Source: Oscillospiraceae bacterium (GTDB taxonomy: Bacteria; Bacillota; Clostridia; Oscillospirales; Oscillospiraceae). From it: DNA of 64,000 bases. This document shows, piece by piece, positions 1 through 64,000 of this stretch. A model generated the notes under the pieces. The model saw nothing but the letters and a program-made list of their open reading frames with translations, was not told the DNA's origin and searched no databases. Every line of letters starts with the position of its first letter. Within the stretch, counting starts at the first letter, position 1. The position numbers and the translations under genes were made by a program. The stretch covers positions 1-64,000 of the forward strand of contig CADBWQ010000004.1 of the NCBI GenBank assembly GCA_902798545.1, in the 5' to 3' direction.

Positions 1-1002
1 TCTGTAGTTGTTGAAGAACGGGGTGTGACGGCCGCCTTCTTCCTTGGACAGGACGTAGACCTGGCCCTTGAACTTGGTGTGGGGGTGGATGCTCTTCGGA
101 GCAGCCAGAACCTGACCACGCTCAACAGCCTTCTTGTCAATGCCGCGCAGCAGGCAGCCAACGTTATCGCCGGCTTCTGCATACTCAAGGGTCTTGTGGA
201 ACATTTCGGTGCCGGTGACGGTGGTCTCGGTGCTTTCGTCCTTCAGGCCGACGATCTCAACCTTGTCGCCGATCTTGACGCGGCCACGCTCAACACGGCC
301 GGTAACGACGGTGCCACGACCGGAGATGGTGAAGACGTCCTCAATGGGCATCAGGAAGGGCTGGTCCGCCTTACGGTCCGGGGTCGGGATCCAGCTGTCG
401 ACAGCGTCCATGAGTTCCTTAATGCAGGCATACTCGGGGGCGTTGGGATCCTGGGACTCGCTGACGAGGGCGTTCAGTGCGCTGCCGCGGATGATCGGGG
501 TATCATCGCCAGGGAAGCCGTAGAAGTCAAGCAGCTCGCGGACTTCCATCTCGACGAGCTCAAGCAGCTCTTCGTCGTCAACCTGGTCGCACTTGTTCAG
601 GAACACCAGGACGGAAGGAACGTTAACCTGACGGGCAAGCAGAAGGTGCTCACGGGTCTGGGCCATCGGGCCGTCGGAAGCAGCGATAACGAGGATAGCG
701 CCGTCCATCTGAGCAGCACCGGTGATCATGTTCTTGATATAGTCGGCGTGGCCCGGGCAGTCAACGTGTGCATAGTGACGCTTCTCGGTCTCATACTCGA
801 CGTGAGCGGTGTTGATGGTGATACCACGCTCGCGCTCTTCCGGAGCCTTGTCGATGGAAGAATAGTCGGTGTACTCAGCCTTGCCCTGCAGAGCCAGGTA
901 CTTGGTAATGGCAGCGGTAAGGGTGGTCTTGCCGTGGTCGATATGACCGATGGTGCCGATGTTGACATGGGGTTTGGTTCTGTTGTACATCTGTTTCGCC
1001 AT
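1..1002 (-). CDS. tuf: Elongation factor Tu, C-terminus cut by window edge
   Basis: This is the GTPase that brings aminoacyl-tRNA to the ribosomal A site. The reading frame is open from the ATG at 1002 to base 1, giving 334 residues, so about 60 C-terminal residues of beta-barrel domain 3 lie outside the window. Visible GTPase motifs are GHIDHGKT at residues 19-26 (P-loop), DCPGHADY (G3) and NKCD (G4). An AGGAGG ribosome site lies about 9 bases upstream of the start. It is the last visible gene of the rpsL-rpsG-fusA-tuf operon and follows fusA after about 45 bases. Identity is certain; whether a second tuf copy exists elsewhere cannot be seen. Confidence 0.98.
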
Positions 1003-1047
1003 TGTAATAATCCTCCTGATTTAATAAATGTCTTTTTCTTATCTAAT

Positions 1048-3132
1048 TTATCTGGAGTAGCCCGGTCTTGAATTGACCAGAGCTTCCTGAAGATTCTTCG
1101 GCAGCTCGACAAAGTGGCTGGGCTCCATGCTGTATGTTGCCCTGCCCTGGGTCTTGCTGCGCAGGTCGGTGGCATAGCCGAACATCGTGCTCAGCGGCAC
1201 ATGGCAGGTGATGATTGCCGTGCCGTTGTGGATGTCGGTTCCGGCGATCTGGCCGCGGCGGGCATTGATATCGCCCATCACGTCGCCCATGTAATCGTCC
1301 GGAGCGGTGACAACGACCTTCATAATCGGTTCAAGGAGCGTCGGATCCGCCTTCTGGCAGGCCTCCTTGAAGGCCATGCTTCCGCAGATCTTAAAAGCCA
1401 GTTCGGAAGAGTCAACCTCATGGAAGGATCCGTCGATCAGCGTGCACTTGACATCGACCACCTGGTAGCCGGCCAGTACACCGGAGAGCATTGCGCCCTG
1501 GATACCCTGATCAACGCAGGGAATATACTCCTTGGGGATCGCGCCGCCCGTGATCTTGTTGACGAATTCGTATCCCTTGCCGGTTTCGTTCGGTTCGACG
1601 ATCAGCTTGACATGAGCAAACTGACCCTTGCCGCCCGTCTGACGAACATAACGGGTATCCACCGTTGCGGACTTCCGGATGGTCTCCTTATAGGAAACCT
1701 GCGGCTTGCCGACATTGGCCTCGACCTTGAACTCTCTGAGCAGTCGGTCCACGATAATTTCCAGATGGAGCTCGCCCATGCCGGCGATGATGGTCTGTCC
1801 GGTCTCCTCGTCCGTATAGGTCTTGAAGGTCGGATCCTCTTCCGCCAGCTTCTGAAGCGCGATCGCCATTTTTTCCTGACCGGCCTTCGTCTTGGGCTCA
1901 ATCGCCACGCGGATGACCGGCTCGGGGAATTCCATGGACTCCAGTACAATCGGATGTTTCTCGTCGCAGAGCGTATCGCCCGTCGTCGTATTCTTCAGAC
2001 CCACCGCAGCGGCAATGTCACCGGAATACACATGGTCGATGTCTTCTCTGTGGTTGGCATGCATCTGCAGAATACGTCCGAGTCTCTCACGCTGTCCCTT
2101 CGTGGTGTTCATGACGGTTTTTCCGGTCTCCAGCTGTCCGGAGTATACACGGAAGAATCCGAGCTTTCCCACAAAGGGGTCTGTCATGATCTTAAACGCG
2201 AGTGCGGAGAAAGGAGCGTCATCGTTCGCTTCGCGCGTCTCGGTCTCGTCGGACTTGGGATTCTTGCCTTCCACCGGAGGAACATCCAGCGGGGACGGCA
2301 TGTAGTCCACAATTGCATCCAGGAGCTTCTGCACGCCCTTGTTTTTGTAGGAAGTGCCGCAGGTGACGGGGACCATTTTCACCGCCACAGTGGCCTTCCG
2401 GATGGCAGCGCGGATCTTGTCCGCAGGCACGTCTTCTCCCGAGAGATACAGTTCCATGATCTCATCATCGAAATCGGACACTGCCTCCAGGAGCTTATCA
2501 CGATACTCTTCCGCGAGTTCACGCATATCTTCGGGAATTTCCTCCACATGCATGTCCTTGCCCAGGTCATCGTAATAGATGTCGGCGTTCATATCCACCA
2601 GATCAATAATACCCTTAAAGGTCTCCTCACTGCCAATTGGGAGCTGAATGGGTACCGCGTTGCACTTCAGCCTGTCATGCACCATATCCAGCACATGATA
2701 GAAATCCGCGCCCATGATGTCCATCTTGTTCACGTAGATCATGCGAGGTACGTGATAGTGATCAGCCTGCCGCCAGACAGTTTCGGACTGAGGCTCCACG
2801 CCGCCCTTTGCACACAGCACCGTCACGCATCCGTCCAGCACTCGAAGCGAGCGCTCAACTTCAACCGTGAAATCCACGTGGCCCGGGGTATCGATGATGT
2901 TGATGCGGGTGTCACGCCAGAAGCAGGTTGTCGCAGCAGAGGTGATAGTGATACCACGCTCCTGTTCCTGCGCCATCCAGTCCATGGTCGCTGTACCCTC
3001 ATGCGTCTCACCCAGCTTGTAGTTGACTCCGGTATAGAACAGGATACGTTCTGTCGTCGTGGTCTTCCCGGCGTCAATGTGAGCCATGATACCGATATTC
3101 CTTGTTTTTTCCAGTGAATACTTTCTGGGCAT
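1048..3132 (-). CDS. fusA: Elongation factor G
   Basis: This ribosomal translocase GTPase is 694 residues long, the usual length for EF-G. It starts [20 protein letters not shown]. The P-loop AHIDAGKT lies near residues 17-24, followed by the switch region, DTPGHVDF (G3) and NKMD (G4). The C-terminal half has the ribosome-contacting domains IV and V, ending with the typical SHFVELP segment. It is co-directional with rpsG (21-base gap) and tuf (45-base gap) in a str-type operon. There is no sign of the shortened or diverged EF-G2 paralogue type. Confidence 0.98.
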
Positions 3133-3153
3133 CTGCTTAAACTCCTGAGTAGC

Positions 3154-3624
3154 TTACCATCTGAAGTGTGCGAATGCCTTGTTGGCTTCCGCGTTCTTAT
3201 GCATATCCTCGCGCTTCTTAACAGCCGCGCCAAGGTTGTTGCATGCATCCATGATCTCGCCTGCAAGGCGTTCTTTCATGGTTTTCTCGCTGCGCTTGCG
3301 GGAATAATCCACCAGCCAGCGCAGTGCCAGCGTCTGACGTCTGGCAGGCCGAACTTCGATAGGCACCTGATAGGTGGCGCCACCGACGCGGCGTGCCTTG
3401 ACCTCGAGAGCGGGCATGATGTTGTTCATAGCTTCGGTAAACGCATCAAGGGGTTCCTTGCCGGTCTTCTCCTTGATGATGTCGAAAGCGTCGTAGACGA
3501 CCTTCTGAGCAACACCCTTTTTGCCGTCGAGCATAACACCGTTGATGAGCTTGGTCACCAGAACACTGTTATACACAGGATCGGGCAATATTTCTCTCTT
3601 GGGAACATTACCTCTTCTGGGCAC
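3154..3624 (-). CDS. rpsG: 30S ribosomal protein S7, GTG start
   Basis: S7 binds the 3' major domain of 16S rRNA and nucleates the head of the small subunit. With the GTG start at 3624 the product is 156 residues, the family's normal length, beginning [10 protein letters not shown] after the initiator. An in-frame ATG at 3642 exists, but its first codons contain the AAGGAGG ribosome-binding site that serves the GTG, so the longer form is unlikely. The gene sits between rpsL and fusA. In proteobacteria S7 is the translational repressor of this operon; no equivalent site was identified here. Confidence 0.97.
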
Positions 3625-3743
3625 GTTGCTTCCCTCCTTCATTAAAAAATGGAATCACAGGTACTCAAACGCGATTTTCGCGTCCGTTGCGCCCTGAGGT
3701 TTATCTATCTATAATAAACGACAGGGCAATTGCCGCCGTAGAA

Positions 3744-4166
3744 TTACTTTTTCTTTGCGGCCTTGGGCCTCTTTGCGCCGTACTTGGAACGTCCCTGCAT
3801 ACGGCCGTTGACACCCTGAGCGTCCAGCGTACCGCGGATGATGTGGTAACGCACACCAGGCAGGTCCTTGACACGACCGCCGCGAATCATAACCACAGAG
3901 TGCTCCTGCAGGTTATGGCCGATGCCGGGGATGTAAGCAGTGACCTCATAGCCGTTCGTGAGACGGACACGCGCGATCTTACGCAGAGCGGAGTTCGGCT
4001 TCTTCGGGGTAGAGGTACGGACTGCGGTGCAGACGCCTCTCTTCTGAGGGGAGCTCTGGTTGGTCTCCTTGTTGCGCAGGGTGTTCATGCTCTTCTGCAG
4101 TGCAGAGGTGGACTTATAAGTGACCTGCTCTCTGCCTTTTCTCACCAGTTGGTTAAAGGTTGGCAT
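3744..4166 (-). CDS. rpsL: 30S ribosomal protein S12
   Basis: S12 lies at the decoding centre and affects accuracy of translation. The product from the ATG at 4166 is 140 residues. It opens with [12 protein letters not shown] and carries the loops that line the A site ([11 protein letters not shown] and the [19 protein letters not shown] stretch). The loop lysines read as in the wild type, so the sequence gives no sign of streptomycin-resistance substitutions. An AAAGGAGG site precedes the start. A longer in-frame ORF extends to 4343 but crosses the predicted promoter, so it is not used. It is first in the rpsL-rpsG-fusA-tuf operon; rpoB/rpoC are not upstream, where recA lies instead. Confidence 0.98.
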
Positions 4167-4195
4167 TGTTTTCCTCCTTTCTTCAAGATTTTTGC

Positions 4196-4217
4196 CCGGC
4201 AGATTTTCCTCTGCCGG
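4196..4217 (-). promoter_or_regulatory. Hairpin in the rpsL leader
   Basis: A perfect inverted repeat lies in the 5' leader between the promoter and rpsL. The arms are CCGGCAGA (4196-4203) and TCTGCCGG (4210-4217) with a six-base loop. It sits about 30 bases upstream of the start codon and just before the ribosome site. It has no U-run, so it is not a terminator. It could stabilise the mRNA or bind a ribosomal protein; that role is inference. Confidence 0.55.
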
Positions 4218-4260
4218 AGCGCGCACTTCACCCGTCACGGTGCAATCCACGCAATTGGTG

Positions 4261-4289
4261 ATTATAGCAAAAGAAAAGGGAGACGTCAA
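4261..4289 (-). promoter_or_regulatory. Promoter of the rpsL operon
   Basis: On the minus strand TTGACG (-35, 4284-4289) and TATAAT (-10, 4261-4266) are separated by exactly 17 bases. This is a near-consensus sigma-A promoter and would give a leader of roughly 85-90 bases before rpsL. Between this promoter and recA (4290-4540) no gene was found; the short ORFs there look like noise. Confidence 0.85.
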
Positions 4290-4523
4290 GAATTTTCTCT
4301 GTTTTTCACAAAAGTTTTTCTCCTTTTTTGGTTGTTTTGACAATTATCCAGGCAAACCACAGGATGTTGTGTTTTTCCCCTGTTTTTTCCCTGCTGCTAT
4401 GGTCAGGATCCTCCGTCGCGGGAATTTTCTGCTTGCATTTTGAGGATTCCTGTATTATTGTTGTGTAAAACAATCTGTCCGGTCGAAGCGGGTTCCGTCC
4501 CGCTCCGTTATTATTCATTTTTT

Positions 4524-4573
4524 CGGACATTTCTCCCGCTGTCCGTTTTTTGGGACACGTTCTGTGTTATAAT
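4524..4573 (+). promoter_or_regulatory. recA promoter region with inverted repeat
   Basis: A perfect TATAAT at 4568-4573 lies 43 bases before recA. The -35 region is T-rich and weak (about 4545-4551). Directly overlapping it is an inverted repeat, CGGACA (4524-4529) and TGTCCG (4540-4545), followed by six Ts. It could be an operator or a small terminator guarding the recA promoter. No LexA box of the GAAC-N4-GTTC type was found, so SOS control is not demonstrated. Confidence 0.5.
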
Positions 4574-4615
4574 GATCGCAACATAAAATCCTTACAAAAA
4601 GGAGATTGAATAACA

Positions 4616-5746
4616 ATGGCTGAAAAGAAAAAGGTTCCTGTCACTCCCGTCTCGAAGGCGGGCAGCGCCGAGGACAGAAAGCAGGCCCTTGATACTGTTC
4701 TGAAGAAGATTGAGCGCGACTACGGCAAGGGCACGATCATGCGCCTCGGCGACGATATCCCTGTGAATGTGGAGTCTCTCTCCACCGGCTCTCTGACCCT
4801 GGACCTGGCTCTGGGCATCGGCGGTGTCCCGAAGGGGCGTATTGTTGAGATCTATGGCCCTGAGGCCTCCGGTAAAACCACCCTCGCGCTGCACGTGGTT
4901 GCTTCCTCTCAGAAGCAGGGCGGTACCGCGGCCTACATCGATGTCGAGCACGCGTTGGAGCCGGCTTATGCCCGCGCCCTGGGTGTCGATATTGATGAGC
5001 TTCTCATTTCCCAGCCGGACACCGGTGAGCAGGCACTCGACATCTGTGAGTCGCTGGTCCGTTCCGGCGCCGTGGACGTCGTTGTGGTCGACTCCGTCGC
5101 CGCTCTGGTTCCCCGGACGGAACTTGAGGGCGAGATCGGCGACTCCGTTGTCGGCGTTCTGGCCCGACTGATGAGCCAGGCCATGCGCCGCCTGGCCGGT
5201 GCCATTTCCAAGAACAACTGCACCGTCATCTTCATCAACCAGCTCCGTCAGAAGATCGGCGTCATGTACGGAAACCCCGAGACCACCCCGGGCGGTCTTG
5301 CCCTGAAGTACTATGCCAGTGTACGCATTGACGTACGCCGTGTGGAGACGCTCAAAGTCAACGGCGAGATGATCGGCAACCACACCCGTGCAAAGGTTGT
5401 GAAGAACAAGCTGGCCCCTCCGTTCAAGGAAGCCGAGTTCGACATCATGTATGGCGAGGGCATTTCCCGTATCGGTGAGATCGTTGATCTCGCTGTCAAG
5501 CTCGAAATAATTGAGAAAGGCGGCGCCTGGTTTACGGTGGAAGGGAACCGCATTCAGGGCCGCGACGGCGTTAAGCAGTTCCTGGTTGATAATCCCGATG
5601 TCGCCGAGCGGATCGAAGCCCAGATTCGTGAAAACGCATGGAAGCTTGCCGGTGCGCAGGGAAAACGCGCCGCCATCGCCACCGGCCGCACCTCGGCAGA
5701 TACCGTCGCTGTGGACGTCTCTGCGGATGACTTTGACCTCGGCTGA
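4616..5746 (+). CDS. recA: Recombinase A
   Basis: RecA forms ATP-dependent filaments on single-stranded DNA, drives strand exchange and promotes LexA self-cleavage. The product is 376 residues. The Walker A motif GPEASGKTT is at residues 81-89, and the [10 protein letters not shown] Walker B strand and the [14 protein letters not shown]2 loop region are intact. The C-terminus is short and acidic (ADDFDLG), as in other RecA proteins. An AAAAAGGAG site precedes the ATG. It is monocistronic: the promoter is at 4568 and a strong terminator follows at 5792. It lies back to back with the rpsL operon, an unusual neighbour. Confidence 0.98.
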
Positions 5747-5791
5747 GTCCAATCGCTGCCGCAATTTCCGGCAGCTCCCATAAAAAGATTT

Positions 5792-5826
5792 CGCCCATCC
5801 CGTGAAGGGATGGGCGATTCTTATTG
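5792..5826. terminator. Bidirectional terminator between recA and acpP
   Basis: A 10-bp stem (CGCCCATCCC at 5792-5801, GGGATGGGCG at 5807-5816) closes a GTGAA loop. A T-rich tail follows on the plus side and an A-run precedes it, so it can stop both recA (plus) and acpP (minus) transcripts. Confidence 0.85.
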
Positions 5827-5831
5827 TTTTG

Positions 5832-6059
5832 TTATCTCATGTTGTCGAGATAATCGACAATGCGTCCGACGGTGACGAGCTGTGCCGCGTCATCGTCCGA
5901 GATGCTCACGCCGAATTCGTCCTCCAGCGACATGATCAGCTCAACCACATCGAGGGAGTCAGCGCCGAGATCATCGATCAGGTTGGTATCCATGGTGATG
6001 GTCTCCGGATCCAGCTCGAACTGCTGGGCCAGCGCGTCTCTGACTTTTTCGAAATACAT
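5832..6059 (-). CDS. acpP: Acyl carrier protein
   Basis: This small acidic carrier holds growing acyl chains on a 4'-phosphopantetheine arm during fatty-acid synthesis. It is 75 residues long. The attachment motif GADSLD carries the modified serine at residue 35, and the sequence around it (DDLGADSLDVVELIMSLE) is typical of FabF-dependent type II ACPs. It is the last gene of the rpmH-to-acpP series, 74 bases after jag, and not beside fab genes as it often is, so it could be a second ACP. The terminator at 5792 follows it. Confidence 0.95.
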   Translation of the reverse strand: MYFEKVRDALAQQFELDPETITMDTNLIDDLGADSLDVVELIMSLEDEFGVSISDDDAAQLVTVGRIVDYLDNMR

Positions 6060-6133
6060 ATTGACGGTTCCTCCGATCTGTAAGAATAGAAATTATGGAT
6101 CACAGATACGAGTCCAACGTCCTGCGGATGGGG

Positions 6134-6940
6134 TCATGCCCACTCCCGGCTCTGGGGTTTGCCGGATGTGCTCTGTTCTCCGCGGACATAGCTGACGACG
6201 ACCCGGCGGTTTGGCTCAGTGCCGGTGGAGGCCGTAGTCACACCTTCATAATTCTGCAGCGCTGTATGGATCACGTGACGCTCATAGGAGTTCATCGGTT
6301 CCAATGCCATGCTGCGCTTATACTTGATTGCCTTTTCGGCCATCTTTTCGGCAAGCTTTGTGAGGGATTCCTCCCGTTTGGCACGGTAGTTCTCCGCATC
6401 GACACTAACGCGCAGATGCTTCTCGTTGCCATGATTGACCGCATAATTGGTGAGGTGCTGGATCGCATCCAGGGTCTCTCCTCTGCGTCCGATCACAGCG
6501 CCCATTCCGGGGCCGGCAAGGTCTACCATAATCCCGCCGCCTTCTCTTTCGCTCATGTTGATCTCTGCGTTGATCCCCATGTGCTCGAGCAGCCCGCTCA
6601 GGAAGCTGCGGACCGCGGTATAGTCTGCCGACTCATCGGCCGGAGCCGCTGCGGGTGTGATTGCAGGCTTTTTCTCTTCTGTTCCCTCGGTTTTTACCGC
6701 GGGCTTTTCTGCCGGCTTTTTCTCCTCAACAGGTGCCTTCGCAGCAGGGGTCGGAGCCTCATCCTCAGTCTCCCAGCTCACGCGTACCTTCGCCGGCTGA
6801 GCTCCGATTCCGAGAAATCCCGGTTTCGCGCGCTCGACAAGTTCAACCGAGACATCATCGCGCTCCATGCCCAGTTCGCGGAGCGCAGCAGCGATGGCTT
6901 CTTCCTCGGTCTTGCCGGTTTTTTCCAGATAGTTGATCAT
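6134..6940 (-). CDS. khpB: RNA-binding protein KhpB (Jag/EloR)
   Basis: This cytoplasmic RNA-binding protein is linked in Firmicutes to cell elongation and sRNA binding, usually with KhpA. It is 268 residues long. A Jag_N domain covers about residues 1-55. A Lys/Glu/Pro/Ala-rich linker runs from about 57 to 105. A KH-II domain has the GRRG loop near 152-155, and a C-terminal R3H domain is marked by the R-x4-H-type segment SYERHVIHTAL. Its ATG overlaps the yidC stop by four bases, so the two are translationally coupled in the classical yidC-jag arrangement. Confidence 0.95.
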   Translation of the reverse strand: MINYLEKTGKTEEEAIAAALRELGMERDDVSVELVERAKPGFLGIGAQPAKVRVSWETEDEAPTPAAKAPVEEKKPAEKPAVKTEGTEEKKPAITPAAAPADESADYTAVRSFLSGLLEHMGINAEINMSEREGGGIMVDLAGPGMGAVIGRRGETLDAIQHLTNYAVNHGNEKHLRVSVDAENYRAKREESLTKLAEKMAEKAIKYKRSMALEPMNSYERHVIHTALQNYEGVTTASTGTEPNRRVVVSYVRGEQSTSGKPQSREWA

Positions 6941-8331
6941 GCGTTTTCTCCGTTCTCATTTGCAGCAGGCTCAACAGCAGCGGCTTCGGCAGCTTCCGCG
7001 ACGGCTTCAACGGTTTCCGTCACTTCCGCGGTCACATTTTCTGCCGCCTGCATCACATCGTCCTCAACGGTTTCATCGATGGATGCGGCATCCTCAGACT
7101 CCAGAGCAGCCGCCAATGTTGCGGCTTCTGCTGCCTCGGGATTTGAGAAGCGATCGGGTACATAGGCACGGCCTCTGGCATAGCGGCGGTTTCCCACCTG
7201 AGAAGCAGGCTTCTCCGCCCCCTTGATGCCGAGGCGCTCGCGGCGGGCGGCTCGATCCGCACGCTCCAGCGCCGCTTTGCGCTCATCGCTCTTCTGTTTT
7301 TCGTTGGCCTGAATTTTCTTTTTGCTGGTATTGCTGTTCTTTTCCGTTTTTCCCTCTGCACGAAGGCGTTCGGTCTCTTCCCGCTGTTTCTCAATCTCCC
7401 ACTCTCTGGCATCTCTGGCGGCTTTTCGCTCCGCATCCTCCGCATCCAGCTGTTTTTTAAAGACTTTGGTCAGGATGTAATCACGCGCAATGCCGAAAAC
7501 GGAGTTGGCAATCCAGTAGATACCCATGGCGGCAGGCATAACAAAGCAGATCCAGACGCTCATCAGGGGCATCATCAGATTCATGCTCTTCATGGTGGCC
7601 GCGCTTTGGGCGTCCTGTGCGGTGGGCGGATTCGTCGCCGAGCTGATCTTCATGGAAACCCAGGAAAGAAACGCCGAGATAAACGGAATCAGGAACAGGC
7701 CCAACGCCGGGAGCCATACGTGCACGTCGCTCCAGTCGGTGTCCACAAAGAAGTTCCACTTCGGCTGATCACCGAGATTCAGTCCCAGGAAGGAGAAGTC
7801 GACATTGATAAAATTCGGATCGATTTTCCCCGCAAGTCCGCTCTGAACCAGGTCCCAGTTGTCATGGGCCAGCTTGGTCAGCTTGATTTCCGCATAGGCA
7901 TCCGCCCGGGCAGTCACTTCGTAGAGGCCATGCTCTACGAAAAACTCCTGCAGCGTGGTGACAAATTCATCCGTGACAAACATCATTCTGGTCAGGGGCT
8001 GACGGATGACGCTGTACAGGGCAATCAGGATCGGGAAGGGGATCAGGGACCACAGGCAGCCGGACATCGGATTGACGCCCTCCTCGCGGTAGAGCTTCTG
8101 CATCTCTGCGTTCAGCTTCTGGGGATTCCCTTCATGCCTGCGCTGGATTTCCTGAATCTTCGGCTGCAGGCGCGTGGAACGCATCATACTCTTTTTGCTC
8201 TTTGCCATGAAGGGTGCCAGGATCAGGTTGACCGCGAGAGCGAAAAAGATAATGGCCCAGCCATAGCTTCCGGTCAGGTTATACAGCCAGATCATCAGCC
8301 ATGCAAAGGGTTTTGTAATGGTCTTCCACAT
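6937..8331 (-). CDS. yidC: Membrane protein insertase YidC
   Basis: YidC inserts and folds membrane proteins with or without SecYEG. The 464-residue product has the 60KD_IMP core in about the first 285 residues. TM1 is preceded by WLYNLTGSYGWAII, followed by a coiled cytoplasmic hairpin (QPKIQEIQRRHEGNPQKLN) and EGVNPMSGC before TM2, with later TM segments near residues 200-280. A highly charged Lys/Glu/Arg-rich coiled tail of about 175 residues follows, longer than in B. subtilis SpoIIIJ. There is no lipobox signal. It lies between yidD and khpB. A second, very different YidC-like domain occurs at 56282-59047. Confidence 0.95.
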   Translation of the reverse strand: MWKTITKPFAWLMIWLYNLTGSYGWAIIFFALAVNLILAPFMAKSKKSMMRSTRLQPKIQEIQRRHEGNPQKLNAEMQKLYREEGVNPMSGCLWSLIPFPILIALYSVIRQPLTRMMFVTDEFVTTLQEFFVEHGLYEVTARADAYAEIKLTKLAHDNWDLVQSGLAGKIDPNFINVDFSFLGLNLGDQPKWNFFVDTDWSDVHVWLPALGLFLIPFISAFLSWVSMKISSATNPPTAQDAQSAATMKSMNLMMPLMSVWICFVMPAAMGIYWIANSVFGIARDYILTKVFKKQLDAEDAERKAARDAREWEIEKQREETERLRAEGKTEKNSNTSKKKIQANEKQKSDERKAALERADRAARRERLGIKGAEKPASQVGNRRYARGRAYVPDRFSNPEAAEAATLAAALESEDAASIDETVEDDVMQAAENVTAEVTETVEAVAEAAEAAAVEPAANENGENA

Positions 8332-8361
8332 GATGTTTTCCTCAAATCTTCTGCGGTTCCG

Positions 8362-8580
8362 TCACGGAACCGGATCATAATATTGGTGCTTCCCGTGATA
8401 AAAGGGGTGGCACCGGCATATGCGTCTGAGAGCCAGCCAGCCGCCTTTCAGCGCGCCGTATTTCTCGACTGCCTCCAGCGCATACTGCGAACAGGTGGGC
8501 ATAAACCGGCAGCAGGGCTGCCGCATCGGTGAGATAAACTTCCGATAGAACCGAATCATCGCAAGAAGAACCTGCTTCAT
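8362..8580 (-). CDS. yidD: Membrane protein insertion efficiency factor YidD
   Basis: This small 72-residue protein has an amphipathic N-terminal helix and the family's cysteine motif ([15 protein letters not shown]). It is thought to help YidC-dependent insertion at the inner face of the membrane. Its start overlaps the rnpA stop by four bases (ATGA), and yidC follows after 30 bases. The gene order rnpA-yidD-yidC is conserved in bacteria. Confidence 0.95.
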
Positions 8581-8927
8581 GTTTTCACATCTTTCTTCAT
8601 CAGGTGAAGCCTGCCGCAGCAGTTCAGCACATCTGCCTCCAACTGTCGGTATTCGGCTTCCACCGCGCGCGTTCTGGCAACAAGTATCAGGTCATGACCC
8701 TGCTCCAGCTTCTCGCTGTTGAGGCGCATGATCTCCCGCATCCGCCGCCGGGTCCGGTTGCGTATGACGGCTTTCCCCAGTTTTTTGGAGACGGTAAAGC
8801 CGACGCGATTGGTACCGAGACGGTTTTTTCTGCAGTAGACCACGACGCAGGGACTGACAGCGCTTTTCCCGCGGGCATAGATGCGGCGGAAGTCGCTGTT
8901 AAGTTTGATGCTTGTGCCGGGATTCAA
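8577..8927 (-). CDS. rnpA: Ribonuclease P protein component, probable TTG start
   Basis: This protein subunit assists the RNase P RNA in removing 5' leaders from pre-tRNAs. It contains the RNR signature in [17 protein letters not shown] and the conserved [10 protein letters not shown] and [12 protein letters not shown] stretches. An ATG at 8942 would give 121 residues, but the codons right after it contain GGGAGG. That is a ribosome site at good distance from an in-frame TTG at 8927, which gives 116 residues, nearer the usual length. The TTG start is therefore preferred, though the ATG cannot be excluded. It lies 106 bases downstream of rpmH and overlaps yidD. Confidence 0.93.
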
Positions 8928-9033
8928 ATCAAAGCCTCCCATTGGCCCGGAAAATGCCGAAAGGGCGGATTACGCCGCCCTGAGAAGCACTTCCGTTTTG
9001 CCCCATTCCTGCTCATTGTCTCTGACAAAGATG

Positions 9034-9168
9034 TCAGGCGCTGAGTTTCGCTCTGCCTTTCGCTCTGCGGCGGGCAAGAACCTTGCGGCCGTTGGCTGTG
9101 CGCATTCTTTTCCGGAAACCGTGCTCCTTGCTGCGCTGGCGTTTCTTGGGCTGATAGGTACGAAGCAT
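9034..9168 (-). CDS. rpmH: 50S ribosomal protein L34
   Basis: This 44-residue protein was found by reading the minus strand directly. It begins [20 protein letters not shown] and ends with the Arg/Lys-rich KGRAKLSA, matching L34 throughout ([18 protein letters not shown]). An AAAGGAG site lies upstream. It is first in the rpmH-rnpA-yidD-yidC-jag-acpP series. dnaA, often beside rpmH at the origin of replication, is not upstream here; galU is. Confidence 0.97.
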
Positions 9169-9268
9169 GTGTCTGCACTCCTTTCACACATTGATACTCA
9201 ACATCTTCGGCATTCGGTGGGAAGCAGGTCCCATTCGCAATACAAAAGAAGTAGTTGACAGAAGAATT

Positions 9269-9326
9269 CACCCGGCGGACGCGCCGCCGGGTGAAGATTA
9301 TACCGTATAAGGCCGTCAGATGTCAA
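9269..9326 (-). promoter_or_regulatory. rpmH promoter with hairpin at the transcript start
   Basis: On the minus strand TTGACA (-35, 9321-9326) and TATAAT (-10, 9297-9302) are 18 bases apart. Only four bases past the -10 box begins a perfect 10-bp inverted repeat (9269-9278 with 9284-9293, five-base loop, GC-rich). The mRNA would therefore begin at or inside a very stable hairpin, which could protect the 5' end. It lacks a clear U-run on either side; a weak galU terminator role is less likely. Confidence 0.75.
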
Positions 9327-9351
9327 CTAAAATTTCGGCCGTCAATGGGAA

Positions 9352-10227
9352 TCAGCGGAGCTGTTCCGCCTTGGCGATGATGAACTCCCTCAGCCAGTCT
9401 CCCGCTTCTTCGTTGCGAAGCGCGAAGTCGATGATCGCCTCGAGATAGCCCTTGAGATTTCCGGTGTCATAGCGTCTGCCCTCGAAGTCCACACCGCACA
9501 TCGGCTCGTGCCGCACCAGTTCCTTCATGCCGTCGGTCAGCTGGATTTCGTTGTTCCGCCCGGGCGCGGTGTGCTCCAGGATGTCGAAGATGCCCGCGGT
9601 CAGAACATAACGGCCGAGAATCGCGTAGTTGGAGAATTTCTCCTCCAGTGTCGGCTTCTCGTTCATATCGCTGATGCGATAGACCCGATCGGAGAGCTTC
9701 TCTTCCAGTTTTACCGAAGAGTACTTCACGATCAGCTCATCCGGAACCTCGTGGATTGCCACCGCGCTGCAGTTGTTCGCTTCCGTGGCTTCCACCAGCT
9801 GCTTCAGGACCGGTTTCTCCCCCAGCATGATATCATCGCCCAGGAGCACCGCAAAAGGCTCATCGCCGACAAAGCTTCTGGCGCGCCACACTGCGTGCCC
9901 GAGGCCCTTGGTCTCCTTCTGGCGCAGGAACAGCACATCTGCCATGTCCGCCACCGCGCGGATGGTCTGCGCTTCTTTCTCCTTGCCATCCTTCAGGAGC
10001 CGCTCCTCCAGATCCGGCGCATAGTCAAAGTAGTCTTCGATGGGGGACTTGCCGCGGTTGGTGATGATCAGGATCTGCTCGACGCCGGCTGCCACCGCTT
10101 CCTCCACGATATACTGAAGGACCGGCTTGTCCACCAGGGGCAGCATCTCCTTCGGGATGCTCTTGGTGTTGGGCAGAAGGCGGGTACCCAATCCGGCAGC
10201 GGGAATAATTGCTTTTCTCACTTTCAT
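9352..10227 (-). CDS. galU: UTP-glucose-1-phosphate uridylyltransferase
   Basis: This enzyme makes UDP-glucose from UTP and glucose 1-phosphate, a donor for surface glycans and glycolipids. It is 291 residues long. The nucleotide-binding N-terminus AAGLGTRLLPNTKSIPKEM is canonical for GalU, followed by LVDKPVLQYIVEEA, the GDDIMLGE metal-binding strand, and ILGRYVLTAGIFDIL. GAGG precedes the ATG by seven bases. It is the last gene of the minus-strand series that starts near 17.8 kb, after queH. Its product plausibly feeds the polysaccharide genes further right in the window. Confidence 0.95.
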   Translation of the reverse strand: MKVRKAIIPAAGLGTRLLPNTKSIPKEMLPLVDKPVLQYIVEEAVAAGVEQILIITNRGKSPIEDYFDYAPDLEERLLKDGKEKEAQTIRAVADMADVLFLRQKETKGLGHAVWRARSFVGDEPFAVLLGDDIMLGEKPVLKQLVEATEANNCSAVAIHEVPDELIVKYSSVKLEEKLSDRVYRISDMNEKPTLEEKFSNYAILGRYVLTAGIFDILEHTAPGRNNEIQLTDGMKELVRHEPMCGVDFEGRRYDTGNLKGYLEAIIDFALRNEEAGDWLREFIIAKAEQLR

Positions 10228-10275
10228 CGTTGCACCTCGAACTCTTTCTTGTTGTCGTTCTTCTTATTTTTATTA

Positions 10276-10908
10276 TTATTCGGTTGCGGAATGATCACCG
10301 TGTTTCAGTCTCTCTGCGGAATATTCACATCCGCAGTAGTTCTGACGATAGATCCCGTACTGATCGCAGAGCTGCCGGGACCGGAGTTCCCGTCCGCGCT
10401 TCTTGAATTCCGACGGGAGCCACCGCACGCCGTATTCCTCCGCAAAAGCCTCGCCCAACGCGTTAATGCGCAGCGGATCCTTGTGCCGGGACAGCGTCAG
10501 CGTGCTGCAGAACCAGTCAAAGCCGTTCTCCGCGGCATAAGCCGCCGCTTCGCGCAGACGCAGACGGAAGCACTCGGTACAGCGCGCACCGCCCTCCGGT
10601 TCCTTCTCCAGTCCCCGGACCGCCTGATCCCATGCCTCGCTCCCGCGGGGACGGGTGACAACCTGGACTGACTCCTCCAGACCCATGGCGTGGATCAGCT
10701 TCAGCTGTGCTTCCAGACGCCGGTCAAACTCCTCCTGGGGCCAGATGTTCGGGTTATACCAGTAGAGCGTAACGCAAAAATACTGCGTGAGGTACTCCAG
10801 GACCGAGCTGGAGCAGGGGCCGCAGCAGCTGTGGAGCAGCAGGCGCGGCTTTGCGCCCTTCTGTCCGGCGATGATCTCGTCCAGCTCCTGCTGGTAATTA
10901 CGCCTCAT
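10276..10908 (-). CDS. queH: Epoxyqueuosine reductase QueH
   Basis: QueH reduces epoxyqueuosine to queuosine in tRNA and is the iron-sulfur enzyme used instead of QueG by many Clostridia. The 210-residue protein has the N-terminal cysteine motif LLLHSCCGPCSS near residues 23-34, a second cysteine pair in the middle (ARCTECFRLRL), and a C-terminal YCGCEYS motif. Together these supply the cluster and metal ligands of the former DUF208 family. Its start overlaps the end of the Hpt gene by 11 bases. No other queuosine gene is in the window. Confidence 0.92.
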   Translation of the reverse strand: MRRNYQQELDEIIAGQKGAKPRLLLHSCCGPCSSSVLEYLTQYFCVTLYWYNPNIWPQEEFDRRLEAQLKLIHAMGLEESVQVVTRPRGSEAWDQAVRGLEKEPEGGARCTECFRLRLREAAAYAAENGFDWFCSTLTLSRHKDPLRINALGEAFAEEYGVRWLPSEFKKRGRELRSRQLCDQYGIYRQNYCGCEYSAERLKHGDHSATE

Positions 10909-11245
10909 CTCTCAGCGCCAGCAGCTTCTCGCGCTGTTCCCGGATCGTCTCATACAGCCCGGTGTAATCCGCGTCTTTGCCGCCGCGAAGCAGCTCTGTC
11001 ATCTCAGACGCCGGCTCCGCCAGCGGTGTCAGGGCCAGGTTTCCGAGCATTCCTTTCAGCGCATGGGCAGCTTCAAAGCTCTCTTTGCTGTTCCCCGCTT
11101 CCACAGCTGCCTGCAGTCTGCCAAAGCCGGCATCATCGACGGCCATGTTCACCAGGCGCAGATAAAACGCCTCGTTGTTCATGCAGCGCGCCAGACCTTC
11201 GTCTACATTGGCTCCGTATGCTCTGAGTTTATCAATTGTCAGCAT
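10898..11245 (-). CDS. Hpt-domain phosphotransfer protein
   Basis: This 115-residue, all-helical stand-alone protein has a histidine phosphotransfer signature: AAHALKGMLGNLALTPLAE, where the His of AHALKG is the expected phosphate carrier. Such proteins relay phosphate between a hybrid sensor kinase and a response regulator. No kinase or receiver is encoded nearby, so the partners are elsewhere. The start at 11245 (GGAG about 10 bases upstream) is preferred over an earlier in-frame codon at 11317 that lies inside the preceding gene. It overlaps the preceding gene by 14 bases and queH by 11, suggesting tight co-expression. Confidence 0.85.
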   Translation of the reverse strand: MLTIDKLRAYGANVDEGLARCMNNEAFYLRLVNMAVDDAGFGRLQAAVEAGNSKESFEAAHALKGMLGNLALTPLAEPASEMTELLRGGKDADYTGLYETIREQREKLLALRDEA

Positions 11246-11762
11246 TTTCGTCTTCTCCTCCCGCTGTCGGCTCTGTTCCGTTTTCTTCAGGGAACCAGGT
11301 AATCTCTTCGCCCTCATCGGTGCTGACGCTGTCCACCGCGTTCTCGATGAGCTTGATCATTTCCCAGACCGAGCGGAACTGAATGGTCCTGTCCTCTTCC
11401 ATCCAGGTGATCCGCCCCTGCCAGCTGCTGTTCTGCCGGTGCTGTACCCGTACGATAAAAGTTCCGATATCTCCGTGCTTTGTCAGAAGGGATTCGTCGC
11501 TCATAATTCTGTTCCTTTCGTGGATTTTTCCGTCCGGCTTCGCCGTCTCGGTAAAACTGCGGCTGTTGGTTCCGGGATGCGGAAAGCGCAGCCAGTCGTA
11601 AAGCTTCTCCATCCGCAGCGTCATCTGTCCGATGCCCTGGAAAGGCACCGGGCTTTCACTGTAGCTGTGATAAAACTCCCCCGCCAGTTCGCCCTCGTTG
11701 TTTCGGTTGATGCACAGGACCACCCCGTTTGGCGCTCCGATATACCACTGTGTTTTCTCCAT
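11232..11762 (-). CDS. Uncharacterised two-part cytoplasmic protein
   Basis: This 176-residue protein matches no family I can name. There is no signal peptide or membrane segment. The first half (MEKTQWYIGAPNGVVLCINR onward) looks like a beta-rich module with NNEGELAGEFYHSYSE. The second half, from about residue 85 (HGDIGTFIVRVQHRQNSSWQ), resembles small Clostridia proteins of about 60-70 residues, ending in an acidic tail. It may be a fusion of two short modules. It starts 13 bases after the BTAD regulator and overlaps the Hpt gene, so it probably belongs to the same regulatory unit. The ATG at 11762 is preferred to a GTG at 11774. Confidence 0.6.
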   Translation of the reverse strand: MEKTQWYIGAPNGVVLCINRNNEGELAGEFYHSYSESPVPFQGIGQMTLRMEKLYDWLRFPHPGTNSRSFTETAKPDGKIHERNRIMSDESLLTKHGDIGTFIVRVQHRQNSSWQGRITWMEEDRTIQFRSVWEMIKLIENAVDSVSTDEGEEITWFPEENGTEPTAGGEDENADN

Positions 11763-11775
11763 GGCGCCACTCACC

Positions 11776-13023
11776 TCACGGTTTCTGTCTCATGCCGGGA
11801 TCCGTCAGCTCCACGGGCGGAACCCAGAAGACGGAATTGACGTAGTACTGGATTCTGGTCCGCTGCCGGCCGATGATGAATCGCTCATTGACGCGTTTCT
11901 GGACGACGCTGCAGTTTTCTCTGGTCGTGTTGACCAGAAGGGCAAGATACTGTCCTTTTCCGTACTGGGTCATGGCATCGCCCCGTCGAATGGAGCGCCG
12001 CACGGCGTCTCCCATTCTTGTGGCGAGTTCTTCCAGCATCGGGCCATCGCGGAGCGGGTTTCCCTTCCCGTCGATCACCGTGCAGAGCATCAGATAAACT
12101 GACTGCCCGCCGCGTTCCAGCATGCGTTCCACCATCCGGTAGATTCCGACAAAAATCGGATAACTGCAGAGATAGCCGCCCGGGAAATCGTCATTCTGCC
12201 CGGTGAGTTCCGCCTGGATCACATCCAGTGATTCATGCTGGTGCTGCATGCCTGTTCCAAGGCGCTCCAGCTGTTCCAGCATCTTCCGTGACGGGCGCAG
12301 TCCCTGTTCATTGAAATAATACTGTACCGTATCGTCATAGAGCCTGCGCGCTTCCTCATAACGGCCCAGGGAGACCAGGGCCTCCATGGTCAGCGTCTCC
12401 CAGTCCGCAAGCGGATCGATCTTTGAGGCAAGGGTGCCGAGTTCTTCCAGCTGGAAGTAATCCTGCTCCTCCCGCAGGCGTTCCGCCGCGCGCTCCGCAC
12501 ACAGGCAGAAAATCCGCTTGAGTCTCCGGGCTTCCTGGGCTGCCCAGATGACCGCGGTCTGGTTCGGAAGGAATTCCCCGGTGTACCAGTGGGTCGCCTC
12601 CTGATAGAGGGCGAGCTGCTCGTCCTTGTCTTCCGCCGCTTCCGCCTCGTGATACAGGCGCTCAAACTCCGCTGCATCCTCCACGATCGGAATCTCATGC
12701 GTCCAGAAGAAGACGCCCTTGCGCTGTTCGATGTAGTTTACCGGGGGCAGCCCCGCTTTCTGCAGCTTCTTCTTGGTGTTGTAGATGACGCTCTGCAGCG
12801 CGTGGTGGACATTGCTCATGTCCCGGTCTTCAAACAGCAGCTCCTCCAGCCGGTCCCGCGTCACGCCGTGCTCCCGGTTGTGCAGCAGGATCTGCAGCAG
12901 GCTTGTCAGCTGGGACTCGTTCGACTTGGAACCTCCGGCAATCAGCTTTCCGTTCCAGCGCACCGAAAATCCGCCCAGCATCCGAACGTAGAGAATATTC
13001 GGTTTGGACTCTGTCATTCTCAT
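11776..13023 (-). CDS. SARP/BTAD-type regulator with degenerate GGDEF-like C-terminus
   Basis: This 415-residue protein has an N-terminal winged helix (about 10-105; LGGFSVRWNGKLIAGG and NVHHALQSVIYNTKKKLQ). A bacterial transcriptional activator domain of TPR-like helices follows (about 110-255; FERLYHEAEAAEDKDEQLAL, YNEQ-type end). The C-terminal 130 residues read like a nucleotide-cyclase/GGDEF fold (IFVGIYRMVERMLERGGQSV, RRSIRRGDAMTQYGKGQYLA). The GGDEF signature is replaced by YGKGQY, so catalysis is not expected. It lies 72 bases after pilT and directly before two small genes. It may control the pilus-like genes; ligand and targets are unknown. Confidence 0.8.
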   Translation of the reverse strand: MRMTESKPNILYVRMLGGFSVRWNGKLIAGGSKSNESQLTSLLQILLHNREHGVTRDRLEELLFEDRDMSNVHHALQSVIYNTKKKLQKAGLPPVNYIEQRKGVFFWTHEIPIVEDAAEFERLYHEAEAAEDKDEQLALYQEATHWYTGEFLPNQTAVIWAAQEARRLKRIFCLCAERAAERLREEQDYFQLEELGTLASKIDPLADWETLTMEALVSLGRYEEARRLYDDTVQYYFNEQGLRPSRKMLEQLERLGTGMQHQHESLDVIQAELTGQNDDFPGGYLCSYPIFVGIYRMVERMLERGGQSVYLMLCTVIDGKGNPLRDGPMLEELATRMGDAVRRSIRRGDAMTQYGKGQYLALLVNTTRENCSVVQKRVNERFIIGRQRTRIQYYVNSVFWVPPVELTDPGMRQKP

Positions 13024-13095
13024 TTCAGCCTTACCCCCCTCCGTTCCCGGACTGTGACTGTTTCCGTGTATTCAGAATGGTGTAAAATCCATTGC

Positions 13096-14160
13096 TCAGA
13101 TGCTCAGCCGTTTTACCATGTTCTCATAGTTGACGCAGGAAACCAGCGCCGTGTCCCTGGTGATTTTCTTCTCTCTGTAGAGTCTGAGGAGGCTTCCGTC
13201 CATCGTGCACATGCCGTCTGCCGCACCCGCCTGCATTGCCGACTCCAATTGGTGCAGCTTGTCTTCACGGATCATGTTCTGGATGGCGGTCGTCGTCTTC
13301 ATGATCTCAAACACCGCGGTCTGACCGCCGTCCGTGGACGGGACCAGCTGCTGGCAGACGACACCTTTCAGGATCTGGGCCAGCTGAATCTTCACCTGCT
13401 TCTGCTGGTTGGCCGGAAACACGTCCAGAATACGGTTGATGGTATTGGCGGCGCTGCTGGTGTGCAGCGTGCTGAGCAGCAAAACGCCGGTCTCTGCCGC
13501 GGTGATGGCAGCTGAAATCGTGTCATAGTCGCGCATCTCGCCCAGGAGAATCACATCCGGGCTCTCGCGCAGTGCCGAACGGAGCGACTCCAGGTATCCC
13601 GGGGTATCAATGGAGATTTCCCTCTGCGTCACGATTGCCCTGTCGTGGCGATGAATGTACTCGATGGGGTCCTCCATGGTGATGATGTGGCAGTCGCGGC
13701 TGCGGTTGATGCGATCGATCATGCATGCCAGCGTCGTGGACTTTCCCGTCCCGGCGGAGCCGGTAATCAGGACCAGACCCTTCTTGTTGTCCGCCAGCGA
13801 CAGGACACTCTCCGGAATTCCAAGCTTCACCGGGTCCGGCAGGCCGAAACGGATCACACGGATCACGGCCGCCAGCGAGCCGCGCTGCCGAAATACGTTG
13901 ACACGAAAGCGTCCGAGCTGCGGCACCGAAAAGGAGAAGTCGTCGTCGACGCCCTGCTCCAGATTCCGGCGGTCTCTGTGGCTGAGTTCGTAGACGGAAT
14001 CCACCAGCACGCGGATGTCATCCGGTTTCAGAAGGCCCTCCGGGAGTCTCTCCTGATGTCCGCCGCATTTGAAGGTCACCGGGAGTCCCGCGATGAGAAA
14101 GATGTCAGCGGCATCCGAGCCGATCGCTCTCTGCAGTATTTCCTCTATGGTCATTCTCAA
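13096..14160 (-). CDS. pilT: PilT-type twitching motility ATPase
   Basis: This hexameric secretion ATPase powers pilus retraction in type IV pilus systems. It is 354 residues long. The Walker A motif GSAGTGKST lies near residues 132-140. The Asp box HIITMEDPIEY, Walker B DVILLGEMRD and His box LLLSTLHTSS are present. The PilT-specific C-terminal AIRNLIRE-like motif appears as AIQNMIREDK, which separates it from PilB/GspE assembly ATPases. It overlaps the next upstream gene by four bases. No PilB is in the window, so this may be the only ATPase of a reduced system, or the rest lies elsewhere. Confidence 0.9.
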   Translation of the reverse strand: MRMTIEEILQRAIGSDAADIFLIAGLPVTFKCGGHQERLPEGLLKPDDIRVLVDSVYELSHRDRRNLEQGVDDDFSFSVPQLGRFRVNVFRQRGSLAAVIRVIRFGLPDPVKLGIPESVLSLADNKKGLVLITGSAGTGKSTTLACMIDRINRSRDCHIITMEDPIEYIHRHDRAIVTQREISIDTPGYLESLRSALRESPDVILLGEMRDYDTISAAITAAETGVLLLSTLHTSSAANTINRILDVFPANQQKQVKIQLAQILKGVVCQQLVPSTDGGQTAVFEIMKTTTAIQNMIREDKLHQLESAMQAGAADGMCTMDGSLLRLYREKKITRDTALVSCVNYENMVKRLSI

Positions 14161-14558
14161 AATCCTCCGTCCCAGAGTGTTCCGAGGCTGTCATCCTCTT
14201 CCCAGCCTTTCTCCTGACGCCAGGAGACGACGGAATATCCGCCCTCCCGGTCCGGCCGGAAACCGATCTTCAGCGTCGCTCCGTCCTGCTCAAATGCGAT
14301 CCGGTATATGCCCGCAGCATCCCGCTGCCAGTCCATGAGTCCGTAATCCGCAGGGTCCGTCTCGCTCAATTCCCGCAGGAATTCCTGTCCCTGCCGCTCC
14401 AGTGCGTATCGGGTTTCAACGGTCTGTGCGTATTTTTCCGCGAGGCGGAGATCTGCCCGCGCGGTCGTGAATGTCAGGATTGCAAGCGTCGTGAGGCAGA
14501 TGCTGATCACCGTGAGGAGCAGCGCCAGCGGCCCCAGCTTGATGGGTGTCTGTTTCAT
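14157..14558 (-). CDS. Pilus-locus small membrane protein 1
   Basis: This 133-residue protein has one N-terminal hydrophobic helix (about residues 9-31, GPLALLLTVISICLTTLAIL) followed by a helical then beta-rich exposed domain. The form resembles a pseudopilin or minor pilin, but the canonical G-F-x3-E cleavage motif is missing. It overlaps pilT and the preceding gene by four bases each (ATGA), so the three are translationally coupled. The gene position argues for a structural or assembly part of the pilus-like system. Confidence 0.6.
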   Translation of the reverse strand: MKQTPIKLGPLALLLTVISICLTTLAILTFTTARADLRLAEKYAQTVETRYALERQGQEFLRELSETDPADYGLMDWQRDAAGIYRIAFEQDGATLKIGFRPDREGGYSVVSWRQEKGWEEDDSLGTLWDGGF

Positions 14559-15004
14559 CCGCTCACCTCCGGTCGAAAGGCCTTCGTCTCCAGACGGAAG
14601 ACCGGCTCTGCCGTTTCGCCGCAGTGCACTTCGACCACACTGCCGACCATGGTTCCGGTCCCGGTCTCCTCCGGGAGCCAGGTCACATCCACGCGATAGC
14701 CGCCGTCGCGCTCCGGCAGCAGATCGCCATCATACCGGGCTGTAACCCCCGCCGCATCCTGCATCGGAAATGCGTTGTCGTTTTCATTCAGCAAGGCCAG
14801 CAGTTCATCTGCCGTTTTGCTCGCCGAGACGGCTTCTGCCGCGTTCCCTGCCAGCACCACCGCGTCGGTAAGCTGTTTTGCCTTCACACTCTGCATCTGA
14901 GCCAGGCCGAAAATCTGTGTCAGCACAAGGATGATGGCGATGAAAACCACGATCAGCATCAGGGTCTCCAGATAGAAGCCCGTAATATGACTCTGTCTCT
15001 TCAT
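14555..15004 (-). CDS. Pilus-locus small membrane protein 2, prepilin-like
   Basis: This 149-residue protein has a short basic leader, then HITGFYLETLMLIVVFIAII: a G-F-Y-L-E order that looks like a class III prepilin site with the acidic residue one position early. A long hydrophobic helix and a soluble domain with FRLETKAFRPEVSG at the end follow. Processing by a prepilin peptidase is plausible but none is encoded here. It overlaps its neighbours by four bases on both sides. Confidence 0.6.
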   Translation of the reverse strand: MKRQSHITGFYLETLMLIVVFIAIILVLTQIFGLAQMQSVKAKQLTDAVVLAGNAAEAVSASKTADELLALLNENDNAFPMQDAAGVTARYDGDLLPERDGGYRVDVTWLPEETGTGTMVGSVVEVHCGETAEPVFRLETKAFRPEVSG

Positions 15005-15468
15005 CGGCCGTCCTCCCCGCTCCGCAGGTGCACCAGCACGCTGCCGGCGTCCGTCTCCAGTCTCAGCAGATTACCGGGCAGTTTTTTCGCTTCGAAGCGC
15101 GCTGTTTCTCCGAGCCTCTGCGCCTCTTCCGGCCGCAGCGCTGCATCGGCGGCAGCATAATCCTCCAGCAGAATTCCATCCTTATGATAAATCCGCAGAG
15201 CGTAGCCGCTGTTTCCGTCTTCAAGCACAAGCACCCGGCCCAGCGCCGGATCTTCCGGGAGCGAGACCGCATCTGCCGCGTCGTAGGCCTTCACGGTGGT
15301 GGAGAGATAGGACAGAAGCGCGCGTTTGTGCATGTTGTCATTCTGACCGGCAACCGTATTGCGATAGCTCTGTGCGCCAAACACCACCAGCAGGAAAAAA
15401 CCTGCCAGAAACAGCGCTGCGATCCCAATGGTATAAAACCCGATGGGAGAGCTCTTCTGTGCCTTCAC
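15001..15468 (-). CDS. Pilus-locus membrane protein 3 (DUF4860-like)
   Basis: This 155-residue protein has the leader MKAQKSSPIGFYTIGIAALF followed by one hydrophobic helix and a soluble domain (LLSYLSTTVKAYDAADAV, GYALRIYHKDGILLEDY). It resembles the DUF4860 family found beside T2SS/T4P-type ATPases in Clostridia; that match is from memory. Like gene 2 it has a G-F-Y junction before the helix but no acidic residue after it. It ends in a four-base overlap with the next gene. Confidence 0.6.
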   Translation of the reverse strand: MKAQKSSPIGFYTIGIAALFLAGFFLLVVFGAQSYRNTVAGQNDNMHKRALLSYLSTTVKAYDAADAVSLPEDPALGRVLVLEDGNSGYALRIYHKDGILLEDYAAADAALRPEEAQRLGETARFEAKKLPGNLLRLETDAGSVLVHLRSGEDGR

Positions 15469-15488
15469 CGCTCTGTCCTCCTCTCATT

Positions 15489-15803
15489 TCATTTTTTCGT
15501 AACCCGTATCGTCGGCGGCAGGTTGGAGGCGAACGCGTCATAGGTCACATAGAAATCCTGCGTGTTCACCTGCAGGCCGTAATTGTCCTCCAGATACTGC
15601 AGATCCGGCGGATAGGCCCCCTCCACGGCATAACACTGCAGTGCGCTGCGCTGGACAGCCGCGCGAATCGCGACGGCGCTGCCGTCGCTGAGATCCCGCC
15701 CGCCGCCGCGGGCAAAGATCAGGATCAGCGCCGCGATGAGCAGCAGAATCAGCAGCAGCCAGAGAATCCAGCTTTTACGCTTTACAAGTCTGTCCGAATA
15801 CAT
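15489..15803 (-). CDS. Pilus-locus membrane protein 4, GspG-like soluble part
   Basis: This 104-residue protein has a basic N-terminus, one TM helix (about 12-32) and a short exposed region with AAVQRSALQCYAVEGAYPPD followed by LQYLEDNYGL. That pattern (helix, then Tyr-Pro-x3-Leu-x2-Leu) is what major pseudopilins of the GspG type show after the N-terminal helix. The prepilin cleavage site is absent. It lies between the PilC-like gene (12-base gap) and the DUF4860-like gene (20-base gap). Confidence 0.65.
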   Translation of the reverse strand: MYSDRLVKRKSWILWLLLILLLIAALILIFARGGGRDLSDGSAVAIRAAVQRSALQCYAVEGAYPPDLQYLEDNYGLQVNTQDFYVTYDAFASNLPPTIRVTKK

Positions 15804-15815
15804 GGCTTCTCTCCG

Positions 15816-16862
15816 TCAGGCGATGGAGTTCATCATGCCGATCAGCGGCAGCATCACACTCAGCAGCGAGAGCCCCACCGTGAACATCAGCACGCCGGAG
15901 AGCAGCGGATCAATGATCCCCACCAGTCTTTCCACAAGGTTCCCGCAGTTTTCCTCCAGAAGTCCGGTCAGGCGTTCGAGGACGTGCTCCAGATTGCCGC
16001 TCCGCTCACCCGCCAGGAGCATCCGCCCGTATACCGGTTCAAAGAGTTCCTCATCATAGGCCGCCTGAGCAATGCTGTGTCCCTCTTCCATCCGCAGGAC
16101 GCAGCGCTTCAGTTTTTCCTCAACGGGCTTACAGTCCGTCATGGGCAGGCTGTTCAATACCGCCTCGTCCTGCATCTCCCCGCTGGCCAGGAACGTGCCG
16201 AGCGCGGAGGTAAAGCGGAACATGCCCATGCTCTCCAGGATGGAGGAGCAGAGTTTGTTTTTCCGCAGCAACGCCTCCACCTTCTCCCGCCTGCCGCTGT
16301 TCCAGAGCAGCAGACCTGCAATCAGGCCGGCGGCCAGCACCAGCATCAGGACCAGTGCGAACCAGCAGAACACATAAGCCAGGCGTACATAGCTGTAACT
16401 GGAGGCCGCGAGGCTCCCCGTCAGATTGTTATAGACGTCGGTAAACGCCGGCAGCACCATCACCAGCATGACCGCCAGAACCGCGATGATCAGGACCAGC
16501 ATCGCCGCCGGATAGGTCACCGCGTTGCGCAGCTTCTCCGAGATGGTCTTCTGATCCGCGTAATACCGGGCCAGTCGGAAGAGAATATCCTCCAGACGGC
16601 CGGAGCGCTCCCCCGCCTCAACCATCTGCAGCGCATAGTCCGGGAAAATCCCGCTCTCTTTCATCGCCGCCGCAAGGCCAAGCCCCCGGTCGACCTGCTC
16701 CTTCATGGTGGCAAGGCCCTGTTCCAGGATTCCGCCGCTCTGCGTTTTTTCACTCTGGAGCAGTGTGATGGCCTCGTCCGTCTGTATCCCGGCCTGTACC
16801 ATCATCGCCATGCTCTCGCAGAAGGCGCTGACACCCAGATCATCCAGTTTCTTTCCGCTCAT
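15816..16862 (-). CDS. PilC/GspF-family inner-membrane platform protein
   Basis: This 348-residue type II secretion F-family protein anchors the ATPase and pilin assembly at the membrane. It contains two T2SSF helical repeats. The first is marked by FCESMAMMVQAGIQTDEAIT and ALQMVEAGERSGRLEDILFR, the second by LGTFLASGEMQDEAVLNSL and GRMLLAGERSGNLEHVLERL. Three TM helices lie near residues 110-140, 165-190 and 320-345. The duplicated AGERSG motif is diagnostic. It lies in the same series as pilT and the pilin-like genes. Confidence 0.9.
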   Translation of the reverse strand: MSGKKLDDLGVSAFCESMAMMVQAGIQTDEAITLLQSEKTQSGGILEQGLATMKEQVDRGLGLAAAMKESGIFPDYALQMVEAGERSGRLEDILFRLARYYADQKTISEKLRNAVTYPAAMLVLIIAVLAVMLVMVLPAFTDVYNNLTGSLAASSYSYVRLAYVFCWFALVLMLVLAAGLIAGLLLWNSGRREKVEALLRKNKLCSSILESMGMFRFTSALGTFLASGEMQDEAVLNSLPMTDCKPVEEKLKRCVLRMEEGHSIAQAAYDEELFEPVYGRMLLAGERSGNLEHVLERLTGLLEENCGNLVERLVGIIDPLLSGVLMFTVGLSLLSVMLPLIGMMNSIA

Positions 16863-16895
16863 AGCTTCACCGCCCGTTTCATGAAATCAGTAGAA

Positions 16896-17789
16896 TCAGT
16901 AATAATAAACATCTGAATAGTTGCTGCCGTCACCGATAAAGTCCGCATCCGCGCCGTTGGCGGAGAAGGTCAGATCCATCCGGTTCCAGTTTTCCCCCCG
17001 TGCCTCGAAGCTCACCGTCACCCAGCCGGACTGCGGGGTATAGAACATGTTCCACGCGTGATACAGGCCCTGCGGCGCCACATAGCCAAAGATCATCTTC
17101 GTCGGGATGCCCTGGCTGCGCAGCATGGAAGCCGCCAGCGCGGCATAGTCAAAGCAGATTCCCTTTCCGGTCCGCATGGTCTCATCCGGATTCGGGAGAT
17201 ATCCGCTGCGCACCGTCGCCGCCTTCTCCCTGTCATAGGTCACCTGTGCGCAGACGAAGTTATAAACGGCGCTGACAACGCCCAGTTCGTCCGCCGCCCC
17301 GGCGGCAAGCTCTGCGGCTTTCTGTACGCACTCGGAGTCGCGGTTATAATTCACATAGGAACTCGGCCGCAGAAAGGGTTGAAACTCATCCTGCATCCAC
17401 ACGTCACAGGTGAAAGCATAGAGTTCGGAGTATTTCTTATCTACGACGTTCTCCATCACCCGGAAGCAGTAATATCCGTTCCCGCCCTGGAGGGGAAACA
17501 CCCCCGGCGTTCCGTTGGACGGCAGGTCGTAGTTATAGGTCACGTCGTCCTTGATGACCTGGAACTTGAGCCGCATGTCCGATGTTGCAGACACCGCAAC
17601 ATATCCCTGGTCCAGGCAGGATACATCCAGCCGGACCCGGTCGCCCGCCAGCGCGGCCGCTTCATGAAAGGCGGCATCCCGGTATTCCGGCGCGGTGTAA
17701 GCCGCCGCATTCGGGGACGGGAGCAGCACGCCTGACAGCAGCAGGAGCGTCACCAGAACAAGTATTCCTGTCTTCTCTGTCCGTTTCAG
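16896..17789 (-). CDS. Secreted transglutaminase-like protein, probable CTG start
   Basis: From the start proposed here the N-terminus (KRTEKTGILVLVTLLLLSGV, then NAAA) is a signal peptide. The mature part has a beta-rich region followed by a transglutaminase/protease-like core: TGKGICFDYAALAASMLRSQ with the catalytic Cys, then GLYHAWNMFYT with the His. These folds act as cysteine proteases or cross-linking enzymes at the surface. An ATG at 17834 opens the frame but overlaps the predicted -10 region. AGGAGG (17799-17804) lies nine bases before an in-frame CTG at 17789, giving 297 residues. It is the first gene of the pilus-like series. Confidence 0.8.
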   Translation of the reverse strand: MKRTEKTGILVLVTLLLLSGVLLPSPNAAAYTAPEYRDAAFHEAAALAGDRVRLDVSCLDQGYVAVSATSDMRLKFQVIKDDVTYNYDLPSNGTPGVFPLQGGNGYYCFRVMENVVDKKYSELYAFTCDVWMQDEFQPFLRPSSYVNYNRDSECVQKAAELAAGAADELGVVSAVYNFVCAQVTYDREKAATVRSGYLPNPDETMRTGKGICFDYAALAASMLRSQGIPTKMIFGYVAPQGLYHAWNMFYTPQSGWVTVSFEARGENWNRMDLTFSANGADADFIGDGSNYSDVYYY

Positions 17790-17824
17790 CTTCTCCCACC
17801 TCCTCCGGCGCCTGTTCTCAGCAC

Positions 17825-17853
17825 ATTTTATCATAGAACGGGATGTGCTTCAA
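17825..17853 (-). promoter_or_regulatory. Promoter of the transglutaminase/pilus series
   Basis: On the minus strand TTGAAG (-35, 17848-17853) and TAAAAT (-10, 17825-17830) are 17 bases apart. The -10 box directly follows and partly overlaps the first codons of the longest ORF form, which argues that translation starts further downstream. It may drive much of the colinear 17.8-9.35 kb series. Confidence 0.65.
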
Positions 17854-17875
17854 CGGTTTCTTTTCGCTGTGTTTT

Positions 17876-18991
17876 TCAGGCCAGCGGCTCTTTCTCCAGG
17901 ATCATCAGCTTCCCGTTCGGAGCCCTCTGCTCCTCGACGGTACGGAATCCCTCTCTCTCATAGAATGCTGCGGCAATCCGGTTATCCTCCGCCACCTGCA
18001 GGCGCAGTCTTTCGCGGCCCAGACGGCGGTAGAAGAAGATCGCCCTGCCCAGGAGCTGGATCCCGTAGCCTTTGTTCCGATAGTCCTCGCGCAGGTACAG
18101 CAGGCTGATCCAGCCGATGCCATTTGCCGCACCGCGTTCCGGATCGAGATCTATGAGCCCGACGGGTTCATCCCTGTGGTAGATCCGCATGACCGAGCCG
18201 TTCTGAACCCGCTGATGCCGCTTTGCCGCGCTGTAATAGGTCTCCGGGTTGAAGCCAAGGAGATTTCCGTGTGCAGACTTCCATGCCTCTGCATAGCAGG
18301 CTTCGTAGTAGGCCCGGTCTCTCTGCGGATCGAACGGTACGTCTCTCAGGTCCCCGGCCACATTCCAACTGCTCTGTGCTTCCTGCGGCAGGTGCGAGGC
18401 GTCGTTCATATACGCCACCCGGAACGATTTTCCGTCCCACACCAGCTTTGTGACCGCGGTATTCTTAAAAATGGGAAGATGCACGGTATCGGAGAGGGGG
18501 ATCCCCATAATGCCCGACATGATACAGCGGATCGTAACCCCGTGACTTGCGACGGCGATGGTCCTTCCTTCGTTTTCCTCCGCGATCTTCTTCAGCTCCG
18601 CCAGCGCTCTTATTCTCACCTCGCCGAACGTCTCGGCCCCCTCCAGCCGCCAGTTCTCTGCGTCCTCAATGAACTGGCGCGCCAGTTCCGGCTGCTCATG
18701 GCTGATATTTCCAAAAAAGCGCTGTTCCCACGGTCCGGCATGCAGTTCCCGCAGCGCAGGCCGGGTCTCGATCGGCAGATGATCCCTCCGCGCCGCCGCT
18801 TCCGCCGTGAGGACCGCTCTGGTGAGATCGCTGGAGTAGACCGCGTCCACCGGGATTTTCGAAAAGCGGTCTGCCAAAGCCTCGATCTGCCGCCGTCCCA
18901 TCTCGGTAATCTCGCCGTCCCAGGATCCCTGTATCATGCGATAACGGTTCCCCTGCGCCTGTGAATGCCGGATCAAATAAATTTCTGTCAT
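17876..18991 (-). CDS. Histidine phosphatase-GNAT acetyltransferase fusion
   Basis: This 371-residue two-domain protein begins with a phosphoglycerate-mutase-like histidine phosphatase (1-200). It carries the RHG-type signature as LIRHSQAQGNRYR (the nucleophile His is kept), then SSDLTRAVLTAE and VASHGVTIRC with the second His. The C-terminal 150 residues form a GNAT acetyltransferase: LLYLREDYRNKGYGIQLLGR is the acetyl-CoA loop (R-x2-G-x-G/A), then AAAFYEREGFRTVEE. The start at 18991 follows GGAGGAGGA closely; the longer ORF up to 19357 has no ribosome site and crosses the promoter. Substrates are unknown. Confidence 0.88.
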   Translation of the reverse strand: MTEIYLIRHSQAQGNRYRMIQGSWDGEITEMGRRQIEALADRFSKIPVDAVYSSDLTRAVLTAEAAARRDHLPIETRPALRELHAGPWEQRFFGNISHEQPELARQFIEDAENWRLEGAETFGEVRIRALAELKKIAEENEGRTIAVASHGVTIRCIMSGIMGIPLSDTVHLPIFKNTAVTKLVWDGKSFRVAYMNDASHLPQEAQSSWNVAGDLRDVPFDPQRDRAYYEACYAEAWKSAHGNLLGFNPETYYSAAKRHQRVQNGSVMRIYHRDEPVGLIDLDPERGAANGIGWISLLYLREDYRNKGYGIQLLGRAIFFYRRLGRERLRLQVAEDNRIAAAFYEREGFRTVEEQRAPNGKLMILEKEPLA

Positions 18992-19008
18992 CTGTCCTCC
19001 TCCAACGC

Positions 19009-19037
19009 TTGACCACGGGATGAAGTTCGCGTATAAT
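19009..19037 (+). promoter_or_regulatory. Promoter of the PurN-like gene
   Basis: TTGACC (19009-19014) and a perfect TATAAT (19032-19037) are 17 bases apart. The leader to the ATG at 19151 would be about 107 bases. The promoter faces the minus-strand promoter at 19092-19120. Confidence 0.8.
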
Positions 19038-19091
19038 AGACATAATATTGTTATACATAATATCTTAATATCTCTGCTCTTTGCGGTTCCA

Positions 19092-19120
19092 ATTATACTC
19101 AATCCCCGAATGGCATACAA
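19092..19120 (-). promoter_or_regulatory. Promoter of the phosphatase-GNAT gene
   Basis: On the minus strand TTGTAT (-35, 19115-19120) and TATAAT (-10, 19092-19097) are 17 bases apart. It lies beyond the plus-strand promoter at 19009-19037, so the two promoters point at each other and their leaders would overlap. Confidence 0.7.
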
Positions 19121-19150
19121 GTATCTTTTTCCGGGAGGCATTATCGAGCG

Positions 19151-19777
19151 ATGGTCAGAACGGCAGTTCTGGCCTCCGGCGACGGGGCCAGGCTCCAGGC
19201 GATTCTGGATGCAGTCTATTTCAACGAAATACCGAACTTTGAGCTGGTGACGGTGATCTGCCCCCAGCGCGGCTGCTATGCCATGACCCGCGCGCTGAGC
19301 GCGGGGATTCCCGCCTACGTCGTCGACCCGGAGCTCTTCCCGAACATGACCAGCCACAGCATGGCTGTCGCCAACAAGCTCAAGGACATGGACATTGAGC
19401 TTGTGGTCCTTGCCGGATACGACGTTCCCCTCGGTGTTGTCCCCTATCAGTTCAAGAACCGGATCATCGGGACCTATTCGGCGCTGTATCCCGCTTTCAA
19501 CGAAGCGGAGGGCGACCCGGTCGCCCTGGCGCTGGAGAGCGGCCTGCGGGTAACCGGCGCAACGGCATATTTCTCTGACGGGGACGGTCGGGTCGGCGCC
19601 GTCATTCTCCAGCGCTCTCTGGAGATTGCCCCGGATGACACCGTGGAAAGTCTCTCGGCCAGGCTGATGGAAGAGTGCGAGTGGCCTCTTCTGAGTGAGG
19701 CGGTCTCCCTCTACTGTTCCGGCAGGCTGTCGGTACGCGGCCGGCGCGTTGAGATCCGTCCTGCGGAAGAGGATTGA
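19151..19777 (+). CDS. PurN-like formyltransferase homologue lacking catalytic residues
   Basis: This 208-residue protein has the formyltransferase Rossmann fold: RTAVLASGDGARLQAILDAV matches the glycine loop of glycinamide ribonucleotide transformylase, and ELVVLAGYD aligns with the middle strand. The catalytic N-x-H segment (NIHPSLLPAF in PurN) reads GTYSALYPAF here. The TVHFV...LDGG segment reads TAYFSDGDGRVGA. By my alignment the catalytic Asn, His and Asp are all replaced, so normal GAR transformylase activity is unlikely. No other purine genes are near. A promoter and a strong terminator bracket it as a single-gene unit. Its function is unknown. Confidence 0.75.
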   Translation: MVRTAVLASGDGARLQAILDAVYFNEIPNFELVTVICPQRGCYAMTRALSAGIPAYVVDPELFPNMTSHSMAVANKLKDMDIELVVLAGYDVPLGVVPYQFKNRIIGTYSALYPAFNEAEGDPVALALESGLRVTGATAYFSDGDGRVGAVILQRSLEIAPDDTVESLSARLMEECEWPLLSEAVSLYCSGRLSVRGRRVEIRPAEED

Positions 19778-19807
19778 GGAGAGCGCCCGCGAAAGACAAA
19801 CAGTCGA

Positions 19808-19848
19808 AACCCTGTCTTCCCGCTGAAACGGGAGACAGGGTTCCTTAT
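19808..19848 (+). terminator. Terminator after the PurN-like gene
   Basis: The stem AACCCTGTCT plus CCCG pairs with CGGGAGACAGGGTT around a CTGAAA loop (19808-19842), followed by a T-rich stretch. The converging minus-strand genes end just to the right, so it may work in both directions. Confidence 0.8.
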
Positions 19849-19881
19849 TGATTCCGATGTTTATTTCCGATGTTAATCCGG

Positions 19882-20091
19882 TCAGACAAACAGATTGACA
19901 AGCTGCTGGAACAGCTGCCTGACATACCCGGTATAGGTGTTGATGTAGGTCATCACCTGATAATGCTCATCCAGATTCAGGATAATCCGGTCGATATCTC
20001 CCCCGGTCAGCAGCCCGACGCCGAAACTCACGCCGCCGAGGATCAGCACCACCAGCACGATTGTCAGAATGATTCGCCATCCTTTTTTCAT
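19882..20091 (-). CDS. Small single-span membrane protein
   Basis: This 69-residue protein has one TM helix (about residues 6-29, ILTIVLVVLILGGVSFGVGL) and a short amphipathic exposed tail (TYINTYTGYVRQLFQQLVNL). Its ATG overlaps the stop of the preceding membrane protein by four bases, so the two are probably made together. In Firmicutes a gene in this position often encodes a small partner or DUF4097-type protein; this one is too short for the latter. No family was recognised. Confidence 0.7.
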   Translation of the reverse strand: MKKGWRIILTIVLVVLILGGVSFGVGLLTGGDIDRIILNLDEHYQVMTYINTYTGYVRQLFQQLVNLFV

Positions 20092-21824
20092 GTTCCGGGC
20101 ACCTCCTTACGGCAGCATTTCTCCGCCAGTTCTCTCACCCAGCGCACCAGACCGACCATTCCCTCTCCAACCAGCCAGAACGAGAGCCACAGGAACAGCA
20201 GTCCCAGCGCCATGGCGATTGCGGCCGCGCCGACCAGCAGCATGATATCGGCGAGGACGGCAAATCCGCTGAACGCCGAAATCACCAGAACGCTTCCCAG
20301 CGCAATCATTCCGATGCTCAGGCTGAAGAACAGGGCCAGGGGGATCAGCAGGATTGCCAGTGCAAGCAGCGTCAGAGGAATGGCCGCCACGAGGAACAGC
20401 ACCAGCAGCGGGACGTTCCATACCATCTCGCCGGGCACATTTTCTTCCGGGGCTTTCACCGGCTCCGGTTTCCGGATCACCGGGGCATCCTCCGGAATCA
20501 CCGGGGGAGTCCTGCCCGCCTTCTGTGCGCTCGCTGCAGCGTCTGCAGGCGCTTCCGGCTCTGTCTTTGCGGCCGTTTCTTCTGTCTTCCCCTCCGGTTC
20601 TGTCTCCGGCTCTTCCGAGATCGCCTCCGACCGGGCGGCCACAACCGGCGCGGGCGCTGCCGGGGCTGTCTGCGCTGCCGCATCCTTCTCTTCCGGCTCT
20701 CCCTGTTTCGTTTCAGGGCCGGCCTGTTCCGCCGTACCGGCGGATGCCGCTTGCGGGCCTTCCGAAGCGCCCGGTTCTTTATCCGTAACGCTGCCGGCTG
20801 CCGGAGCCGGCTGCGAACTGTGTTCCGCGTCCGTTTTTTCTTCCGCTGCGGGCGCATCTGTCCTTACGGCTGTCTGCGCGGCTTCCTCGCTCTCTCCGGG
20901 ATCCGCCGTGCTCTCTGCTTTCGCCCCCGCTGCTTCCTGAGGCTTGTCCTCAGGACTCTCTTTGCTGCGTTTTTTTCCGAAACCGAGGAGCTCTTCAATA
21001 GAGCGCCTCTTTTTAACCGGAGCCTGCGGCTGCGGCATCTCTTTCAGCTGCGCTTCGACCGCATTTGCTTTTGCCGCGTCAGTCTGCTCCGCCGGTTCCT
21101 GTGCAGGCTCAACGGCTGCCTGATCTGCACCGTCAGCCGGTACCGGAGCGGCATCGTCTCTGTCTGCCTGTCCGGCATCAGCGGGCTCCTGCCCTTTTTC
21201 TGTTTCTTCCGACTCGAACTCAGTGCGGTCAAGATACTCTATTTTGACTTCGTTGAACGCCTCTACGAGATCTTCCGGCGCGTACACATCGCCGTCCGGG
21301 TCATACGCCTCGCCCCTGTCCTCTCCCTGATCATCCTGGGGCAGCGCCTCTTCCCCTTCTTCCATATTGAAGATTCCGGCGAACTCCTGGGTCTGGTTCA
21401 GCAGGACCGCTGCTTTGGGCATCTTCGGCTTCTTCTGCTTCGGTTCATCTGCGGCATCCGGGTTCGTATGGATACGCCAGCCGTCCTCTTCCTGCGTCTC
21501 TTCTCCATCCTCATCGGGAAACAGGTCGTCAAAGATCTTGTTGATCGCGAGCACAAACGGCGGGGTTTCGCCGTCCTCGTCCACATAGCCGTCCTCGTCT
21601 TTCCATTCCGCCGAAACCGAGAGCTTACGCTCCTTGGCATCGTAGGAACGCGCAATAATCACCGCCTGTCTGGTCGGTGACATCAGATTCTGGATCAGCC
21701 ACTGTTCGCTTCCCTCGGCGATGTCGAACATTCTCTCATACATGTCGAGCGCATAGCGTCTGTCCTCTTCATACATGAAGCTCAGCAGCTGTGCCAGCTC
21801 CGCGAGAAACTTCTGTCTGTTCAT
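20088..21824 (-). CDS. Membrane protein: HAAS/DUF1700-like head, acidic linker, four-helix tail
   Basis: In this 578-residue protein residues 1-75 (MNRQKFLAELAQLLSFMYEE, DMYERMFDIAEG) resemble the HAAS/DUF1700 cytoplasmic domain that senses or regulates in tandem with PadR. About 350 residues of Glu/Ala/Pro/Lys-rich low-complexity sequence follow. The last 115 residues hold about four TM helices (MVWNVPLLVLFLVAAIPLTL onward) of DUF1700 type. In the usual family the head and membrane parts are joined directly; here the long disordered insert is unusual. It is cotranscribed with the small membrane protein and has its own promoter at 21883-21911. Confidence 0.7.
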   Translation of the reverse strand: MNRQKFLAELAQLLSFMYEEDRRYALDMYERMFDIAEGSEQWLIQNLMSPTRQAVIIARSYDAKERKLSVSAEWKDEDGYVDEDGETPPFVLAINKIFDDLFPDEDGEETQEEDGWRIHTNPDAADEPKQKKPKMPKAAVLLNQTQEFAGIFNMEEGEEALPQDDQGEDRGEAYDPDGDVYAPEDLVEAFNEVKIEYLDRTEFESEETEKGQEPADAGQADRDDAAPVPADGADQAAVEPAQEPAEQTDAAKANAVEAQLKEMPQPQAPVKKRRSIEELLGFGKKRSKESPEDKPQEAAGAKAESTADPGESEEAAQTAVRTDAPAAEEKTDAEHSSQPAPAAGSVTDKEPGASEGPQAASAGTAEQAGPETKQGEPEEKDAAAQTAPAAPAPVVAARSEAISEEPETEPEGKTEETAAKTEPEAPADAAASAQKAGRTPPVIPEDAPVIRKPEPVKAPEENVPGEMVWNVPLLVLFLVAAIPLTLLALAILLIPLALFFSLSIGMIALGSVLVISAFSGFAVLADIMLLVGAAAIAMALGLLFLWLSFWLVGEGMVGLVRWVRELAEKCCRKEVPGT

Positions 21825-21882
21825 ACGGCATTCACCTCCGATGAAGCCGGAATTCTCCGGTTTCCTCCGAATATGCAGAGCA

Positions 21883-21911
21883 ATTATATCCTTTGCCGGT
21901 CACAAGGTCAA
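21883..21911 (-). promoter_or_regulatory. Promoter of the HAAS-like gene
   Basis: On the minus strand TTGACC (21906-21911) and a perfect TATAAT (21883-21888) are 17 bases apart, about 60 bases before the ATG at 21824. Confidence 0.82.
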
Positions 21912-21961
21912 GGAATTTCTTCATTTTCAGCCTGTTTCAGGAGTTTTTGAGCTGTTTTTCC

Positions 21962-21990
21962 TTGACAAGCGCAGGGCCGGAGAATACAAT
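21962..21990 (+). promoter_or_regulatory. proS promoter
   Basis: Consensus TTGACA (21962-21967) and TACAAT (21985-21990) are 17 bases apart, giving a leader of about 58 bases. The leader is too short for a T-box riboswitch, and no T-box sequence was seen. Confidence 0.82.
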
Positions 21991-22054
21991 GGCATCGTTT
22001 ACGATTTTGAATCTATTATTTCATTACACCTGATGATAAGAAACGGAGAACACC

Positions 22055-23491
22055 ATGGCAAAAGAGAAAAAAGTAGAACAGATCACCGATATGGAAACCG
22101 ACTTTGCCCAGTGGTATACCGACATCTGCCGCAAGGCGGAGCTCGTCGAGTACGCCTCGGTCAAGGGCTTTACGATTCTGCGCCCCTATGGCTACGCCAT
22201 CTGGGAGAATATGCAGAAAATCATGGACGCCGAGTTTAAGAAAACCGGCCATGTCAATGTCGCGATGCCGGTCCTGATCCCCGAGAGCCTCCTGAAGAAG
22301 GAGGGCGAACTGGTCAACGGCTTCGCCCCCGAAGTAGCCTGGATCACCATGGGCGGCAGTGAAGAGCTGGAAGAGCGTCTCGCTTTCCGCCCCACCTCCG
22401 AGACCATGTTCTGTGACCACTGGTCCCGCGTCCTGCATTCCTACCGTGAGCTCCCCATGCTCTATAACCAGTGGTGCTCCGTCATCCGCTGGGAGAAGAC
22501 CACCCGTCCCTTCCTGCGCAGCCGGGAATTCTGGTGGCAGGAAGGCCACACCATCCACGAGACCGCCGAAGAGGCGCAGGCCGAGACCGAGCAGCAGCTC
22601 AACTGCTACGCCGACTTCTTTGAAAAGGTCCTCGCGATCCCCGTGGTGCGCGGCCGCAAGACCGACAAGGAGAAGTTTGCCGGCGCCGAGGCCACCTATA
22701 CCGTCGAATGCCTCATGAAGGACCACAAGGCGCTGCAGGGCGCCACCTCCCATTATTTCGGCGACAAGTTCTCCCGCGCCTATGACGTGACCTTCACCGG
22801 CCGTGACAACAAGCTGCAGTATCCCTTCCAGACCTCCTGGGGTTCCACGACCCGCATGATCGGCGCCGTCATTATGGCCCACGGTGACAACAACGGCCTC
22901 GTTCTGCCGCCGAAAATCGCCCCGATCCAGGTCATCATCGTTCCCGTCGCCGCCCACAAGCCCGGTGTCACCGAAAAGGCGCAGGAACTGCTGGAGAAGG
23001 TCTCCGCCCTCGGGCTCCGCGCGAAAGCCGATTTCTCTGACAACAGCCTCGGCTGGAAGTGCGCGCAGTATGAGATGAAGGGCGTTCCGCTCCGTCTTGA
23101 GCTCGGTCCCCGCGACATTGAGAACAACGTCTGTGTCGCCGTCCGCCGCGACAACGGCGAAAAGGTCACCATCTCCCTCGACGAGCTGGAGACGCAGATT
23201 CCCGCACTGCTGGATGCCGTACAGCAGGGCCTGTATGATTCCGCCCTTGAGAATCTCGAGAAGCACATCTTTGCCGCCTCCAGCATCGAAGAGGCGAAAC
23301 AGCTGCAGGCGGAGCACGGCGGCTTCATCAAGACCATGTGGTGCGGCGAGGAAGCCTGTGAGCTCAGAATGAAGGAGGAGGCGGGCATGTCCTCCCGCTG
23401 CATCCCCTTTAAACAGGAGAAGCTCGGCGAGACCTGCGCCTGCTGCGGCAGGCCCGCGAAGCACATGATCTACTGGGGCGTCGCGTACTGA
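22055..23491 (+). CDS. proS: Prolyl-tRNA synthetase, archaeal/eukaryotic type
   Basis: This class II synthetase charges tRNA-Pro. At 478 residues and without the large editing insertion it belongs to the archaeal/eukaryotic-type ProRS common in Clostridia. Motif 2 is seen around QWCSVIRWEKTTRPFLRSRE and is followed by FWWQEGHTIHETAEEA. Motif 3 is near SHYFGDKFSRAYDVTF. The C-terminal domain ends with CCGRPAKHMIYWGVAY, the family's typical Tyr terminus. The start codon follows GGAG. It forms a single-gene unit between a promoter and a terminator. Confidence 0.97.
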   Translation: MAKEKKVEQITDMETDFAQWYTDICRKAELVEYASVKGFTILRPYGYAIWENMQKIMDAEFKKTGHVNVAMPVLIPESLLKKEGELVNGFAPEVAWITMGGSEELEERLAFRPTSETMFCDHWSRVLHSYRELPMLYNQWCSVIRWEKTTRPFLRSREFWWQEGHTIHETAEEAQAETEQQLNCYADFFEKVLAIPVVRGRKTDKEKFAGAEATYTVECLMKDHKALQGATSHYFGDKFSRAYDVTFTGRDNKLQYPFQTSWGSTTRMIGAVIMAHGDNNGLVLPPKIAPIQVIIVPVAAHKPGVTEKAQELLEKVSALGLRAKADFSDNSLGWKCAQYEMKGVPLRLELGPRDIENNVCVAVRRDNGEKVTISLDELETQIPALLDAVQQGLYDSALENLEKHIFAASSIEEAKQLQAEHGGFIKTMWCGEEACELRMKEEAGMSSRCIPFKQEKLGETCACCGRPAKHMIYWGVAY

Positions 23492-23575
23492 TCAGAGATC
23501 ATTAAGGCAATAAAACTCTTTTGTACAACATCTTAATGTCCAGTAAGTTTATGGAAATCTGAGCAGCTATAAAGG

Positions 23576-23620
23576 CCGTGGTGAGAGTCCAGGTCGGAAT
23601 CCTCGCCACGGTCTTATGCT
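23576..23620 (+). terminator. Terminator after proS
   Basis: The stem CCGTGGTGAG (23576-23585) pairs with CTCGCCACGG (23602-23611) with one G-U pair, followed by a T-rich stretch. It separates proS from the polysaccharide genes. Confidence 0.75.
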
Positions 23621-23647
23621 TTTTATCCATCTGCTGCCATAACAATC

Positions 23648-25918
23648 TTATTTTTTCATGGTGTCTTCAATCAAGTGTTCCCATTGCCTCATAATGTCAT
23701 TTCTTTGGAACTGGGCTGCGCGTTCCATACTTTTCTGAGCGTAATGATTTCTCAAATCCGGATTTTCGATAAGCATGCACATTGCCTCAAACAGGAGCCG
23801 TTCGTTCTCTTCGAGTTCTTTGAAAATATCAGTATTACCGGAACATTCCGGTGTCAGAATTCCATATTCTGCTAATTCGATTCTATCTGTTACTTTCTCC
23901 GTACAATTTGTCTCCGGTGCCAGAATTTCTCTCGGTCCCGATCTGCAGTCCGTTGAAATAACCGGTAATCCCAGAGCCATTGCTTCTACAAGTGCATTCG
24001 GAAATCCTTCATTGAATGAGGACATCACGAACGCATTTGCCCGCGATAAGACAGAAAACGGATTTTCATGGAAACCAAGCAAAAAAACATAGTCTTCCAT
24101 CTGATTCTCATGAAGAAGATTAGTAAGCAAGGCTTCTGTGTCACGCTCGCCTTTTTTCCCGAGGATCATCAAAACAGTGCCAGGATGTTTTCTGTGCGTT
24201 TCTTTGAAGGCTCTGATCAGATGCCATTGTCCTTTTTTCATTACCCGCCGGCCATTGGAAGCAAACACAAACTCCGCTTCATTCACCCGTTTGATTATTT
24301 CTTCATCCTGTGGCAGTTCCTGTCCGAGCACCTGTATTTTTTCCAGATCGCAGGCGTTATAGATAACCGAGATCTTTTTCTTCTCAGCATGAAACGATTT
24401 GCACAGGTTTTCCCCTGTTTCTTTTGATACAGCGACAATTCTATCCGCTTTTCTGCAATTTTGAATGATTCTCCTTTTTCCAAACCAGCCTTTTGATTCC
24501 GGTGGTGCAAATGGGCCATCCAGGCAGCTGCGGATTGAGATGATCGTGGGCGTCCGGACTCTGGAAAGTGTGTTGATATCGTTTGCCGGATTCAGAAAAC
24601 TGACAGCACAGTCAATCTGATGCTTCTTTTTCAGTTTATCCAGTTCTTTGCCCAGTTCTTTATGTCTTAAATCTATCTTGCGTTCTTTCGAATACTCCGG
24701 ATAAGCCTTATCTGCCAGTTTCCACAAGTGTTTTCTGATTCTGTCACGTTCCTTCCGATACTTGCTTTTCAGCTTGTTAATCACTTTCTTTTTTATCTTC
24801 CGCAGCTTTCTTTTTCCGCGCATTAACAAACTCTTTGACAGTTTTACTTGTCCCTCTTGCTCGGAGATCTTCTTTTGTCCTTGTCCTGATTGATTTGTTT
24901 TTTTGCCCGTTTTGTTTTTATACAGTCCAAGTTGCACAACCCGGGAAGAGACCGGGTAAGGGTTTTCTTGCGGCGGCAGCATGGAGACCAGATAAACTTC
25001 ATATTTTTCTGCCATATAAGACGCCAATGCTGTAATGACCTTTTCCGCTCCCCCGCCGGAGATACGTGGCGTAATAAACATAATCTTTTTGCAGAATTCT
25101 CTTTTTTGATAGATACATCTTCCATCGATCTGTTGAAGATGCAGACTTGACGGATCGTCGATCAGTTCATAACCTTTATGATTGCCATCGGTTGAAAGGA
25201 AGAGGAATCCATCTTCATTCAACGTCTCTGCAAGCTTCGTTTTTACCATCGTCCTTGCTTCAGTGGAAAAGAACTTGATGGTATTCCTGCACAGCACAAC
25301 ATCGAAACCGGTTGGGTATGTATCTTCCAGAAGGTTCAGATGCCGAATCTGAATAACATCCTTCATTGTCTGCGGGAAGGTAAACTTCGGGTTTCCCATG
25401 ATTACATACCGTTGATATTTTTCCGGGATTTCTTCCAGATGCATCAGATAGTATTCTCCCGCCCTGCATTTCTCCAACAGTTCATCATTATAATCAGTCG
25501 CAAGAATATCAATCTGTCCTAGTGTTACATAGTCCAGGAGGCACATAATCAAACTGAATACTTCTTCGCCGGACGAGCAGGAAGCGCACCAAATGGTGAT
25601 TTTTTCTTTTCCCGCCAGCTGTGAGAGGCATTTATTCCGAAAGAACTCCCAGTCGTCTCCACGGAAGAAATGCGTCCCCTTCAGTGTCAGATTAGACTTC
25701 ATATACACGACTTCTTCCGGGTGGCTCTGCAGAAACGCATAATATGACTTCAGGTCTTCACATTTCAATGTTTCTGCCCTCGCACGGAAATGTGATATTG
25801 TCTCCGGTTTATAAAGGCTCAGTTCCGGGATCAATTGCATGATTTTATTATAGTAGATCTGATCTGTTTTTTTGGATTCTTCGCTCGGTTTCTTTTCGGT
25901 TTCTGTTATCTCCGTCAT
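23648..25918 (-). CDS. CheR-type methyltransferase fused to a GT4 glycosyltransferase
   Basis: In this 756-residue protein about residues 1-275 match CheR: THFFRGDDWEFF, IWCASCSSGEEVFSL (SAM site), ILATDYNDELLEKCRAGEY and VVLCRNTIKFF. The rest is a GT-B glycosyltransferase: MFITPRISGGGAEKVITALA, then after a Lys-rich helical stretch the donor-binding half, ending in NEGFPNALVEAMALGLPVIS with the E-x7-E retaining GT4 motif. CheR normally methylates chemoreceptor glutamates; in a glycan locus it may modify a sugar or protein instead. The ATG at 25918 (GGAGAAG upstream) is chosen over a longer form to 26176 that overlaps the beta-helix gene. Confidence 0.85.
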   Translation of the reverse strand: MTEITETEKKPSEESKKTDQIYYNKIMQLIPELSLYKPETISHFRARAETLKCEDLKSYYAFLQSHPEEVVYMKSNLTLKGTHFFRGDDWEFFRNKCLSQLAGKEKITIWCASCSSGEEVFSLIMCLLDYVTLGQIDILATDYNDELLEKCRAGEYYLMHLEEIPEKYQRYVIMGNPKFTFPQTMKDVIQIRHLNLLEDTYPTGFDVVLCRNTIKFFSTEARTMVKTKLAETLNEDGFLFLSTDGNHKGYELIDDPSSLHLQQIDGRCIYQKREFCKKIMFITPRISGGGAEKVITALASYMAEKYEVYLVSMLPPQENPYPVSSRVVQLGLYKNKTGKKTNQSGQGQKKISEQEGQVKLSKSLLMRGKRKLRKIKKKVINKLKSKYRKERDRIRKHLWKLADKAYPEYSKERKIDLRHKELGKELDKLKKKHQIDCAVSFLNPANDINTLSRVRTPTIISIRSCLDGPFAPPESKGWFGKRRIIQNCRKADRIVAVSKETGENLCKSFHAEKKKISVIYNACDLEKIQVLGQELPQDEEIIKRVNEAEFVFASNGRRVMKKGQWHLIRAFKETHRKHPGTVLMILGKKGERDTEALLTNLLHENQMEDYVFLLGFHENPFSVLSRANAFVMSSFNEGFPNALVEAMALGLPVISTDCRSGPREILAPETNCTEKVTDRIELAEYGILTPECSGNTDIFKELEENERLLFEAMCMLIENPDLRNHYAQKSMERAAQFQRNDIMRQWEHLIEDTMKK

Positions 25919-25962
25919 TTTATCTTCTCCATCTCTGAGTCGCAGAGGATCGCTGCATTCTT

Positions 25963-28026
25963 CTACTTTACTAAATCTCCAGAGTCTCGCTCTGCTCCTT
26001 TCAGAAGCAGGTGGTAGCGCAGTTTTCTCCGTAATCGTTTGAATAAGCTGCGTTCGTCGAGATCCGCTCCGCCTTTTTTCAGGCATTCTTTTCTTAGCGT
26101 GAACTGCCCCTGCAGTTTGATCAGTCCGTCTCTCCCTCTTAAAATCGGTTTTGCCGTTTCGGGAGAAATAAAGCAATTCCTGTTAACCCGCTCCAGCTCG
26201 GAGCTTGCAGCTGAAGCTTCTATGCACCTGTTATTTTCGATCATTGCTTCAGGCCATGATACTTCAGCCGGTGTTCTGGTAAACACATTGTTCTCCGGGA
26301 AAAGCCCGGCAACTTTCCAGTCAGGCGGGATATCCGAACGCCGGGTAAATAAATAATAGTTATATAAAACCGGTTCTTTTCCGTTCTGCCACGCTGTAGT
26401 ATTCTTTAACCTGACCCAGGGATTATAATTCGTAGAAAAACCTGCTTCCTGATTACGAAAAGCAATACTGTTCCATACCCTATGAGCGATCGCGACATTG
26501 TCTCCGCCCAGTTTAAACCCCATTCCTCCCGATTTGTTCTTTGAAACTGAAAAAAAGGACCTGCCGTTTTCATATGCCACGCAGTTTTCTATTGTTACGC
26601 GGCCTGTTGTTCCCAGAACATTTTTTGAAAACAGATCAAATCCGTCATCAACATTGTGATGTGCCGTACACTCATAAAAAACATTTCCTTCGCCTATTGA
26701 CAGTTTGGCACCAAATCCGTCTGCATTTTCTCCTGCAGTGTCACAGTTGTGATGAGAGTCACACCCGATCACAGTATTACCTCCAGGCCATTCATCTTTT
26801 TTCGTTCCCGGATAGCTGCAGATCAGTATTCCTGTATCTCCGTTGCCATAAGCTTCACATCGCTCTATCGTGTTATTGCTCCCACATACAAGCAGGCCCG
26901 AGAGCGGACTGTTTCGAAAGACAATTCCTCTGATATGCCAGCCGTTATCTCTGAGAATGAACGTCGGCAGCTTCTGAACCATCTGCGCTCCGTCAATGTA
27001 TGCTCTGCCTGGGTGTTCTGCAAGCAGGTGCAGCACGTTTTTTTCATCTCTGCTGTTTCTCCGTGATACATAGTACGACGTCTCCGGCATATAGATACCG
27101 TCCAGCATGATGATGGTCTGTCCTGACCCTGCAGCAGAAAGCGCTGTCTGCAGATCTGTCGGATCATTCCTTTTGCCCTTTCCGTCCGGCCGCCCTGTCG
27201 GCGATACATATATCTTCTTTCTAAAGTCTGCGTGTATCTTTTCCGGTTCTAATATGGCGTCTCTTGCGAAGGGATAGTCCGGAAGTCTCACCTGAATTGC
27301 ATCTTCCGGCGTTTTGCTGCTTTTTCCCTGCGTGATTTCAAAGTGGATATCACTGATCTCCAGCTCCAGGTCGCCCGCTGCGGCAAATCCGACGTAGATT
27401 GCATCAGAATCTTGCTTCGTCAGGAAGTCGCATCCTTCTATGGACAATTCTTTTTCTTCTCCGTCGAATAGAATTCGGCCGGTAAATCCCAGATCTGTTT
27501 TTTCCAACACGAAATGATACTGTTCCCCCGAACAGATCCGCTCTTTCTGATTTGAAAAACCTGCCTCCCGGGAAAGATCCACTTTTCTTTTTCCGCTGAC
27601 CTCCGTCGCTTCCCGCTTTTGGTAACCGGCAACCACTCTCATCCCGGCACTGTGTTCTGTGGCCTTGCTCATTCTGTGCCTGCCAACGGTCAGAATATTT
27701 CTATAACGGTGATGTCTGCTCTCTGATATCACGGTATCAACCGCAAACAGTCCATAACCGGCCTGCCACCCAAGGTATTCCGACGTCTCTTTTACCCTGC
27801 ATGTAGCTGACAGAAGGAAGTTCTCCTTGTCCGGGTATATTCTTGTATAACAGAACAGGAAGCTGTCCTCCGAGTCCCCCAGTGAACCAGTTTTCGATTG
27901 AATCCTGACCGTGCCCGGGCAGCCATGAAAAGTCCCCGTTCGACTTCCCGGCTCTAGAATGTATGCTTCCTCCGCAATGCCGATATTCCCTTTGGAATTA
28001 CCAATCGCTGCAACATCCCACTCCAT
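25963..28026 (-). CDS. Right-handed beta-helix protein, PL9 pectate-lyase-like
   Basis: In this 687-residue protein the N-terminal 270 residues look like a beta-sandwich of the concanavalin/LamG type (LSATCRVKETSEYLGWQAGY). The central part is a parallel beta-helix with short repeats (NNTIERCEAYGNGDTGI, GNTVIGCDSHHNCD). The polysaccharide lyase family 9 signature is visible: ADGFGAKLSIGEGNVFYECT followed by HHNVDDGFDLF, including the Asp ligands and a candidate catalytic Lys. There is no signal peptide or TM helix, which is odd for a lyase. It lies 44 bases before the CheR-GT4 gene, so the two may be cotranscribed. Confidence 0.8.
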   Translation of the reverse strand: MEWDVAAIGNSKGNIGIAEEAYILEPGSRTGTFHGCPGTVRIQSKTGSLGDSEDSFLFCYTRIYPDKENFLLSATCRVKETSEYLGWQAGYGLFAVDTVISESRHHRYRNILTVGRHRMSKATEHSAGMRVVAGYQKREATEVSGKRKVDLSREAGFSNQKERICSGEQYHFVLEKTDLGFTGRILFDGEEKELSIEGCDFLTKQDSDAIYVGFAAAGDLELEISDIHFEITQGKSSKTPEDAIQVRLPDYPFARDAILEPEKIHADFRKKIYVSPTGRPDGKGKRNDPTDLQTALSAAGSGQTIIMLDGIYMPETSYYVSRRNSRDEKNVLHLLAEHPGRAYIDGAQMVQKLPTFILRDNGWHIRGIVFRNSPLSGLLVCGSNNTIERCEAYGNGDTGILICSYPGTKKDEWPGGNTVIGCDSHHNCDTAGENADGFGAKLSIGEGNVFYECTAHHNVDDGFDLFSKNVLGTTGRVTIENCVAYENGRSFFSVSKNKSGGMGFKLGGDNVAIAHRVWNSIAFRNQEAGFSTNYNPWVRLKNTTAWQNGKEPVLYNYYLFTRRSDIPPDWKVAGLFPENNVFTRTPAEVSWPEAMIENNRCIEASAASSELERVNRNCFISPETAKPILRGRDGLIKLQGQFTLRKECLKKGGADLDERSLFKRLRRKLRYHLLLKGAERDSGDLVK

Positions 28027-28109
28027 ATTGTGATCCTTTCATCATATTTGAGATATTGTTTCCAAAAATATATGTCAGCCCAAGGTCTTACTATGTCAAT
28101 CTGTTATGC

Positions 28110-28137
28110 TTAATTATACATCGTTAATTATACATCG
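28110..28137. repeat. Tandem 14-bp repeat upstream of the DUF616 promoter
   Basis: Two exact head-to-tail copies of TTAATTATACATCG (28110-28123 and 28124-28137) lie in the AT-rich gap between divergent genes, seven bases before the -35 box at 28144. They could form a regulator-binding site for the plus-strand gene, the divergent beta-helix gene, or both. Confidence 0.7.
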
Positions 28138-28143
28138 TTAATA

Positions 28144-28172
28144 TTGATAAATTCAAGCTATTTTGCTATAAT
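28144..28172 (+). promoter_or_regulatory. Promoter of the DUF616-glycosyltransferase gene
   Basis: TTGATA (28144-28149) and TATAAT (28167-28172) are 17 bases apart, about 54 bases before the chosen ATG at 28226. It lies inside the longer form of the ORF (start 28175 would fall before the likely transcription start), which supports the shorter form. Confidence 0.8.
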
Positions 28173-28225
28173 AATTGATAGATTATTCATTAAACATATT
28201 TCTTTATGCATGGCAGGAAAACCGA

Positions 28226-30415
28226 ATGAGAAAAGTTGTTTATACCTGTATTACAGGGAATTATGATGTACTGCGTGATATTCGAAGAGAGCCTGGTTTC
28301 GACTATGTTTGCTTTACAAACAATCGGCTCCTCCGTTCTTCTTCATGGGATGTGGTCTACATCGATGAACCATTGGATAACCGCGTTCTTCAGCGTAAAG
28401 TCAAAATACTGGGTTACCAGTATCTTTCTGATTATGATCTGCTGATTTACGTTGATGCCAATATTTCTCTGCGAAACGGTCTTCAGGCTTTCCTTGACAG
28501 GGAGTGTGACCTGGAGCGATATGATATGGTCAGCTTCCGCCATCGGTACAGAGACTGCATATATGAAGAGATCAACGCCTGTATCTCGGAGTATAAAGAG
28601 ACTCTGGAAGCCGGTCAGCACATTGAGGCTTTTTTACGGAGCGAACACTATCCGGAGCACAACGGCCTTACAGAAAACACCGTGATTGTCCGTAAGAACA
28701 CTTCAGAAGTAAACGCGCTTATGGACGCCTGGTTTGATATGATCCTTCGTTTCTCAAGCAGAGACCAGCTGTCTTTCAACTACTGTCTATGGAAACACCC
28801 TGTCAGAATCCAGATTCTGAATATGAATGTGTTGGACAATTATTATTTCAGGAGTCTGCGCCATCAGAAGTTGGATTTGTTGCCATACCGTCTCGTATAT
28901 GGACCTCGTATTGACAAGGGATACAGACAGGAATACTACGATTTTCACTCTGCATTTGACGGAATCGCAATCATACAAAATGGCACTGCCAGGATCGAGC
29001 ATCAGTGTCATCAGAACACATCTGTCATACGTCTTTTCTTTTTTACTGAAGCCGGAATCAACATCCAACGCGCGGCGATCAGGGCAGATGCCCCGGATAG
29101 CACATTTAAGGTTCGTTTTGTTAACTTCCAGACGATCGGGAAAAACCACTATACTCTCGGTGATTCTTTTTCAAATTCAAATATTGAATTTTCCGGCGTG
29201 TTCACCGCCGGTGAATCCTTCAGCATTGTTCTTGATCTCATACCCAACCTGCAGACCGCTCTGGTAGGCCAGATAAAAGCGCAGTCTACTCTTACTCGTT
29301 ATAAGACAAGCCGAATTGAATCTTCTGTTTCCTATCGGCTTGGCCGTGCAATTACTTTTCTGCCGAGAAAAGTTCGCGACATTGTACGAATGAGCAAAAG
29401 ATCCTTACGGAGAGATTCCGGTCTGGTTCCTCCGAAAGGCCTTATCGAGGGCTATCGATCTTTCCTGTCCCAAACCGATGTTGCCTCCGGTAAGCAAACA
29501 ACGATCGTTTACTTCGACCTGCATAAAGTACCCTGTTTCAAACCATATTTTGAAGCTTCCGGAGCAGAGCATATAAGCCACTATAAAAACAGAGAAGCGG
29601 CATTGATCGGCAATTCTCCCCGCAGCCATCAGTTTCCTGCATTTCTCCTTTACGAGAGGTCACATCAATCTGTACCCCCCGATAAAATCATTGTCTTTGA
29701 TACTATGGCAACACCACGTCAGTTGAATTGGTTATGTGATCTTTATCCCTCTTCCCGTATTATTCTCTGGTTTTGGAATCCCGCCAGAAAATCACTTCTG
29801 GATGGACGAGTAAGCCCCCGCGTCGAAATGTGGACATATTCCGAATCGGACAGCATCCAATACGGACTTCATCTGAATACACAGTTCTTCTTTGACTGTC
29901 TGGTTCCTGTTTCCCTTCGACCTGATTATAGGGGAAATGCGTCTCCGTCTGTCCTCTTTGTTGGGCGAGAGAAAAACAGAACCGATAAGCTGAACACCAT
30001 AAAGCAGGAACTGGAGATCGCCGGTGCAAAAGTCAGTTTATCGGTTTTCCCTTTTCCCGGGAAGGAGCGGAACAACTGGTTCTATGAAGACTCGGTTCCT
30101 TATGGGGAAATCTTGAGGAAAGTTCAAAATACTGACATTCTTCTCGATGTCAGCAATAATACTCGAGCCGGTTTGTCTCTTCGTCCGATGGAAGCCCTCT
30201 TCTTCGAGAAAAAACTGATTACCAACAACAAGACAGTTATTGACACAGACTTCTATCATCCGAACAATATTTATGTGTATGGTCTTGATACTCGATCCTT
30301 GCAGGAATTCTTCGCCTGCGAGTACCATCCCCTCCCCAAGGAATTGAAAGATCGATATCTGTTTTCTAATTGGCTGAAGCGTTTTGATGAATCTAATAAT
30401 TCTCTGTTATTTTGA
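28226..30415 (+). CDS. DUF616 glycosyltransferase-like domain fused to a GT-B-like domain
   Basis: In this 729-residue protein the N-terminal 230 residues match DUF616 (TOD1/MUCI70-type): VVYTCITGNYDVLRDI, FDYVCFTNN, YLSDYDLLIYVDANISLRNG with the DxD-like site, and the ENTVIVRKNT end. A beta-rich middle follows. The C-terminal 260 residues look like a GT-B glycosyltransferase ending in LLDVSNNTRAGLSLRPMEAL and KKLITNNKTVIDTDFY, as seen in capsule and lipo-oligosaccharide transferases. There is no signal or TM, so it is cytoplasmic. The ATG at 28226 (AGGA upstream) is chosen over one at 28175. It is first in a group with MBOAT and DHHW genes. Confidence 0.8.
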   Translation: MRKVVYTCITGNYDVLRDIRREPGFDYVCFTNNRLLRSSSWDVVYIDEPLDNRVLQRKVKILGYQYLSDYDLLIYVDANISLRNGLQAFLDRECDLERYDMVSFRHRYRDCIYEEINACISEYKETLEAGQHIEAFLRSEHYPEHNGLTENTVIVRKNTSEVNALMDAWFDMILRFSSRDQLSFNYCLWKHPVRIQILNMNVLDNYYFRSLRHQKLDLLPYRLVYGPRIDKGYRQEYYDFHSAFDGIAIIQNGTARIEHQCHQNTSVIRLFFFTEAGINIQRAAIRADAPDSTFKVRFVNFQTIGKNHYTLGDSFSNSNIEFSGVFTAGESFSIVLDLIPNLQTALVGQIKAQSTLTRYKTSRIESSVSYRLGRAITFLPRKVRDIVRMSKRSLRRDSGLVPPKGLIEGYRSFLSQTDVASGKQTTIVYFDLHKVPCFKPYFEASGAEHISHYKNREAALIGNSPRSHQFPAFLLYERSHQSVPPDKIIVFDTMATPRQLNWLCDLYPSSRIILWFWNPARKSLLDGRVSPRVEMWTYSESDSIQYGLHLNTQFFFDCLVPVSLRPDYRGNASPSVLFVGREKNRTDKLNTIKQELEIAGAKVSLSVFPFPGKERNNWFYEDSVPYGEILRKVQNTDILLDVSNNTRAGLSLRPMEALFFEKKLITNNKTVIDTDFYHPNNIYVYGLDTRSLQEFFACEYHPLPKELKDRYLFSNWLKRFDESNNSLLF

Positions 30416-30488
30416 GTTCAACAGGTTCACTTTATTGCGACTTTCTCATCATACAAATTGACGTTGGGGGAATGAGGTTCTTAGGTTC

Positions 30489-31895
30489 ATGGTTTTTTCT
30501 ACATCGAGTTTTCTTTTTCTGTTTCTCCCCGCAACTGTAATCGGGTATTTCTTAACGCACCTGATCTGTGAGAAGCTGACAAACGCCTATCTTTTTATCG
30601 TAAGCCTGGCATTCTATTGTTGGAATGGGACCTCCCATGTCATGGTTCTTCTGTTTTCGATCATCTCCAACTATACTTTTGCGCTGCTTATTCAGCATTC
30701 AATCAGAAACCGCTGGCGTCGTATCTTTCTTTTATCTGCGCTCTGCGTTGATCTTGGATTGTTGGGGTACTACAAATATTCCGGGTTTCTACTATCCAAT
30801 TATTCTCTTTTAGTTCACAGTTCCATCTCCATTCCTCAGATTGCACTTCCAATTGGAATCTCGTTCTATACGTTTCAGGCGATGTCTTATGTTATTGATG
30901 TATACAAAGGTGCCGGTGCAATTCGAAATCCCATAGACCTTGGAATGTACATTACATTTTTCCCCCAGCTTATTGCCGGCCCCATCGTTCGTTATGGCGA
31001 GATAAAGAATTATTTTTATAACCGTCATATTAGTCTGAATGACTACACCAATGGAGCATTGCGCTTTTTAACCGGTCTGTGTAAAAAAGTAATTCTTGCC
31101 AATAATCTCGGTGCATTGGCGGATATTGTTTTTAACGGCAAAGGATTATCCGATTTTTCGGTTTTAATGCTGTGGCTTGCTGCCATCGCTTTCATGCTGC
31201 AGCTCTATTATGATTTCTCCGGATATTCCGATATGGCCATCGGCCTTGGTCTTCTGTTTGGCTTTCGTTTTCCGGAAAATTTCAATTATCCCTATGCAGC
31301 ATCCTCAGTAACAGACTTCTGGCGTCGTTGGCACAGGACCCTCTCCAGGTGGTTTCGGGATTATGTCTATATTCCGTTGGGTGGTTCCAGAGGAGGCGCC
31401 TCTCGACATGTTTTGAATTTGTTCATCGTCTGGATCCTGACAGGCTTTTGGCACGGAGCCGCATGGCAGTTCCTGTTTTGGGGGCTTTTCTATTTTATCC
31501 TCCTCACGGTTGAAAAATACATGATACGTCCCGAACAAATGCTTTCACCAGCCTGTAGAATGCTGTATCGAATCTGGACACTTTTGAACGTGTGTATTCT
31601 GTGGGTTGTTTTCCGCTCGAGCAGCCTTTTTGCTGCTTTGCGCATGCTATCAGCAATGTTCTGTTTTGAAGAAAACCCTCTTTTTAATGCATCTGCGCTC
31701 TTTTATCTTCGGGAGTATTCTTTTTACCTGATAACCGGTACTCTTCTCTCATTCCCAGTGTTTCCTTTTTTGAGGAAGAAATATCCTTCATTTTATATTG
31801 TTTTTCAAAGTGCACTTCTTTTGATCGGAACATTTGTTTCCATCTCTTTTATTATAAAAGATGCCTATAATCCTTTTCTCTATTTTCAGTTCTGA
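30489..31895 (+). CDS. MBOAT-family O-acyltransferase (AlgI-like)
   Basis: This 468-residue polytopic membrane protein moves an acyl group, usually acetyl, across the membrane for O-acylation of surface glycans. It has the family's hallmark segments: QLIAGPIVRYGEI, DFSGYSDMAIGLGLLFG, FWRRWHRTLSRWFRDYVYIP and GFWHGAAWQFLFWG with the invariant His. About ten hydrophobic spans are visible. The next gene (12-base gap) encodes the extracytoplasmic DHHW partner, the same pairing as AlgI with AlgJ/AlgX. Confidence 0.95.
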   Translation: MVFSTSSFLFLFLPATVIGYFLTHLICEKLTNAYLFIVSLAFYCWNGTSHVMVLLFSIISNYTFALLIQHSIRNRWRRIFLLSALCVDLGLLGYYKYSGFLLSNYSLLVHSSISIPQIALPIGISFYTFQAMSYVIDVYKGAGAIRNPIDLGMYITFFPQLIAGPIVRYGEIKNYFYNRHISLNDYTNGALRFLTGLCKKVILANNLGALADIVFNGKGLSDFSVLMLWLAAIAFMLQLYYDFSGYSDMAIGLGLLFGFRFPENFNYPYAASSVTDFWRRWHRTLSRWFRDYVYIPLGGSRGGASRHVLNLFIVWILTGFWHGAAWQFLFWGLFYFILLTVEKYMIRPEQMLSPACRMLYRIWTLLNVCILWVVFRSSSLFAALRMLSAMFCFEENPLFNASALFYLREYSFYLITGTLLSFPVFPFLRKKYPSFYIVFQSALLLIGTFVSISFIIKDAYNPFLYFQF

Positions 31896-31906
31896 GGTCT
31901 GCCGTT

Positions 31907-33073
31907 ATGAGATTTCAACGTGCCATAATAGCCGTGATCATATGTGTATTTCTCTTTTTCTTTTCTGATGCTCTTCAGATAGAGTACTCCGCCTATCATA
32001 ATCAGCATGACAAATCTCGGACTGCCCGCATCATCTCTACGGTTGCTTCGACAGAGACAAATCTTAACGAAAAATGCAAACTGAGATATCTATCATATGA
32101 ATGCGCAGGGTACTTTAACAAAATAATAGGCCGTCGGCATTTGGATAATATGTATCGGCTTGATAATGGACATCTTGTTTCCGTCGGAGGATCTGGTAAC
32201 ACTTCCAAGGCTGTTGACGCATTGAAAAGCTTTGCTGACTTCTGTGCAGAAAAGGGCCTCCCCTTTTTATATGTGAATATCCCAAAGAAATATGTTCGGA
32301 ATGATGATCTGACCACGTTTGGTGTGAAAGACGGCACGGATCAGAAAGCTGACAAGTTCTTAGACGCGTTATCACAGGCCGGAATTCATGTGCTTGATGT
32401 TCGCCCCTATCTGCTTTCTCATTATTCTGACCCTTATGATGCCTTTTTTAAGACTGATCATCACTGGAAGATTTCTACAGGGTTATATTGTGCCCAGATT
32501 CTTTCTTCATTCTTAAAGGAACAGTTTGGGATCGCCATTGTCCCTGAACGCATCAGGGATGAAAACTTTACTGTCGATTTGCTTCCAGATAGTTGGGCAG
32601 GTGAACGCGGAAAGAAGACCGGGGCTTCTTACAGCGGTCTTGATGACTTTGAATTAATAAAGCCAACGGATATCACTCACTTTCATCTTGAGATTCCAGT
32701 AAGGAATCTGAATAAAACCGGTGATTTTTCTATTATGCTTGATGAGTCGCGTTTTGATACAGACTATTGGGGTCGAAGATATGGTGTCAGCTTTTACTAT
32801 AGCTATCTTTTTGGAAATGATCCTGTTCAGATCATACAAAATGCTGATCAGGACTCCGGGAAGATTCTGATCATCAAGGATTCATTCGCACAGTCTGTCA
32901 ATCCTTTTTTAGCCTTAACAGCAAACACTGTGGTTAGCTGGGACGTACGCTACAACTATTCCAGTTTACGTGATTTTATCGCCGACAATGATTTTGATAT
33001 CGTCATTGTTATGTATTCAGAGAGCATGATCAATGCCTATCGCGGAGATCGCTATATGTATGACTTTTCATAA
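31907..33073 (+). CDS. AlgJ/AlgX-like DHHW protein, O-acetylation partner
   Basis: This 388-residue protein has one N-terminal hydrophobic helix (about residues 4-24) that anchors an extracytoplasmic SGNH-like domain. The DHHW signature is present as FFKTDHHWKISTGLYCAQ, and the late ILIIKDSFAQSVNPFLA carries the Asp-Ser type segment of the fold. Such proteins take the acyl group from an MBOAT protein and place it on polysaccharide. A hairpin terminator follows, so the two genes plus the DUF616 gene form a unit. Confidence 0.88.
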   Translation: MRFQRAIIAVIICVFLFFFSDALQIEYSAYHNQHDKSRTARIISTVASTETNLNEKCKLRYLSYECAGYFNKIIGRRHLDNMYRLDNGHLVSVGGSGNTSKAVDALKSFADFCAEKGLPFLYVNIPKKYVRNDDLTTFGVKDGTDQKADKFLDALSQAGIHVLDVRPYLLSHYSDPYDAFFKTDHHWKISTGLYCAQILSSFLKEQFGIAIVPERIRDENFTVDLLPDSWAGERGKKTGASYSGLDDFELIKPTDITHFHLEIPVRNLNKTGDFSIMLDESRFDTDYWGRRYGVSFYYSYLFGNDPVQIIQNADQDSGKILIIKDSFAQSVNPFLALTANTVVSWDVRYNYSSLRDFIADNDFDIVIVMYSESMINAYRGDRYMYDFS

Positions 33074-33079
33074 AAACAC

Positions 33080-33119
33080 CGACAAGCAGCTGAACTTTAG
33101 TGCTCAGCTGCTTGTCGCT
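33080..33119. terminator. Bidirectional terminator between DHHW and sugar transferase genes
   Basis: A perfect 14-bp stem (33080-33093 with 33104-33117) closes a 10-base loop, with an A-rich side to the left and CTTTAA to the right. It lies exactly between the convergent genes. Confidence 0.82.
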
Positions 33120-34517
33120 TTAACTTATGACTTCGTCATTTTTGAATTTCCCACCGAAGACGGTCAGGAACAGGATCTTCAGGTCGAACCAGAGGCTCCA
33201 GTTTTCGATATAATAGATATCATACCGGATCCTCTGCGGGATCGAGGTGTCGCCCCGCAGGTCATTCACCTGTGCCCAGCCGGTGATTCCCGGCCGCACC
33301 AGGTGCTTGAGCATATAGCGTGGGACCTCTTCCTTGAACTGTTCCACATAGAACGGGACCTCCGGCCGCGGTCCGACGAGGCTCATATCTCCCTTCAGAA
33401 CGTTCCAGAACTGGGGAAACTCATCCAGGGAGTATTTCCGGATAAAGGAACCGAAGCGGGTCTTCCGGCTGTCCTGCTTCCCGCTCCAGCCGGTGTCCTG
33501 GCTGTCGTTGACACGCATGGAGCGGAACTTGTACATCATGAAGGGTTTCTTGTTCCGCCCGATCCGCTTCTGCGCAAAGATGATCGGCCCGGGCGACGAC
33601 ATCTTCACGCCGATCGCGCAGAACAGCATCAGGGGCGAGAATACAATCAGGATCAGCGCGGAGGCCAGAATATCCAGGCTCCGCTTCAGAAACGCGTTGG
33701 CCAGATTGTCCAGCGGGATCTTCCGCACGTTCAGGAGCGGAATCCCGTCCAGATCGTCGAGCTGCTGGTTGCCGGACATGTATTCGGCGTAGATCGGAAT
33801 CACCGAGAGCTTGCACCCCGCCTTTTCGCAGGCGGCGATGATCTGGGGCGTCCGCTCAAACTCATGGGAATCGATCGCCGAGATGACCTCATCCGGCTTC
33901 CGTTTCTCCAGGATCTGTTCCATTTTCTCATAGCTTCCCAGCCACGGAATGTTTCTTCCGCTCAAACCGGCGTTTTCTCTCTCGGAGATATAGCCGACCG
34001 GATGATACCCCATGGTGATCTCGTCCTGAATCTTGTCCAGATATCGTTCGGCGAGTTTTCCGTCCCCGATGACAATCACATGCTTCAGATTATAGCCGCC
34101 TGCCCGCATCCGCCACAGGATCTGCCGCAGGGTAAAGCGCTTCAGGCTCAGGAGGCCGACGCTGAGCGCAAAGTACAGAAACATCAGCTGGCGGGAGTAG
34201 TCGTCCAGATGCCGCAGCGACAGCCAGCTCAGCAGCAGCAGGAAACAGACCGTGCAGATTGTCCATAATTGCCCCAGCTCATAGCGAAGACGGACGTGAC
34301 GAAACGGCCGGTACATCCCCGTGACGATCATCACAAAAAGTTCCAGAACCGTAAACCAGATGCCGGTCCTCAGATATTCCTGCAGCAGCATTGTCTGGTG
34401 TCCGTCTTTCAGGACATAAAAGCGCAGCCAGAACGCGACGGGGAACATCAGGTAGATGATCAGTCCGTCGCTGAGCACGTTCAGTCGATTCAGAAGCTGC
34501 TGGTTTTCCTTGATCAT
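33120..34517 (-). CDS. Polyprenyl-phosphate sugar-1-phosphate transferase (initiating enzyme)
   Basis: This 465-residue enzyme starts glycan synthesis by moving a sugar-1-phosphate from a UDP-sugar to undecaprenyl phosphate. It has four N-terminal TM helices, a CoA-binding-like central domain (VIVIGDGKLAERYLDK), a fifth helix KRSLDILASALILIVFSPLM and the bacterial sugar transferase domain: FAQKRIGRNKKPF, MYKFRSM, DEFPQFWNVLKGDMSLVGP and PGITGWAQVNDLRG. This is the WbaP/WcaJ-like large type. A decayed fragment of this gene lies at 37314-37438. Confidence 0.95.
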   Translation of the reverse strand: MIKENQQLLNRLNVLSDGLIIYLMFPVAFWLRFYVLKDGHQTMLLQEYLRTGIWFTVLELFVMIVTGMYRPFRHVRLRYELGQLWTICTVCFLLLLSWLSLRHLDDYSRQLMFLYFALSVGLLSLKRFTLRQILWRMRAGGYNLKHVIVIGDGKLAERYLDKIQDEITMGYHPVGYISERENAGLSGRNIPWLGSYEKMEQILEKRKPDEVISAIDSHEFERTPQIIAACEKAGCKLSVIPIYAEYMSGNQQLDDLDGIPLLNVRKIPLDNLANAFLKRSLDILASALILIVFSPLMLFCAIGVKMSSPGPIIFAQKRIGRNKKPFMMYKFRSMRVNDSQDTGWSGKQDSRKTRFGSFIRKYSLDEFPQFWNVLKGDMSLVGPRPEVPFYVEQFKEEVPRYMLKHLVRPGITGWAQVNDLRGDTSIPQRIRYDIYYIENWSLWFDLKILFLTVFGGKFKNDEVIS

Positions 34518-34550
34518 GGAGAATTCTGTCCTCGATCCGCTTTTTATGCT

Positions 34551-34596
34551 CCTATATTACCATCTTGCCGATCAAAGTGCAAGCAGATTGCCGCAT
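34551..34596. repeat. 46-bp repeat, copy A, upstream of the sugar transferase gene
   Basis: This 46-base stretch before the sugar transferase start recurs at 37393-37438 with four mismatches by eye. It probably marks the end of an old duplication of the 5' region of this gene. Confidence 0.8.
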
Positions 34597-34609
34597 CCCC
34601 CTGCCTGTT

Positions 34610-35317
34610 CTATTCTTTTGACCTGTCTGTTTTACTGTATATAATATACCACAAATGCCGGAAGCCATCACGGATGGTTCGCAGTTTTTCTTGGCGCTCA
34701 TTTCTGCTTTTTCTAAGTGGAACACTTACTTCCCCAATCCGGAAACCCTTTCGACTGACCTCCGCAATCATCTCTGTTGCAAATTCCATGCCATCGGTCT
34801 TGAATACACACTTCTCTAATGAGTCTCTCCTGATCCCTCGGATTCCACAGTGCCAGTCGTGGATCTTCACCCCAAACTTCACCCTGCCGCACCAGGACAG
34901 GAAGGGCACGCCAAGCTTATGGGGTAAGCTCATAGCACCTTTCTCCATCTGACCGGCAAACCGATCTCCAGTGATGAAGTCATACGTTCCCTCCGCCAGT
35001 GGAAGGTAGATCGAATCCAGATCTGAGAAGTCATAGGTGCTGTCACAGTCACCGAAGATAATGACGTTGCCTTGTGAAGCAGAAAGTCCGGTACGAAGAG
35101 CACGGCCATATCCGCGGCGGATTTCTCTGATGACGGTAGCTCCCGAAGATACGGCGATCTCAGCAGATTGATCTGTACTGTTGTTGTCCACAACAAGGAT
35201 CTCCGCTGTGAGCTTGCGAGAGGCGATATAGTTCTTTGCCTGCTCAATGCAGAAGGCAATATTTGCTTCTTCATTCAGGCAGGGCATCAGAATTGTAAGA
35301 TTCAACGGAACACTCAT
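34610..35317 (-). CDS. GT2 family glycosyltransferase, DPM1-like
   Basis: This 235-residue single-domain GT-A enzyme has LTILMPCLNEEANI at the nucleotide site, EILVVDNNSTDQS, RRGYGRALRTGL, and FGDCDSTYDFSDLD with the metal-binding D-x-D. The late segment DWHCGIRGIRRDSL is typical of dolichyl/undecaprenyl-phosphate hexosyltransferases. No C-terminal TM helices are present, so it probably makes polyprenyl-phosphate-linked sugar for the GT-C-like membrane proteins nearby. A GAGGAGA site precedes the ATG. Confidence 0.9.
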   Translation of the reverse strand: MSVPLNLTILMPCLNEEANIAFCIEQAKNYIASRKLTAEILVVDNNSTDQSAEIAVSSGATVIREIRRGYGRALRTGLSASQGNVIIFGDCDSTYDFSDLDSIYLPLAEGTYDFITGDRFAGQMEKGAMSLPHKLGVPFLSWCGRVKFGVKIHDWHCGIRGIRRDSLEKCVFKTDGMEFATEMIAEVSRKGFRIGEVSVPLRKSRNERQEKLRTIRDGFRHLWYIIYSKTDRSKE

Positions 35318-35412
35318 ATTGTTTCTCCTCTCTTCTGTCTGTCCATGTCATCAATGAACAATGCGGTCAACACTTTCAATCATATGAATTTGAGGCTGGA
35401 AAAACAGGGCGG

Positions 35413-37173
35413 TTATTGAGATCGTTTTTTTCTCTTGTGAGCCTGCTCTGCCGCTACCTGAAAGAAACAACTTAGAGAAACAACCTCAAAAGCCAACATG
35501 AGCGGATATGCGCCTGCCAAATAGAAGCACTTTATGGCATGAAACGCCGATATTTCTGTATAAGCAGTCCCGGCTGACAAGGCAGCCATGCTGAGAAACA
35601 TTCCCAGGGGGATCAGCAAGACGGGAACCAGTTGTTTGTTTCTCTCTTTGACATACCAGAAAAGGAGAAAGAGGTAGCAGCAAACAGAAGCAACAAGTAT
35701 CGGCTTGTTCACAGCCTTATAGATGTTTGCGATTCGCATCAGGACCTCATAAGTAGGCTGATAACGAGCCCTCTCTGCCTGATTCCGTGAATCAGAGAAG
35801 CCATCAGAATACAGGGAAAAATCGTTGGTAATGGTTTCAAATCTACGTGTCGTTTCAGCGTTGGCTTTGCTAGACGGCTGAACAGACGGCTCCGCATCCT
35901 CAAAGGAAGCAATATATTCGACGGCATGAATTGTGGTCGGAATGAGCAGTTTCCAATACTCCTGCCTCCACGGAGACATTAATGCGGAGGGCATGATCTG
36001 CTGTACTTCCAGATTAGCCTCAGGATCCTGCGTTGCCAGCTGAAGCTCCTGGGCAACCTGAAGCCAGTAGGCCTGGGACTTTGGCAATGTATCTGTCAGC
36101 CCGCTTTGAAACGCCGCTTTTTTCAGGCCCCAAAAGAACCACCCATCTTCCACCTCGCCATCCTGGCCGTTTCTGTCTATAGCGTCATAATAGTTCATTT
36201 GATGCTCTAACTCAGGACGAATCAGTGCCAGGGACGGTGAGCAGGAAAGTAAGCGCTCCAGTTTTTCATGGGATACTGTCGTATATTGAACATTTTCTTT
36301 ATTTTTAATCGAATAGATTGCTTTCATGGCTTGCGCAAAATTGCCATCTGAGCACTCAAGTCTGATTCGCTGACCATAATTATGATCATTCAGCTGTGCA
36401 ACTATCTCATTCCCTGATACTAAAATCATACAGGGAATGAGGGAAATCAGTATATGACGAAGATAATACTTTGATGGCTGATTCAGCTTTTTTGATAAGA
36501 GAACGATCTCTCTTATAATCAGCAATGAAGCAGTTATGACAAACGGCAACAACCAGATGGTGTCTTCCCGTGTATTCCATATTGACCAGAGAACACCCCC
36601 AACACCAGCAGCATACAGAATCGGGCGCCAATTTCCCTGATCACTTTCAACAGCTGAAACAGGATAATCCCGATAGTAAAAGTAATACCCGAAATATAAC
36701 GCAAACAGGCAGAGGACCTGGATCAGAATCAGACTCGAACGGTACACTCGCTGGAAATTTGTCAGAGAAAAAGAGCCTGGATTAAACAGAAGGACGACAA
36801 ACAGGAGAAGCAGGGACGCTCTGTGTTTAATAATATGACGCATTTCTCTCACAAAGAGGAAGCAGGCTCCACAGTACAGCCAATCCAGTGTACTCAGGTA
36901 TGAAAGGCCAATTTTATTGATCAGAGCTAAAAAGAGAGGAAAAAAGCAGCCTTTCATCAGGGTTGCCGCAGAGTAATCTCCCAGCCATTGCCCCTGAACA
37001 AGTCCCTCCGCCATCTTTACCATCAGCAAGTCATCTAACTCGTAATGACGGGCTTCGATAGGAAGCTGAATAACGAGAAAATGTTTGAACAGGGCTAAAC
37101 TGATTCCGACAACCACATAATAATCAATATGCCAACCGAAAGACTTCAGCCGACATGGTTCATCCAAATTCAT
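35413..37173 (-). CDS. Polytopic membrane protein, putative GT-C glycosyltransferase
   Basis: In this 586-residue protein about five to six TM helices lie in the N-terminal half, then a large exposed region of about 190 residues (GNEIVAQLNDHNYGQRIRLE onward), then four C-terminal helices. An acidic first loop (EARHYELDDLLMVKMAEG) after TM1 fits the Asp/Glu-containing loop of GT-C enzymes that use polyprenyl-phosphate donors. The GT2 gene downstream would make such a donor. The ATG at 37173 has GGAGGAG ten bases before it. The family assignment is inference. Confidence 0.65.
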   Translation of the reverse strand: MNLDEPCRLKSFGWHIDYYVVVGISLALFKHFLVIQLPIEARHYELDDLLMVKMAEGLVQGQWLGDYSAATLMKGCFFPLFLALINKIGLSYLSTLDWLYCGACFLFVREMRHIIKHRASLLLLFVVLLFNPGSFSLTNFQRVYRSSLILIQVLCLFALYFGYYFYYRDYPVSAVESDQGNWRPILYAAGVGGVLWSIWNTREDTIWLLPFVITASLLIIREIVLLSKKLNQPSKYYLRHILISLIPCMILVSGNEIVAQLNDHNYGQRIRLECSDGNFAQAMKAIYSIKNKENVQYTTVSHEKLERLLSCSPSLALIRPELEHQMNYYDAIDRNGQDGEVEDGWFFWGLKKAAFQSGLTDTLPKSQAYWLQVAQELQLATQDPEANLEVQQIMPSALMSPWRQEYWKLLIPTTIHAVEYIASFEDAEPSVQPSSKANAETTRRFETITNDFSLYSDGFSDSRNQAERARYQPTYEVLMRIANIYKAVNKPILVASVCCYLFLLFWYVKERNKQLVPVLLIPLGMFLSMAALSAGTAYTEISAFHAIKCFYLAGAYPLMLAFEVVSLSCFFQVAAEQAHKRKKRSQ

Positions 37174-37313
37174 GTTGCCTCCTCCACAAAGGATTGCGTT
37201 TTTATTGACATAGGCCGCAGAGGCATACACAGTCGGGTCAGCTACATTGACCGGCAGCCCTCTTATCAGTATCTTCTTCTCGACGGTATTATCGTTGAGG
37301 TTCGCGAGATCTG

Positions 37314-37438
37314 CCAGATGCCGGTTCTCAGATATTTCTGCGGCAGCATTGTATGGTGTCCGTCTCTCAGGACAAAAAGCAGCTTTTTCGACCCTATATT
37401 ACCATCTAGCCGGGCAAAGCGCAAGCAGATTGCCGCAT
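37314..37438 (-). pseudogene. Decayed 5' fragment of the sugar transferase gene
   Basis: On the minus strand, bases 37314-37378 read LRDGHHTMLPQKYLRTGIW, matching LKDGHQTMLLQEYLRTGIW of the intact enzyme (34356-34421). The adjacent 37393-37438 matches the sequence upstream of that gene (46 bases, four mismatches). The start codon and about 33 codons between the two parts are missing, so this is a non-functional remnant. The rest of 37174-37622 holds only the next gene's promoter; no other gene was seen. Confidence 0.75.
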
Positions 37439-37537
37439 TTGCAATCTCAGCCTACCAGAGAATTGTGCACTTTTCAGGCGTTTTACTTGTCACTTTTCAA
37501 ATAATTTGCTATGCACTTATCAGCTTTCCCGTGTCAC

Positions 37538-37566
37538 TTGCAATCTGCTCTCCAATTTGTTATGAT
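37538..37566 (+). promoter_or_regulatory. Promoter of the DUF4422 gene
   Basis: TTGCAA (37538-37543) and TATGAT (37561-37566) are 17 bases apart, about 57 bases before the start chosen at 37623. Confidence 0.7.
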
Positions 37567-37622
37567 CTGCCTGTACAAAGTTCAACTGGAAGGATCACAT
37601 CGGGTCAATGGAGTTCGATGAA

Positions 37623-38381
37623 ATGAAGATCAGCATCATCGTTGCCACACACAAGGAATACCGCATGCCGGCGGATCCGCTCTATCTGCCGCTTCAGGTC
37701 GGAGCATCTCTTCATCAGCCTCTCCCCTATCCCGGTGACAACACCGGGGAAAGCATCAGCGGGAAGAACGCGACCTTCTGCGAGCTCACCGGCCTGTACT
37801 GGGCATGGAAAAACCTGAACGCGGATGCCGTCGGCCTCTGTCACTACCGCCGCTATTTTGCCGGAAGGCACTTCTCTCACAGGCGCGACAAATGGGATCG
37901 TATTCTCACCGCGGGGGAAGCGCAGGAACTCCTGGAAAAGGCTCCCGTCCTGCTTCCCCGGAAACGCAATTACTACATCGAAACCGGCTACAGCCAGTAC
38001 GCCCATGCCCACCATGAAGAAGACCTGATCGCAGCACGGGAGATTCTCTCAGAGCATTGTCCGGAATACGTTCCGGCCTTTGATGCCACCCTGAAGCGCA
38101 CAAAAGGTCACCGCTTCAACATGTTTGTGATGCGCCGCGACCTTCTGGATGCCTACTGCGCATGGCTCTTCGATCTTCTGTTCGAGCTGGAAAAACGTCT
38201 TGATATCTCCTCGTACAGCGACTATGACAAACGTGTCTTCGGTTTCATCGGCGAACGCCTTCTTGACGTCTGGATCGAAACCAATCAAATCTCTTATGCG
38301 GAGTGCCCCGTCCTCCATATGGAGTCACAACACTGGCTGAAAAAAGGCACCGCCTTTCTGAAGAGGAAGTTTATCAGATAA
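37623..38381 (+). CDS. DUF4422 glycosyltransferase-like protein
   Basis: In this 252-residue protein the family features are clear: MKISIIVATHKEYRMP, YWAWKNLNADAVGLCHYRRY, then RTKGHRFNMFVMRRDLLDAY and SDYDKRVFGFIGERLLDVW. DUF4422 proteins occur in capsule and O-antigen loci and are predicted GT-A-type transferases. There is no TM segment. The ATG at 37623 is preferred to the one at 37608, because GGAG inside the first codons of the longer form is well spaced for the later ATG. A polytopic membrane protein gene follows. Confidence 0.88.
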   Translation: MKISIIVATHKEYRMPADPLYLPLQVGASLHQPLPYPGDNTGESISGKNATFCELTGLYWAWKNLNADAVGLCHYRRYFAGRHFSHRRDKWDRILTAGEAQELLEKAPVLLPRKRNYYIETGYSQYAHAHHEEDLIAAREILSEHCPEYVPAFDATLKRTKGHRFNMFVMRRDLLDAYCAWLFDLLFELEKRLDISSYSDYDKRVFGFIGERLLDVWIETNQISYAECPVLHMESQHWLKKGTAFLKRKFIR

Positions 38382-38459
38382 GGCGTTCATCGTACTTTTC
38401 GCTCCTGTCTTGCTGTCCTGCATGCATAAATACAATCATTGAAAATTGGGAATTGCTTC

Positions 38460-39722
38460 ATGAAACTGTTTTTTAAGTCAAGCCTGCGGCAGGTCCTGCT
38501 TCTGCTCTGCTGCGTCCTCGTCGGTACATTGCTCCTGTTTCTCGCCTATCTGTTACCCACCGATCGGATCTGTGATAATCTTGCGCGCTCTGAGGAATTC
38601 TTTGCCAGCGGTGTAACCTACCCGGAAATCATTCCCGGGTATCGGGATACCCGTCTGGATCAGTTCACCGACTGCCTGATGCTTCTGACTGCCGCGACTT
38701 CGACCGATGAAAGTATTCCGTATCAGGCAATGAACAATGCCCGGTATTCCATTTCCGGCATGGATCCGGAGGAGACATTTGTCGCCATCTTCAAAGAAGG
38801 GTCCTCAGACCGGAGTATGAACACCGGATATGCGCGCTACTGGCACGGTTACCTTACGGTGTTGAAGCCGCTTCTGACGGTGTTCAGCTATAAACAGATC
38901 ATCTCCCTGAACCTGATGCTGCAGCTCTTTCTCCTGATCGCTCTCTGCAGTATATATGCCGGGAAGGGCGAACCGCGTTTTATTCTTCCTCTGGCAGGGA
39001 TCTATGTTTTCCTTAATCCGATTGCGATCTCCTTATCGATTCAGTATTCTTCCGTCTGGATCATTACATTGGTTTTCCTGATTCTTCTCGCATTACTCAG
39101 AAAGCCGACCCAACTGCGCCTGCTGTCAGGTTTCTTTCTCATTGCAGGGGCCGCCACCAGCTATTTCGATCTGCTGACATACCCGCTGGTGACCCTCGGC
39201 GTTCCTTTGGGATATCTCGTGCTGGCAAACTGGTCCTCGTTCAAGAGACTGCTCCGGGAGGGCTTTCCATGTGCCGTCTCCTGGGGATTCGGCTTTGGCG
39301 GAATGTGGGCGTCAAAGTGGCTTGTCGCCAGTCTTTTCACCGGGAAAAATGTGTTGAACAATGCTCTTCACAGTGCCGAAGTCCGAAGCAGTATGACCAA
39401 CGAGGGCGGAAAAGGGATCCGCTATTGGGACGTTCTCCTGCGGCTCCGGTATACTTATAACAGCACTGTCCTGAAGGTCCTGCTTATCGTTGCCATAACA
39501 GTCGCACTTGTTTTCCTCATAAAGAAAAACAAACCGGATCCGATCAAGCTCTCCGGTCTGTTTCTCGTCTGCCTGCTTCCTTTTGTGTGGTTTGCGGTTC
39601 TCAGCAACCATACCTTTGTCCATTTCTGGTTTACCTACAGGACATTATCCATCTCTCTGTACTGCATTCTTGGCGCTCTTACGGCGGTCTGGGTACAGCG
39701 CCAGAATAACCAGAGCCAGTAG
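38460..39722 (+). CDS. Polytopic membrane protein, uncharacterised
   Basis: This 420-residue protein has about ten to eleven TM helices. One N-terminal helix is followed by a long exposed loop with acidic residues (GYRDTRLDQFTDCLMLLTAA). That layout resembles GT-C-like or GtrC-type membrane proteins of Lachnospiraceae polysaccharide loci. No catalytic motif can be assigned with confidence. A TTG at 38439 gives a longer form, but the ATG at 38460 is chosen; neither has a strong ribosome site. Its last 78 bases overlap the convergent YfhO gene. Confidence 0.65.
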   Translation: MKLFFKSSLRQVLLLLCCVLVGTLLLFLAYLLPTDRICDNLARSEEFFASGVTYPEIIPGYRDTRLDQFTDCLMLLTAATSTDESIPYQAMNNARYSISGMDPEETFVAIFKEGSSDRSMNTGYARYWHGYLTVLKPLLTVFSYKQIISLNLMLQLFLLIALCSIYAGKGEPRFILPLAGIYVFLNPIAISLSIQYSSVWIITLVFLILLALLRKPTQLRLLSGFFLIAGAATSYFDLLTYPLVTLGVPLGYLVLANWSSFKRLLREGFPCAVSWGFGFGGMWASKWLVASLFTGKNVLNNALHSAEVRSSMTNEGGKGIRYWDVLLRLRYTYNSTVLKVLLIVAITVALVFLIKKNKPDPIKLSGLFLVCLLPFVWFAVLSNHTFVHFWFTYRTLSISLYCILGALTAVWVQRQNNQSQ

Positions 39723-42308
39723 GGAAATAACGGCGCCTTCTCTTACAAACGGCACATGATAGTTCATCTCTATCGTATTACTTCCTTCATTCAGTTCAAA
39801 AACATAGAAGAGCCCTTCCCATACATAAGGCTGAACGCTTTCCCCGTTTTTCAGGATTTTCCATCCCGCGTCTCTCGGAACAGTGAGAATCAGTCTCTCT
39901 CCGTCTCCGGCAGCGGTTGCCGATACTTTCAGATGTCCGTTTTCTGTTTCTGCCGAAACTCCAGCCGAAGCCGTCCTGATCTTTTCTGTTACATTCCCGA
40001 GCAGGTCCAGATCCAGCGCATAAAACTGTTCCGTTCCCTCTGCGGTATAGATATTGCCCTTCACAGTAACCCTTGCCTCTGTTTCACCCGTTGTTGTTGG
40101 AATATAAAACACGGATGGGGAAAGCCAGCTGTTATATTCAATTTCCATGCTTCCGTTCAGCTCGAGCGTCGGCGTTCCGCTCCCTGTATAATACCATGGC
40201 AGGTTCCCATATATCGCGTAGTTCCCTTGTGGGATGGAGAGAAGATAAGTTTTCTCTCCGTCTTTTTTTGCATTTTCTCCATTCTGCAGCTGATACTCAA
40301 GCGGTATATAGAGATTTGTCCGTTCGCCCGTCAGTTCTGAATACAGCATATTCTGATACTCGAACGGATTCTCTTCGGTGCTGTCGCTCCCTTCCGTCGC
40401 GCCATCTCTCGGATTATTTTCTTTCTCTGTGAGGGAATGATCTCCGATCATGGCAATCGGCAGCGCAAAAGGGTTCTCATACGCTCTTTTTTCTCCAACT
40501 GTCGGCAGCGAATCAATCAACTTCAGGCCGTTGATCGGGTAATCCGACAGCACATATCTGACGCCGAGAAGAGAATCGATACCCAGTATCGATGTGTTCA
40601 CGATGTTCATCGTCGATGCTTCATTCCGATATCCTGAGCGTTCCAGGTAATTGAGCTGCAGATCACTCACTGTCGAGGCATATTCCGAGACAGACCAATA
40701 ACCGTATGCCACAGCTTCATTATAGTTGGCCGTCTTCCGCCGCCTGTTCATGACACGATTGCTCGTCTGGGTTATCCGATAGTCCTCTCTATCCCTTTCC
40801 TGAATGCTTCTGATCAGGTTGTCCTGCTCCTGTATATATTTTACAGTTTCTTCCCCATCGGTTCTGTGATAGCGGTCCATCAGCAACTTCGCATTATATG
40901 AAAGATCTGCAACACACAGTATTGCGAGGAGTCCGATAAGAATCCCGGACGCGTCTTGGCTCCGTTTCATTTTTATTGTCAGGATCAGCAGGGCTGCCAT
41001 CACGGTAAGGCTTGCCGCCGTCATCCAGACACTGCTGCTCTTCTCATAAGGATCGTGCACAAATGCAGCAATCAGAAGAACGATATATCCCACAACCGCA
41101 AATACAAACCGGCATCCTGGTCCCTCATCCTGTCCATTGATGAATCCCCATGCGGCAATAAATACCAAGTAGAAAATCTGCACATAGGAAAACCTGCTCC
41201 AGTGGCTGGACGGGTTTTCCAGCAGATTGAACAGAGAATACAGGGGCGTCCAGTAATACATCAGGACAATAAAGGCCAGCCCCCCTGTGAGGATCCATCG
41301 CTGTGCGGCATGCTTTTTTTGAGAGAGCGCATAGAGAATCCCGGCCAGGATCAGTGTTCCGCAGAACAGGGAAAGCCGTTCACTTGTGCAGACGCCTCCG
41401 TATACCGAGCTCTCGATCAATGTATGAACGGAGCCATGCAGAGAGAAGTTCCGGAGAGAACCAAAAAACAGGCGCCCTTTCTCTGCCCCCGACATCGACA
41501 GGGCAGCCGGGAAAAACAGGACCGCGCTGCAGAGAACCCCAAGCGCCATGCCGACGATATACCGCAGCACACTTTTGAAGAAGCAGGCCCGCTGCCGTGC
41601 CTGCGGCTCCTCCGCACACCAGAACAGATACTCCAGCACCGCCCAGAACGCAGTGAACAGGCAGTTGATTCCTGCCGTATACCAGTTAAACAGAATCGAG
41701 AGGGTAACCGGAACCGTCAGCTTCCAGATCCGGTCACCGCGGACAACGCGATACACCCCCAGCAGCATGAGCGGCAGCATGTATACCCCATCCAGCCAGA
41801 TCACATTGCGGCTCTGAGACAGGACATACTGTGACAGTCCGTAGCACATTGGGAGCAATAGATAGAAAATGCGGCTGTATCCTTCGCTTTTTTGTCCTAA
41901 CGGCCGGTCAAACGCTTCCTGGAAACGGCCAGTCAGGAACGCAGAAAAAGCTCCCGCCGCAAGCATCGCCTTCAGCATCACCAGCAGATTATAAAACGTC
42001 AGGATCTGTGTTTTCCGGAAGAACACCAGCAGCAGATTCAGCGGCGAGGCCAGATAATAGCTGAACAACGCAAGGTTGGATCCGCCAAGCATCTTACTGA
42101 ATGTATAGCTAATGCTGTTTCTGCCTTCCAGCACGTCTTTGAGATACATGAAGAAATCCAGGTACTGGACATTCGCATCATTGTTTGCCAGAGAAGCTGC
42201 CCCGAAAGGCGCATACCCGCCGGCTGCAAAGAGGAACAGGAAAACCAGACCAACCAGGATTGCCGGTATAAGAATATATAAATAGCGGGACTTTGTTTTT
42301 CCTCGCAT
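39645..42308 (-). CDS. YfhO-family membrane protein, putative glycosyltransferase
   Basis: This 887-residue protein has the YfhO layout: a first helix, the loop GGYAPFGAASLANNDANVQY with a likely catalytic acidic site, about 12 further TM helices, a large exposed C-terminal domain (from about residue 480; SNRVMNRRRKTANYNEAVAY) and one last helix (GAVISLLALVILAL). In B. subtilis YfhO is needed to glycosylate lipoteichoic acid. Here it could add sugar to the surface polymer. AAGGG precedes the ATG at 42308. Confidence 0.9.
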   Translation of the reverse strand: MRGKTKSRYLYILIPAILVGLVFLFLFAAGGYAPFGAASLANNDANVQYLDFFMYLKDVLEGRNSISYTFSKMLGGSNLALFSYYLASPLNLLLVFFRKTQILTFYNLLVMLKAMLAAGAFSAFLTGRFQEAFDRPLGQKSEGYSRIFYLLLPMCYGLSQYVLSQSRNVIWLDGVYMLPLMLLGVYRVVRGDRIWKLTVPVTLSILFNWYTAGINCLFTAFWAVLEYLFWCAEEPQARQRACFFKSVLRYIVGMALGVLCSAVLFFPAALSMSGAEKGRLFFGSLRNFSLHGSVHTLIESSVYGGVCTSERLSLFCGTLILAGILYALSQKKHAAQRWILTGGLAFIVLMYYWTPLYSLFNLLENPSSHWSRFSYVQIFYLVFIAAWGFINGQDEGPGCRFVFAVVGYIVLLIAAFVHDPYEKSSSVWMTAASLTVMAALLILTIKMKRSQDASGILIGLLAILCVADLSYNAKLLMDRYHRTDGEETVKYIQEQDNLIRSIQERDREDYRITQTSNRVMNRRRKTANYNEAVAYGYWSVSEYASTVSDLQLNYLERSGYRNEASTMNIVNTSILGIDSLLGVRYVLSDYPINGLKLIDSLPTVGEKRAYENPFALPIAMIGDHSLTEKENNPRDGATEGSDSTEENPFEYQNMLYSELTGERTNLYIPLEYQLQNGENAKKDGEKTYLLSIPQGNYAIYGNLPWYYTGSGTPTLELNGSMEIEYNSWLSPSVFYIPTTTGETEARVTVKGNIYTAEGTEQFYALDLDLLGNVTEKIRTASAGVSAETENGHLKVSATAAGDGERLILTVPRDAGWKILKNGESVQPYVWEGLFYVFELNEGSNTIEMNYHVPFVREGAVISLLALVILALYPDRRKSAKNAVQRDG

Positions 42309-42475
42309 TGCAGGACCCTTCCGTCATCATAAAAATTCAGGCACAATACGACTGTTTAGCTTTCATTATTATACTGGACCGCCGCCCTTCTTTCAATCCT
42401 TTTCAAGCCGGAAATCTGCCGTCGTCGTGTTTCAAGTGCTTTTTCCCCGCATTTTTCCTGAAATGCTTGTTTTAC

Positions 42476-42504
42476 TTGCATTTCTCTTCTCTGTTTGATA
42501 AAAT
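42476..42504 (+). promoter_or_regulatory. Promoter of the licD-ABC series
   Basis: TTGCAT (42476-42481) and TAAAAT (42499-42504) are 17 bases apart. It lies in the 260-base gap between divergent yfhO and licD; no gene was seen in that gap. Confidence 0.68.
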
Positions 42505-42569
42505 AAGAAAGCTTATGGTCTCATACTTTAGTATTTATGTATTGTACTCTTTATAGACAAGGTATGGAT

Positions 42570-43481
42570 ATGCGTCTGAATCTGGAAACCACATCTGATT
42601 TCAAAGCTTTAGCCACGCGGAATAAAAACCTGATCATGTTATCTGACGAGGACCTCCGGCAGGTTCAGCAGATTGCGCTGGAGGCTGTTCATGATATTGT
42701 AAGCGTGTTTAATGATCTGGGAACAGTTTATCACCTAAGCGGCGGCTCTGCACTCGGGGTTGTTCGTCACCGGGGTTTCATTCCCTGGGACGATGATGTG
42801 GATATCGATATCGCCCGCAAGGATCTGGACCCTTTTCTTCGGGAATTTTCACGCCGTTTCGGTGATAAGTATTGGATTCACGGACCTTACAGTCAGGACG
42901 CATTCAACATGCGCTGTCCCCAGATACGCAGAAAAGGAACTGTCTTCCAGGGCTGTACGGATGCGACACCGGAAGAAAGCGGAATCGCAATTGACCTCCC
43001 GGTCATGGAAAACACCTTTGACAACCCTGTTCTGCGCAAGATTCACGGTTTCTTCAGTCTTGCTTTTGGCTTAATCATCTCGTGCAGACGGTTTTATATG
43101 AACCGAGACTTTCTCTTAAACCTGGCTTCTGAAAGTCCCGAGATACAGGCTAAGTTCAAAAAGAAAATCCGCATCGGTTTTCTCTTTTCCTTTGCCTCCC
43201 TCCGTTTCTGGTCAATTCTGAACGACAAATGGAATTCCATCTGTCACAATGAGCATTCCAAATACGTCACCGTACCTACCGGCAGAAACCACTTTTTTAA
43301 AGAAACCTATTTGCGTTCAGGTTTTGCAGAGACAACATCCGGTTTATTCGAGGATATCGAGGTTCGAATTCCCAAAGAGTGGGATCGATATCTCACCCAT
43401 ATGTACGGCGATTACATGACACTTCCTCCGAAAGAAGACCAGGAACGGCATCTCCTTATAAGATTTGAAATCAACACTTAA
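42570..43481 (+). CDS. LicD-family phosphotransferase (first copy)
   Basis: LicD proteins move phosphocholine or a similar phospho-group from its CDP form to glycans. This 303-residue copy has the core motif YHLSGGSALGVVRHRGFIPW, then DDDVDIDIARKDLD, with the Asp residues expected to bind metal and CDP. GIAIDLPVMENTFDN and the late KYVTVPTGRNHFFKETY fit the family. No TM helix is visible. The start at 42570 has AAGG seven bases before it; earlier codons give slightly longer forms. The ABC exporter follows after 20 bases. Confidence 0.92.
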   Translation: MRLNLETTSDFKALATRNKNLIMLSDEDLRQVQQIALEAVHDIVSVFNDLGTVYHLSGGSALGVVRHRGFIPWDDDVDIDIARKDLDPFLREFSRRFGDKYWIHGPYSQDAFNMRCPQIRRKGTVFQGCTDATPEESGIAIDLPVMENTFDNPVLRKIHGFFSLAFGLIISCRRFYMNRDFLLNLASESPEIQAKFKKKIRIGFLFSFASLRFWSILNDKWNSICHNEHSKYVTVPTGRNHFFKETYLRSGFAETTSGLFEDIEVRIPKEWDRYLTHMYGDYMTLPPKEDQERHLLIRFEINT

Positions 43482-43501
43482 CGCTTGGAGCTTTACTAGA
43501 T

Positions 43502-44287
43502 ATGTCCGGTATGAAAAAATCCTTCGCCCGTTTGAAAGAGAATCAGTTTCTTTTCGAAGAACTGGTGAAGCGTGATTTCAAGATTAAATATAAACGTACA
43601 ATCCTCGGCGTAGGCTGGAGTCTGCTTTCTCCACTGCTTACTCTTTTGGTCATGAAACTCGTCTTCACGCAGTTCTTTGGCCGTAACACGCCTCATTATA
43701 CGATCTATATCTTCTGCGGCAACGTCGTCTGGTCCTATTTCAGCGAAGCAACAAAAGGCGGTATGCATGCACTGATCGGGAACGCAGAGATCTTCTCCAA
43801 GGTGAACGTCCCGAAATACCTGTTTGTGCTCTCCAAGAATGTCCAGAGTTTATTGAGCTTCCTTCTTACACTCATTATTCTGTTCCTGTTTGTCGCCTTT
43901 GACACGTTGCCCTTCACCTGGCGCTATCTGATGCTGGTCTATCCGATTGTGCTGCTGGTTTTATTCAACATCGGTCTTGGCATGGTTTTGTCCGCCCTGT
44001 ATGTGTTCTTCCGTGACACGGAATACCTCTATGATGTCTTTTTGCGTCTCCTGATGTATCTGTCTGCGATTTTCTATAATGTCAGCAATTATGATGCGCA
44101 TGTCCAGCGCATGTTTCTGATTAACCCGGTATATCTGTTTATCAAGTACTTCCGATGTGTCATTATCGACGGCAATCTTCCCTCTGCCCAGTTTCATCTG
44201 TTGATGCTGGCTGATACTGTGATTGTTTTTCTTCTCGGCTGCTTGATTTACAAGAAAAACAACACCAAATTCCTTTACTACGTCTGA
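43502..44287 (+). CDS. ABC exporter permease, TagG/Wzm-like
   Basis: This 261-residue ABC-2 type permease has a cytoplasmic N-terminus with FEELVKRDFKIKYKRTILG followed by WSLLSPLLTLLVMKLVF and about six TM helices. The N-terminal motif is the hallmark of teichoic acid and O-antigen exporters, which move a lipid-linked polymer across the membrane. The ATPase follows after ten bases. Its place among LicD and TagF-like genes supports a teichoic-acid-like substrate. Confidence 0.94.
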   Translation: MSGMKKSFARLKENQFLFEELVKRDFKIKYKRTILGVGWSLLSPLLTLLVMKLVFTQFFGRNTPHYTIYIFCGNVVWSYFSEATKGGMHALIGNAEIFSKVNVPKYLFVLSKNVQSLLSFLLTLIILFLFVAFDTLPFTWRYLMLVYPIVLLVLFNIGLGMVLSALYVFFRDTEYLYDVFLRLLMYLSAIFYNVSNYDAHVQRMFLINPVYLFIKYFRCVIIDGNLPSAQFHLLMLADTVIVFLLGCLIYKKNNTKFLYYV

Positions 44288-44297
44288 CGGAGGAGTT

Positions 44298-45056
44298 ATG
44301 AGTGTACTCGAAGTAAAAAACGTCTCCATCCGTTATATGACCGGAGATTTCAAGCAGATCGGTCTAAAAGAATATATTATGCGCAAACTTTCCGGGAACT
44401 ATCATGTGAATGAATTCTGGGCAGATAAGGACATTACATTCTCTTTGGAGAAAGGCGAGCTTCTCGGGATCATCGGTACAAACGGCGCAGGGAAGTCTAC
44501 GATCTTGAAAGCTGTCGCCGGTATCATGGAGCCGACAGAAGGCCACGTTCATCGCTCCGGAAAGGTGGCTGCACTGCTGGAGCTCTCCAGCGGTTTTGAC
44601 AAAGAACTCACAGTCAAGGAAAATGCTTACCTTCGCGGTGCCATGTTAGGTTATACACGTCAGTTTATGAATGATACCTATGAAGAGATTATTTCTTTTG
44701 CTGATCTGAAGGAGTTTGAGGATCGCCCTTTTAAGCAACTCTCTTCAGGGATGAAATCGCGCCTTGCGTTCTCTGTTGCCAGCATGGTCCAACCGGATAT
44801 TCTGATTCTTGACGAAGTCCTTTCTGTCGGTGACGGAGCATTCCGAAAAAAGAGTGAGCAGAAAATGCTGGAGATCATTCATGGCGGTGCTGCTACGATT
44901 CTCGTTTCTCACTCACTTCCGCAGATTCGCAACATGTCAACGAAAATTCTCTGGCTTCATAAAGGGAAACAGATTGCATGTGGGAATGATGTGCAAGGGC
45001 TGTGTGACCGCTATGAAAGGTTTCTGAACGGCGATAAGGAAGCGTTGGTTCAATGA
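44298..45056 (+). CDS. ABC exporter ATPase, TagH/Wzt-like
   Basis: In this 252-residue nucleotide-binding protein the Walker A motif is GTNGAGKST. The signature is LSSGMKSRLAFSVASMVQPD, the variant typical of polysaccharide exporters, followed by ILILDEVLSVGDGAF. At this length there is no added C-terminal carbohydrate-binding domain as in Wzt, nor the long tail of TagH. It overlaps the next gene by four bases, so that protein is likely made with the exporter. Confidence 0.94.
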   Translation: MSVLEVKNVSIRYMTGDFKQIGLKEYIMRKLSGNYHVNEFWADKDITFSLEKGELLGIIGTNGAGKSTILKAVAGIMEPTEGHVHRSGKVAALLELSSGFDKELTVKENAYLRGAMLGYTRQFMNDTYEEIISFADLKEFEDRPFKQLSSGMKSRLAFSVASMVQPDILILDEVLSVGDGAFRKKSEQKMLEIIHGGAATILVSHSLPQIRNMSTKILWLHKGKQIACGNDVQGLCDRYERFLNGDKEALVQ

Positions 45057-46099
45057 AAAAAGAGCGTACTTTACGTATTGTATTGTTCATTCTTTTCGTT
45101 CTTGCCGGCGTAATTCTCATCGTTGATCTTCTGCTTTTAACATTTCCATCCATGAAGGATTTTTCCTTCATTTACCAGCGCGAAGTGATCGCGGAAGATA
45201 CAAGTCCTAAAATATCACCTTTGCTTCGTAAAAATCCATCTGTTTTGACCAGTTCTGTTGGTGGCACAGATGAGATTCTGGACAGCTCATATGAGAATGT
45301 CATTTACTCTTTAATGGGCGATAATACCATGGGTGTACTCCACACTCAGGGGGCCTGCTCAGACGGCACCTATATTTGGTCTGGCTCTGACACACCGCAT
45401 TCTATTCGGCGTCTGCATATTTTAACAGGTGAAACATTTTCCAGAGACTTCTCGACTGATGAATGGCTCTGTGGTCATATCAACGATATGACATATAATC
45501 CATATACAAACAAAATATATGTATCGGCCTTTGACCCTGATGACTACTCGACCAGCGGGAATATTGTTGTAATTAATCCCGATACGCTTCTTCAGGAAGA
45601 AGTGATTCATTTGCAGCGGGAAAACGGGAAAATGTGCCCGGTACATGGGATAGCATATGACCGGTTAAATCGTTGCTACTATACCCCGACAAGAGATAGT
45701 CGAGGCTGTGGTTATGCGGTTTTTAATGATGATTTTCAATATATCCGTACAATTATGACCACTCGTTATGAAAACTTCGTTTTGCAGGGGATAGAGACAG
45801 ATGGAAAATATATCTATCGTTCCCTTTCAGCGGAAGACGGCTCGCAGTGGTTCGCTATTTATAATTTCAACGGCAATTTTATTAAGCTTGTATTACTTCC
45901 CGTTCCATATATGGTGAACGAACTGGAAGTTGCCATGTATGACTGGAACGGGAACTGGTTTGCCAATGTTGCCAGCCATGCAACAACTTTGGGCGGATAT
46001 GCATACTACCGTATCGGATTTCAGTCGGATATAGATTATTCTGCTGTGGAAGATTTTCATTCATTGCTTGAAGATGTTCTGATAGGAAAAACCATGTAA
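45053..46099 (+). CDS. Membrane-anchored propeller-like protein of the export operon
   Basis: This 348-residue protein has an N-terminal TM helix (about residues 8-30, IVLFILFVLAGVILIVDLLL) followed by an extracytoplasmic beta-rich domain. It contains repeats of the type GTYIWSGSDTPHSIRRLHIL, NDMTYNPYTNKIYVSAF, HGIAYDRLNRCYYTPTRD and GIETDGKYIYRSLSAEDG, which suggest a beta-propeller. No enzyme motif was recognised. The four-base overlap with the ABC ATPase suggests that it helps or senses export of the polymer, perhaps by binding it. Confidence 0.7.
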   Translation: MKKERTLRIVLFILFVLAGVILIVDLLLLTFPSMKDFSFIYQREVIAEDTSPKISPLLRKNPSVLTSSVGGTDEILDSSYENVIYSLMGDNTMGVLHTQGACSDGTYIWSGSDTPHSIRRLHILTGETFSRDFSTDEWLCGHINDMTYNPYTNKIYVSAFDPDDYSTSGNIVVINPDTLLQEEVIHLQRENGKMCPVHGIAYDRLNRCYYTPTRDSRGCGYAVFNDDFQYIRTIMTTRYENFVLQGIETDGKYIYRSLSAEDGSQWFAIYNFNGNFIKLVLLPVPYMVNELEVAMYDWNGNWFANVASHATTLGGYAYYRIGFQSDIDYSAVEDFHSLLEDVLIGKTM

Positions 46100-46127
46100 C
46101 CTCAAACTGATTTATGGTGGTTTGTTC

Positions 46128-47009
46128 ATGTTACGCTTTACAATAGACAATTGCGGCGATCCCGTATCTCCCGATGAGGTTAAACAATGTCAGGTTGCCA
46201 TGCTGTCTGCACTTGCAGACTTCTGTGAAGAGAACGGGCTGCGTTACTATCTGGACGGAGGGTCCCTTTTGGGGGCTGTACGCCATAAGGGATTTATCCC
46301 CTGGGATGATGATATCGATCTTATTCTCCCTCATCCCGACTGTATACGACTTCAGCAGCTCAGCGGCGGGCAGCTCGGCAGATATCTCATCCGCCCGCCT
46401 GAAATTGACGGCTCTTTTTTTGCAGAGAGCTGGAAGATGTATGACCCGGAATACATCATAGAAAGTGATCTTGACGGCGCCAGTTCCAAGAAGTATTATT
46501 ATCCTGTTTTTTTGGATCTCTTCCCGATGGAGGGATTGCCGAACTCCGATGCTGAAACCGCCCGATGGTATCGCAGAACGGTTTTTCTCCGAAAACTTCT
46601 GTACTGTCTTACCGGTTCCTTCTGGCACGGACGGACCTTGCCAAAAAAAATCGCACACGGACTGATGCGGCCTGTGGTATCGATTATCGGTGGGGAGAGG
46701 CTGTTTTTATTTCTGCAGGCCTCGAAAGAGCATCTGGCATTCGATCAGGCGGACTATGTTGGCAACATGTCCGGGCCGGTACACACCGTCGACAGCAAAG
46801 TGCCAAAAGCGGAATACCTGAAATCCGTTTCTCTCCCATTTGAAGGACGGGATTACTCTGCACCGGGCAACTACGCTCAGTATCTGACCCAGCTCTATGG
46901 TCCGGACTGCATGACAACACTTCCTCCGCCGGAGCAAAGGAAGACAAACCATAATTTTAAAGTTTACCGATATAAGGAAACCCATCCCGCTGAGGAGGAT
47001 GATTTATGA
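46128..47009 (+). CDS. LicD-family phosphotransferase (second copy)
   Basis: In this 293-residue protein the core motif reads RYYLDGGSLLGAVRHKGFIP followed by WDDDIDLILPHPD, again with the metal-binding Asp residues. The middle has KYYYPVFLDLFPMEGLP, and the end has YGPDCMTTLPPPEQRKTNHN, as in canonical LicD. It differs enough from the first copy (42570) to suggest another acceptor or donor. The ATG at 46128 is preferred to a TTG at 46122. It overlaps the dehydrogenase gene by four bases. Confidence 0.92.
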   Translation: MLRFTIDNCGDPVSPDEVKQCQVAMLSALADFCEENGLRYYLDGGSLLGAVRHKGFIPWDDDIDLILPHPDCIRLQQLSGGQLGRYLIRPPEIDGSFFAESWKMYDPEYIIESDLDGASSKKYYYPVFLDLFPMEGLPNSDAETARWYRRTVFLRKLLYCLTGSFWHGRTLPKKIAHGLMRPVVSIIGGERLFLFLQASKEHLAFDQADYVGNMSGPVHTVDSKVPKAEYLKSVSLPFEGRDYSAPGNYAQYLTQLYGPDCMTTLPPPEQRKTNHNFKVYRYKETHPAEEDDL

Positions 47010-48067
47010 AAGCTGCTGTATTATACGGTGATTATGACCTTCGATATGAAGAATTTCCCGAACCAGAGATTCAGCCCGGTTGTGTAAAGATTCAGGTAAA
47101 AGCCTGTGGAATCTGTGGCTCGGATATTCCAAGGATCACAGCCGGGGGGGCGCATTATTATCCCATTGTGCTAGGCCATGAGTTCTCCGGTATTATCACA
47201 GAAACCGCATCAGACGTGCATCGTCTTTCCGTCGGTGACCACGTTGCTGCAGTCCCCCTGATTCCCTGCATGAAATGCCGCGATTGCGAGCAGGGGCATT
47301 ACTCCCAGTGCAAGCACTACACCTTCATTGGTTCCCGTATTCAGGGCGGCTTCGGAGAATACGTTGTCCTGCCGGAACGCAATGCCGTTCGTATTGATCC
47401 TGACATCCCGTTTGAGCAGGGAGCCTTATTTGAGCCTTCTACGGTAGCGCTTCACGGTCTTCGTCTCACCGGATTTCAGGGCGGCAAGGCCGTTGCCATT
47501 CTCGGCGGCGGTACCATCGGTCTTTTTGCTCTTCAATGGGCAAGAATTCTCGGTGCCGGAAAGATCGTTGTATTTGGGCGAGACAAAAAGCACCTGTCTG
47601 TTGCAAAACGCCTCGGGGCTGACGAAGTGATCAGCACCCTGGATGATGGTTATCTTGATCAGGCCCTGGCTATGACAGATAATATCGGCTATGATTACGT
47701 ATTCGAGGCTGCCGGTGCAGCTGCAACGATCCAGCTTTCCTTTGACCTTGTCTGTAATCACGGTTCCGTCTGTATGATCGGTACTCCGACCAAAAGCATT
47801 GAGTTCACCCGTCGGCAATGGGAGCTTCTGAATCGGAAAGAATTCCACCTTACCGGGTCCTGGATGTCAGGCAGTGCTCCCTTCCCGGGAGACGAGTGGG
47901 CGCTGACAGCGCAGTGTTTTGCCGATGGGCGGCTGAAATATGACCCGGAGATTTTCTATCGCCAGATTCCGATTCAAAACACGATGGAGATTGTGGAGGC
48001 GCTCCGGGAGCGCTCCAGGATCAAAGGAAGGATTCTTCTCCTTCATGAAAACGCTTCTGTGAGATAA
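47006..48067 (+). CDS. Zinc-dependent polyol-phosphate dehydrogenase (galactitol-1-phosphate/TarJ-like)
   Basis: This 353-residue medium-chain dehydrogenase has catalytic zinc ligands in KACGICGSDIPR and VLGHEFSG, the structural zinc motif MKCRDCEQGHYSQC, and the NAD(P) loop AILGGGTIGLFALQWA. The overall form is closest to galactitol-1-phosphate 5-dehydrogenase and sorbitol dehydrogenases, while the gene setting beside a TarI-like cytidylyltransferase recalls TarJ. It could reduce a ketose phosphate to a polyol phosphate for CDP activation. Substrate is inference. The ATG overlaps the LicD stop; GAGGAGG precedes it. Confidence 0.88.
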   Translation: MKAAVLYGDYDLRYEEFPEPEIQPGCVKIQVKACGICGSDIPRITAGGAHYYPIVLGHEFSGIITETASDVHRLSVGDHVAAVPLIPCMKCRDCEQGHYSQCKHYTFIGSRIQGGFGEYVVLPERNAVRIDPDIPFEQGALFEPSTVALHGLRLTGFQGGKAVAILGGGTIGLFALQWARILGAGKIVVFGRDKKHLSVAKRLGADEVISTLDDGYLDQALAMTDNIGYDYVFEAAGAAATIQLSFDLVCNHGSVCMIGTPTKSIEFTRRQWELLNRKEFHLTGSWMSGSAPFPGDEWALTAQCFADGRLKYDPEIFYRQIPIQNTMEIVEALRERSRIKGRILLLHENASVR

Positions 48068-48073
48068 AACAAT

Positions 48074-48790
48074 ATGAATGCTTTTATGCTGATGATGGGC
48101 GGCAGTGGAACCCGCTTCGGCGCAGAACGTCCGAAGCAGTTTACACTGGTTCATGATCGTCCGCTTTTCTCCTACATTCTGGAAAAAGCCAATCAAATTC
48201 CGGAAATCAATTATATTACCGTTGTCTCACATCACTCCTGGTTGGACTATGTTCAGGAATGGTGCCGGAAGGTTGTGACCAATGTTCCGTTTCATGTTGC
48301 GGGTGGTGGAGACACCCGTTCTGAATCTGTATTCAACGGTCTTCATTCTCTCGAGGAAGTTCTGTCACCGGCAGATGTTGTCCTGATTCATGATGCGACA
48401 CATCCTTACCTTGACCCGGATGCGGTTCGTCGGGTAGCAGAGGCCGCTTCCAAGTATGGCGGTGCAACCGTAGCGAGCAAAAATTATGACACCGTCTATC
48501 GAACAGACCAGGAAGGCTTTTTGGAAAAGGTTGAGCCACGTGAACTGATCGTCGCCGGAGCATCTCCTGAGGCTTTTCGCTATGGTGATATTCTGGATAT
48601 TTATCAGAATTCAACCCCGGAAGAACTGCAGGCAATGACCTCTGCCGGGGCGATCGCGCTTGCGCACGACATTCCCATGCAGGTGATCCCGACATCCGTT
48701 CTGAACTTGAAGATAACATATCCCCCCGATATGGAGCTTTTCCTGCAGCTTGCAGACCACTACTTTTTCCCCGATCATTCAATGGATTAA
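48074..48790 (+). CDS. TarI/IspD-family cytidylyltransferase
   Basis: In this 238-residue protein the CTP-binding N-terminus is MMGGSGTRFGAERPKQFTLV. VVLIHDATHPYLDPDAVRR carries the Asp that holds metal, and KNYDTVYRTDQEGFLEKVEP matches the family's substrate loop. IspD acts in isoprenoid synthesis, TarI in making CDP-ribitol. Because this gene lies between a polyol dehydrogenase and GatZ/TagF-like genes, a polyol phosphate is the more likely substrate. It starts seven bases after the dehydrogenase. Confidence 0.88.
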   Translation: MNAFMLMMGGSGTRFGAERPKQFTLVHDRPLFSYILEKANQIPEINYITVVSHHSWLDYVQEWCRKVVTNVPFHVAGGGDTRSESVFNGLHSLEEVLSPADVVLIHDATHPYLDPDAVRRVAEAASKYGGATVASKNYDTVYRTDQEGFLEKVEPRELIVAGASPEAFRYGDILDIYQNSTPEELQAMTSAGAIALAHDIPMQVIPTSVLNLKITYPPDMELFLQLADHYFFPDHSMD

Positions 48791-48812
48791 AGACTGGAGG
48801 ACGATTTTTATT

Positions 48813-50147
48813 ATGCAGAATCCGCTGAAAGAAATGGTGATTAAGCGTCAGAATGGCATTCACTGCGGTATTCCTTCCTTTTGCTGCGCAAATAAGATTG
48901 TTATTGAGGCAATACTCAGCCAGGCGTTGCGATTTGGTGATACTTCTTTGATTGAAGCGACGTCCAATCAGGTGAATCAGGAAGGCGGCTACATGGCCAT
49001 GACGCCGCAGGATTTCACCGATTACGTTTATCATATTGCAGACAAGCTTGGCATCGCACGGGAGAAAATCTACCTGGGCGGCGATCATATGGGTCCTCTC
49101 CCCTGGATGGATCTGCCTGCCGCTGAAGCAATGGAACGCGCGAAGGTGCTTGTCACCATGTGTGTGAAGGCCGGATATAAGAAAATCCACCTTGACACAA
49201 GCATGCGTCTGGGCGATGACTCCCGAACGGAGCGTCTCTCGGATGAGGTAATTGCCGAGCGCGGAGCCATTCTTTATCAGGCATGTGAAGAAGCCTGGCT
49301 GGAGATGAAGAAAACGAATCCGGATGAGATGCATCCGGTATTCGTCATCGGCAGCGAGGTTCCCGTTCCCGGCGGAATCAATGAAGAAGAAGCCGAGGGA
49401 ATGGCCCTGACAAAACCGGAGGATTTCGAGAACACACTTCTGGCCTACAAGAAAAAGTTCCGTGAACTGGGCCTGGAAAGTGCATGGGAGCACATCATCG
49501 CAATTGTCGTGCAGCCCGGCGTGGAATTTGGTGACGACACGATTCATAGATATAACCGTTCTGAGGCGGCCGCTCTCTGCAACACATTGAAAAAGTATCC
49601 CGATATTGTTTTCGAGGGGCATTCGACCGATTACCAGTCTCCGGTCAGTCTGAAGGAGATGGTAGAAGACGGGATCGCCATCATTAAGGTCGGACCGGCC
49701 CTTACATTTGCACTTCGTGAAGCGCTCTTCTCACTCTCTATGATAGAGGATGAACTCATTCCGGATCCGGAGAAGCGCTCCCATTTCCGCGATGTACTGG
49801 AAGCTGAGATGGTTCAGGATCCCCGGCATTGGATAAAATACTATTCCGGCACAGAGGATGAGAAAGCCATAAAGCGGAAATACAGTTTCTCAGACCGCAG
49901 CCGCTATTATATGTCGCGCCCGACTGTTGAGAATGCACGCAGGAAGCTCTTTGAGAACATCGACACACTGGATATTCCTATGAGTATGCTGAAGCAGTAT
50001 ATGCCCATGCAATACATCAAGGTGAGGGACGGCGTGCTCCCCTTGAAAGCCAGAGAACTTGTCAAAGACAACGTGGTCACTCTGGTGGAAGACTACAATT
50101 ATGCAGTCAAATACAACTATATGATCAGCGGTGTGTTCATTCGATAA
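48813..50147 (+). CDS. GatZ/KbaZ-family protein (tagatose-bisphosphate aldolase subunit-like)
   Basis: This 444-residue protein has a TIM-barrel layout matching the GatZ/KbaZ family: LIEATSNQVNQEGGYMAMTP, KIYLGGDHMGPLPWMD, KIHLDTSMRLGDD, and DIVFEGHSTDYQSP. In tagatose metabolism it stabilises the GatY/KbaY aldolase, but no GatY is near. As I recall, some family members epimerise fructose 6-phosphate to tagatose 6-phosphate, which would fit the adjacent dehydrogenase. The ATG at 48813 follows GGAGG, at a longer than usual distance (about 13 bases). Confidence 0.85.
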   Translation: MQNPLKEMVIKRQNGIHCGIPSFCCANKIVIEAILSQALRFGDTSLIEATSNQVNQEGGYMAMTPQDFTDYVYHIADKLGIAREKIYLGGDHMGPLPWMDLPAAEAMERAKVLVTMCVKAGYKKIHLDTSMRLGDDSRTERLSDEVIAERGAILYQACEEAWLEMKKTNPDEMHPVFVIGSEVPVPGGINEEEAEGMALTKPEDFENTLLAYKKKFRELGLESAWEHIIAIVVQPGVEFGDDTIHRYNRSEAAALCNTLKKYPDIVFEGHSTDYQSPVSLKEMVEDGIAIIKVGPALTFALREALFSLSMIEDELIPDPEKRSHFRDVLEAEMVQDPRHWIKYYSGTEDEKAIKRKYSFSDRSRYYMSRPTVENARRKLFENIDTLDIPMSMLKQYMPMQYIKVRDGVLPLKARELVKDNVVTLVEDYNYAVKYNYMISGVFIR

Positions 50148-50178
50148 GACACTATTAATGCCGAAGCGGGTGGAATAA

Positions 50179-51915
50179 ATGCTAAAGCTTCAAGCCATAC
50201 AGTGGGAACGGATTTATCTCAAACCGGTTATCACTGCAGATAATAATGAATACGAAGATACAGATCTTCATTTCTATCTCGTCAATTCATTCGACGAAGT
50301 CCGGGCAGAATTCAGTATTCTTGATGTGAAGGATAACACCGCATCTCTGCTCTTGAATATAACGAATGACGGCACAAATCAGTGTATCGAAAATGGTAAT
50401 TATCGTATCATTCTGTCCTCAGGCTGTTCCGTCATCGGTTCTGTACTATACGATGGTGGGAATGAAACACTGTCCCTGTGGAATAATCATTTCTTGTATG
50501 GCAATAATTCCGGCTGTTACACCGTCACATTCATGACGGATCAGTTCAAGGATGATCCTGAGTTAAATATTATTATTCTGGATACTTCTCGAAAAGGGGC
50601 CATCTTATCACAGCAAGCAAAACAAGCGGTTAATCAAAGCTTTCAGAAGAGGAAGCAAAAACTGATTAATCATCTGAAAAAAACGCGCAGTACTCTTCGG
50701 AGACTACTGTATCGTCTTATGCGATCAAAGACAAATAATACTATTTTATTCTTGTCAGAAATGGATGACCATCTTGCTCCTAATATGTCCGCCATATATG
50801 AACGGATGAAGGAACGCGGGTTAGATAAAGAATTCAAGATATCTTTTTTTCTTGAGCGCAAAACCGAAGAGCACTACTCCGTTCGCAGCGCAATAAAAAG
50901 GACCTTGGCCGTCTGTAAAGCCGACATAATCTTAATCGACGACCATGTTTCATTCTTTGATAATTTTAAACTTGCTGATAATGTCAAATTAATCCAGATC
51001 TGGCACGCAGGAGCGGGATTTAAAGGTGTCGGATACAGTCGCTGGGGGCATTATGGCTGCCCGCCTCCCTTTTCCTGTCACAGGCAATATACTTACTGTA
51101 TCTCCGGGTCCAAATCTATCAATCATTTCTTCTCTGAGCAGTTCGGTATTCTGGATGAGCAGATCATTCCCACCGGCATGCCCAGAATGGATCAGTATAT
51201 GGATCCCGCCCGGAGGAAGGAAGTAACCGATCAGCTTTATCAGAACTACCCGTTCTTTAAAGGGAAACAGATCATTCTGTTTGCACCGACCTATCGTGGC
51301 CAAGGAAGAAAAACCGCGTATTATCCTTTCAACCTGATTGATTTTCAAGCTCTATATCAGTATTGTACAGAACAAGACGCTGTTGTGCTGTTCAAAATGC
51401 ATCCCTGGGTCTCTGATCCTGTGCCAATTCCTGAGGAACTACATGACCGTCTCTTTGATATGAAGAGTGATGCAAACATCAATGACCTGTTCTACATTAC
51501 GGATCTACTGATTACCGACTATTCCTCCAGCATGTATGAATTCTTGTTGATGAACAAACCAATGTTGCTTTTCCCGTTTGATAAAAACCAATATTCTGTA
51601 TCACGGGGTTTTCATCGAGATTATGACAGTAACGTTCCCGGTAAAATCTGCATGTCCTTTGATGAATTGATGACAGCACTTCGAAATAGAGACTATGAAT
51701 ATGAGAAAGTGTCCTCATTTCTCTCCTACTATTTCGATCAGGTTGATACTTCCAATTGCGACCGAGTAATTGACTGGTTAATCCTGGATCAGCTGCCAGC
51801 AGAGTATAAGACTGCCCTGACCAGCAAAAGAGAGCACATCAACAATGTTAGAAATCTGATTATTCATCGTTCTAATTCTTCACCTTTGAACGATGCTGTT
51901 GTTACACATAATTAA
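50179..51915 (+). CDS. CDP-polyol phosphotransferase, TagF-like (first copy)
   Basis: In this 578-residue protein an N-terminal beta-rich domain (1-150) is followed by the CDP-glycerol glycerophosphotransferase fold. LIQIWHAGAGFKGVGYSRW carries the catalytic His, RQYTYCISGSKSINHFF and ILFAPTYRGQGRKTAYY follow, and LLITDYSSSMYEFLLMNKP holds the CDP-binding residues. TagF-type enzymes polymerise polyol phosphates from a CDP donor. It starts 31 bases after the GatZ-like gene that may help make the donor. The base composition becomes more AT-rich here. Confidence 0.92.
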   Translation: MLKLQAIQWERIYLKPVITADNNEYEDTDLHFYLVNSFDEVRAEFSILDVKDNTASLLLNITNDGTNQCIENGNYRIILSSGCSVIGSVLYDGGNETLSLWNNHFLYGNNSGCYTVTFMTDQFKDDPELNIIILDTSRKGAILSQQAKQAVNQSFQKRKQKLINHLKKTRSTLRRLLYRLMRSKTNNTILFLSEMDDHLAPNMSAIYERMKERGLDKEFKISFFLERKTEEHYSVRSAIKRTLAVCKADIILIDDHVSFFDNFKLADNVKLIQIWHAGAGFKGVGYSRWGHYGCPPPFSCHRQYTYCISGSKSINHFFSEQFGILDEQIIPTGMPRMDQYMDPARRKEVTDQLYQNYPFFKGKQIILFAPTYRGQGRKTAYYPFNLIDFQALYQYCTEQDAVVLFKMHPWVSDPVPIPEELHDRLFDMKSDANINDLFYITDLLITDYSSSMYEFLLMNKPMLLFPFDKNQYSVSRGFHRDYDSNVPGKICMSFDELMTALRNRDYEYEKVSSFLSYYFDQVDTSNCDRVIDWLILDQLPAEYKTALTSKREHINNVRNLIIHRSNSSPLNDAVVTHN

Positions 51916-51928
51916 GGAACTGTTTTGT

Positions 51929-53356
51929 ATGCCATACTATTCTGATCTTAATAGTCATCTTTTTACACAGTTTTATTCCAAATGGGAAAATGAAATCAAT
52001 AAGTCTGAAGAATTGAACGCGCCACTTTGTGCCCCTGTCTATGAAAATGCAGTATTGCTCCCGCTAAGACCTCGTACTGATGTATCTGTACAGAATGTCT
52101 GTTGTGAAGGCGGAGTCTGTGCTCAAGACGGGACTTTTATTACTGGTTTAACTCGCGCTCTTGATTCCAGAAATCCGGATTGGTCTTGCAAAAGGGGCTA
52201 TGAAATCCCTGACCAAGTCAATTTTAGAGACGAAACAGTAATGTATGGCGGCGTGCTGATTGCTCATTTTGGGCACACTCTTTTGGACAGCATGTCACGT
52301 ATGTGGTGGTGGGTAAAAAATCGGGACCAGAAGATTAAGATTGTATTTCTCCGTATTCCTGGGCAAAAGAAAGTATACGATTGTTTTCTGCAAGCAGCTG
52401 GCCTGAGCGAAACGGACTGGGAGATAATTGATGAGCCTACTAGATTCTCAAAGCTAATTGTGCCAGACGAAGCGATGTTTGCTGTCTCCATGAAGGCTCA
52501 CAAAGACTGGCTACTTTTCTTCGATTTAATTAGCGAATCTGCAAAGAAAAAGTGTCGCCCCAATACATACAAAAAAATATATTTAACGAGACGGCAACTC
52601 CCAGAGTCGGAAGGTGTTAATGAAGAGTACTATGAAGATTTTTATGCTCAACGAGGATATAAAATCATTGCTCCAGAAACACTCCCCTTTGAAGAGCAAA
52701 TTAATTATATATCAAATGCAGAAGAGATTGTCTGCCCAATGGGGACTCTTTCTCATTTTGCTGTTTTTGCGCAACATGATGCCAAATTAACCATTCTTCT
52801 CAGGGTAGCAAGTTCCACTATTCTTCCTCAAATAATTATAAACCGAATTTGTTCTAATAATTGGTATATTGTAGAGGCATGTGTTACACCGTTACCAACG
52901 AGCCATTCACATTCGTTTTCCATATATGCGCCGACTAAATATTTTAGATCATATTTAGATTCTCGTAATATCCCTTATTCCATGGAAGAATTATGGGATC
53001 TCCAGATACCTGACGCACTGTATGTCGATTATTTTCGAAAGTATACAGATGCATATTCACAACCTAAAAGATTTAAACTAATAAAAAAAGCAGATATGTT
53101 CGACGTCCTCAATTCTTTAAACAGGACATTTTCTGACCGTTCTTTATCCAGAAATGATTTTGAAACGGATTATGAAACAGTAAAAGCAAATAATAGAGCT
53201 CTTAGACAAGACCTCAATACTGCAAGAAATAAACTGTATAGAGCTGAAAAAGAGTTAGCCCAGATCTACAACTCAAAAGCTTGGAAGTGCATTACTCGCT
53301 ATAGACACAGCCTTGTTTATAAACTATTCCAGAGAATTGCTCATTTATTCCGATAA
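51929..53356 (+). CDS. GT61 (DUF563) glycosyltransferase
   Basis: In this 475-residue protein the core matches GT61: MYGGVLIAHFGHTLLDSMSR, IYLTRRQLPESEGVNEE, YKIIAPETLPFEEQINYIS, and the EEIVCPMGTLSHFAVFAQHD segment with the late Gly-x-x-His-type motif. About 70 C-terminal residues are helical and probably coiled coil (NRALRQDLNTARNKLYRAEK). It is AT-rich compared with genes to either side. The ATG at 51929 follows AAGGA. The upstream in-frame form from 51893 overlaps the TagF-like gene and is not chosen. Confidence 0.85.
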   Translation: MPYYSDLNSHLFTQFYSKWENEINKSEELNAPLCAPVYENAVLLPLRPRTDVSVQNVCCEGGVCAQDGTFITGLTRALDSRNPDWSCKRGYEIPDQVNFRDETVMYGGVLIAHFGHTLLDSMSRMWWWVKNRDQKIKIVFLRIPGQKKVYDCFLQAAGLSETDWEIIDEPTRFSKLIVPDEAMFAVSMKAHKDWLLFFDLISESAKKKCRPNTYKKIYLTRRQLPESEGVNEEYYEDFYAQRGYKIIAPETLPFEEQINYISNAEEIVCPMGTLSHFAVFAQHDAKLTILLRVASSTILPQIIINRICSNNWYIVEACVTPLPTSHSHSFSIYAPTKYFRSYLDSRNIPYSMEELWDLQIPDALYVDYFRKYTDAYSQPKRFKLIKKADMFDVLNSLNRTFSDRSLSRNDFETDYETVKANNRALRQDLNTARNKLYRAEKELAQIYNSKAWKCITRYRHSLVYKLFQRIAHLFR

Positions 53357-53825
53357 CTTTCCATTGTTTGCCCCAATCATTAGCTTTTTGAAGCTTCCCT
53401 CTTCTTACTCTCAATACTATTTCTATGTTTTTGTGATAATCATGCTTATCATTGGTTTGGCTGTTCGTCGGCGTTCTTACTGTGATATTCTCTTTTTTTA
53501 CCTTGTGTCCCTTGTATGCTTTTCCTCTGCAATCGCTAATCAATACTTAGTAATCCCTATGGTTGTATTGTCTGTGTATCAGAAAAAAACCTACTATTGG
53601 GCATATGTTGTTTTCGGCGGCATTTATTGTCTCCTGAATAACGCTGAACTACATCTGCTGCAAAAGTTTCAAAACCATCTTCCTGAATTCTCACATGAAC
53701 TACTTGCGAGTTTATCCAAGACAGGTGGTATTACCGTAACTCTTATGACTTTGGTTCTGTTCCTGCTTGTTGTTGATATGAAGCTTTCTAAGTCGCAGCC
53801 TGTTTCTTTGGATAGTTTTCAATAA
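53313..53825 (+). pseudogene. C-terminal piece of a polytopic membrane protein
   Basis: The frame encodes up to 170 residues with about four TM helices (YYFYVFVIIMLIIGLAVRRR, FFYLVSLVCFSSAIANQYLV) and no proper start codon or ribosome site; the first possible start is a TTG inside the GT61 gene. The pattern SSAIANQYLVIPMVVLSVY resembles the C-terminal half of GT-C mannosyltransferase-like proteins. It is therefore probably a truncated remnant left by recombination. A small intact membrane protein cannot be excluded. The gap 53826-54000 holds a GC-rich hairpin (about 53892-53913) and no gene. Confidence 0.5.
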
Positions 53826-54000
53826 AACAAATATTTAATATGGATAATATTTCACTCGTTCTGATACAATCTATTAATTATTTTCCCTTTGATGCTGAGG
53901 CGCAGCCGCCAGCACGAGACGAATTAATACTGAACACCCATGTGGTTATAACTCCTCTACATACAATATCTTTACCTGCCTGTCAATACCGGAGGATAGG

Positions 54001-54978
54001 ATGAATAAAAGAATTGCTCTCTGGGATAATCTCAGGTTCTTTCTGATTCTTACCGTTGTTCTCGGCCACTTCTGTGAAGCGCAGTCATTTTATTCGTACC
54101 AGCGGCTGTTCCTCTTCATCTATTCTTTCCATATGCCTGCGCTTATTTTCCTCTCCGGTCTTTTCCATCGGAACACACAGATCAAAGAGAAAACCGCGAT
54201 GTTTTTTTCATTGTATCTGATCATGAAAGCCCTGATCTACCTGGTACAGCTAAGTATCGGGAAATCACCTTCGTTTCATCTCTTCCAGGAAGCCGGTCTC
54301 CCTTGGTTTATGTGGGCAATGGGTATATTTGTACCCCTGACCTATTTACTGCGAGGCAGCAGAAAAGCAGTTGTTTTGACAACAGCTCTGGTACTTTCCT
54401 GTATCACCGGCTTTTTCTCTTTTGTCGGCGACAGGTTTGTTCTTTCGCGGACGATTGTTTTCTTTCCTTTCTATTATCTGGGAAGTTTTGTTTCCAGAGA
54501 CTCACTGACTTCGTTGAAAAAAAACAAACTGCTTGTTTCTCTTGCTTTTCTAATTCTTCTCTCCTGGTTTATTTTCTGCTTCGCTTTTCCGGAGCTGTAT
54601 CACCTGCGTCCTTTCTTTACCGGGAGGAATCCCTATGGTGCTCAGCTGCGGCAATGGGGCTGGGCCGTGCGTATGTGTTGTTACCTCATTTCTTCTGTTC
54701 TCTGTTTCAGCTGGATTCTGGTAATGCCTTCTGCGCATTTCTTCTGGACCGTTTGGGGATCTCGCACGTTGCAGGTCTATTTCTGGCACCGTGTTGTTCT
54801 GTATTATCTGTCATATTTCAATATTTCTGCTGTTTTATGTGTCACACGTGTGGGAAAACTACTTTGGCTCCTTCTGGGTATATGCACGGCTGTTCTACTA
54901 TCCCTTCACAGGATTTCTTTTCCCACTGAAATCGCACGCGATTTCTTTCTTCATTCAAAACATAACTCCTGGAGGTAA
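54001..54978 (+). CDS. Acyltransferase 3 family membrane protein
   Basis: In this 325-residue protein about ten TM helices form the OafA/AT3 fold. RIALWDNLRFFLILTVVLGH is the first helix with the conserved His of the family, and YSFHMPALIFLSGLFHRNTQ holds the F-x-P-x-F/L-F-x-S-G-like segment. These enzymes add acetyl groups to sugars using acetyl-CoA from the cytoplasm. It is likely to acetylate the same surface polymer as the MBOAT pair at 30.5 kb. The next gene starts after two bases. Confidence 0.9.
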   Translation: MNKRIALWDNLRFFLILTVVLGHFCEAQSFYSYQRLFLFIYSFHMPALIFLSGLFHRNTQIKEKTAMFFSLYLIMKALIYLVQLSIGKSPSFHLFQEAGLPWFMWAMGIFVPLTYLLRGSRKAVVLTTALVLSCITGFFSFVGDRFVLSRTIVFFPFYYLGSFVSRDSLTSLKKNKLLVSLAFLILLSWFIFCFAFPELYHLRPFFTGRNPYGAQLRQWGWAVRMCCYLISSVLCFSWILVMPSAHFFWTVWGSRTLQVYFWHRVVLYYLSYFNISAVLCVTRVGKLLWLLLGICTAVLLSLHRISFPTEIARDFFLHSKHNSWR

Positions 54979-54980
54979 CT

Positions 54981-56264
54981 ATGCTACGTCTTCTGGCTTC
55001 TGGTCCGATTTTGTATATCGATCCCGGTACCGGGAGTATGTTGTTCAGTATTCTGATCGGCGTTCTCGGTGCTGCTTATTATTTCTTCCGTAGCGCCTTT
55101 ATTAAGCTGAAGTATTCTGTATCCAACAACAAAACAGAGGTGAAGAGCGCCTCCCGTCTGGACTATGCGATCTTTTCTGATGACAAACGGTATTGGAATA
55201 TCTTTAAACCGATCTGTGAAGAATTTGAAGCCCGTCAGGTTGAGCTCACTTATTTCACCGCCTCAGAAGATGATCCTGTGTTAAATCAGGATTTCCAATA
55301 TGTCCACGCTGAATACCTTGGTCCCGGAAACAGAGCTTTCACCCGCCTGAACATGTTAAACGCGGTAATTGTTCTCTCAACAACACCCAGTCTGGATGTC
55401 TATCAGTGGAAGCGTTCAAAGGATGCTCAATTCTATGTCCATATTGCTCATATGCCGAATGATATCTCTGCTTATGAAATGTTTGGACTTGATCATTACG
55501 ACGCGATTCTTCTCTCCGGTGAATACCAGATTCGTCAGATTCGAGAACTGGAGCGTCTGCGAAATTTGCCAGAGAAAGAGTGTGTCCTGGTCGGGCTTCC
55601 CTATATGGATGATCTGAAAAGGCAGTTGGATGCTGCTCCTCCGAAACATTCCGAAAGAAAGACCGTTTTATTGGCGCCCTCCTGGGGAAAAAACGGAATA
55701 CTGCGGAAATATGGTTCAAAGATGCTCGACGCCCTGATCGGTACAGGATATGATATTGTGGTCCGTCCGCACCCTCAGTCCTGGTCTTCGGAAAAAAGTA
55801 TGATGGAAGCACTGATGGAAAAATATCCGGATTCAGAACACTTTCACTGGAACCGAGACACCTCCAATTTTGAGGTGCTGCGTTGTTCCGATGTTCTGAT
55901 CTCTGATTTTTCCGGTGTAATCTTTGACTACACTCTCGTTTTCGATAAACCGGTAATCTATACTGATATCTCTGCATTTGACAAATCTGCATGGGATGCT
56001 GCCTGGATTGACGAGGAACTGTGGACCTTTCAGGTATTGCCCAAATTGGGTGAGCAACTGGAAGATGACAGGCTCGATCACATCAAAGAAGTCATCGACC
56101 GAGTTACGGATGAACCGAAATATCAGATTGCCCGGAATACCGCACGCGCTGAAACCTGGGTTTATGCCGGAGAAGGTGCCCGCCGGACAGCTGATTACCT
56201 GATTGCCAAACACACCGCACTGACAGGCGCTTTCTCCGGCCAGGAAGAGTCTGATCTCAAGTAA
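54981..56264 (+). CDS. CDP-polyol phosphotransferase, TagB/TagF-like (second copy)
   Basis: In this 427-residue protein an N-terminal hydrophobic helix (SMLFSILIGVLGAAYYFFRS) is followed by the glycerophosphotransferase fold: VHIAHMPNDISAYEMFGLDH with the catalytic His, RKTVLLAPSWGKNGILRKYG, and DVLISDFSGVIFDYTLVFDK. It lacks the N-terminal domain of the first copy and is nearer to primases of the TagB type, which add the first unit. GGAGG precedes the ATG. The YidC-sulfatase gene follows after 17 bases, so the pair is probably made together. Confidence 0.9.
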   Translation: MLRLLASGPILYIDPGTGSMLFSILIGVLGAAYYFFRSAFIKLKYSVSNNKTEVKSASRLDYAIFSDDKRYWNIFKPICEEFEARQVELTYFTASEDDPVLNQDFQYVHAEYLGPGNRAFTRLNMLNAVIVLSTTPSLDVYQWKRSKDAQFYVHIAHMPNDISAYEMFGLDHYDAILLSGEYQIRQIRELERLRNLPEKECVLVGLPYMDDLKRQLDAAPPKHSERKTVLLAPSWGKNGILRKYGSKMLDALIGTGYDIVVRPHPQSWSSEKSMMEALMEKYPDSEHFHWNRDTSNFEVLRCSDVLISDFSGVIFDYTLVFDKPVIYTDISAFDKSAWDAAWIDEELWTFQVLPKLGEQLEDDRLDHIKEVIDRVTDEPKYQIARNTARAETWVYAGEGARRTADYLIAKHTALTGAFSGQEESDLK

Positions 56265-56281
56265 AGGAAGATAGTGATACA

Positions 56282-59047
56282 ATGTCTGTTCTGACAGCTC
56301 TCTATACTTTGTTGATCCGTCCCCTGGAGCTGGGATTTGAAGTTGTTTATGTGGTTGTCAACCGTGTCATCAACAATCCCGGTCTTTCCATCATCGCCCT
56401 CAGCCTTGCAATGAACTTTCTGGTACTTCCTCTTTATCGCAGGGCCGATGCGATGCAAGAGGAAGAACGCGCGCTGGAAGCCGGAATGGAAAAATGGGTT
56501 ACTCATATTCGCAGGACCTTTACCGGTGACAAACGGTTCATGATTCTTCAGGAGTATTATCGCCAGAATCATTATAAACCGACATATGCCTTGAGGGGTT
56601 CCTTCTCCCTTCTTCTCGAGATCCCTTTCTTCATTGCTGCTTACCGTTTTCTTTCCGGCCTGGAGCTTCTACATGGAGTATCCTTCGGCCCCATCATAGA
56701 TTTGGGTGCCCCGGATGCTCTGATCTGTATCGGTGAATTACGGGTCAATCTGCTGCCCATTCTGATGACCCTGATCAATGTTGTTTCCGGTGCAGTCTAT
56801 ACCAAAGGGATGCCTCTGAAATCGAAGGTGCAGTTGTACGCAATGGCACTGGTCTTTCTGGTTTTTCTGTATTCTTCTCCTTCCGGTCTGGTATTCTACT
56901 GGACATTGAACAATATTTTTTCGCTGGTCAAGAACCTGTTTTATAAGCTGCGAAACCCTCGGGCGGTTCTCTATGTTCTTGCCTCTGCTTTCGGGTTAGG
57001 GCTGATCGCTGTTTTCGGCTTTCTCTATCCCGTTAAACTGAAACCGAAACTGTTCTTTGTAGCTCTCGGAGGTATGCTGCAGCTTCCTCTTCTGCTGCGG
57101 TTGATCCCCTTTCACTTCAGCTTTGCTGGTCGTCGTATAGATCCCGGTTCTGATAACCGGCTGTTCATCATTTCTGCGCTCATAGATACCGTTCTGGTCG
57201 GTGTCATGATTCCTTCGGCGGTGATCTCTTCCTCTCCGGCAGAGTTTATCAATGATGTCTCTCACTTCTCTTCCCCGTTGTCCTATACCCTCTATTCCGG
57301 GCTTATCGCACTGGGAACATTTATGCTCTGGGCCGGTCTGTTCTATTATCTGATGACACCTCAGAGTCGGTCTATCTTCAGTAAGATCTACTTTTCTCTC
57401 TCCTGTGTTTTTCTTTTTGATTATCTGGTGTATGGAAAAGGTCAGAGTAATCTCTCTGCGACGCTTCAGTATGAGAAACAACCCTGGTTTCCACGAGATC
57501 TCCAGCTCCTGAATTTATTTGTTGTCTTCGTTCTGGTTGCTGTCATCTATTACTGTGCTGTACGTCTTCCCAATCTCACCAGGGTGCTGTCTGTATCAGC
57601 GCTCCTTGCAGTCTGCGGAATGAGTGTTCTGAACATCAGAAATACAACTGTTACTCTCCGTTCTTCTCTTTCATATATCAAAGAACAGTCTGACACTGCT
57701 GCGAAAGTGCAGGAAAACGGTCTCATCCATCTCAGCAGGAATGGGAAGAATGTTGTCTTTCTGATGCTTGATCGTGCAATGGGCAGTTACACGCCTTTTA
57801 TTATGGATGAGAAGCCTGAACTGATTGAGAAATTTGATGGATTTACGGCTTATCATAATACTATTTCCTACGGTCGCATTACGATCTATGGTGCCCCTGC
57901 AATGATGGCAGGATATGAATACACTCCTGCTGCCATCAATGCCCGGTCAGAGGACACGTTTCTGCAGAAGCACAATGAATCCTCTCTTGTCATGCCGGTT
58001 CTGTTTGATAGCAATGGTTTTCAGGTAACTCTCTGCGATCCCCCGCTCGCTGGTCTTGAGTATGTCCCGAACCTGACCATTTATGATGATTATCCGAACA
58101 TCAAGACTTATATGATCAACAAGCGTCTTCAACTTGTTGATAACGATATCTCTGATTTTACGGAGCCAATCCGAAAACGTAATTTTTTCTTTTTCGGTCT
58201 GACGAAAGTTGCTCCTCTGCTCTTCCAGAGTTCCCTCTATAATGCGGGTTTATATAACGAGGCCATTCCATCTGATTCTCCGGAGCGTATGACAGAGCAG
58301 ATTCGATCCGGCTTGTCCACGGCCAAAGGCCTTTCCAAAATGTTTATGAACACCTATTCTGTCATGCACGAACTGAAATCTCTCACGCGAATTGATGACA
58401 CCAGTGAAAACCACTTTTTCTTTATGTGCAATGAGATGACCCACGAGGTGAACATGCTCCAAGAGCCGGATTATGTTCCAAGCCTGGTCGTGGACAATAC
58501 CCCCTTTGACGACGATCTGTCCACACGTTACAATATCAACGGGCGCCATATGAGGATGACCACACCGGGACAAGTTGCTCATTATGACTCGAATATGTCT
58601 GCCATGATTCAGCTAGCAGCATGGTTTGATTTTCTCCGTGAAGAGGGCGTCTATGATAATACGCGCATCATTTTGGTGTCGGATCATGGAACAAGTGCCG
58701 GGCAGTTTGACGCACTTGAAATTGATGATGTGTTCGATGCCCAGGAGGTAGCAGCGCTTCTGATGGTAAAAGATTTTGATGCCACAGGCTTCTCTTTCTC
58801 AGAAGAATTTATGACCAACGCGGATGCTCCTCTCATTGCCATGAAAGATCTGATCGAAAATCCTGTAAACCCCTTCACAGGGAAAGAACTGAATGATGAG
58901 GAAAAATACGCCCATGACCAGGAGGTTCTCCACTGTAAGATTGCCATGCCGGAGTTCAGAGACGGTTTTACCTACCCTGACGGTGACTGGTATTCGGTCC
59001 ATGGTAATATTTATGAGAAATCCAATTGGACACACATTGAAAAATAA
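56282..59047 (+). CDS. YidC/Oxa1-like domain fused to a sulfatase-like phosphotransferase domain
   Basis: In this 921-residue protein residues about 25-225 look like YidC: GLSIIALSLAMNFLVLPLYR at the first core helix, a charged hairpin, QEYYRQNHYKPTYALRGSFS before LLLEIPFFIAAYRFLSG, and a final pair near LYSSPSGLVFYWTLNNIFSL. Six or more further TM helices follow (230-480). The C-terminal 430 residues form an alkaline-phosphatase/sulfatase fold: VVFLMLDRAMGSYTPF (metal Asp), GRITIYGAPAMMAGYEYTP (likely Thr nucleophile) and LVSDHGTSAGQF (metal Asp-His). This recalls LtaS or OpgB-type phosphoglycerol transferases. The fusion is very unusual; see findings. Confidence 0.85.
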   Translation: MSVLTALYTLLIRPLELGFEVVYVVVNRVINNPGLSIIALSLAMNFLVLPLYRRADAMQEEERALEAGMEKWVTHIRRTFTGDKRFMILQEYYRQNHYKPTYALRGSFSLLLEIPFFIAAYRFLSGLELLHGVSFGPIIDLGAPDALICIGELRVNLLPILMTLINVVSGAVYTKGMPLKSKVQLYAMALVFLVFLYSSPSGLVFYWTLNNIFSLVKNLFYKLRNPRAVLYVLASAFGLGLIAVFGFLYPVKLKPKLFFVALGGMLQLPLLLRLIPFHFSFAGRRIDPGSDNRLFIISALIDTVLVGVMIPSAVISSSPAEFINDVSHFSSPLSYTLYSGLIALGTFMLWAGLFYYLMTPQSRSIFSKIYFSLSCVFLFDYLVYGKGQSNLSATLQYEKQPWFPRDLQLLNLFVVFVLVAVIYYCAVRLPNLTRVLSVSALLAVCGMSVLNIRNTTVTLRSSLSYIKEQSDTAAKVQENGLIHLSRNGKNVVFLMLDRAMGSYTPFIMDEKPELIEKFDGFTAYHNTISYGRITIYGAPAMMAGYEYTPAAINARSEDTFLQKHNESSLVMPVLFDSNGFQVTLCDPPLAGLEYVPNLTIYDDYPNIKTYMINKRLQLVDNDISDFTEPIRKRNFFFFGLTKVAPLLFQSSLYNAGLYNEAIPSDSPERMTEQIRSGLSTAKGLSKMFMNTYSVMHELKSLTRIDDTSENHFFFMCNEMTHEVNMLQEPDYVPSLVVDNTPFDDDLSTRYNINGRHMRMTTPGQVAHYDSNMSAMIQLAAWFDFLREEGVYDNTRIILVSDHGTSAGQFDALEIDDVFDAQEVAALLMVKDFDATGFSFSEEFMTNADAPLIAMKDLIENPVNPFTGKELNDEEKYAHDQEVLHCKIAMPEFRDGFTYPDGDWYSVHGNIYEKSNWTHIEK

Positions 59048-59069
59048 CTGATACTTTGGAGGAATGACT

Positions 59070-59966
59070 GTGTCTCTGACAAGAAAGCAATTTGACATTC
59101 TGGAAAAGCTGATTGACGAAGAAAAGCCTCTGTCACAGCGTCAGCTCGAAGAGTCTACGCCTTATTCTCTGGGAACCGTAAACCGCACAATCAGAGAACT
59201 GACAGAAATGGGATACTTACGTTCCGGTCAGATTACCAAAGCAGGTTTGGATTCTCTTGAGCCATATCGGGTAAAACGAGCAATCATCGTTGCGGCTGGC
59301 TTCGGCTCCAGAATGGTACCCCTGACTTTTAACACACCAAAACCACTGGTTCGTGTCCACGGCGTCCGGATTATTGACGGCCTGATTGACTCCTGCCTGG
59401 AAGCGGGGATCACCGAGATCTATATTGTCCGCGGTTATCTGGCCGAACAGTTTGATCAGCTGCTTTATAAATATCCTATGCTGAAGTTTCTGGAGAATCC
59501 GATCTATAATGAGGCCAATAACATCAGTTCTGTGATGGTTGCCCGTTACCTGCTCTCCAATTCCTATGTCTTTGAGGCAGATCTTCTCATTACAAATCAT
59601 GACCTGATAAAGCGATATCATTACTGCTCCAATTTCCTTGGAATAAAAGTCTCCCGGACAGATGACTGGTGCGTCCGTGTCAAAGATGGGGTCATTCTTG
59701 AAGAGAAAGTTGGCGGTGAGGGAGAAGATATCTGGCAGCTGGTTGGTATTTCTTACTGGAGTGAAGCCGACGGGCACAGACTGGCTCAGGATATTCAGGA
59801 TGTTTATCAGTCTCCCGGAGGCAAAGAGCGCTACTGGGAACAGGTCCCGCTGGTCTATAAGCAGGAACATTATAGCGTAGAAATACGGAACTGCCTGCAG
59901 GAGGATATCATTGAAATTGATACGTTTAATGAACTGAAAGCGATCGACCGAACCTACGATGTATAA
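59070..59966 (+). CDS. Winged-helix LicC/PntC-like cytidylyltransferase
   Basis: In this 298-residue protein residues 1-65 are a winged-helix DNA-binding module (QRQLEESTPYSLGTVNRTIR). The rest is a nucleotidyltransferase of the LicC family: AIIVAAGFGSRMVPLTFNTP with the CTP loop, KPLVRVHGVRIIDGLIDSCL, NPIYNEANNISSVMVARYLL, and ADLLITNHDLI. LicC makes CDP-choline; the related PntC makes CMP-2-aminoethylphosphonate. GGAGG lies one base before an ATG at 59064 but seven bases before the GTG at 59070, so the GTG is chosen. The importer genes follow. Confidence 0.88.
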   Translation: MSLTRKQFDILEKLIDEEKPLSQRQLEESTPYSLGTVNRTIRELTEMGYLRSGQITKAGLDSLEPYRVKRAIIVAAGFGSRMVPLTFNTPKPLVRVHGVRIIDGLIDSCLEAGITEIYIVRGYLAEQFDQLLYKYPMLKFLENPIYNEANNISSVMVARYLLSNSYVFEADLLITNHDLIKRYHYCSNFLGIKVSRTDDWCVRVKDGVILEEKVGGEGEDIWQLVGISYWSEADGHRLAQDIQDVYQSPGGKERYWEQVPLVYKQEHYSVEIRNCLQEDIIEIDTFNELKAIDRTYDV

Positions 59967-60045
59967 GCCCGTAGCGGTCGTTCCATTATGTTCTGTTAAT
60001 TTTCATTTTTGAACATTTAAAGATCGATATTCGAGAGTTTCCCTC

Positions 60046-60074
60046 TTGACTTTTGTTCATCAACTAAGTATAAT
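60046..60074 (+). promoter_or_regulatory. Promoter of the solute-binding protein gene
   Basis: TTGACT (60046-60051) and a perfect TATAAT (60069-60074) are 17 bases apart. Around it the motif GAACA/TGTTC occurs four times (59989-59993, 60011-60015, 60054-60058, 60087-60091), two of them flanking the -10 box, which may be operator half-sites. Confidence 0.8.
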
Positions 60075-60117
60075 CTTTTCGTTCCTGAACAAACTTAAGA
60101 ATGGAGAATGATGAACG

Positions 60118-61140
60118 ATGAAACACATAATGGCTTTTGTACTCTCTGCCCTTTTGCTTATGGCTTCCGGCTTTTCTGCCTTTGCAGAACCGGCTGTTCC
60201 TGTTGCACCTGAAAGGACGGCAGAACTGAACACCGACAGCAATAAAGTTGTGATCTACTCCGGTGCCGAAGAGTATCGCAATGAATATTTTAAGCAGAGA
60301 CTGTCTGAAGAGTTTCCTGATTATGATATTGTCATTGAATACATGCCCACGGGGAATCTGGCTGCCAAATTGGCCGCAGAAGGCACCGATACGGATATGG
60401 ACATCTTCTATGATCTCGACTTCAGCTATGCGGGGTTGGTTGAACAGTACCTCGCAGATGTTTCCGATTACGATCAGTCGATCTATGTTGACGACTGCAA
60501 AGTAGCAAGTGGAAAGTACCTGGCCGCTACCAGAAACGGTGGGGCAATTATTGTTAATCCTTCGGTCCTGGAAGCAAAAGGTCTCGATCTCCCGACTTCC
60601 TATCAGGATCTGTTAAAACCGGAATACAAAGGCTTGGTTTCCATGCCGGATCCAAAATCATCCGGAACAGGTTATATGTTTGTGAAGAGTCTCGTGAATG
60701 TCTGGGGTGAAGAGGAAGCTTTTGATTATTTTGAAGCACTCTCTGAGAATATTCTTCAGTTTACTTCATCCGGCTCTGGTCCGGTAAACGCGCTGATACA
60801 GGGAGAAGCTGCAATTGGCCTCGGAATGACGGCGCAGGCTGTTACTGCGATCAATGAAGGCGCAGAACTGGAGATTCTTTTCTTTGAGGAAGGCTCTCCG
60901 TACTCACTTTATGGCTATGCAATGCCGGAAGGCAAGGAAGTGCGCAAGGCTGTCAAAGATGTTTTTGATTTCTTCTATACAACGCTTGTCCTTGAAGATA
61001 AGGCTCTTTTCTATCCTGAGCAGGTCTTTATCGGACAAACGAATGAGATTGAGAATTATCCGACAGATATCGCATATGCAGACATGAGCAACAATACGAC
61101 CGCCGAAAAGACAAGACTTTTAGAGAACTGGGAATTCTGA
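60118..61140 (+). CDS. ABC importer solute-binding protein (Fe3+/aminoethylphosphonate type)
   Basis: In this 340-residue protein the signal peptide MKHIMAFVLSALLLMASGFS ends near FSAFAEP, without a lipobox Cys. The mature part is a type II binding fold: KVVIYSGAEEYRNEYF, YMPTGNLAAKLAAEG, IIVNPSVLEAKGLDLPTSYQ and MPDPKSSGTGYMF. This is the family that binds ferric ions, spermidine or 2-aminoethylphosphonate. Lacking an anchor, it would be free or held another way. The LicC/PntC-like neighbour favours an amino-phosphonate or choline-like substrate; this is inference. Confidence 0.85.
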   Translation: MKHIMAFVLSALLLMASGFSAFAEPAVPVAPERTAELNTDSNKVVIYSGAEEYRNEYFKQRLSEEFPDYDIVIEYMPTGNLAAKLAAEGTDTDMDIFYDLDFSYAGLVEQYLADVSDYDQSIYVDDCKVASGKYLAATRNGGAIIVNPSVLEAKGLDLPTSYQDLLKPEYKGLVSMPDPKSSGTGYMFVKSLVNVWGEEEAFDYFEALSENILQFTSSGSGPVNALIQGEAAIGLGMTAQAVTAINEGAELEILFFEEGSPYSLYGYAMPEGKEVRKAVKDVFDFFYTTLVLEDKALFYPEQVFIGQTNEIENYPTDIAYADMSNNTTAEKTRLLENWEF

Positions 61141-61157
61141 TTTCTAATAAAGCAATT

Positions 61158-61190
61158 AAAAGGGAGGAAGGTTTTCCTTCCTCCCTTTTT
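61158..61190 (+). terminator. Terminator inside the importer operon
   Basis: A 14-bp stem (AAAAGGGAGGAAGG with CCTTCCTCCCTTTT, TTTT loop) ends in five Ts. It lies between the binding protein and the ATPase, a common device to make the binding protein in excess over the membrane parts. Confidence 0.88.
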
Positions 61191-61229
61191 GTAAACCGGT
61201 CCACAATCTGAAAAAGGACAGCATCTGAT

Positions 61230-62015
61230 ATGGATAAAATAATCGTCGAAAACCTTTCAAAAGCCTTTGGTTCATCGGGTGTTCTTCATGATCTCAGTTT
61301 CAGTATCCGCGAAGGTGAGTTTCTTTCCATTCTAGGTCCATCGGGCTGCGGTAAAACAACCATCCTGAGAATTCTGATTGGCTTGGAATCGCCCGACAGC
61401 GGGGCAATATATAAGGACGGCAAGGAAATCACCCGCCTTCCGCCTTATCAGAGAAACATGGGAATTGTTTTCCAGAACTATGCGCTCTTTGAAAATATGT
61501 CCGTCCTGCAAAATGTGGAATATGCACTTTTGAAAAGTTCTTCCACCAAGGCGGAGTACAATCCGAGCACCGCACGCTCCAAGGCAAAACTGATGCTTGA
61601 TATTGTCGGGTTAACCGACCATCTCTCCAAGAAGCCACGGGAACTTTCCGGCGGCCAGCAGCAGCGTGTAGCAATTGCCCGTACGCTCGCACTGAACCCG
61701 GATGTGATTCTGTTTGACGAGCCGATGTCCGCATTGGATGTTGATACCAGACTCTCTCTCCGCAGCGAGCTGAAGGAGCTTCAGAAGCATTTCGGCACAA
61801 CCATGGTCTATATCACACATGATCAGGAAGAGGCCTTTGCGCTTTCCGACCGTATTATGGTGATGGACGCCGGGGTCATTCATCAGCTTGATACACCGCA
61901 CAATCTGATTCACCACCCTGCTGATGATTACGTAAAATGCTTTGTTATCAAGAACATTGACATTAAGATTAACAGCCTGATTCAGTATGCCCAGCGCAGA
62001 GAGGAGTTCTTATGA
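61230..62015 (+). CDS. ABC importer ATPase (PotA/FbpC-like)
   Basis: In this 261-residue protein Walker A is GPSGCGKTT, the signature is LSGGQQQRVAIARTLALNPD, and Walker B is VILFDEPMSALD, followed by VYITHDQEEAFALSDRIMVM. It lacks the C-terminal TOBE regulatory domain of longer PotA/FbpC proteins. It overlaps the permease gene by four bases, so the two are translationally coupled. Confidence 0.95.
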   Translation: MDKIIVENLSKAFGSSGVLHDLSFSIREGEFLSILGPSGCGKTTILRILIGLESPDSGAIYKDGKEITRLPPYQRNMGIVFQNYALFENMSVLQNVEYALLKSSSTKAEYNPSTARSKAKLMLDIVGLTDHLSKKPRELSGGQQQRVAIARTLALNPDVILFDEPMSALDVDTRLSLRSELKELQKHFGTTMVYITHDQEEAFALSDRIMVMDAGVIHQLDTPHNLIHHPADDYVKCFVIKNIDIKINSLIQYAQRREEFL

Positions 62016-63604
62016 GGTCCGGCGGTCTCTCAGTGAGAAAATGGTCTCCAGCGGCTTCTTTAAAACTATTGCTTTGCTGTTTCTGGCTCTTTTCCATCAT
62101 ACTCCCTTTATTGCGGATGCTCTCCACTATCGCTACTGTGGATGTTGCTTCCGTCATCACCGCCAGAAAGTTTTCCCGAGCTTTTTCTCATTCCATTGCC
62201 GCTTCAACCGTTTCTACAATGATTTCGGTTGTCCTCGCCGGCATTCTCTCCTGGTGCGTCGCCCGTACCAACATCAGACATAAAACGATTTTGAATACGC
62301 TCATCACCGTGCCTATGCTCATTCCTTCCATCTCTCACGGGATGGGACTGATCATCATTCTGGGTGCCAACGGCTGGCTGGCGAGACTCCTGGGGCTGAC
62401 CGGTGGAATCTATGGCTTCTGGGGAATTGTTATTGGGTCTGTCATGTACTCCTTCCCTGTTGCCTATCTGATGCTGTATGATGTTCTTCTGTATGAAGAT
62501 GCCACCCCTTATGAAGCTGCGGATGTAATGGGGTTGAAAGCTGCAGACAGGTTTTTTGCCATTACTTTTCCCTATCTACGCAAGCCTCTAATTTCTGTGG
62601 TGTTTGCTGCTTTTACGATGATTATTACCGACTACGGTGTCCCGCTTATGGTCGGGGGAAAATATACGACACTTCCTGTCATGATGTATCAGGACGTCAT
62701 CGGCATGTTGGATTTCGGCAAGGGGTCTGTTATTGGCATGATTCTGTTGATTCCGGCGCTGATTGCCTGTATTCTGGATATGGCAAACAGAGATAAGGGA
62801 AATGCAGCTTTTATCGGCAAGCCCTACACCCCAAAAGATAATCGGTTGAGAGATACCTGTGCCATTCTGATCATAGGTTTTCTCATAGTTCTGATTTTTC
62901 TCCCCATCGGTTCTTTTGCAGTTCTCGGATTCATTAACAAGTATCCGATTGATATGACCCTGTCTCTCAGTAATATTACGCAGGCGGTTCACATGGGTGC
63001 GTTAAAGTACCTCTGCAATTCCCTCGTAATCGCATCGGTTGTCTCTGTCTTTGGAACCGCACTTGCCGTTTTTAACGCGTATATGACTGCACGCAATAAA
63101 ACGAAAATGAGCTATGTCCTGCACCTTATGTCTATCACCTCACTGGCAATTCCAGGCATCGTTCTTGGCCTGTCCTATGTCATGTTCTTCAAAAAATCAC
63201 CGATTTATGGTACATTTGCCATTTTATTTCTCGTTAATTCAATGCACTTCTTCGCTTCTCCCTACCTGATGGCTTACAACACCTTTGGTAAAATTAACGA
63301 GAATCTGGAAGATGTCGGCTCCACACTCGGTATTCCTCACTTTCTGATCATCCGTGATGTCCTTCTCCCCCAAGCTGCCGGAACCATTCTGGAAATGGTG
63401 AGTTATTTTTTTGTAAACTGTATGATGACGATCTCCGCGGTCTCTTTCCTTTCGAATGTAAACACGAAGCCGGTCGCCCTAATGATCACACAGTTTGAAG
63501 GCCAGATGCAGCTCGAGTGCGCGGCGTTCGTTTCTCTGTTGATTCTGGTTGTGAATATTATTATGAAGTATGCAATCTTCCTGATAAAGAAAAAGCTTTC
63601 CTGA
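62012..63604 (+). CDS. ABC importer permease, two fused modules (FbpB-like)
   Basis: In this 530-residue protein two BPD_transp_1 modules of about six TM helices each are joined. Each has the EAA loop: DATPYEAADVMGLKAADRFF in the first half and ENLEDVGSTLGIPHFLIIRD in the second. This is the layout of ferric iron, thiamine and aminoethylphosphonate permeases. With the binding protein and ATPase it makes a complete importer. No terminator-like hairpin follows at once; a structured region begins at 63636. Confidence 0.93.
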   Translation: MRSGGLSVRKWSPAASLKLLLCCFWLFSIILPLLRMLSTIATVDVASVITARKFSRAFSHSIAASTVSTMISVVLAGILSWCVARTNIRHKTILNTLITVPMLIPSISHGMGLIIILGANGWLARLLGLTGGIYGFWGIVIGSVMYSFPVAYLMLYDVLLYEDATPYEAADVMGLKAADRFFAITFPYLRKPLISVVFAAFTMIITDYGVPLMVGGKYTTLPVMMYQDVIGMLDFGKGSVIGMILLIPALIACILDMANRDKGNAAFIGKPYTPKDNRLRDTCAILIIGFLIVLIFLPIGSFAVLGFINKYPIDMTLSLSNITQAVHMGALKYLCNSLVIASVVSVFGTALAVFNAYMTARNKTKMSYVLHLMSITSLAIPGIVLGLSYVMFFKKSPIYGTFAILFLVNSMHFFASPYLMAYNTFGKINENLEDVGSTLGIPHFLIIRDVLLPQAAGTILEMVSYFFVNCMMTISAVSFLSNVNTKPVALMITQFEGQMQLECAAFVSLLILVVNIIMKYAIFLIKKKLS

Positions 63605-63635
63605 TTTGATACCAGTTACATTCATTTAGTCAAGA

Positions 63636-63752
63636 CTTCCGGCTAAGCCAGAAGCCTGATTAAGCCCTGGAAGGGCATTTTACCAGCAGCCCCTAAAGAG
63701 TGCCCGAAAGGTTTACTAACCTCAGTTTTTTCGGGCGTCCCTTAAGGGGCTG
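63636..63752. other. Three consecutive hairpins in the intergenic region
   Basis: Three inverted repeats follow one another between the permease and the convergent gene. They are CTTCCGGC with GCCAGAAG (63636-63654, one mismatch), GCCCT with AGGGC (63664-63676), and a large nested structure (CAGCCCCTAA at 63687-63696 with TTAAGGGGCTG at 63742-63752, inner stem GCCCGAAA with TTTCGGGC). It may act as a terminator or mRNA-end structure, a repeat element or a small RNA. No ORF is present from 63605 to 63890. Confidence 0.5.
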
Positions 63753-63834
63753 TTCATATGCTTCCTTTTTCGTAAGCGGTAAATAGCCGGTACTCTATAT
63801 CGTGAGTTCTGCTGCTTTTTCTTTGATATTGGGT

Positions 63835-63879
63835 GTAAAAAAGGAGCTGCGGCAAAAATTCATTTTGCTACAGCTCCTT
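63835..63879 (-). terminator. Terminator of the minus-strand gene at the window end
   Basis: Read on the minus strand, AAGGAGCTG (63871-63879 complement) pairs with CAGCTCCTT (63841-63849 complement), with an inner stem of GCAAAA and TTTTGC, followed by a run of Ts (63835-63840 complement). It lies 12 bases past the stop codon at 63891. Confidence 0.88.
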
Positions 63880-63890
63880 CCATAAAGATT

Positions 63891-64000
63891 TTATTTTGCT
63901 TTTACGCTGAGACCGGATTCGTATGGACTTGTGAAGATTGTTCCGGCACCGTTTATACAACGTATCGTATACACATAGGTGTTTCCGGCTTTGGCGGTCT
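63891..64000 (-). CDS. 3' end of a surface-type protein with Fn3-like repeat
   Basis: Only the last 35 residues are inside the window. They read ...AKAGNTYVYTIRCINGAGTI and then FTSPYESGLSVKAK before the stop. The GNTYVYTIRC pattern is typical of the final strands of fibronectin-III-like repeats in secreted clostridial proteins. The start and any domain order lie outside the window. Confidence 0.7.
   Translation of the reverse strand, partial: TAKAGNTYVYTIRCINGAGTIFTSPYESGLSVKAK

What the first reader, a model, noticed from the sequence alone, without database searches (positions are those of the whole stretch)
56282..59047. YidC/Oxa1-like insertase domain fused to a sulfatase-like phosphotransferase in a teichoic-acid-type locus
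Seen: the N-terminal 225 residues follow the YidC core pattern, further TM helices come next, and the C-terminal half has the metal and nucleophile segments of the alkaline phosphatase/sulfatase superfamily, all in one uninterrupted frame. Known: YidC inserts proteins; LtaS and OpgB-like enzymes move phosphoglycerol groups outside the cell. I know of no characterised enzyme joining the two. Inference: the YidC-like part may bend the membrane or present a lipid-linked polymer or lipid donor to the extracellular catalytic domain, forming a new kind of surface-polymer phosphotransferase. It is cotranscribed with a TagB-like enzyme and a CTP transferase of the LicC family. A canonical YidC exists at 6937-8331, so this one is free to have another role.
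Basis: partly seen in the sequence, partly recalled or inferred. Interest (0 to 1): 0.9.

Follow-up and report, generated by a model that had tools for sequence, protein, structure and literature searches.

The report
YidC-fused surface phosphotransferase working with TagB
Some gut and rumen bacteria have joined the protein-insertion module YidC to an enzyme that appears to attach small phosphorus groups to the cell surface; the module seems to be part of an undescribed decoration pathway and may carry a lipid-bound group across the membrane.

Summary

New: the fusion is half of a conserved cassette. A TagB/TagF-like gene lies in 63 of 79 loci, and elsewhere in all 9 tested genomes of loci lacking it. 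37 of 79 loci carry CDP-headgroup supply genes (choline-kinase-like, CobD-like, phosphonate, nucleotidyltransferase). A second fusion, YidC joined to the TagB-like enzyme, has a separate sulfatase-family gene in 8 of 12 loci.

Best reading: TagB-like enzyme, YidC module and phosphotransferase form one pathway moving phospho- or phosphono-headgroups from CDP carriers to the surface; the YidC part passes a lipid-linked intermediate across the membrane. Shared pathway: well supported. Lipid transfer: inferred. The missing groove arginine is not evidence; the genome's housekeeping YidC lacks it too.

The parts
56282..59047 (+). YidC-phosphotransferase fusion protein, 921 aa (type I fusion)
56282..56947 (+). 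residues 1-222: Oxa1/YidC-fold module; position of the groove Arg (E. coli R366) is N45 (codon 56414-56416)
56957..57718 (+). residues 226-479: seven further helices long enough to span the membrane in the model (226-248, 253-274, 292-317, 333-357, 360-383, 405-428, 430-479); the part from 283 on resembles PbgA
57719..59044 (+). residues 480-921: alkaline-phosphatase-superfamily catalytic domain (D497, T534, H721, D801, H802 invariant)
54981..56264 (+). TagB/TagF-like CDP-headgroup transferase with N-terminal YIDPGTGSML motif and helix; partner gene
   Evidence: PF04464 47.7 bits; TagF 3l7k best Foldseek match E 3.5e-13; PDB profile match to Cps3D and TarL; motif invariant in 53
59064..59966 (+). 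winged-helix (MarR-like) + NTP_transferase protein, LicC/PntC-like cytidylyltransferase candidate
60118..61140 (+). solute-binding protein; best NCBIfam match PhnS2 (putative 2-aminoethylphosphonate importer), below its cut-off
61230..62015 (+). ABC ATPase; best NCBIfam match PhnT2, below its cut-off
62012..63604 (+). two-domain ABC permease; best NCBIfam match PhnU2, below its cut-off
50179..51915 (+). TarL-like Glyphos_transf polymerase (surface-polymer backbone locus)
48074..48790 (+). IspD-family cytidylyltransferase (TarI-like by context)
46122..47009 (+). LicD-family protein (a second one at 42537-43481)
6937..8331 (-). housekeeping YidC beside rnpA and jag; also has Asn at the groove position

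Best explanation
The protein is the membrane and outer-face half of a two-gene headgroup-decoration machine. Step 1 (gene content shown, activity inferred): a small phosphorus-bearing headgroup (choline-type, CobD-like-derived amino-alcohol phosphate, aminoethyl- or hydroxyethylphosphonate) is made or imported and activated by a LicC/PntC-like nucleotidyltransferase. Step 2 (inferred): the TagB/TagF-like enzyme on the cytoplasmic side moves it from the CDP/CMP carrier onto a membrane lipid, diacylglycerol-type or polyprenyl-type. Step 3 (inferred): the YidC-fold module lets the polar head of that lipid pass through its hydrophilic groove to the outer leaflet and hands it over. Step 4 (inferred from fold and conserved active site): the extracytoplasmic catalytic domain moves the headgroup to a surface glycan by LtaS/EptA chemistry with a threonyl intermediate. 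In the second architecture a YidC module is fused to the TagB-like enzyme instead, with a phosphotransferase often encoded nearby.
For: YidC fold and PbgA/LtaS/EptA-like rest. Seven predicted spanning helices after the cytoplasmic end of the YidC core put the catalytic domain outside (topology inferred). TagB-like gene in 63 of 79 type I loci, within 150 bp of a fusion in 61 of those 63; 10 of the 16 loci without it were tested, and all 9 genomes they lie in have one elsewhere, one as a fragment at a contig end. Reciprocal: 11 of 11 regions fetched because of a standalone TagB-like gene hold a YidC-phosphotransferase fusion. Swapped fusion YidC-TagB with a sulfatase-family gene in 8 of 12 loci and headgroup supply genes in 8 of 12. 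Supply genes in 37 of 79 type I loci; PEP mutase, phosphonopyruvate decarboxylase and PhnW-AepZ above cut-offs in L031. The YidC part is better conserved than the catalytic part (mean pair identity 0.64 against 0.47 in 96 proteins; 0.56 against 0.43 in 15 not chosen by YidC patterns). E. coli YidC scrambled phospholipids in proteoliposomes (PMC10491306, passages read).
Against: No lipid intermediate, lipid transfer or catalytic activity is shown anywhere. The fold does not separate transferases from hydrolases: sulfatases and phosphonate hydrolases score as high as LtaP or EptC. 4 of 12 YidC-TagB loci (L167, L168, L204, L207) show no sulfatase-family gene in the stretch read. 42 of 79 type I loci show no supply gene in the stretch held, only some of them short contigs. 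A YidC-less relative of the phosphotransferase exists (L006/L224, no TagB or YidC within the 19 kb read), so the chemistry may not need YidC. In 4 of 34 fusion-bearing genomes no separate housekeeping YidC was found (G455, G467: type I only; G466, G474: type I and type II); these may be gaps in assemblies, but there a fused module could be the insertase. The loss of the groove arginine cannot be used: the housekeeping YidC of this genome and 14 of 30 others in fusion-bearing genomes lack K/R there as well (some rows align poorly), and the YidC-TagB fusions keep Lys in 7 of 7 looked at.
Confidence: 0.5

Rival explanations
1. The YidC module is an in-cis insertase or chaperone: it helps fold or insert the large fused membrane enzyme and its partner, and has no part in the chemistry.
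For: Membrane-protein insertion is the known job of the fold; the module keeps the complete core fold; 4 of 34 fusion-bearing genomes showed no separate housekeeping YidC.
Against: Extra copies of the fusion carry their own module (18 of 79 loci hold two or more YidC domains) although a separate housekeeping YidC was found in 30 of 34 genomes; the module is the best conserved part; a YidC module is also fused to a TagB-like enzyme, a fold that is globular apart from an N-terminal helix in the model of the window's TagB.
Confidence: 0.2
2. Scaffold only: the module is a docking platform that holds the TagB-like enzyme against the phosphotransferase and thins the membrane locally, while another transporter flips the lipid.
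For: Swapped fusions and tight gene linkage show that the three parts belong together and say nothing by themselves about transport.
Against: A scaffold would not obviously need the polar residues of the core helices that are kept in 95% or more of 96 proteins (N45, T163, N166, N210, N211, S214, K217). Whether another flippase gene accompanies the cassettes was not searched.
Confidence: 0.2
3. It is an ordinary lipoteichoic-acid-type synthase or phosphoglycerol transferase using phosphatidylglycerol, with a neutral YidC add-on; TagB and the nucleotidyltransferase belong to the wall-polymer backbone.
For: The window locus also holds TarL-like, IspD-like and LicD genes.
Against: The TagB gene and supply genes travel with the fusion across otherwise different loci, while relatives of the window's TarL-like protein clustered in only 2 of 79 loci (flanks of about 8 kb).
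Confidence: 0.1

Closest known systems
YidC/Oxa1/Alb3 insertases
   Same: Same core fold and Pfam domain
   Different: Fused to a phosphotransferase that by helix count faces outward; Asn/Ser/Gln/Thr instead of Lys/Arg at the groove position in all 96 proteins of one set and all 15 of another (the sets share at least the window), a change shared by some housekeeping YidC of these bacteria; in a tree with 25 of the 96 it is one clade with a very long stem
LtaS / EptA-MCR / PbgA-YejM family (alkaline phosphatase superfamily membrane enzymes)
   Same: Membrane helices followed by the same catalytic fold; metal and nucleophile positions kept
   Different: Preceded by a YidC module and two extra helices; sequence too far for the Pfam Sulfatase cut-off; consistently linked to a TagB-like partner
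Lic (phosphocholine) and Pnt (phosphonyl tailoring) pathways
   Same: CDP/CMP activation by LicC/PntC-like enzymes, with kinase, EamA-type transporter or PepM/Ppd/PhnW genes beside the cassette in part of the loci
   Different: Uses a TagB-like enzyme and the YidC-phosphotransferase; the steps after PntC are called enigmatic in PMC6697681 (abstract and passages read)
TagB/TagF/TarL CDP-alcohol phosphotransferases
   Same: Pfam PF04464 and TagF fold for the partner gene
   Different: Short, with its own N-terminal membrane motif; fused to YidC in the second architecture

Membership tests
YidC/Oxa1/Alb3 insertase | 60KD_IMP domain and five-helix core fold | tested here: met
YidC/Oxa1/Alb3 insertase | Conserved basic residue in the groove (called strictly conserved in PMC8920935, abstract start seen) | tested here: not met
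   N in 94 and S in 2 of 96; N/S/Q/T in 15 of 15. Not decisive: the genome's housekeeping YidC also has N, though the 30 best-scoring YidC of the class all have K/R
YidC/Oxa1/Alb3 insertase | Membrane-protein insertion activity | not testable with these tools
   needs complementation of a YidC-depletion strain
LtaS/EptA/PbgA-type membrane phosphotransferase | Membrane helices plus extracytoplasmic alkaline-phosphatase-superfamily fold | tested here: met
LtaS/EptA/PbgA-type membrane phosphotransferase | Metal ligands and Thr nucleophile | tested here: met
   D497, T534, H721, D801, H802 in 96 of 96 and 15 of 15; T534 assigned by position, not by a solved complex
LtaS/EptA/PbgA-type membrane phosphotransferase | Transfer of a headgroup from a phospholipid | not testable with these tools
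   no assay
Lic/Pnt headgroup decoration pathway | LicC/PntC-like nucleotidyltransferase beside the system | tested here: met
   window 59064-59966; 32 of 79 loci
Lic/Pnt headgroup decoration pathway | LicD as final transferase | tested here: inconclusive
   two LicD genes lie 9-13 kb upstream in the window; LicD was not searched in the other loci
TagB/TagF (Glyphos_transf), partner gene | PF04464 and TagF fold with conserved His | tested here: met
   47.7 bits over 22.1; 3l7k E 3.5e-13; H154, H157, H264 invariant in 53

The most novel reading that the evidence does not exclude
A YidC/Oxa1-fold module has been taken out of protein insertion and made into a dedicated lipid-headgroup translocase of a surface-decoration pathway: it moves the lipid-linked phospho- or phosphono-headgroup made by a TagB-like enzyme across the membrane and feeds it to a fused LtaS/EptA-type transferase. 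It would supply the unknown late steps of phosphonyl tailoring and a new kind of flippase.
Probability: 0.42. Interest if true: 0.93.

Novelty: new variant of a known kind. Interest (0 to 1): 0.8.

Why it matters
If true, the insertase fold, already reported to scramble lipids in vitro, has a lineage whose natural cargo is lipid rather than protein, and the missing steps between CMP-phosphonate or CDP-choline and the decorated surface of some gut and rumen bacteria get named genes. It makes the question of whether Oxa1-fold proteins are physiological lipid scramblases testable by genetics in culturable strains such as Schwartzia succinivorans DSM 10502 (L031) and Clostridium punense DSM 28650 (L036). 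It would also correct annotation: such genes score as YidC in Pfam and may be labelled insertases.

Tried and rejected
Groove-arginine argument. At first N45 in place of R366 looked like proof of lost insertase function: the 30 best-scoring YidC of the class all have K/R. A control on 30 housekeeping YidC from fusion-bearing genomes gave 16 with K/R and 14 without (N, Q, Y, E, a few rows poorly aligned), and the window's own housekeeping YidC has N. PMC8920935 (passages read) also says the charge is not essential in E. coli. Argument dropped.

Independent recruitment of YidC into the two fusion types. The quick tree (25 of 96 type I, 12 type II, 46 housekeeping) put them apart, but holding them together gave a better likelihood and p-AU 0.603. 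One or two origins: cannot tell.

Headgroup type against fusion phylogeny: 13 changes among 45 labelled proteins against 23.5 in shuffles; the other 51 of 96 were left out. Clustered but switching often; copies in one locus share a label by construction, so this is weak.

The first neighbour count with a greedy ORF caller (58 of 79) undercounted TagB, because antisense ORFs masked it in GC-rich loci; it was replaced by an HMM survey (63 of 79).

Mobile origin: no phage or plasmid record held a match over 80% of the protein; the listed hits cover residues 34-227 only (5 plasmid rows not listed). PADLOC: nothing for the fusion or TagB.

Spread: a phylum-wide sample found the fusion in 3 of 398 genomes, the window's own among them. 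Of 36 same-genus genomes 2 hold it at full length.

Full report

2. Family. Three same-genus proteins gave alignment A1, and a scan of genome contigs with it gave 176 stretches that encode a relative; the best 80 became 78 loci. From 110 ORF hits, which include the window and copies of it, I kept 98 full-length proteins, 96 after removing two identical ones. Partial and contig-edge ORFs were dropped. Record titles name Clostridia, Schwartzia (L031), Erysipelotrichaceae/Solobacterium, Eggerthellaceae/Coriobacteriaceae and 'Chloroflexi' MAGs; MAG labels were not checked. D497, T534, H721, D801 and H802 are invariant in 96 of 96. The scan patterns lay in the YidC part, so its conservation could be a selection effect. 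In 15 proteins not selected that way (14 plus the window) the YidC part is still the best conserved: mean pair identity 0.56, against 0.43 for the catalytic part and 0.25 for the helices between. The fusion is sporadic: 3 of 398 genomes across the phylum, the window's own included.

3. Neighbours. In 79 loci (window plus 78) the HMM survey found a TagB-like gene in 63, an NTP transferase of the LicC kind in 32, choline-kinase-like in 12, EamA in 9, CobD-like in 9, PEP mutase in 8, Ppd in 6 and PhnW in 6. In 61 of the 63 the TagB domain is within 150 bp of a fusion, upstream in 42 and downstream in 19. Of the 16 loci without it, 10 (in 9 genomes) were tested and all 9 genomes have one elsewhere, in G867 only as a fragment at a contig end. 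The other 6 are short or cut contigs and were not tested. In the opposite direction, 11 regions fetched because of a standalone TagB-like match all hold at least one complete fusion (14 in all). All 12 genomes with a listed standalone TagB-like match have 2 or more PF02096 matches, against 65 of 393 counted by eye; hypergeometric 1.7e-10, ignoring relatedness.

4. What the supply genes say. In L031 the genes beside the fusion, on the other strand, are phosphonopyruvate decarboxylase, PEP mutase with a cytidylyltransferase domain and 2-aminoethylphosphonate aminotransferase, all three above NCBIfam cut-offs, then a LicC-like gene; the TagB gene there lies about 5.6 kb on. In L025 they are a nucleotidyltransferase, a choline-kinase-family kinase and an EamA transporter (the kinase's best NCBIfam hit is a pre-guanitoxin N-oxide kinase below cut-off, so the substrate is unsure). 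In L057 a nucleotidyltransferase is fused to a CobD-like PLP enzyme (below that model's cut-off). In the window, the three ABC subunits downstream all have putative aminoethylphosphonate-importer models as best hits, all below cut-offs. Any supply gene: 37 of 79. The common factor is a small phosphorus-bearing headgroup that could be activated as a CDP or CMP conjugate. PMC6697681 (passages read) describes PntC and calls the following steps unknown; YidC, sulfatase and TagB do not occur in its text.

5. The swapped fusion. PF02096 searches in 34 fusion-bearing genomes showed a further class of frames of 638-741 aa. They are YidC joined to a TagB-like domain (frames read; Pfam 60KD_IMP and Glyphos_transf both above cut-off in L157). 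Twelve such loci were read: seven found there and five among 393 class genomes. A sulfatase-family gene is present in 8 of 12 (L164, L165, L166, L169, L170, L205, L206, L208); Pfam supports L164, L165, L166 and L162 (the same place as L169) above cut-off and L170 below it, and the other three rest on HMMs built here. Headgroup genes are present in 8 of 12: L164 and L165 with the same kind of importer and winged-helix nucleotidyltransferase as the window, L166, L169, and Ppd, PEP mutase, LicC-like and Fe-ADH genes (hydroxyethyl- or aminoethylphosphonate) in L167, L168, L204 and L207. So a YidC module is fused either to the outer enzyme or to the inner one, and in most loci the other enzyme is encoded nearby. 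That is the strongest argument that the three act together.

6. Housekeeping YidC. A separate one was found in 30 of the 34 fusion-bearing genomes; G455 and G467 showed only the type I fusion, G466 and G474 only type I and type II. The groove position separates nothing: type I N/S/Q/T, type II Lys in 7 of 7, housekeeping K/R in 16 of 30.

7. Mechanism. Shown: architecture, linkage, conserved active site, conserved polar core of the YidC module (N45, T163, N166, N210, N211, S214, K217 at 95% or more). Inferred: sidedness, TagB acting on a lipid, lipid passage through the YidC groove, transfer to a surface glycan. Precedent: E. coli YidC and other Oxa1-family proteins scramble phospholipids in proteoliposomes (PMC10491306, preprint, passages read). 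LtaS- and EptA-type enzymes use phospholipid donors (general knowledge). A TagB-like enzyme that makes the donor, a groove that passes it and an enzyme that spends it would close the pathway. The main rival is a fused chaperone.

8. Literature. Searches for YidC with sulfatase, teichoic acid, capsule, glycerophosphotransferase, domain fusion, aminoethylphosphonate, phosphonate/phosphocholine, and for the Pfam names listed no paper on either fusion, judged by titles and abstract starts of the rows shown; only open-licence PMC papers are held. Novelty is therefore 'not found in the held library'.

9. Verdict. Real, recurrent though sporadic, uncharacterised as far as found, with a coherent pathway context. 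I do not file it as a YidC insertase (groove feature not met, activity untested) but as an Oxa1-fold module in an LtaS/EptA-like phosphotransferase system.

Noticed in passing
window 6937-8331 (-): The housekeeping YidC (beside rnpA and jag) has Asn at the groove position where E. coli has R366; 14 of 30 housekeeping YidC from fusion-bearing genomes lack K/R there.
   Followed up: partly
L035, L057, L073 and 15 other loci: Two to four complete or partial YidC-phosphotransferase fusions in one locus in 18 of 79 loci; genome G463 has 12 PF02096 matches.
   Followed up: partly
window 59064-59966; L164 15181-16068; L165 2080-2967: LicC-like nucleotidyltransferases with an N-terminal MarR-type winged helix (Pfam in the window and L165; L164 by eye), perhaps self-regulating.
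   Followed up: no
L164 8424-8927, L166 2416-2982: A small signal-peptidase-like gene (Pfam Peptidase_S26 in L164; L166 similar by eye) lies directly before the YidC-TagB fusion.
   Followed up: no
window 48750-50147: A GatZ/KbaZ-like tagatose-bisphosphate aldolase subunit inside the surface-polymer locus.
   Followed up: no
window 39645-42308 (-): Large YfhO-family membrane protein next to the polymer locus.
   Followed up: no
L057 2000-3811: Nucleotidyltransferase fused to a CobD-like PLP enzyme, a possible one-protein route from an amino-acid phosphate to a CDP-amino-alcohol.
   Followed up: partly
G466 and G474 (L162/L169, L163/L170): Two assemblies in which the only YidC domains found sit in the two fusion types; missing contigs or a fused module doing the housekeeping job.
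   Followed up: no
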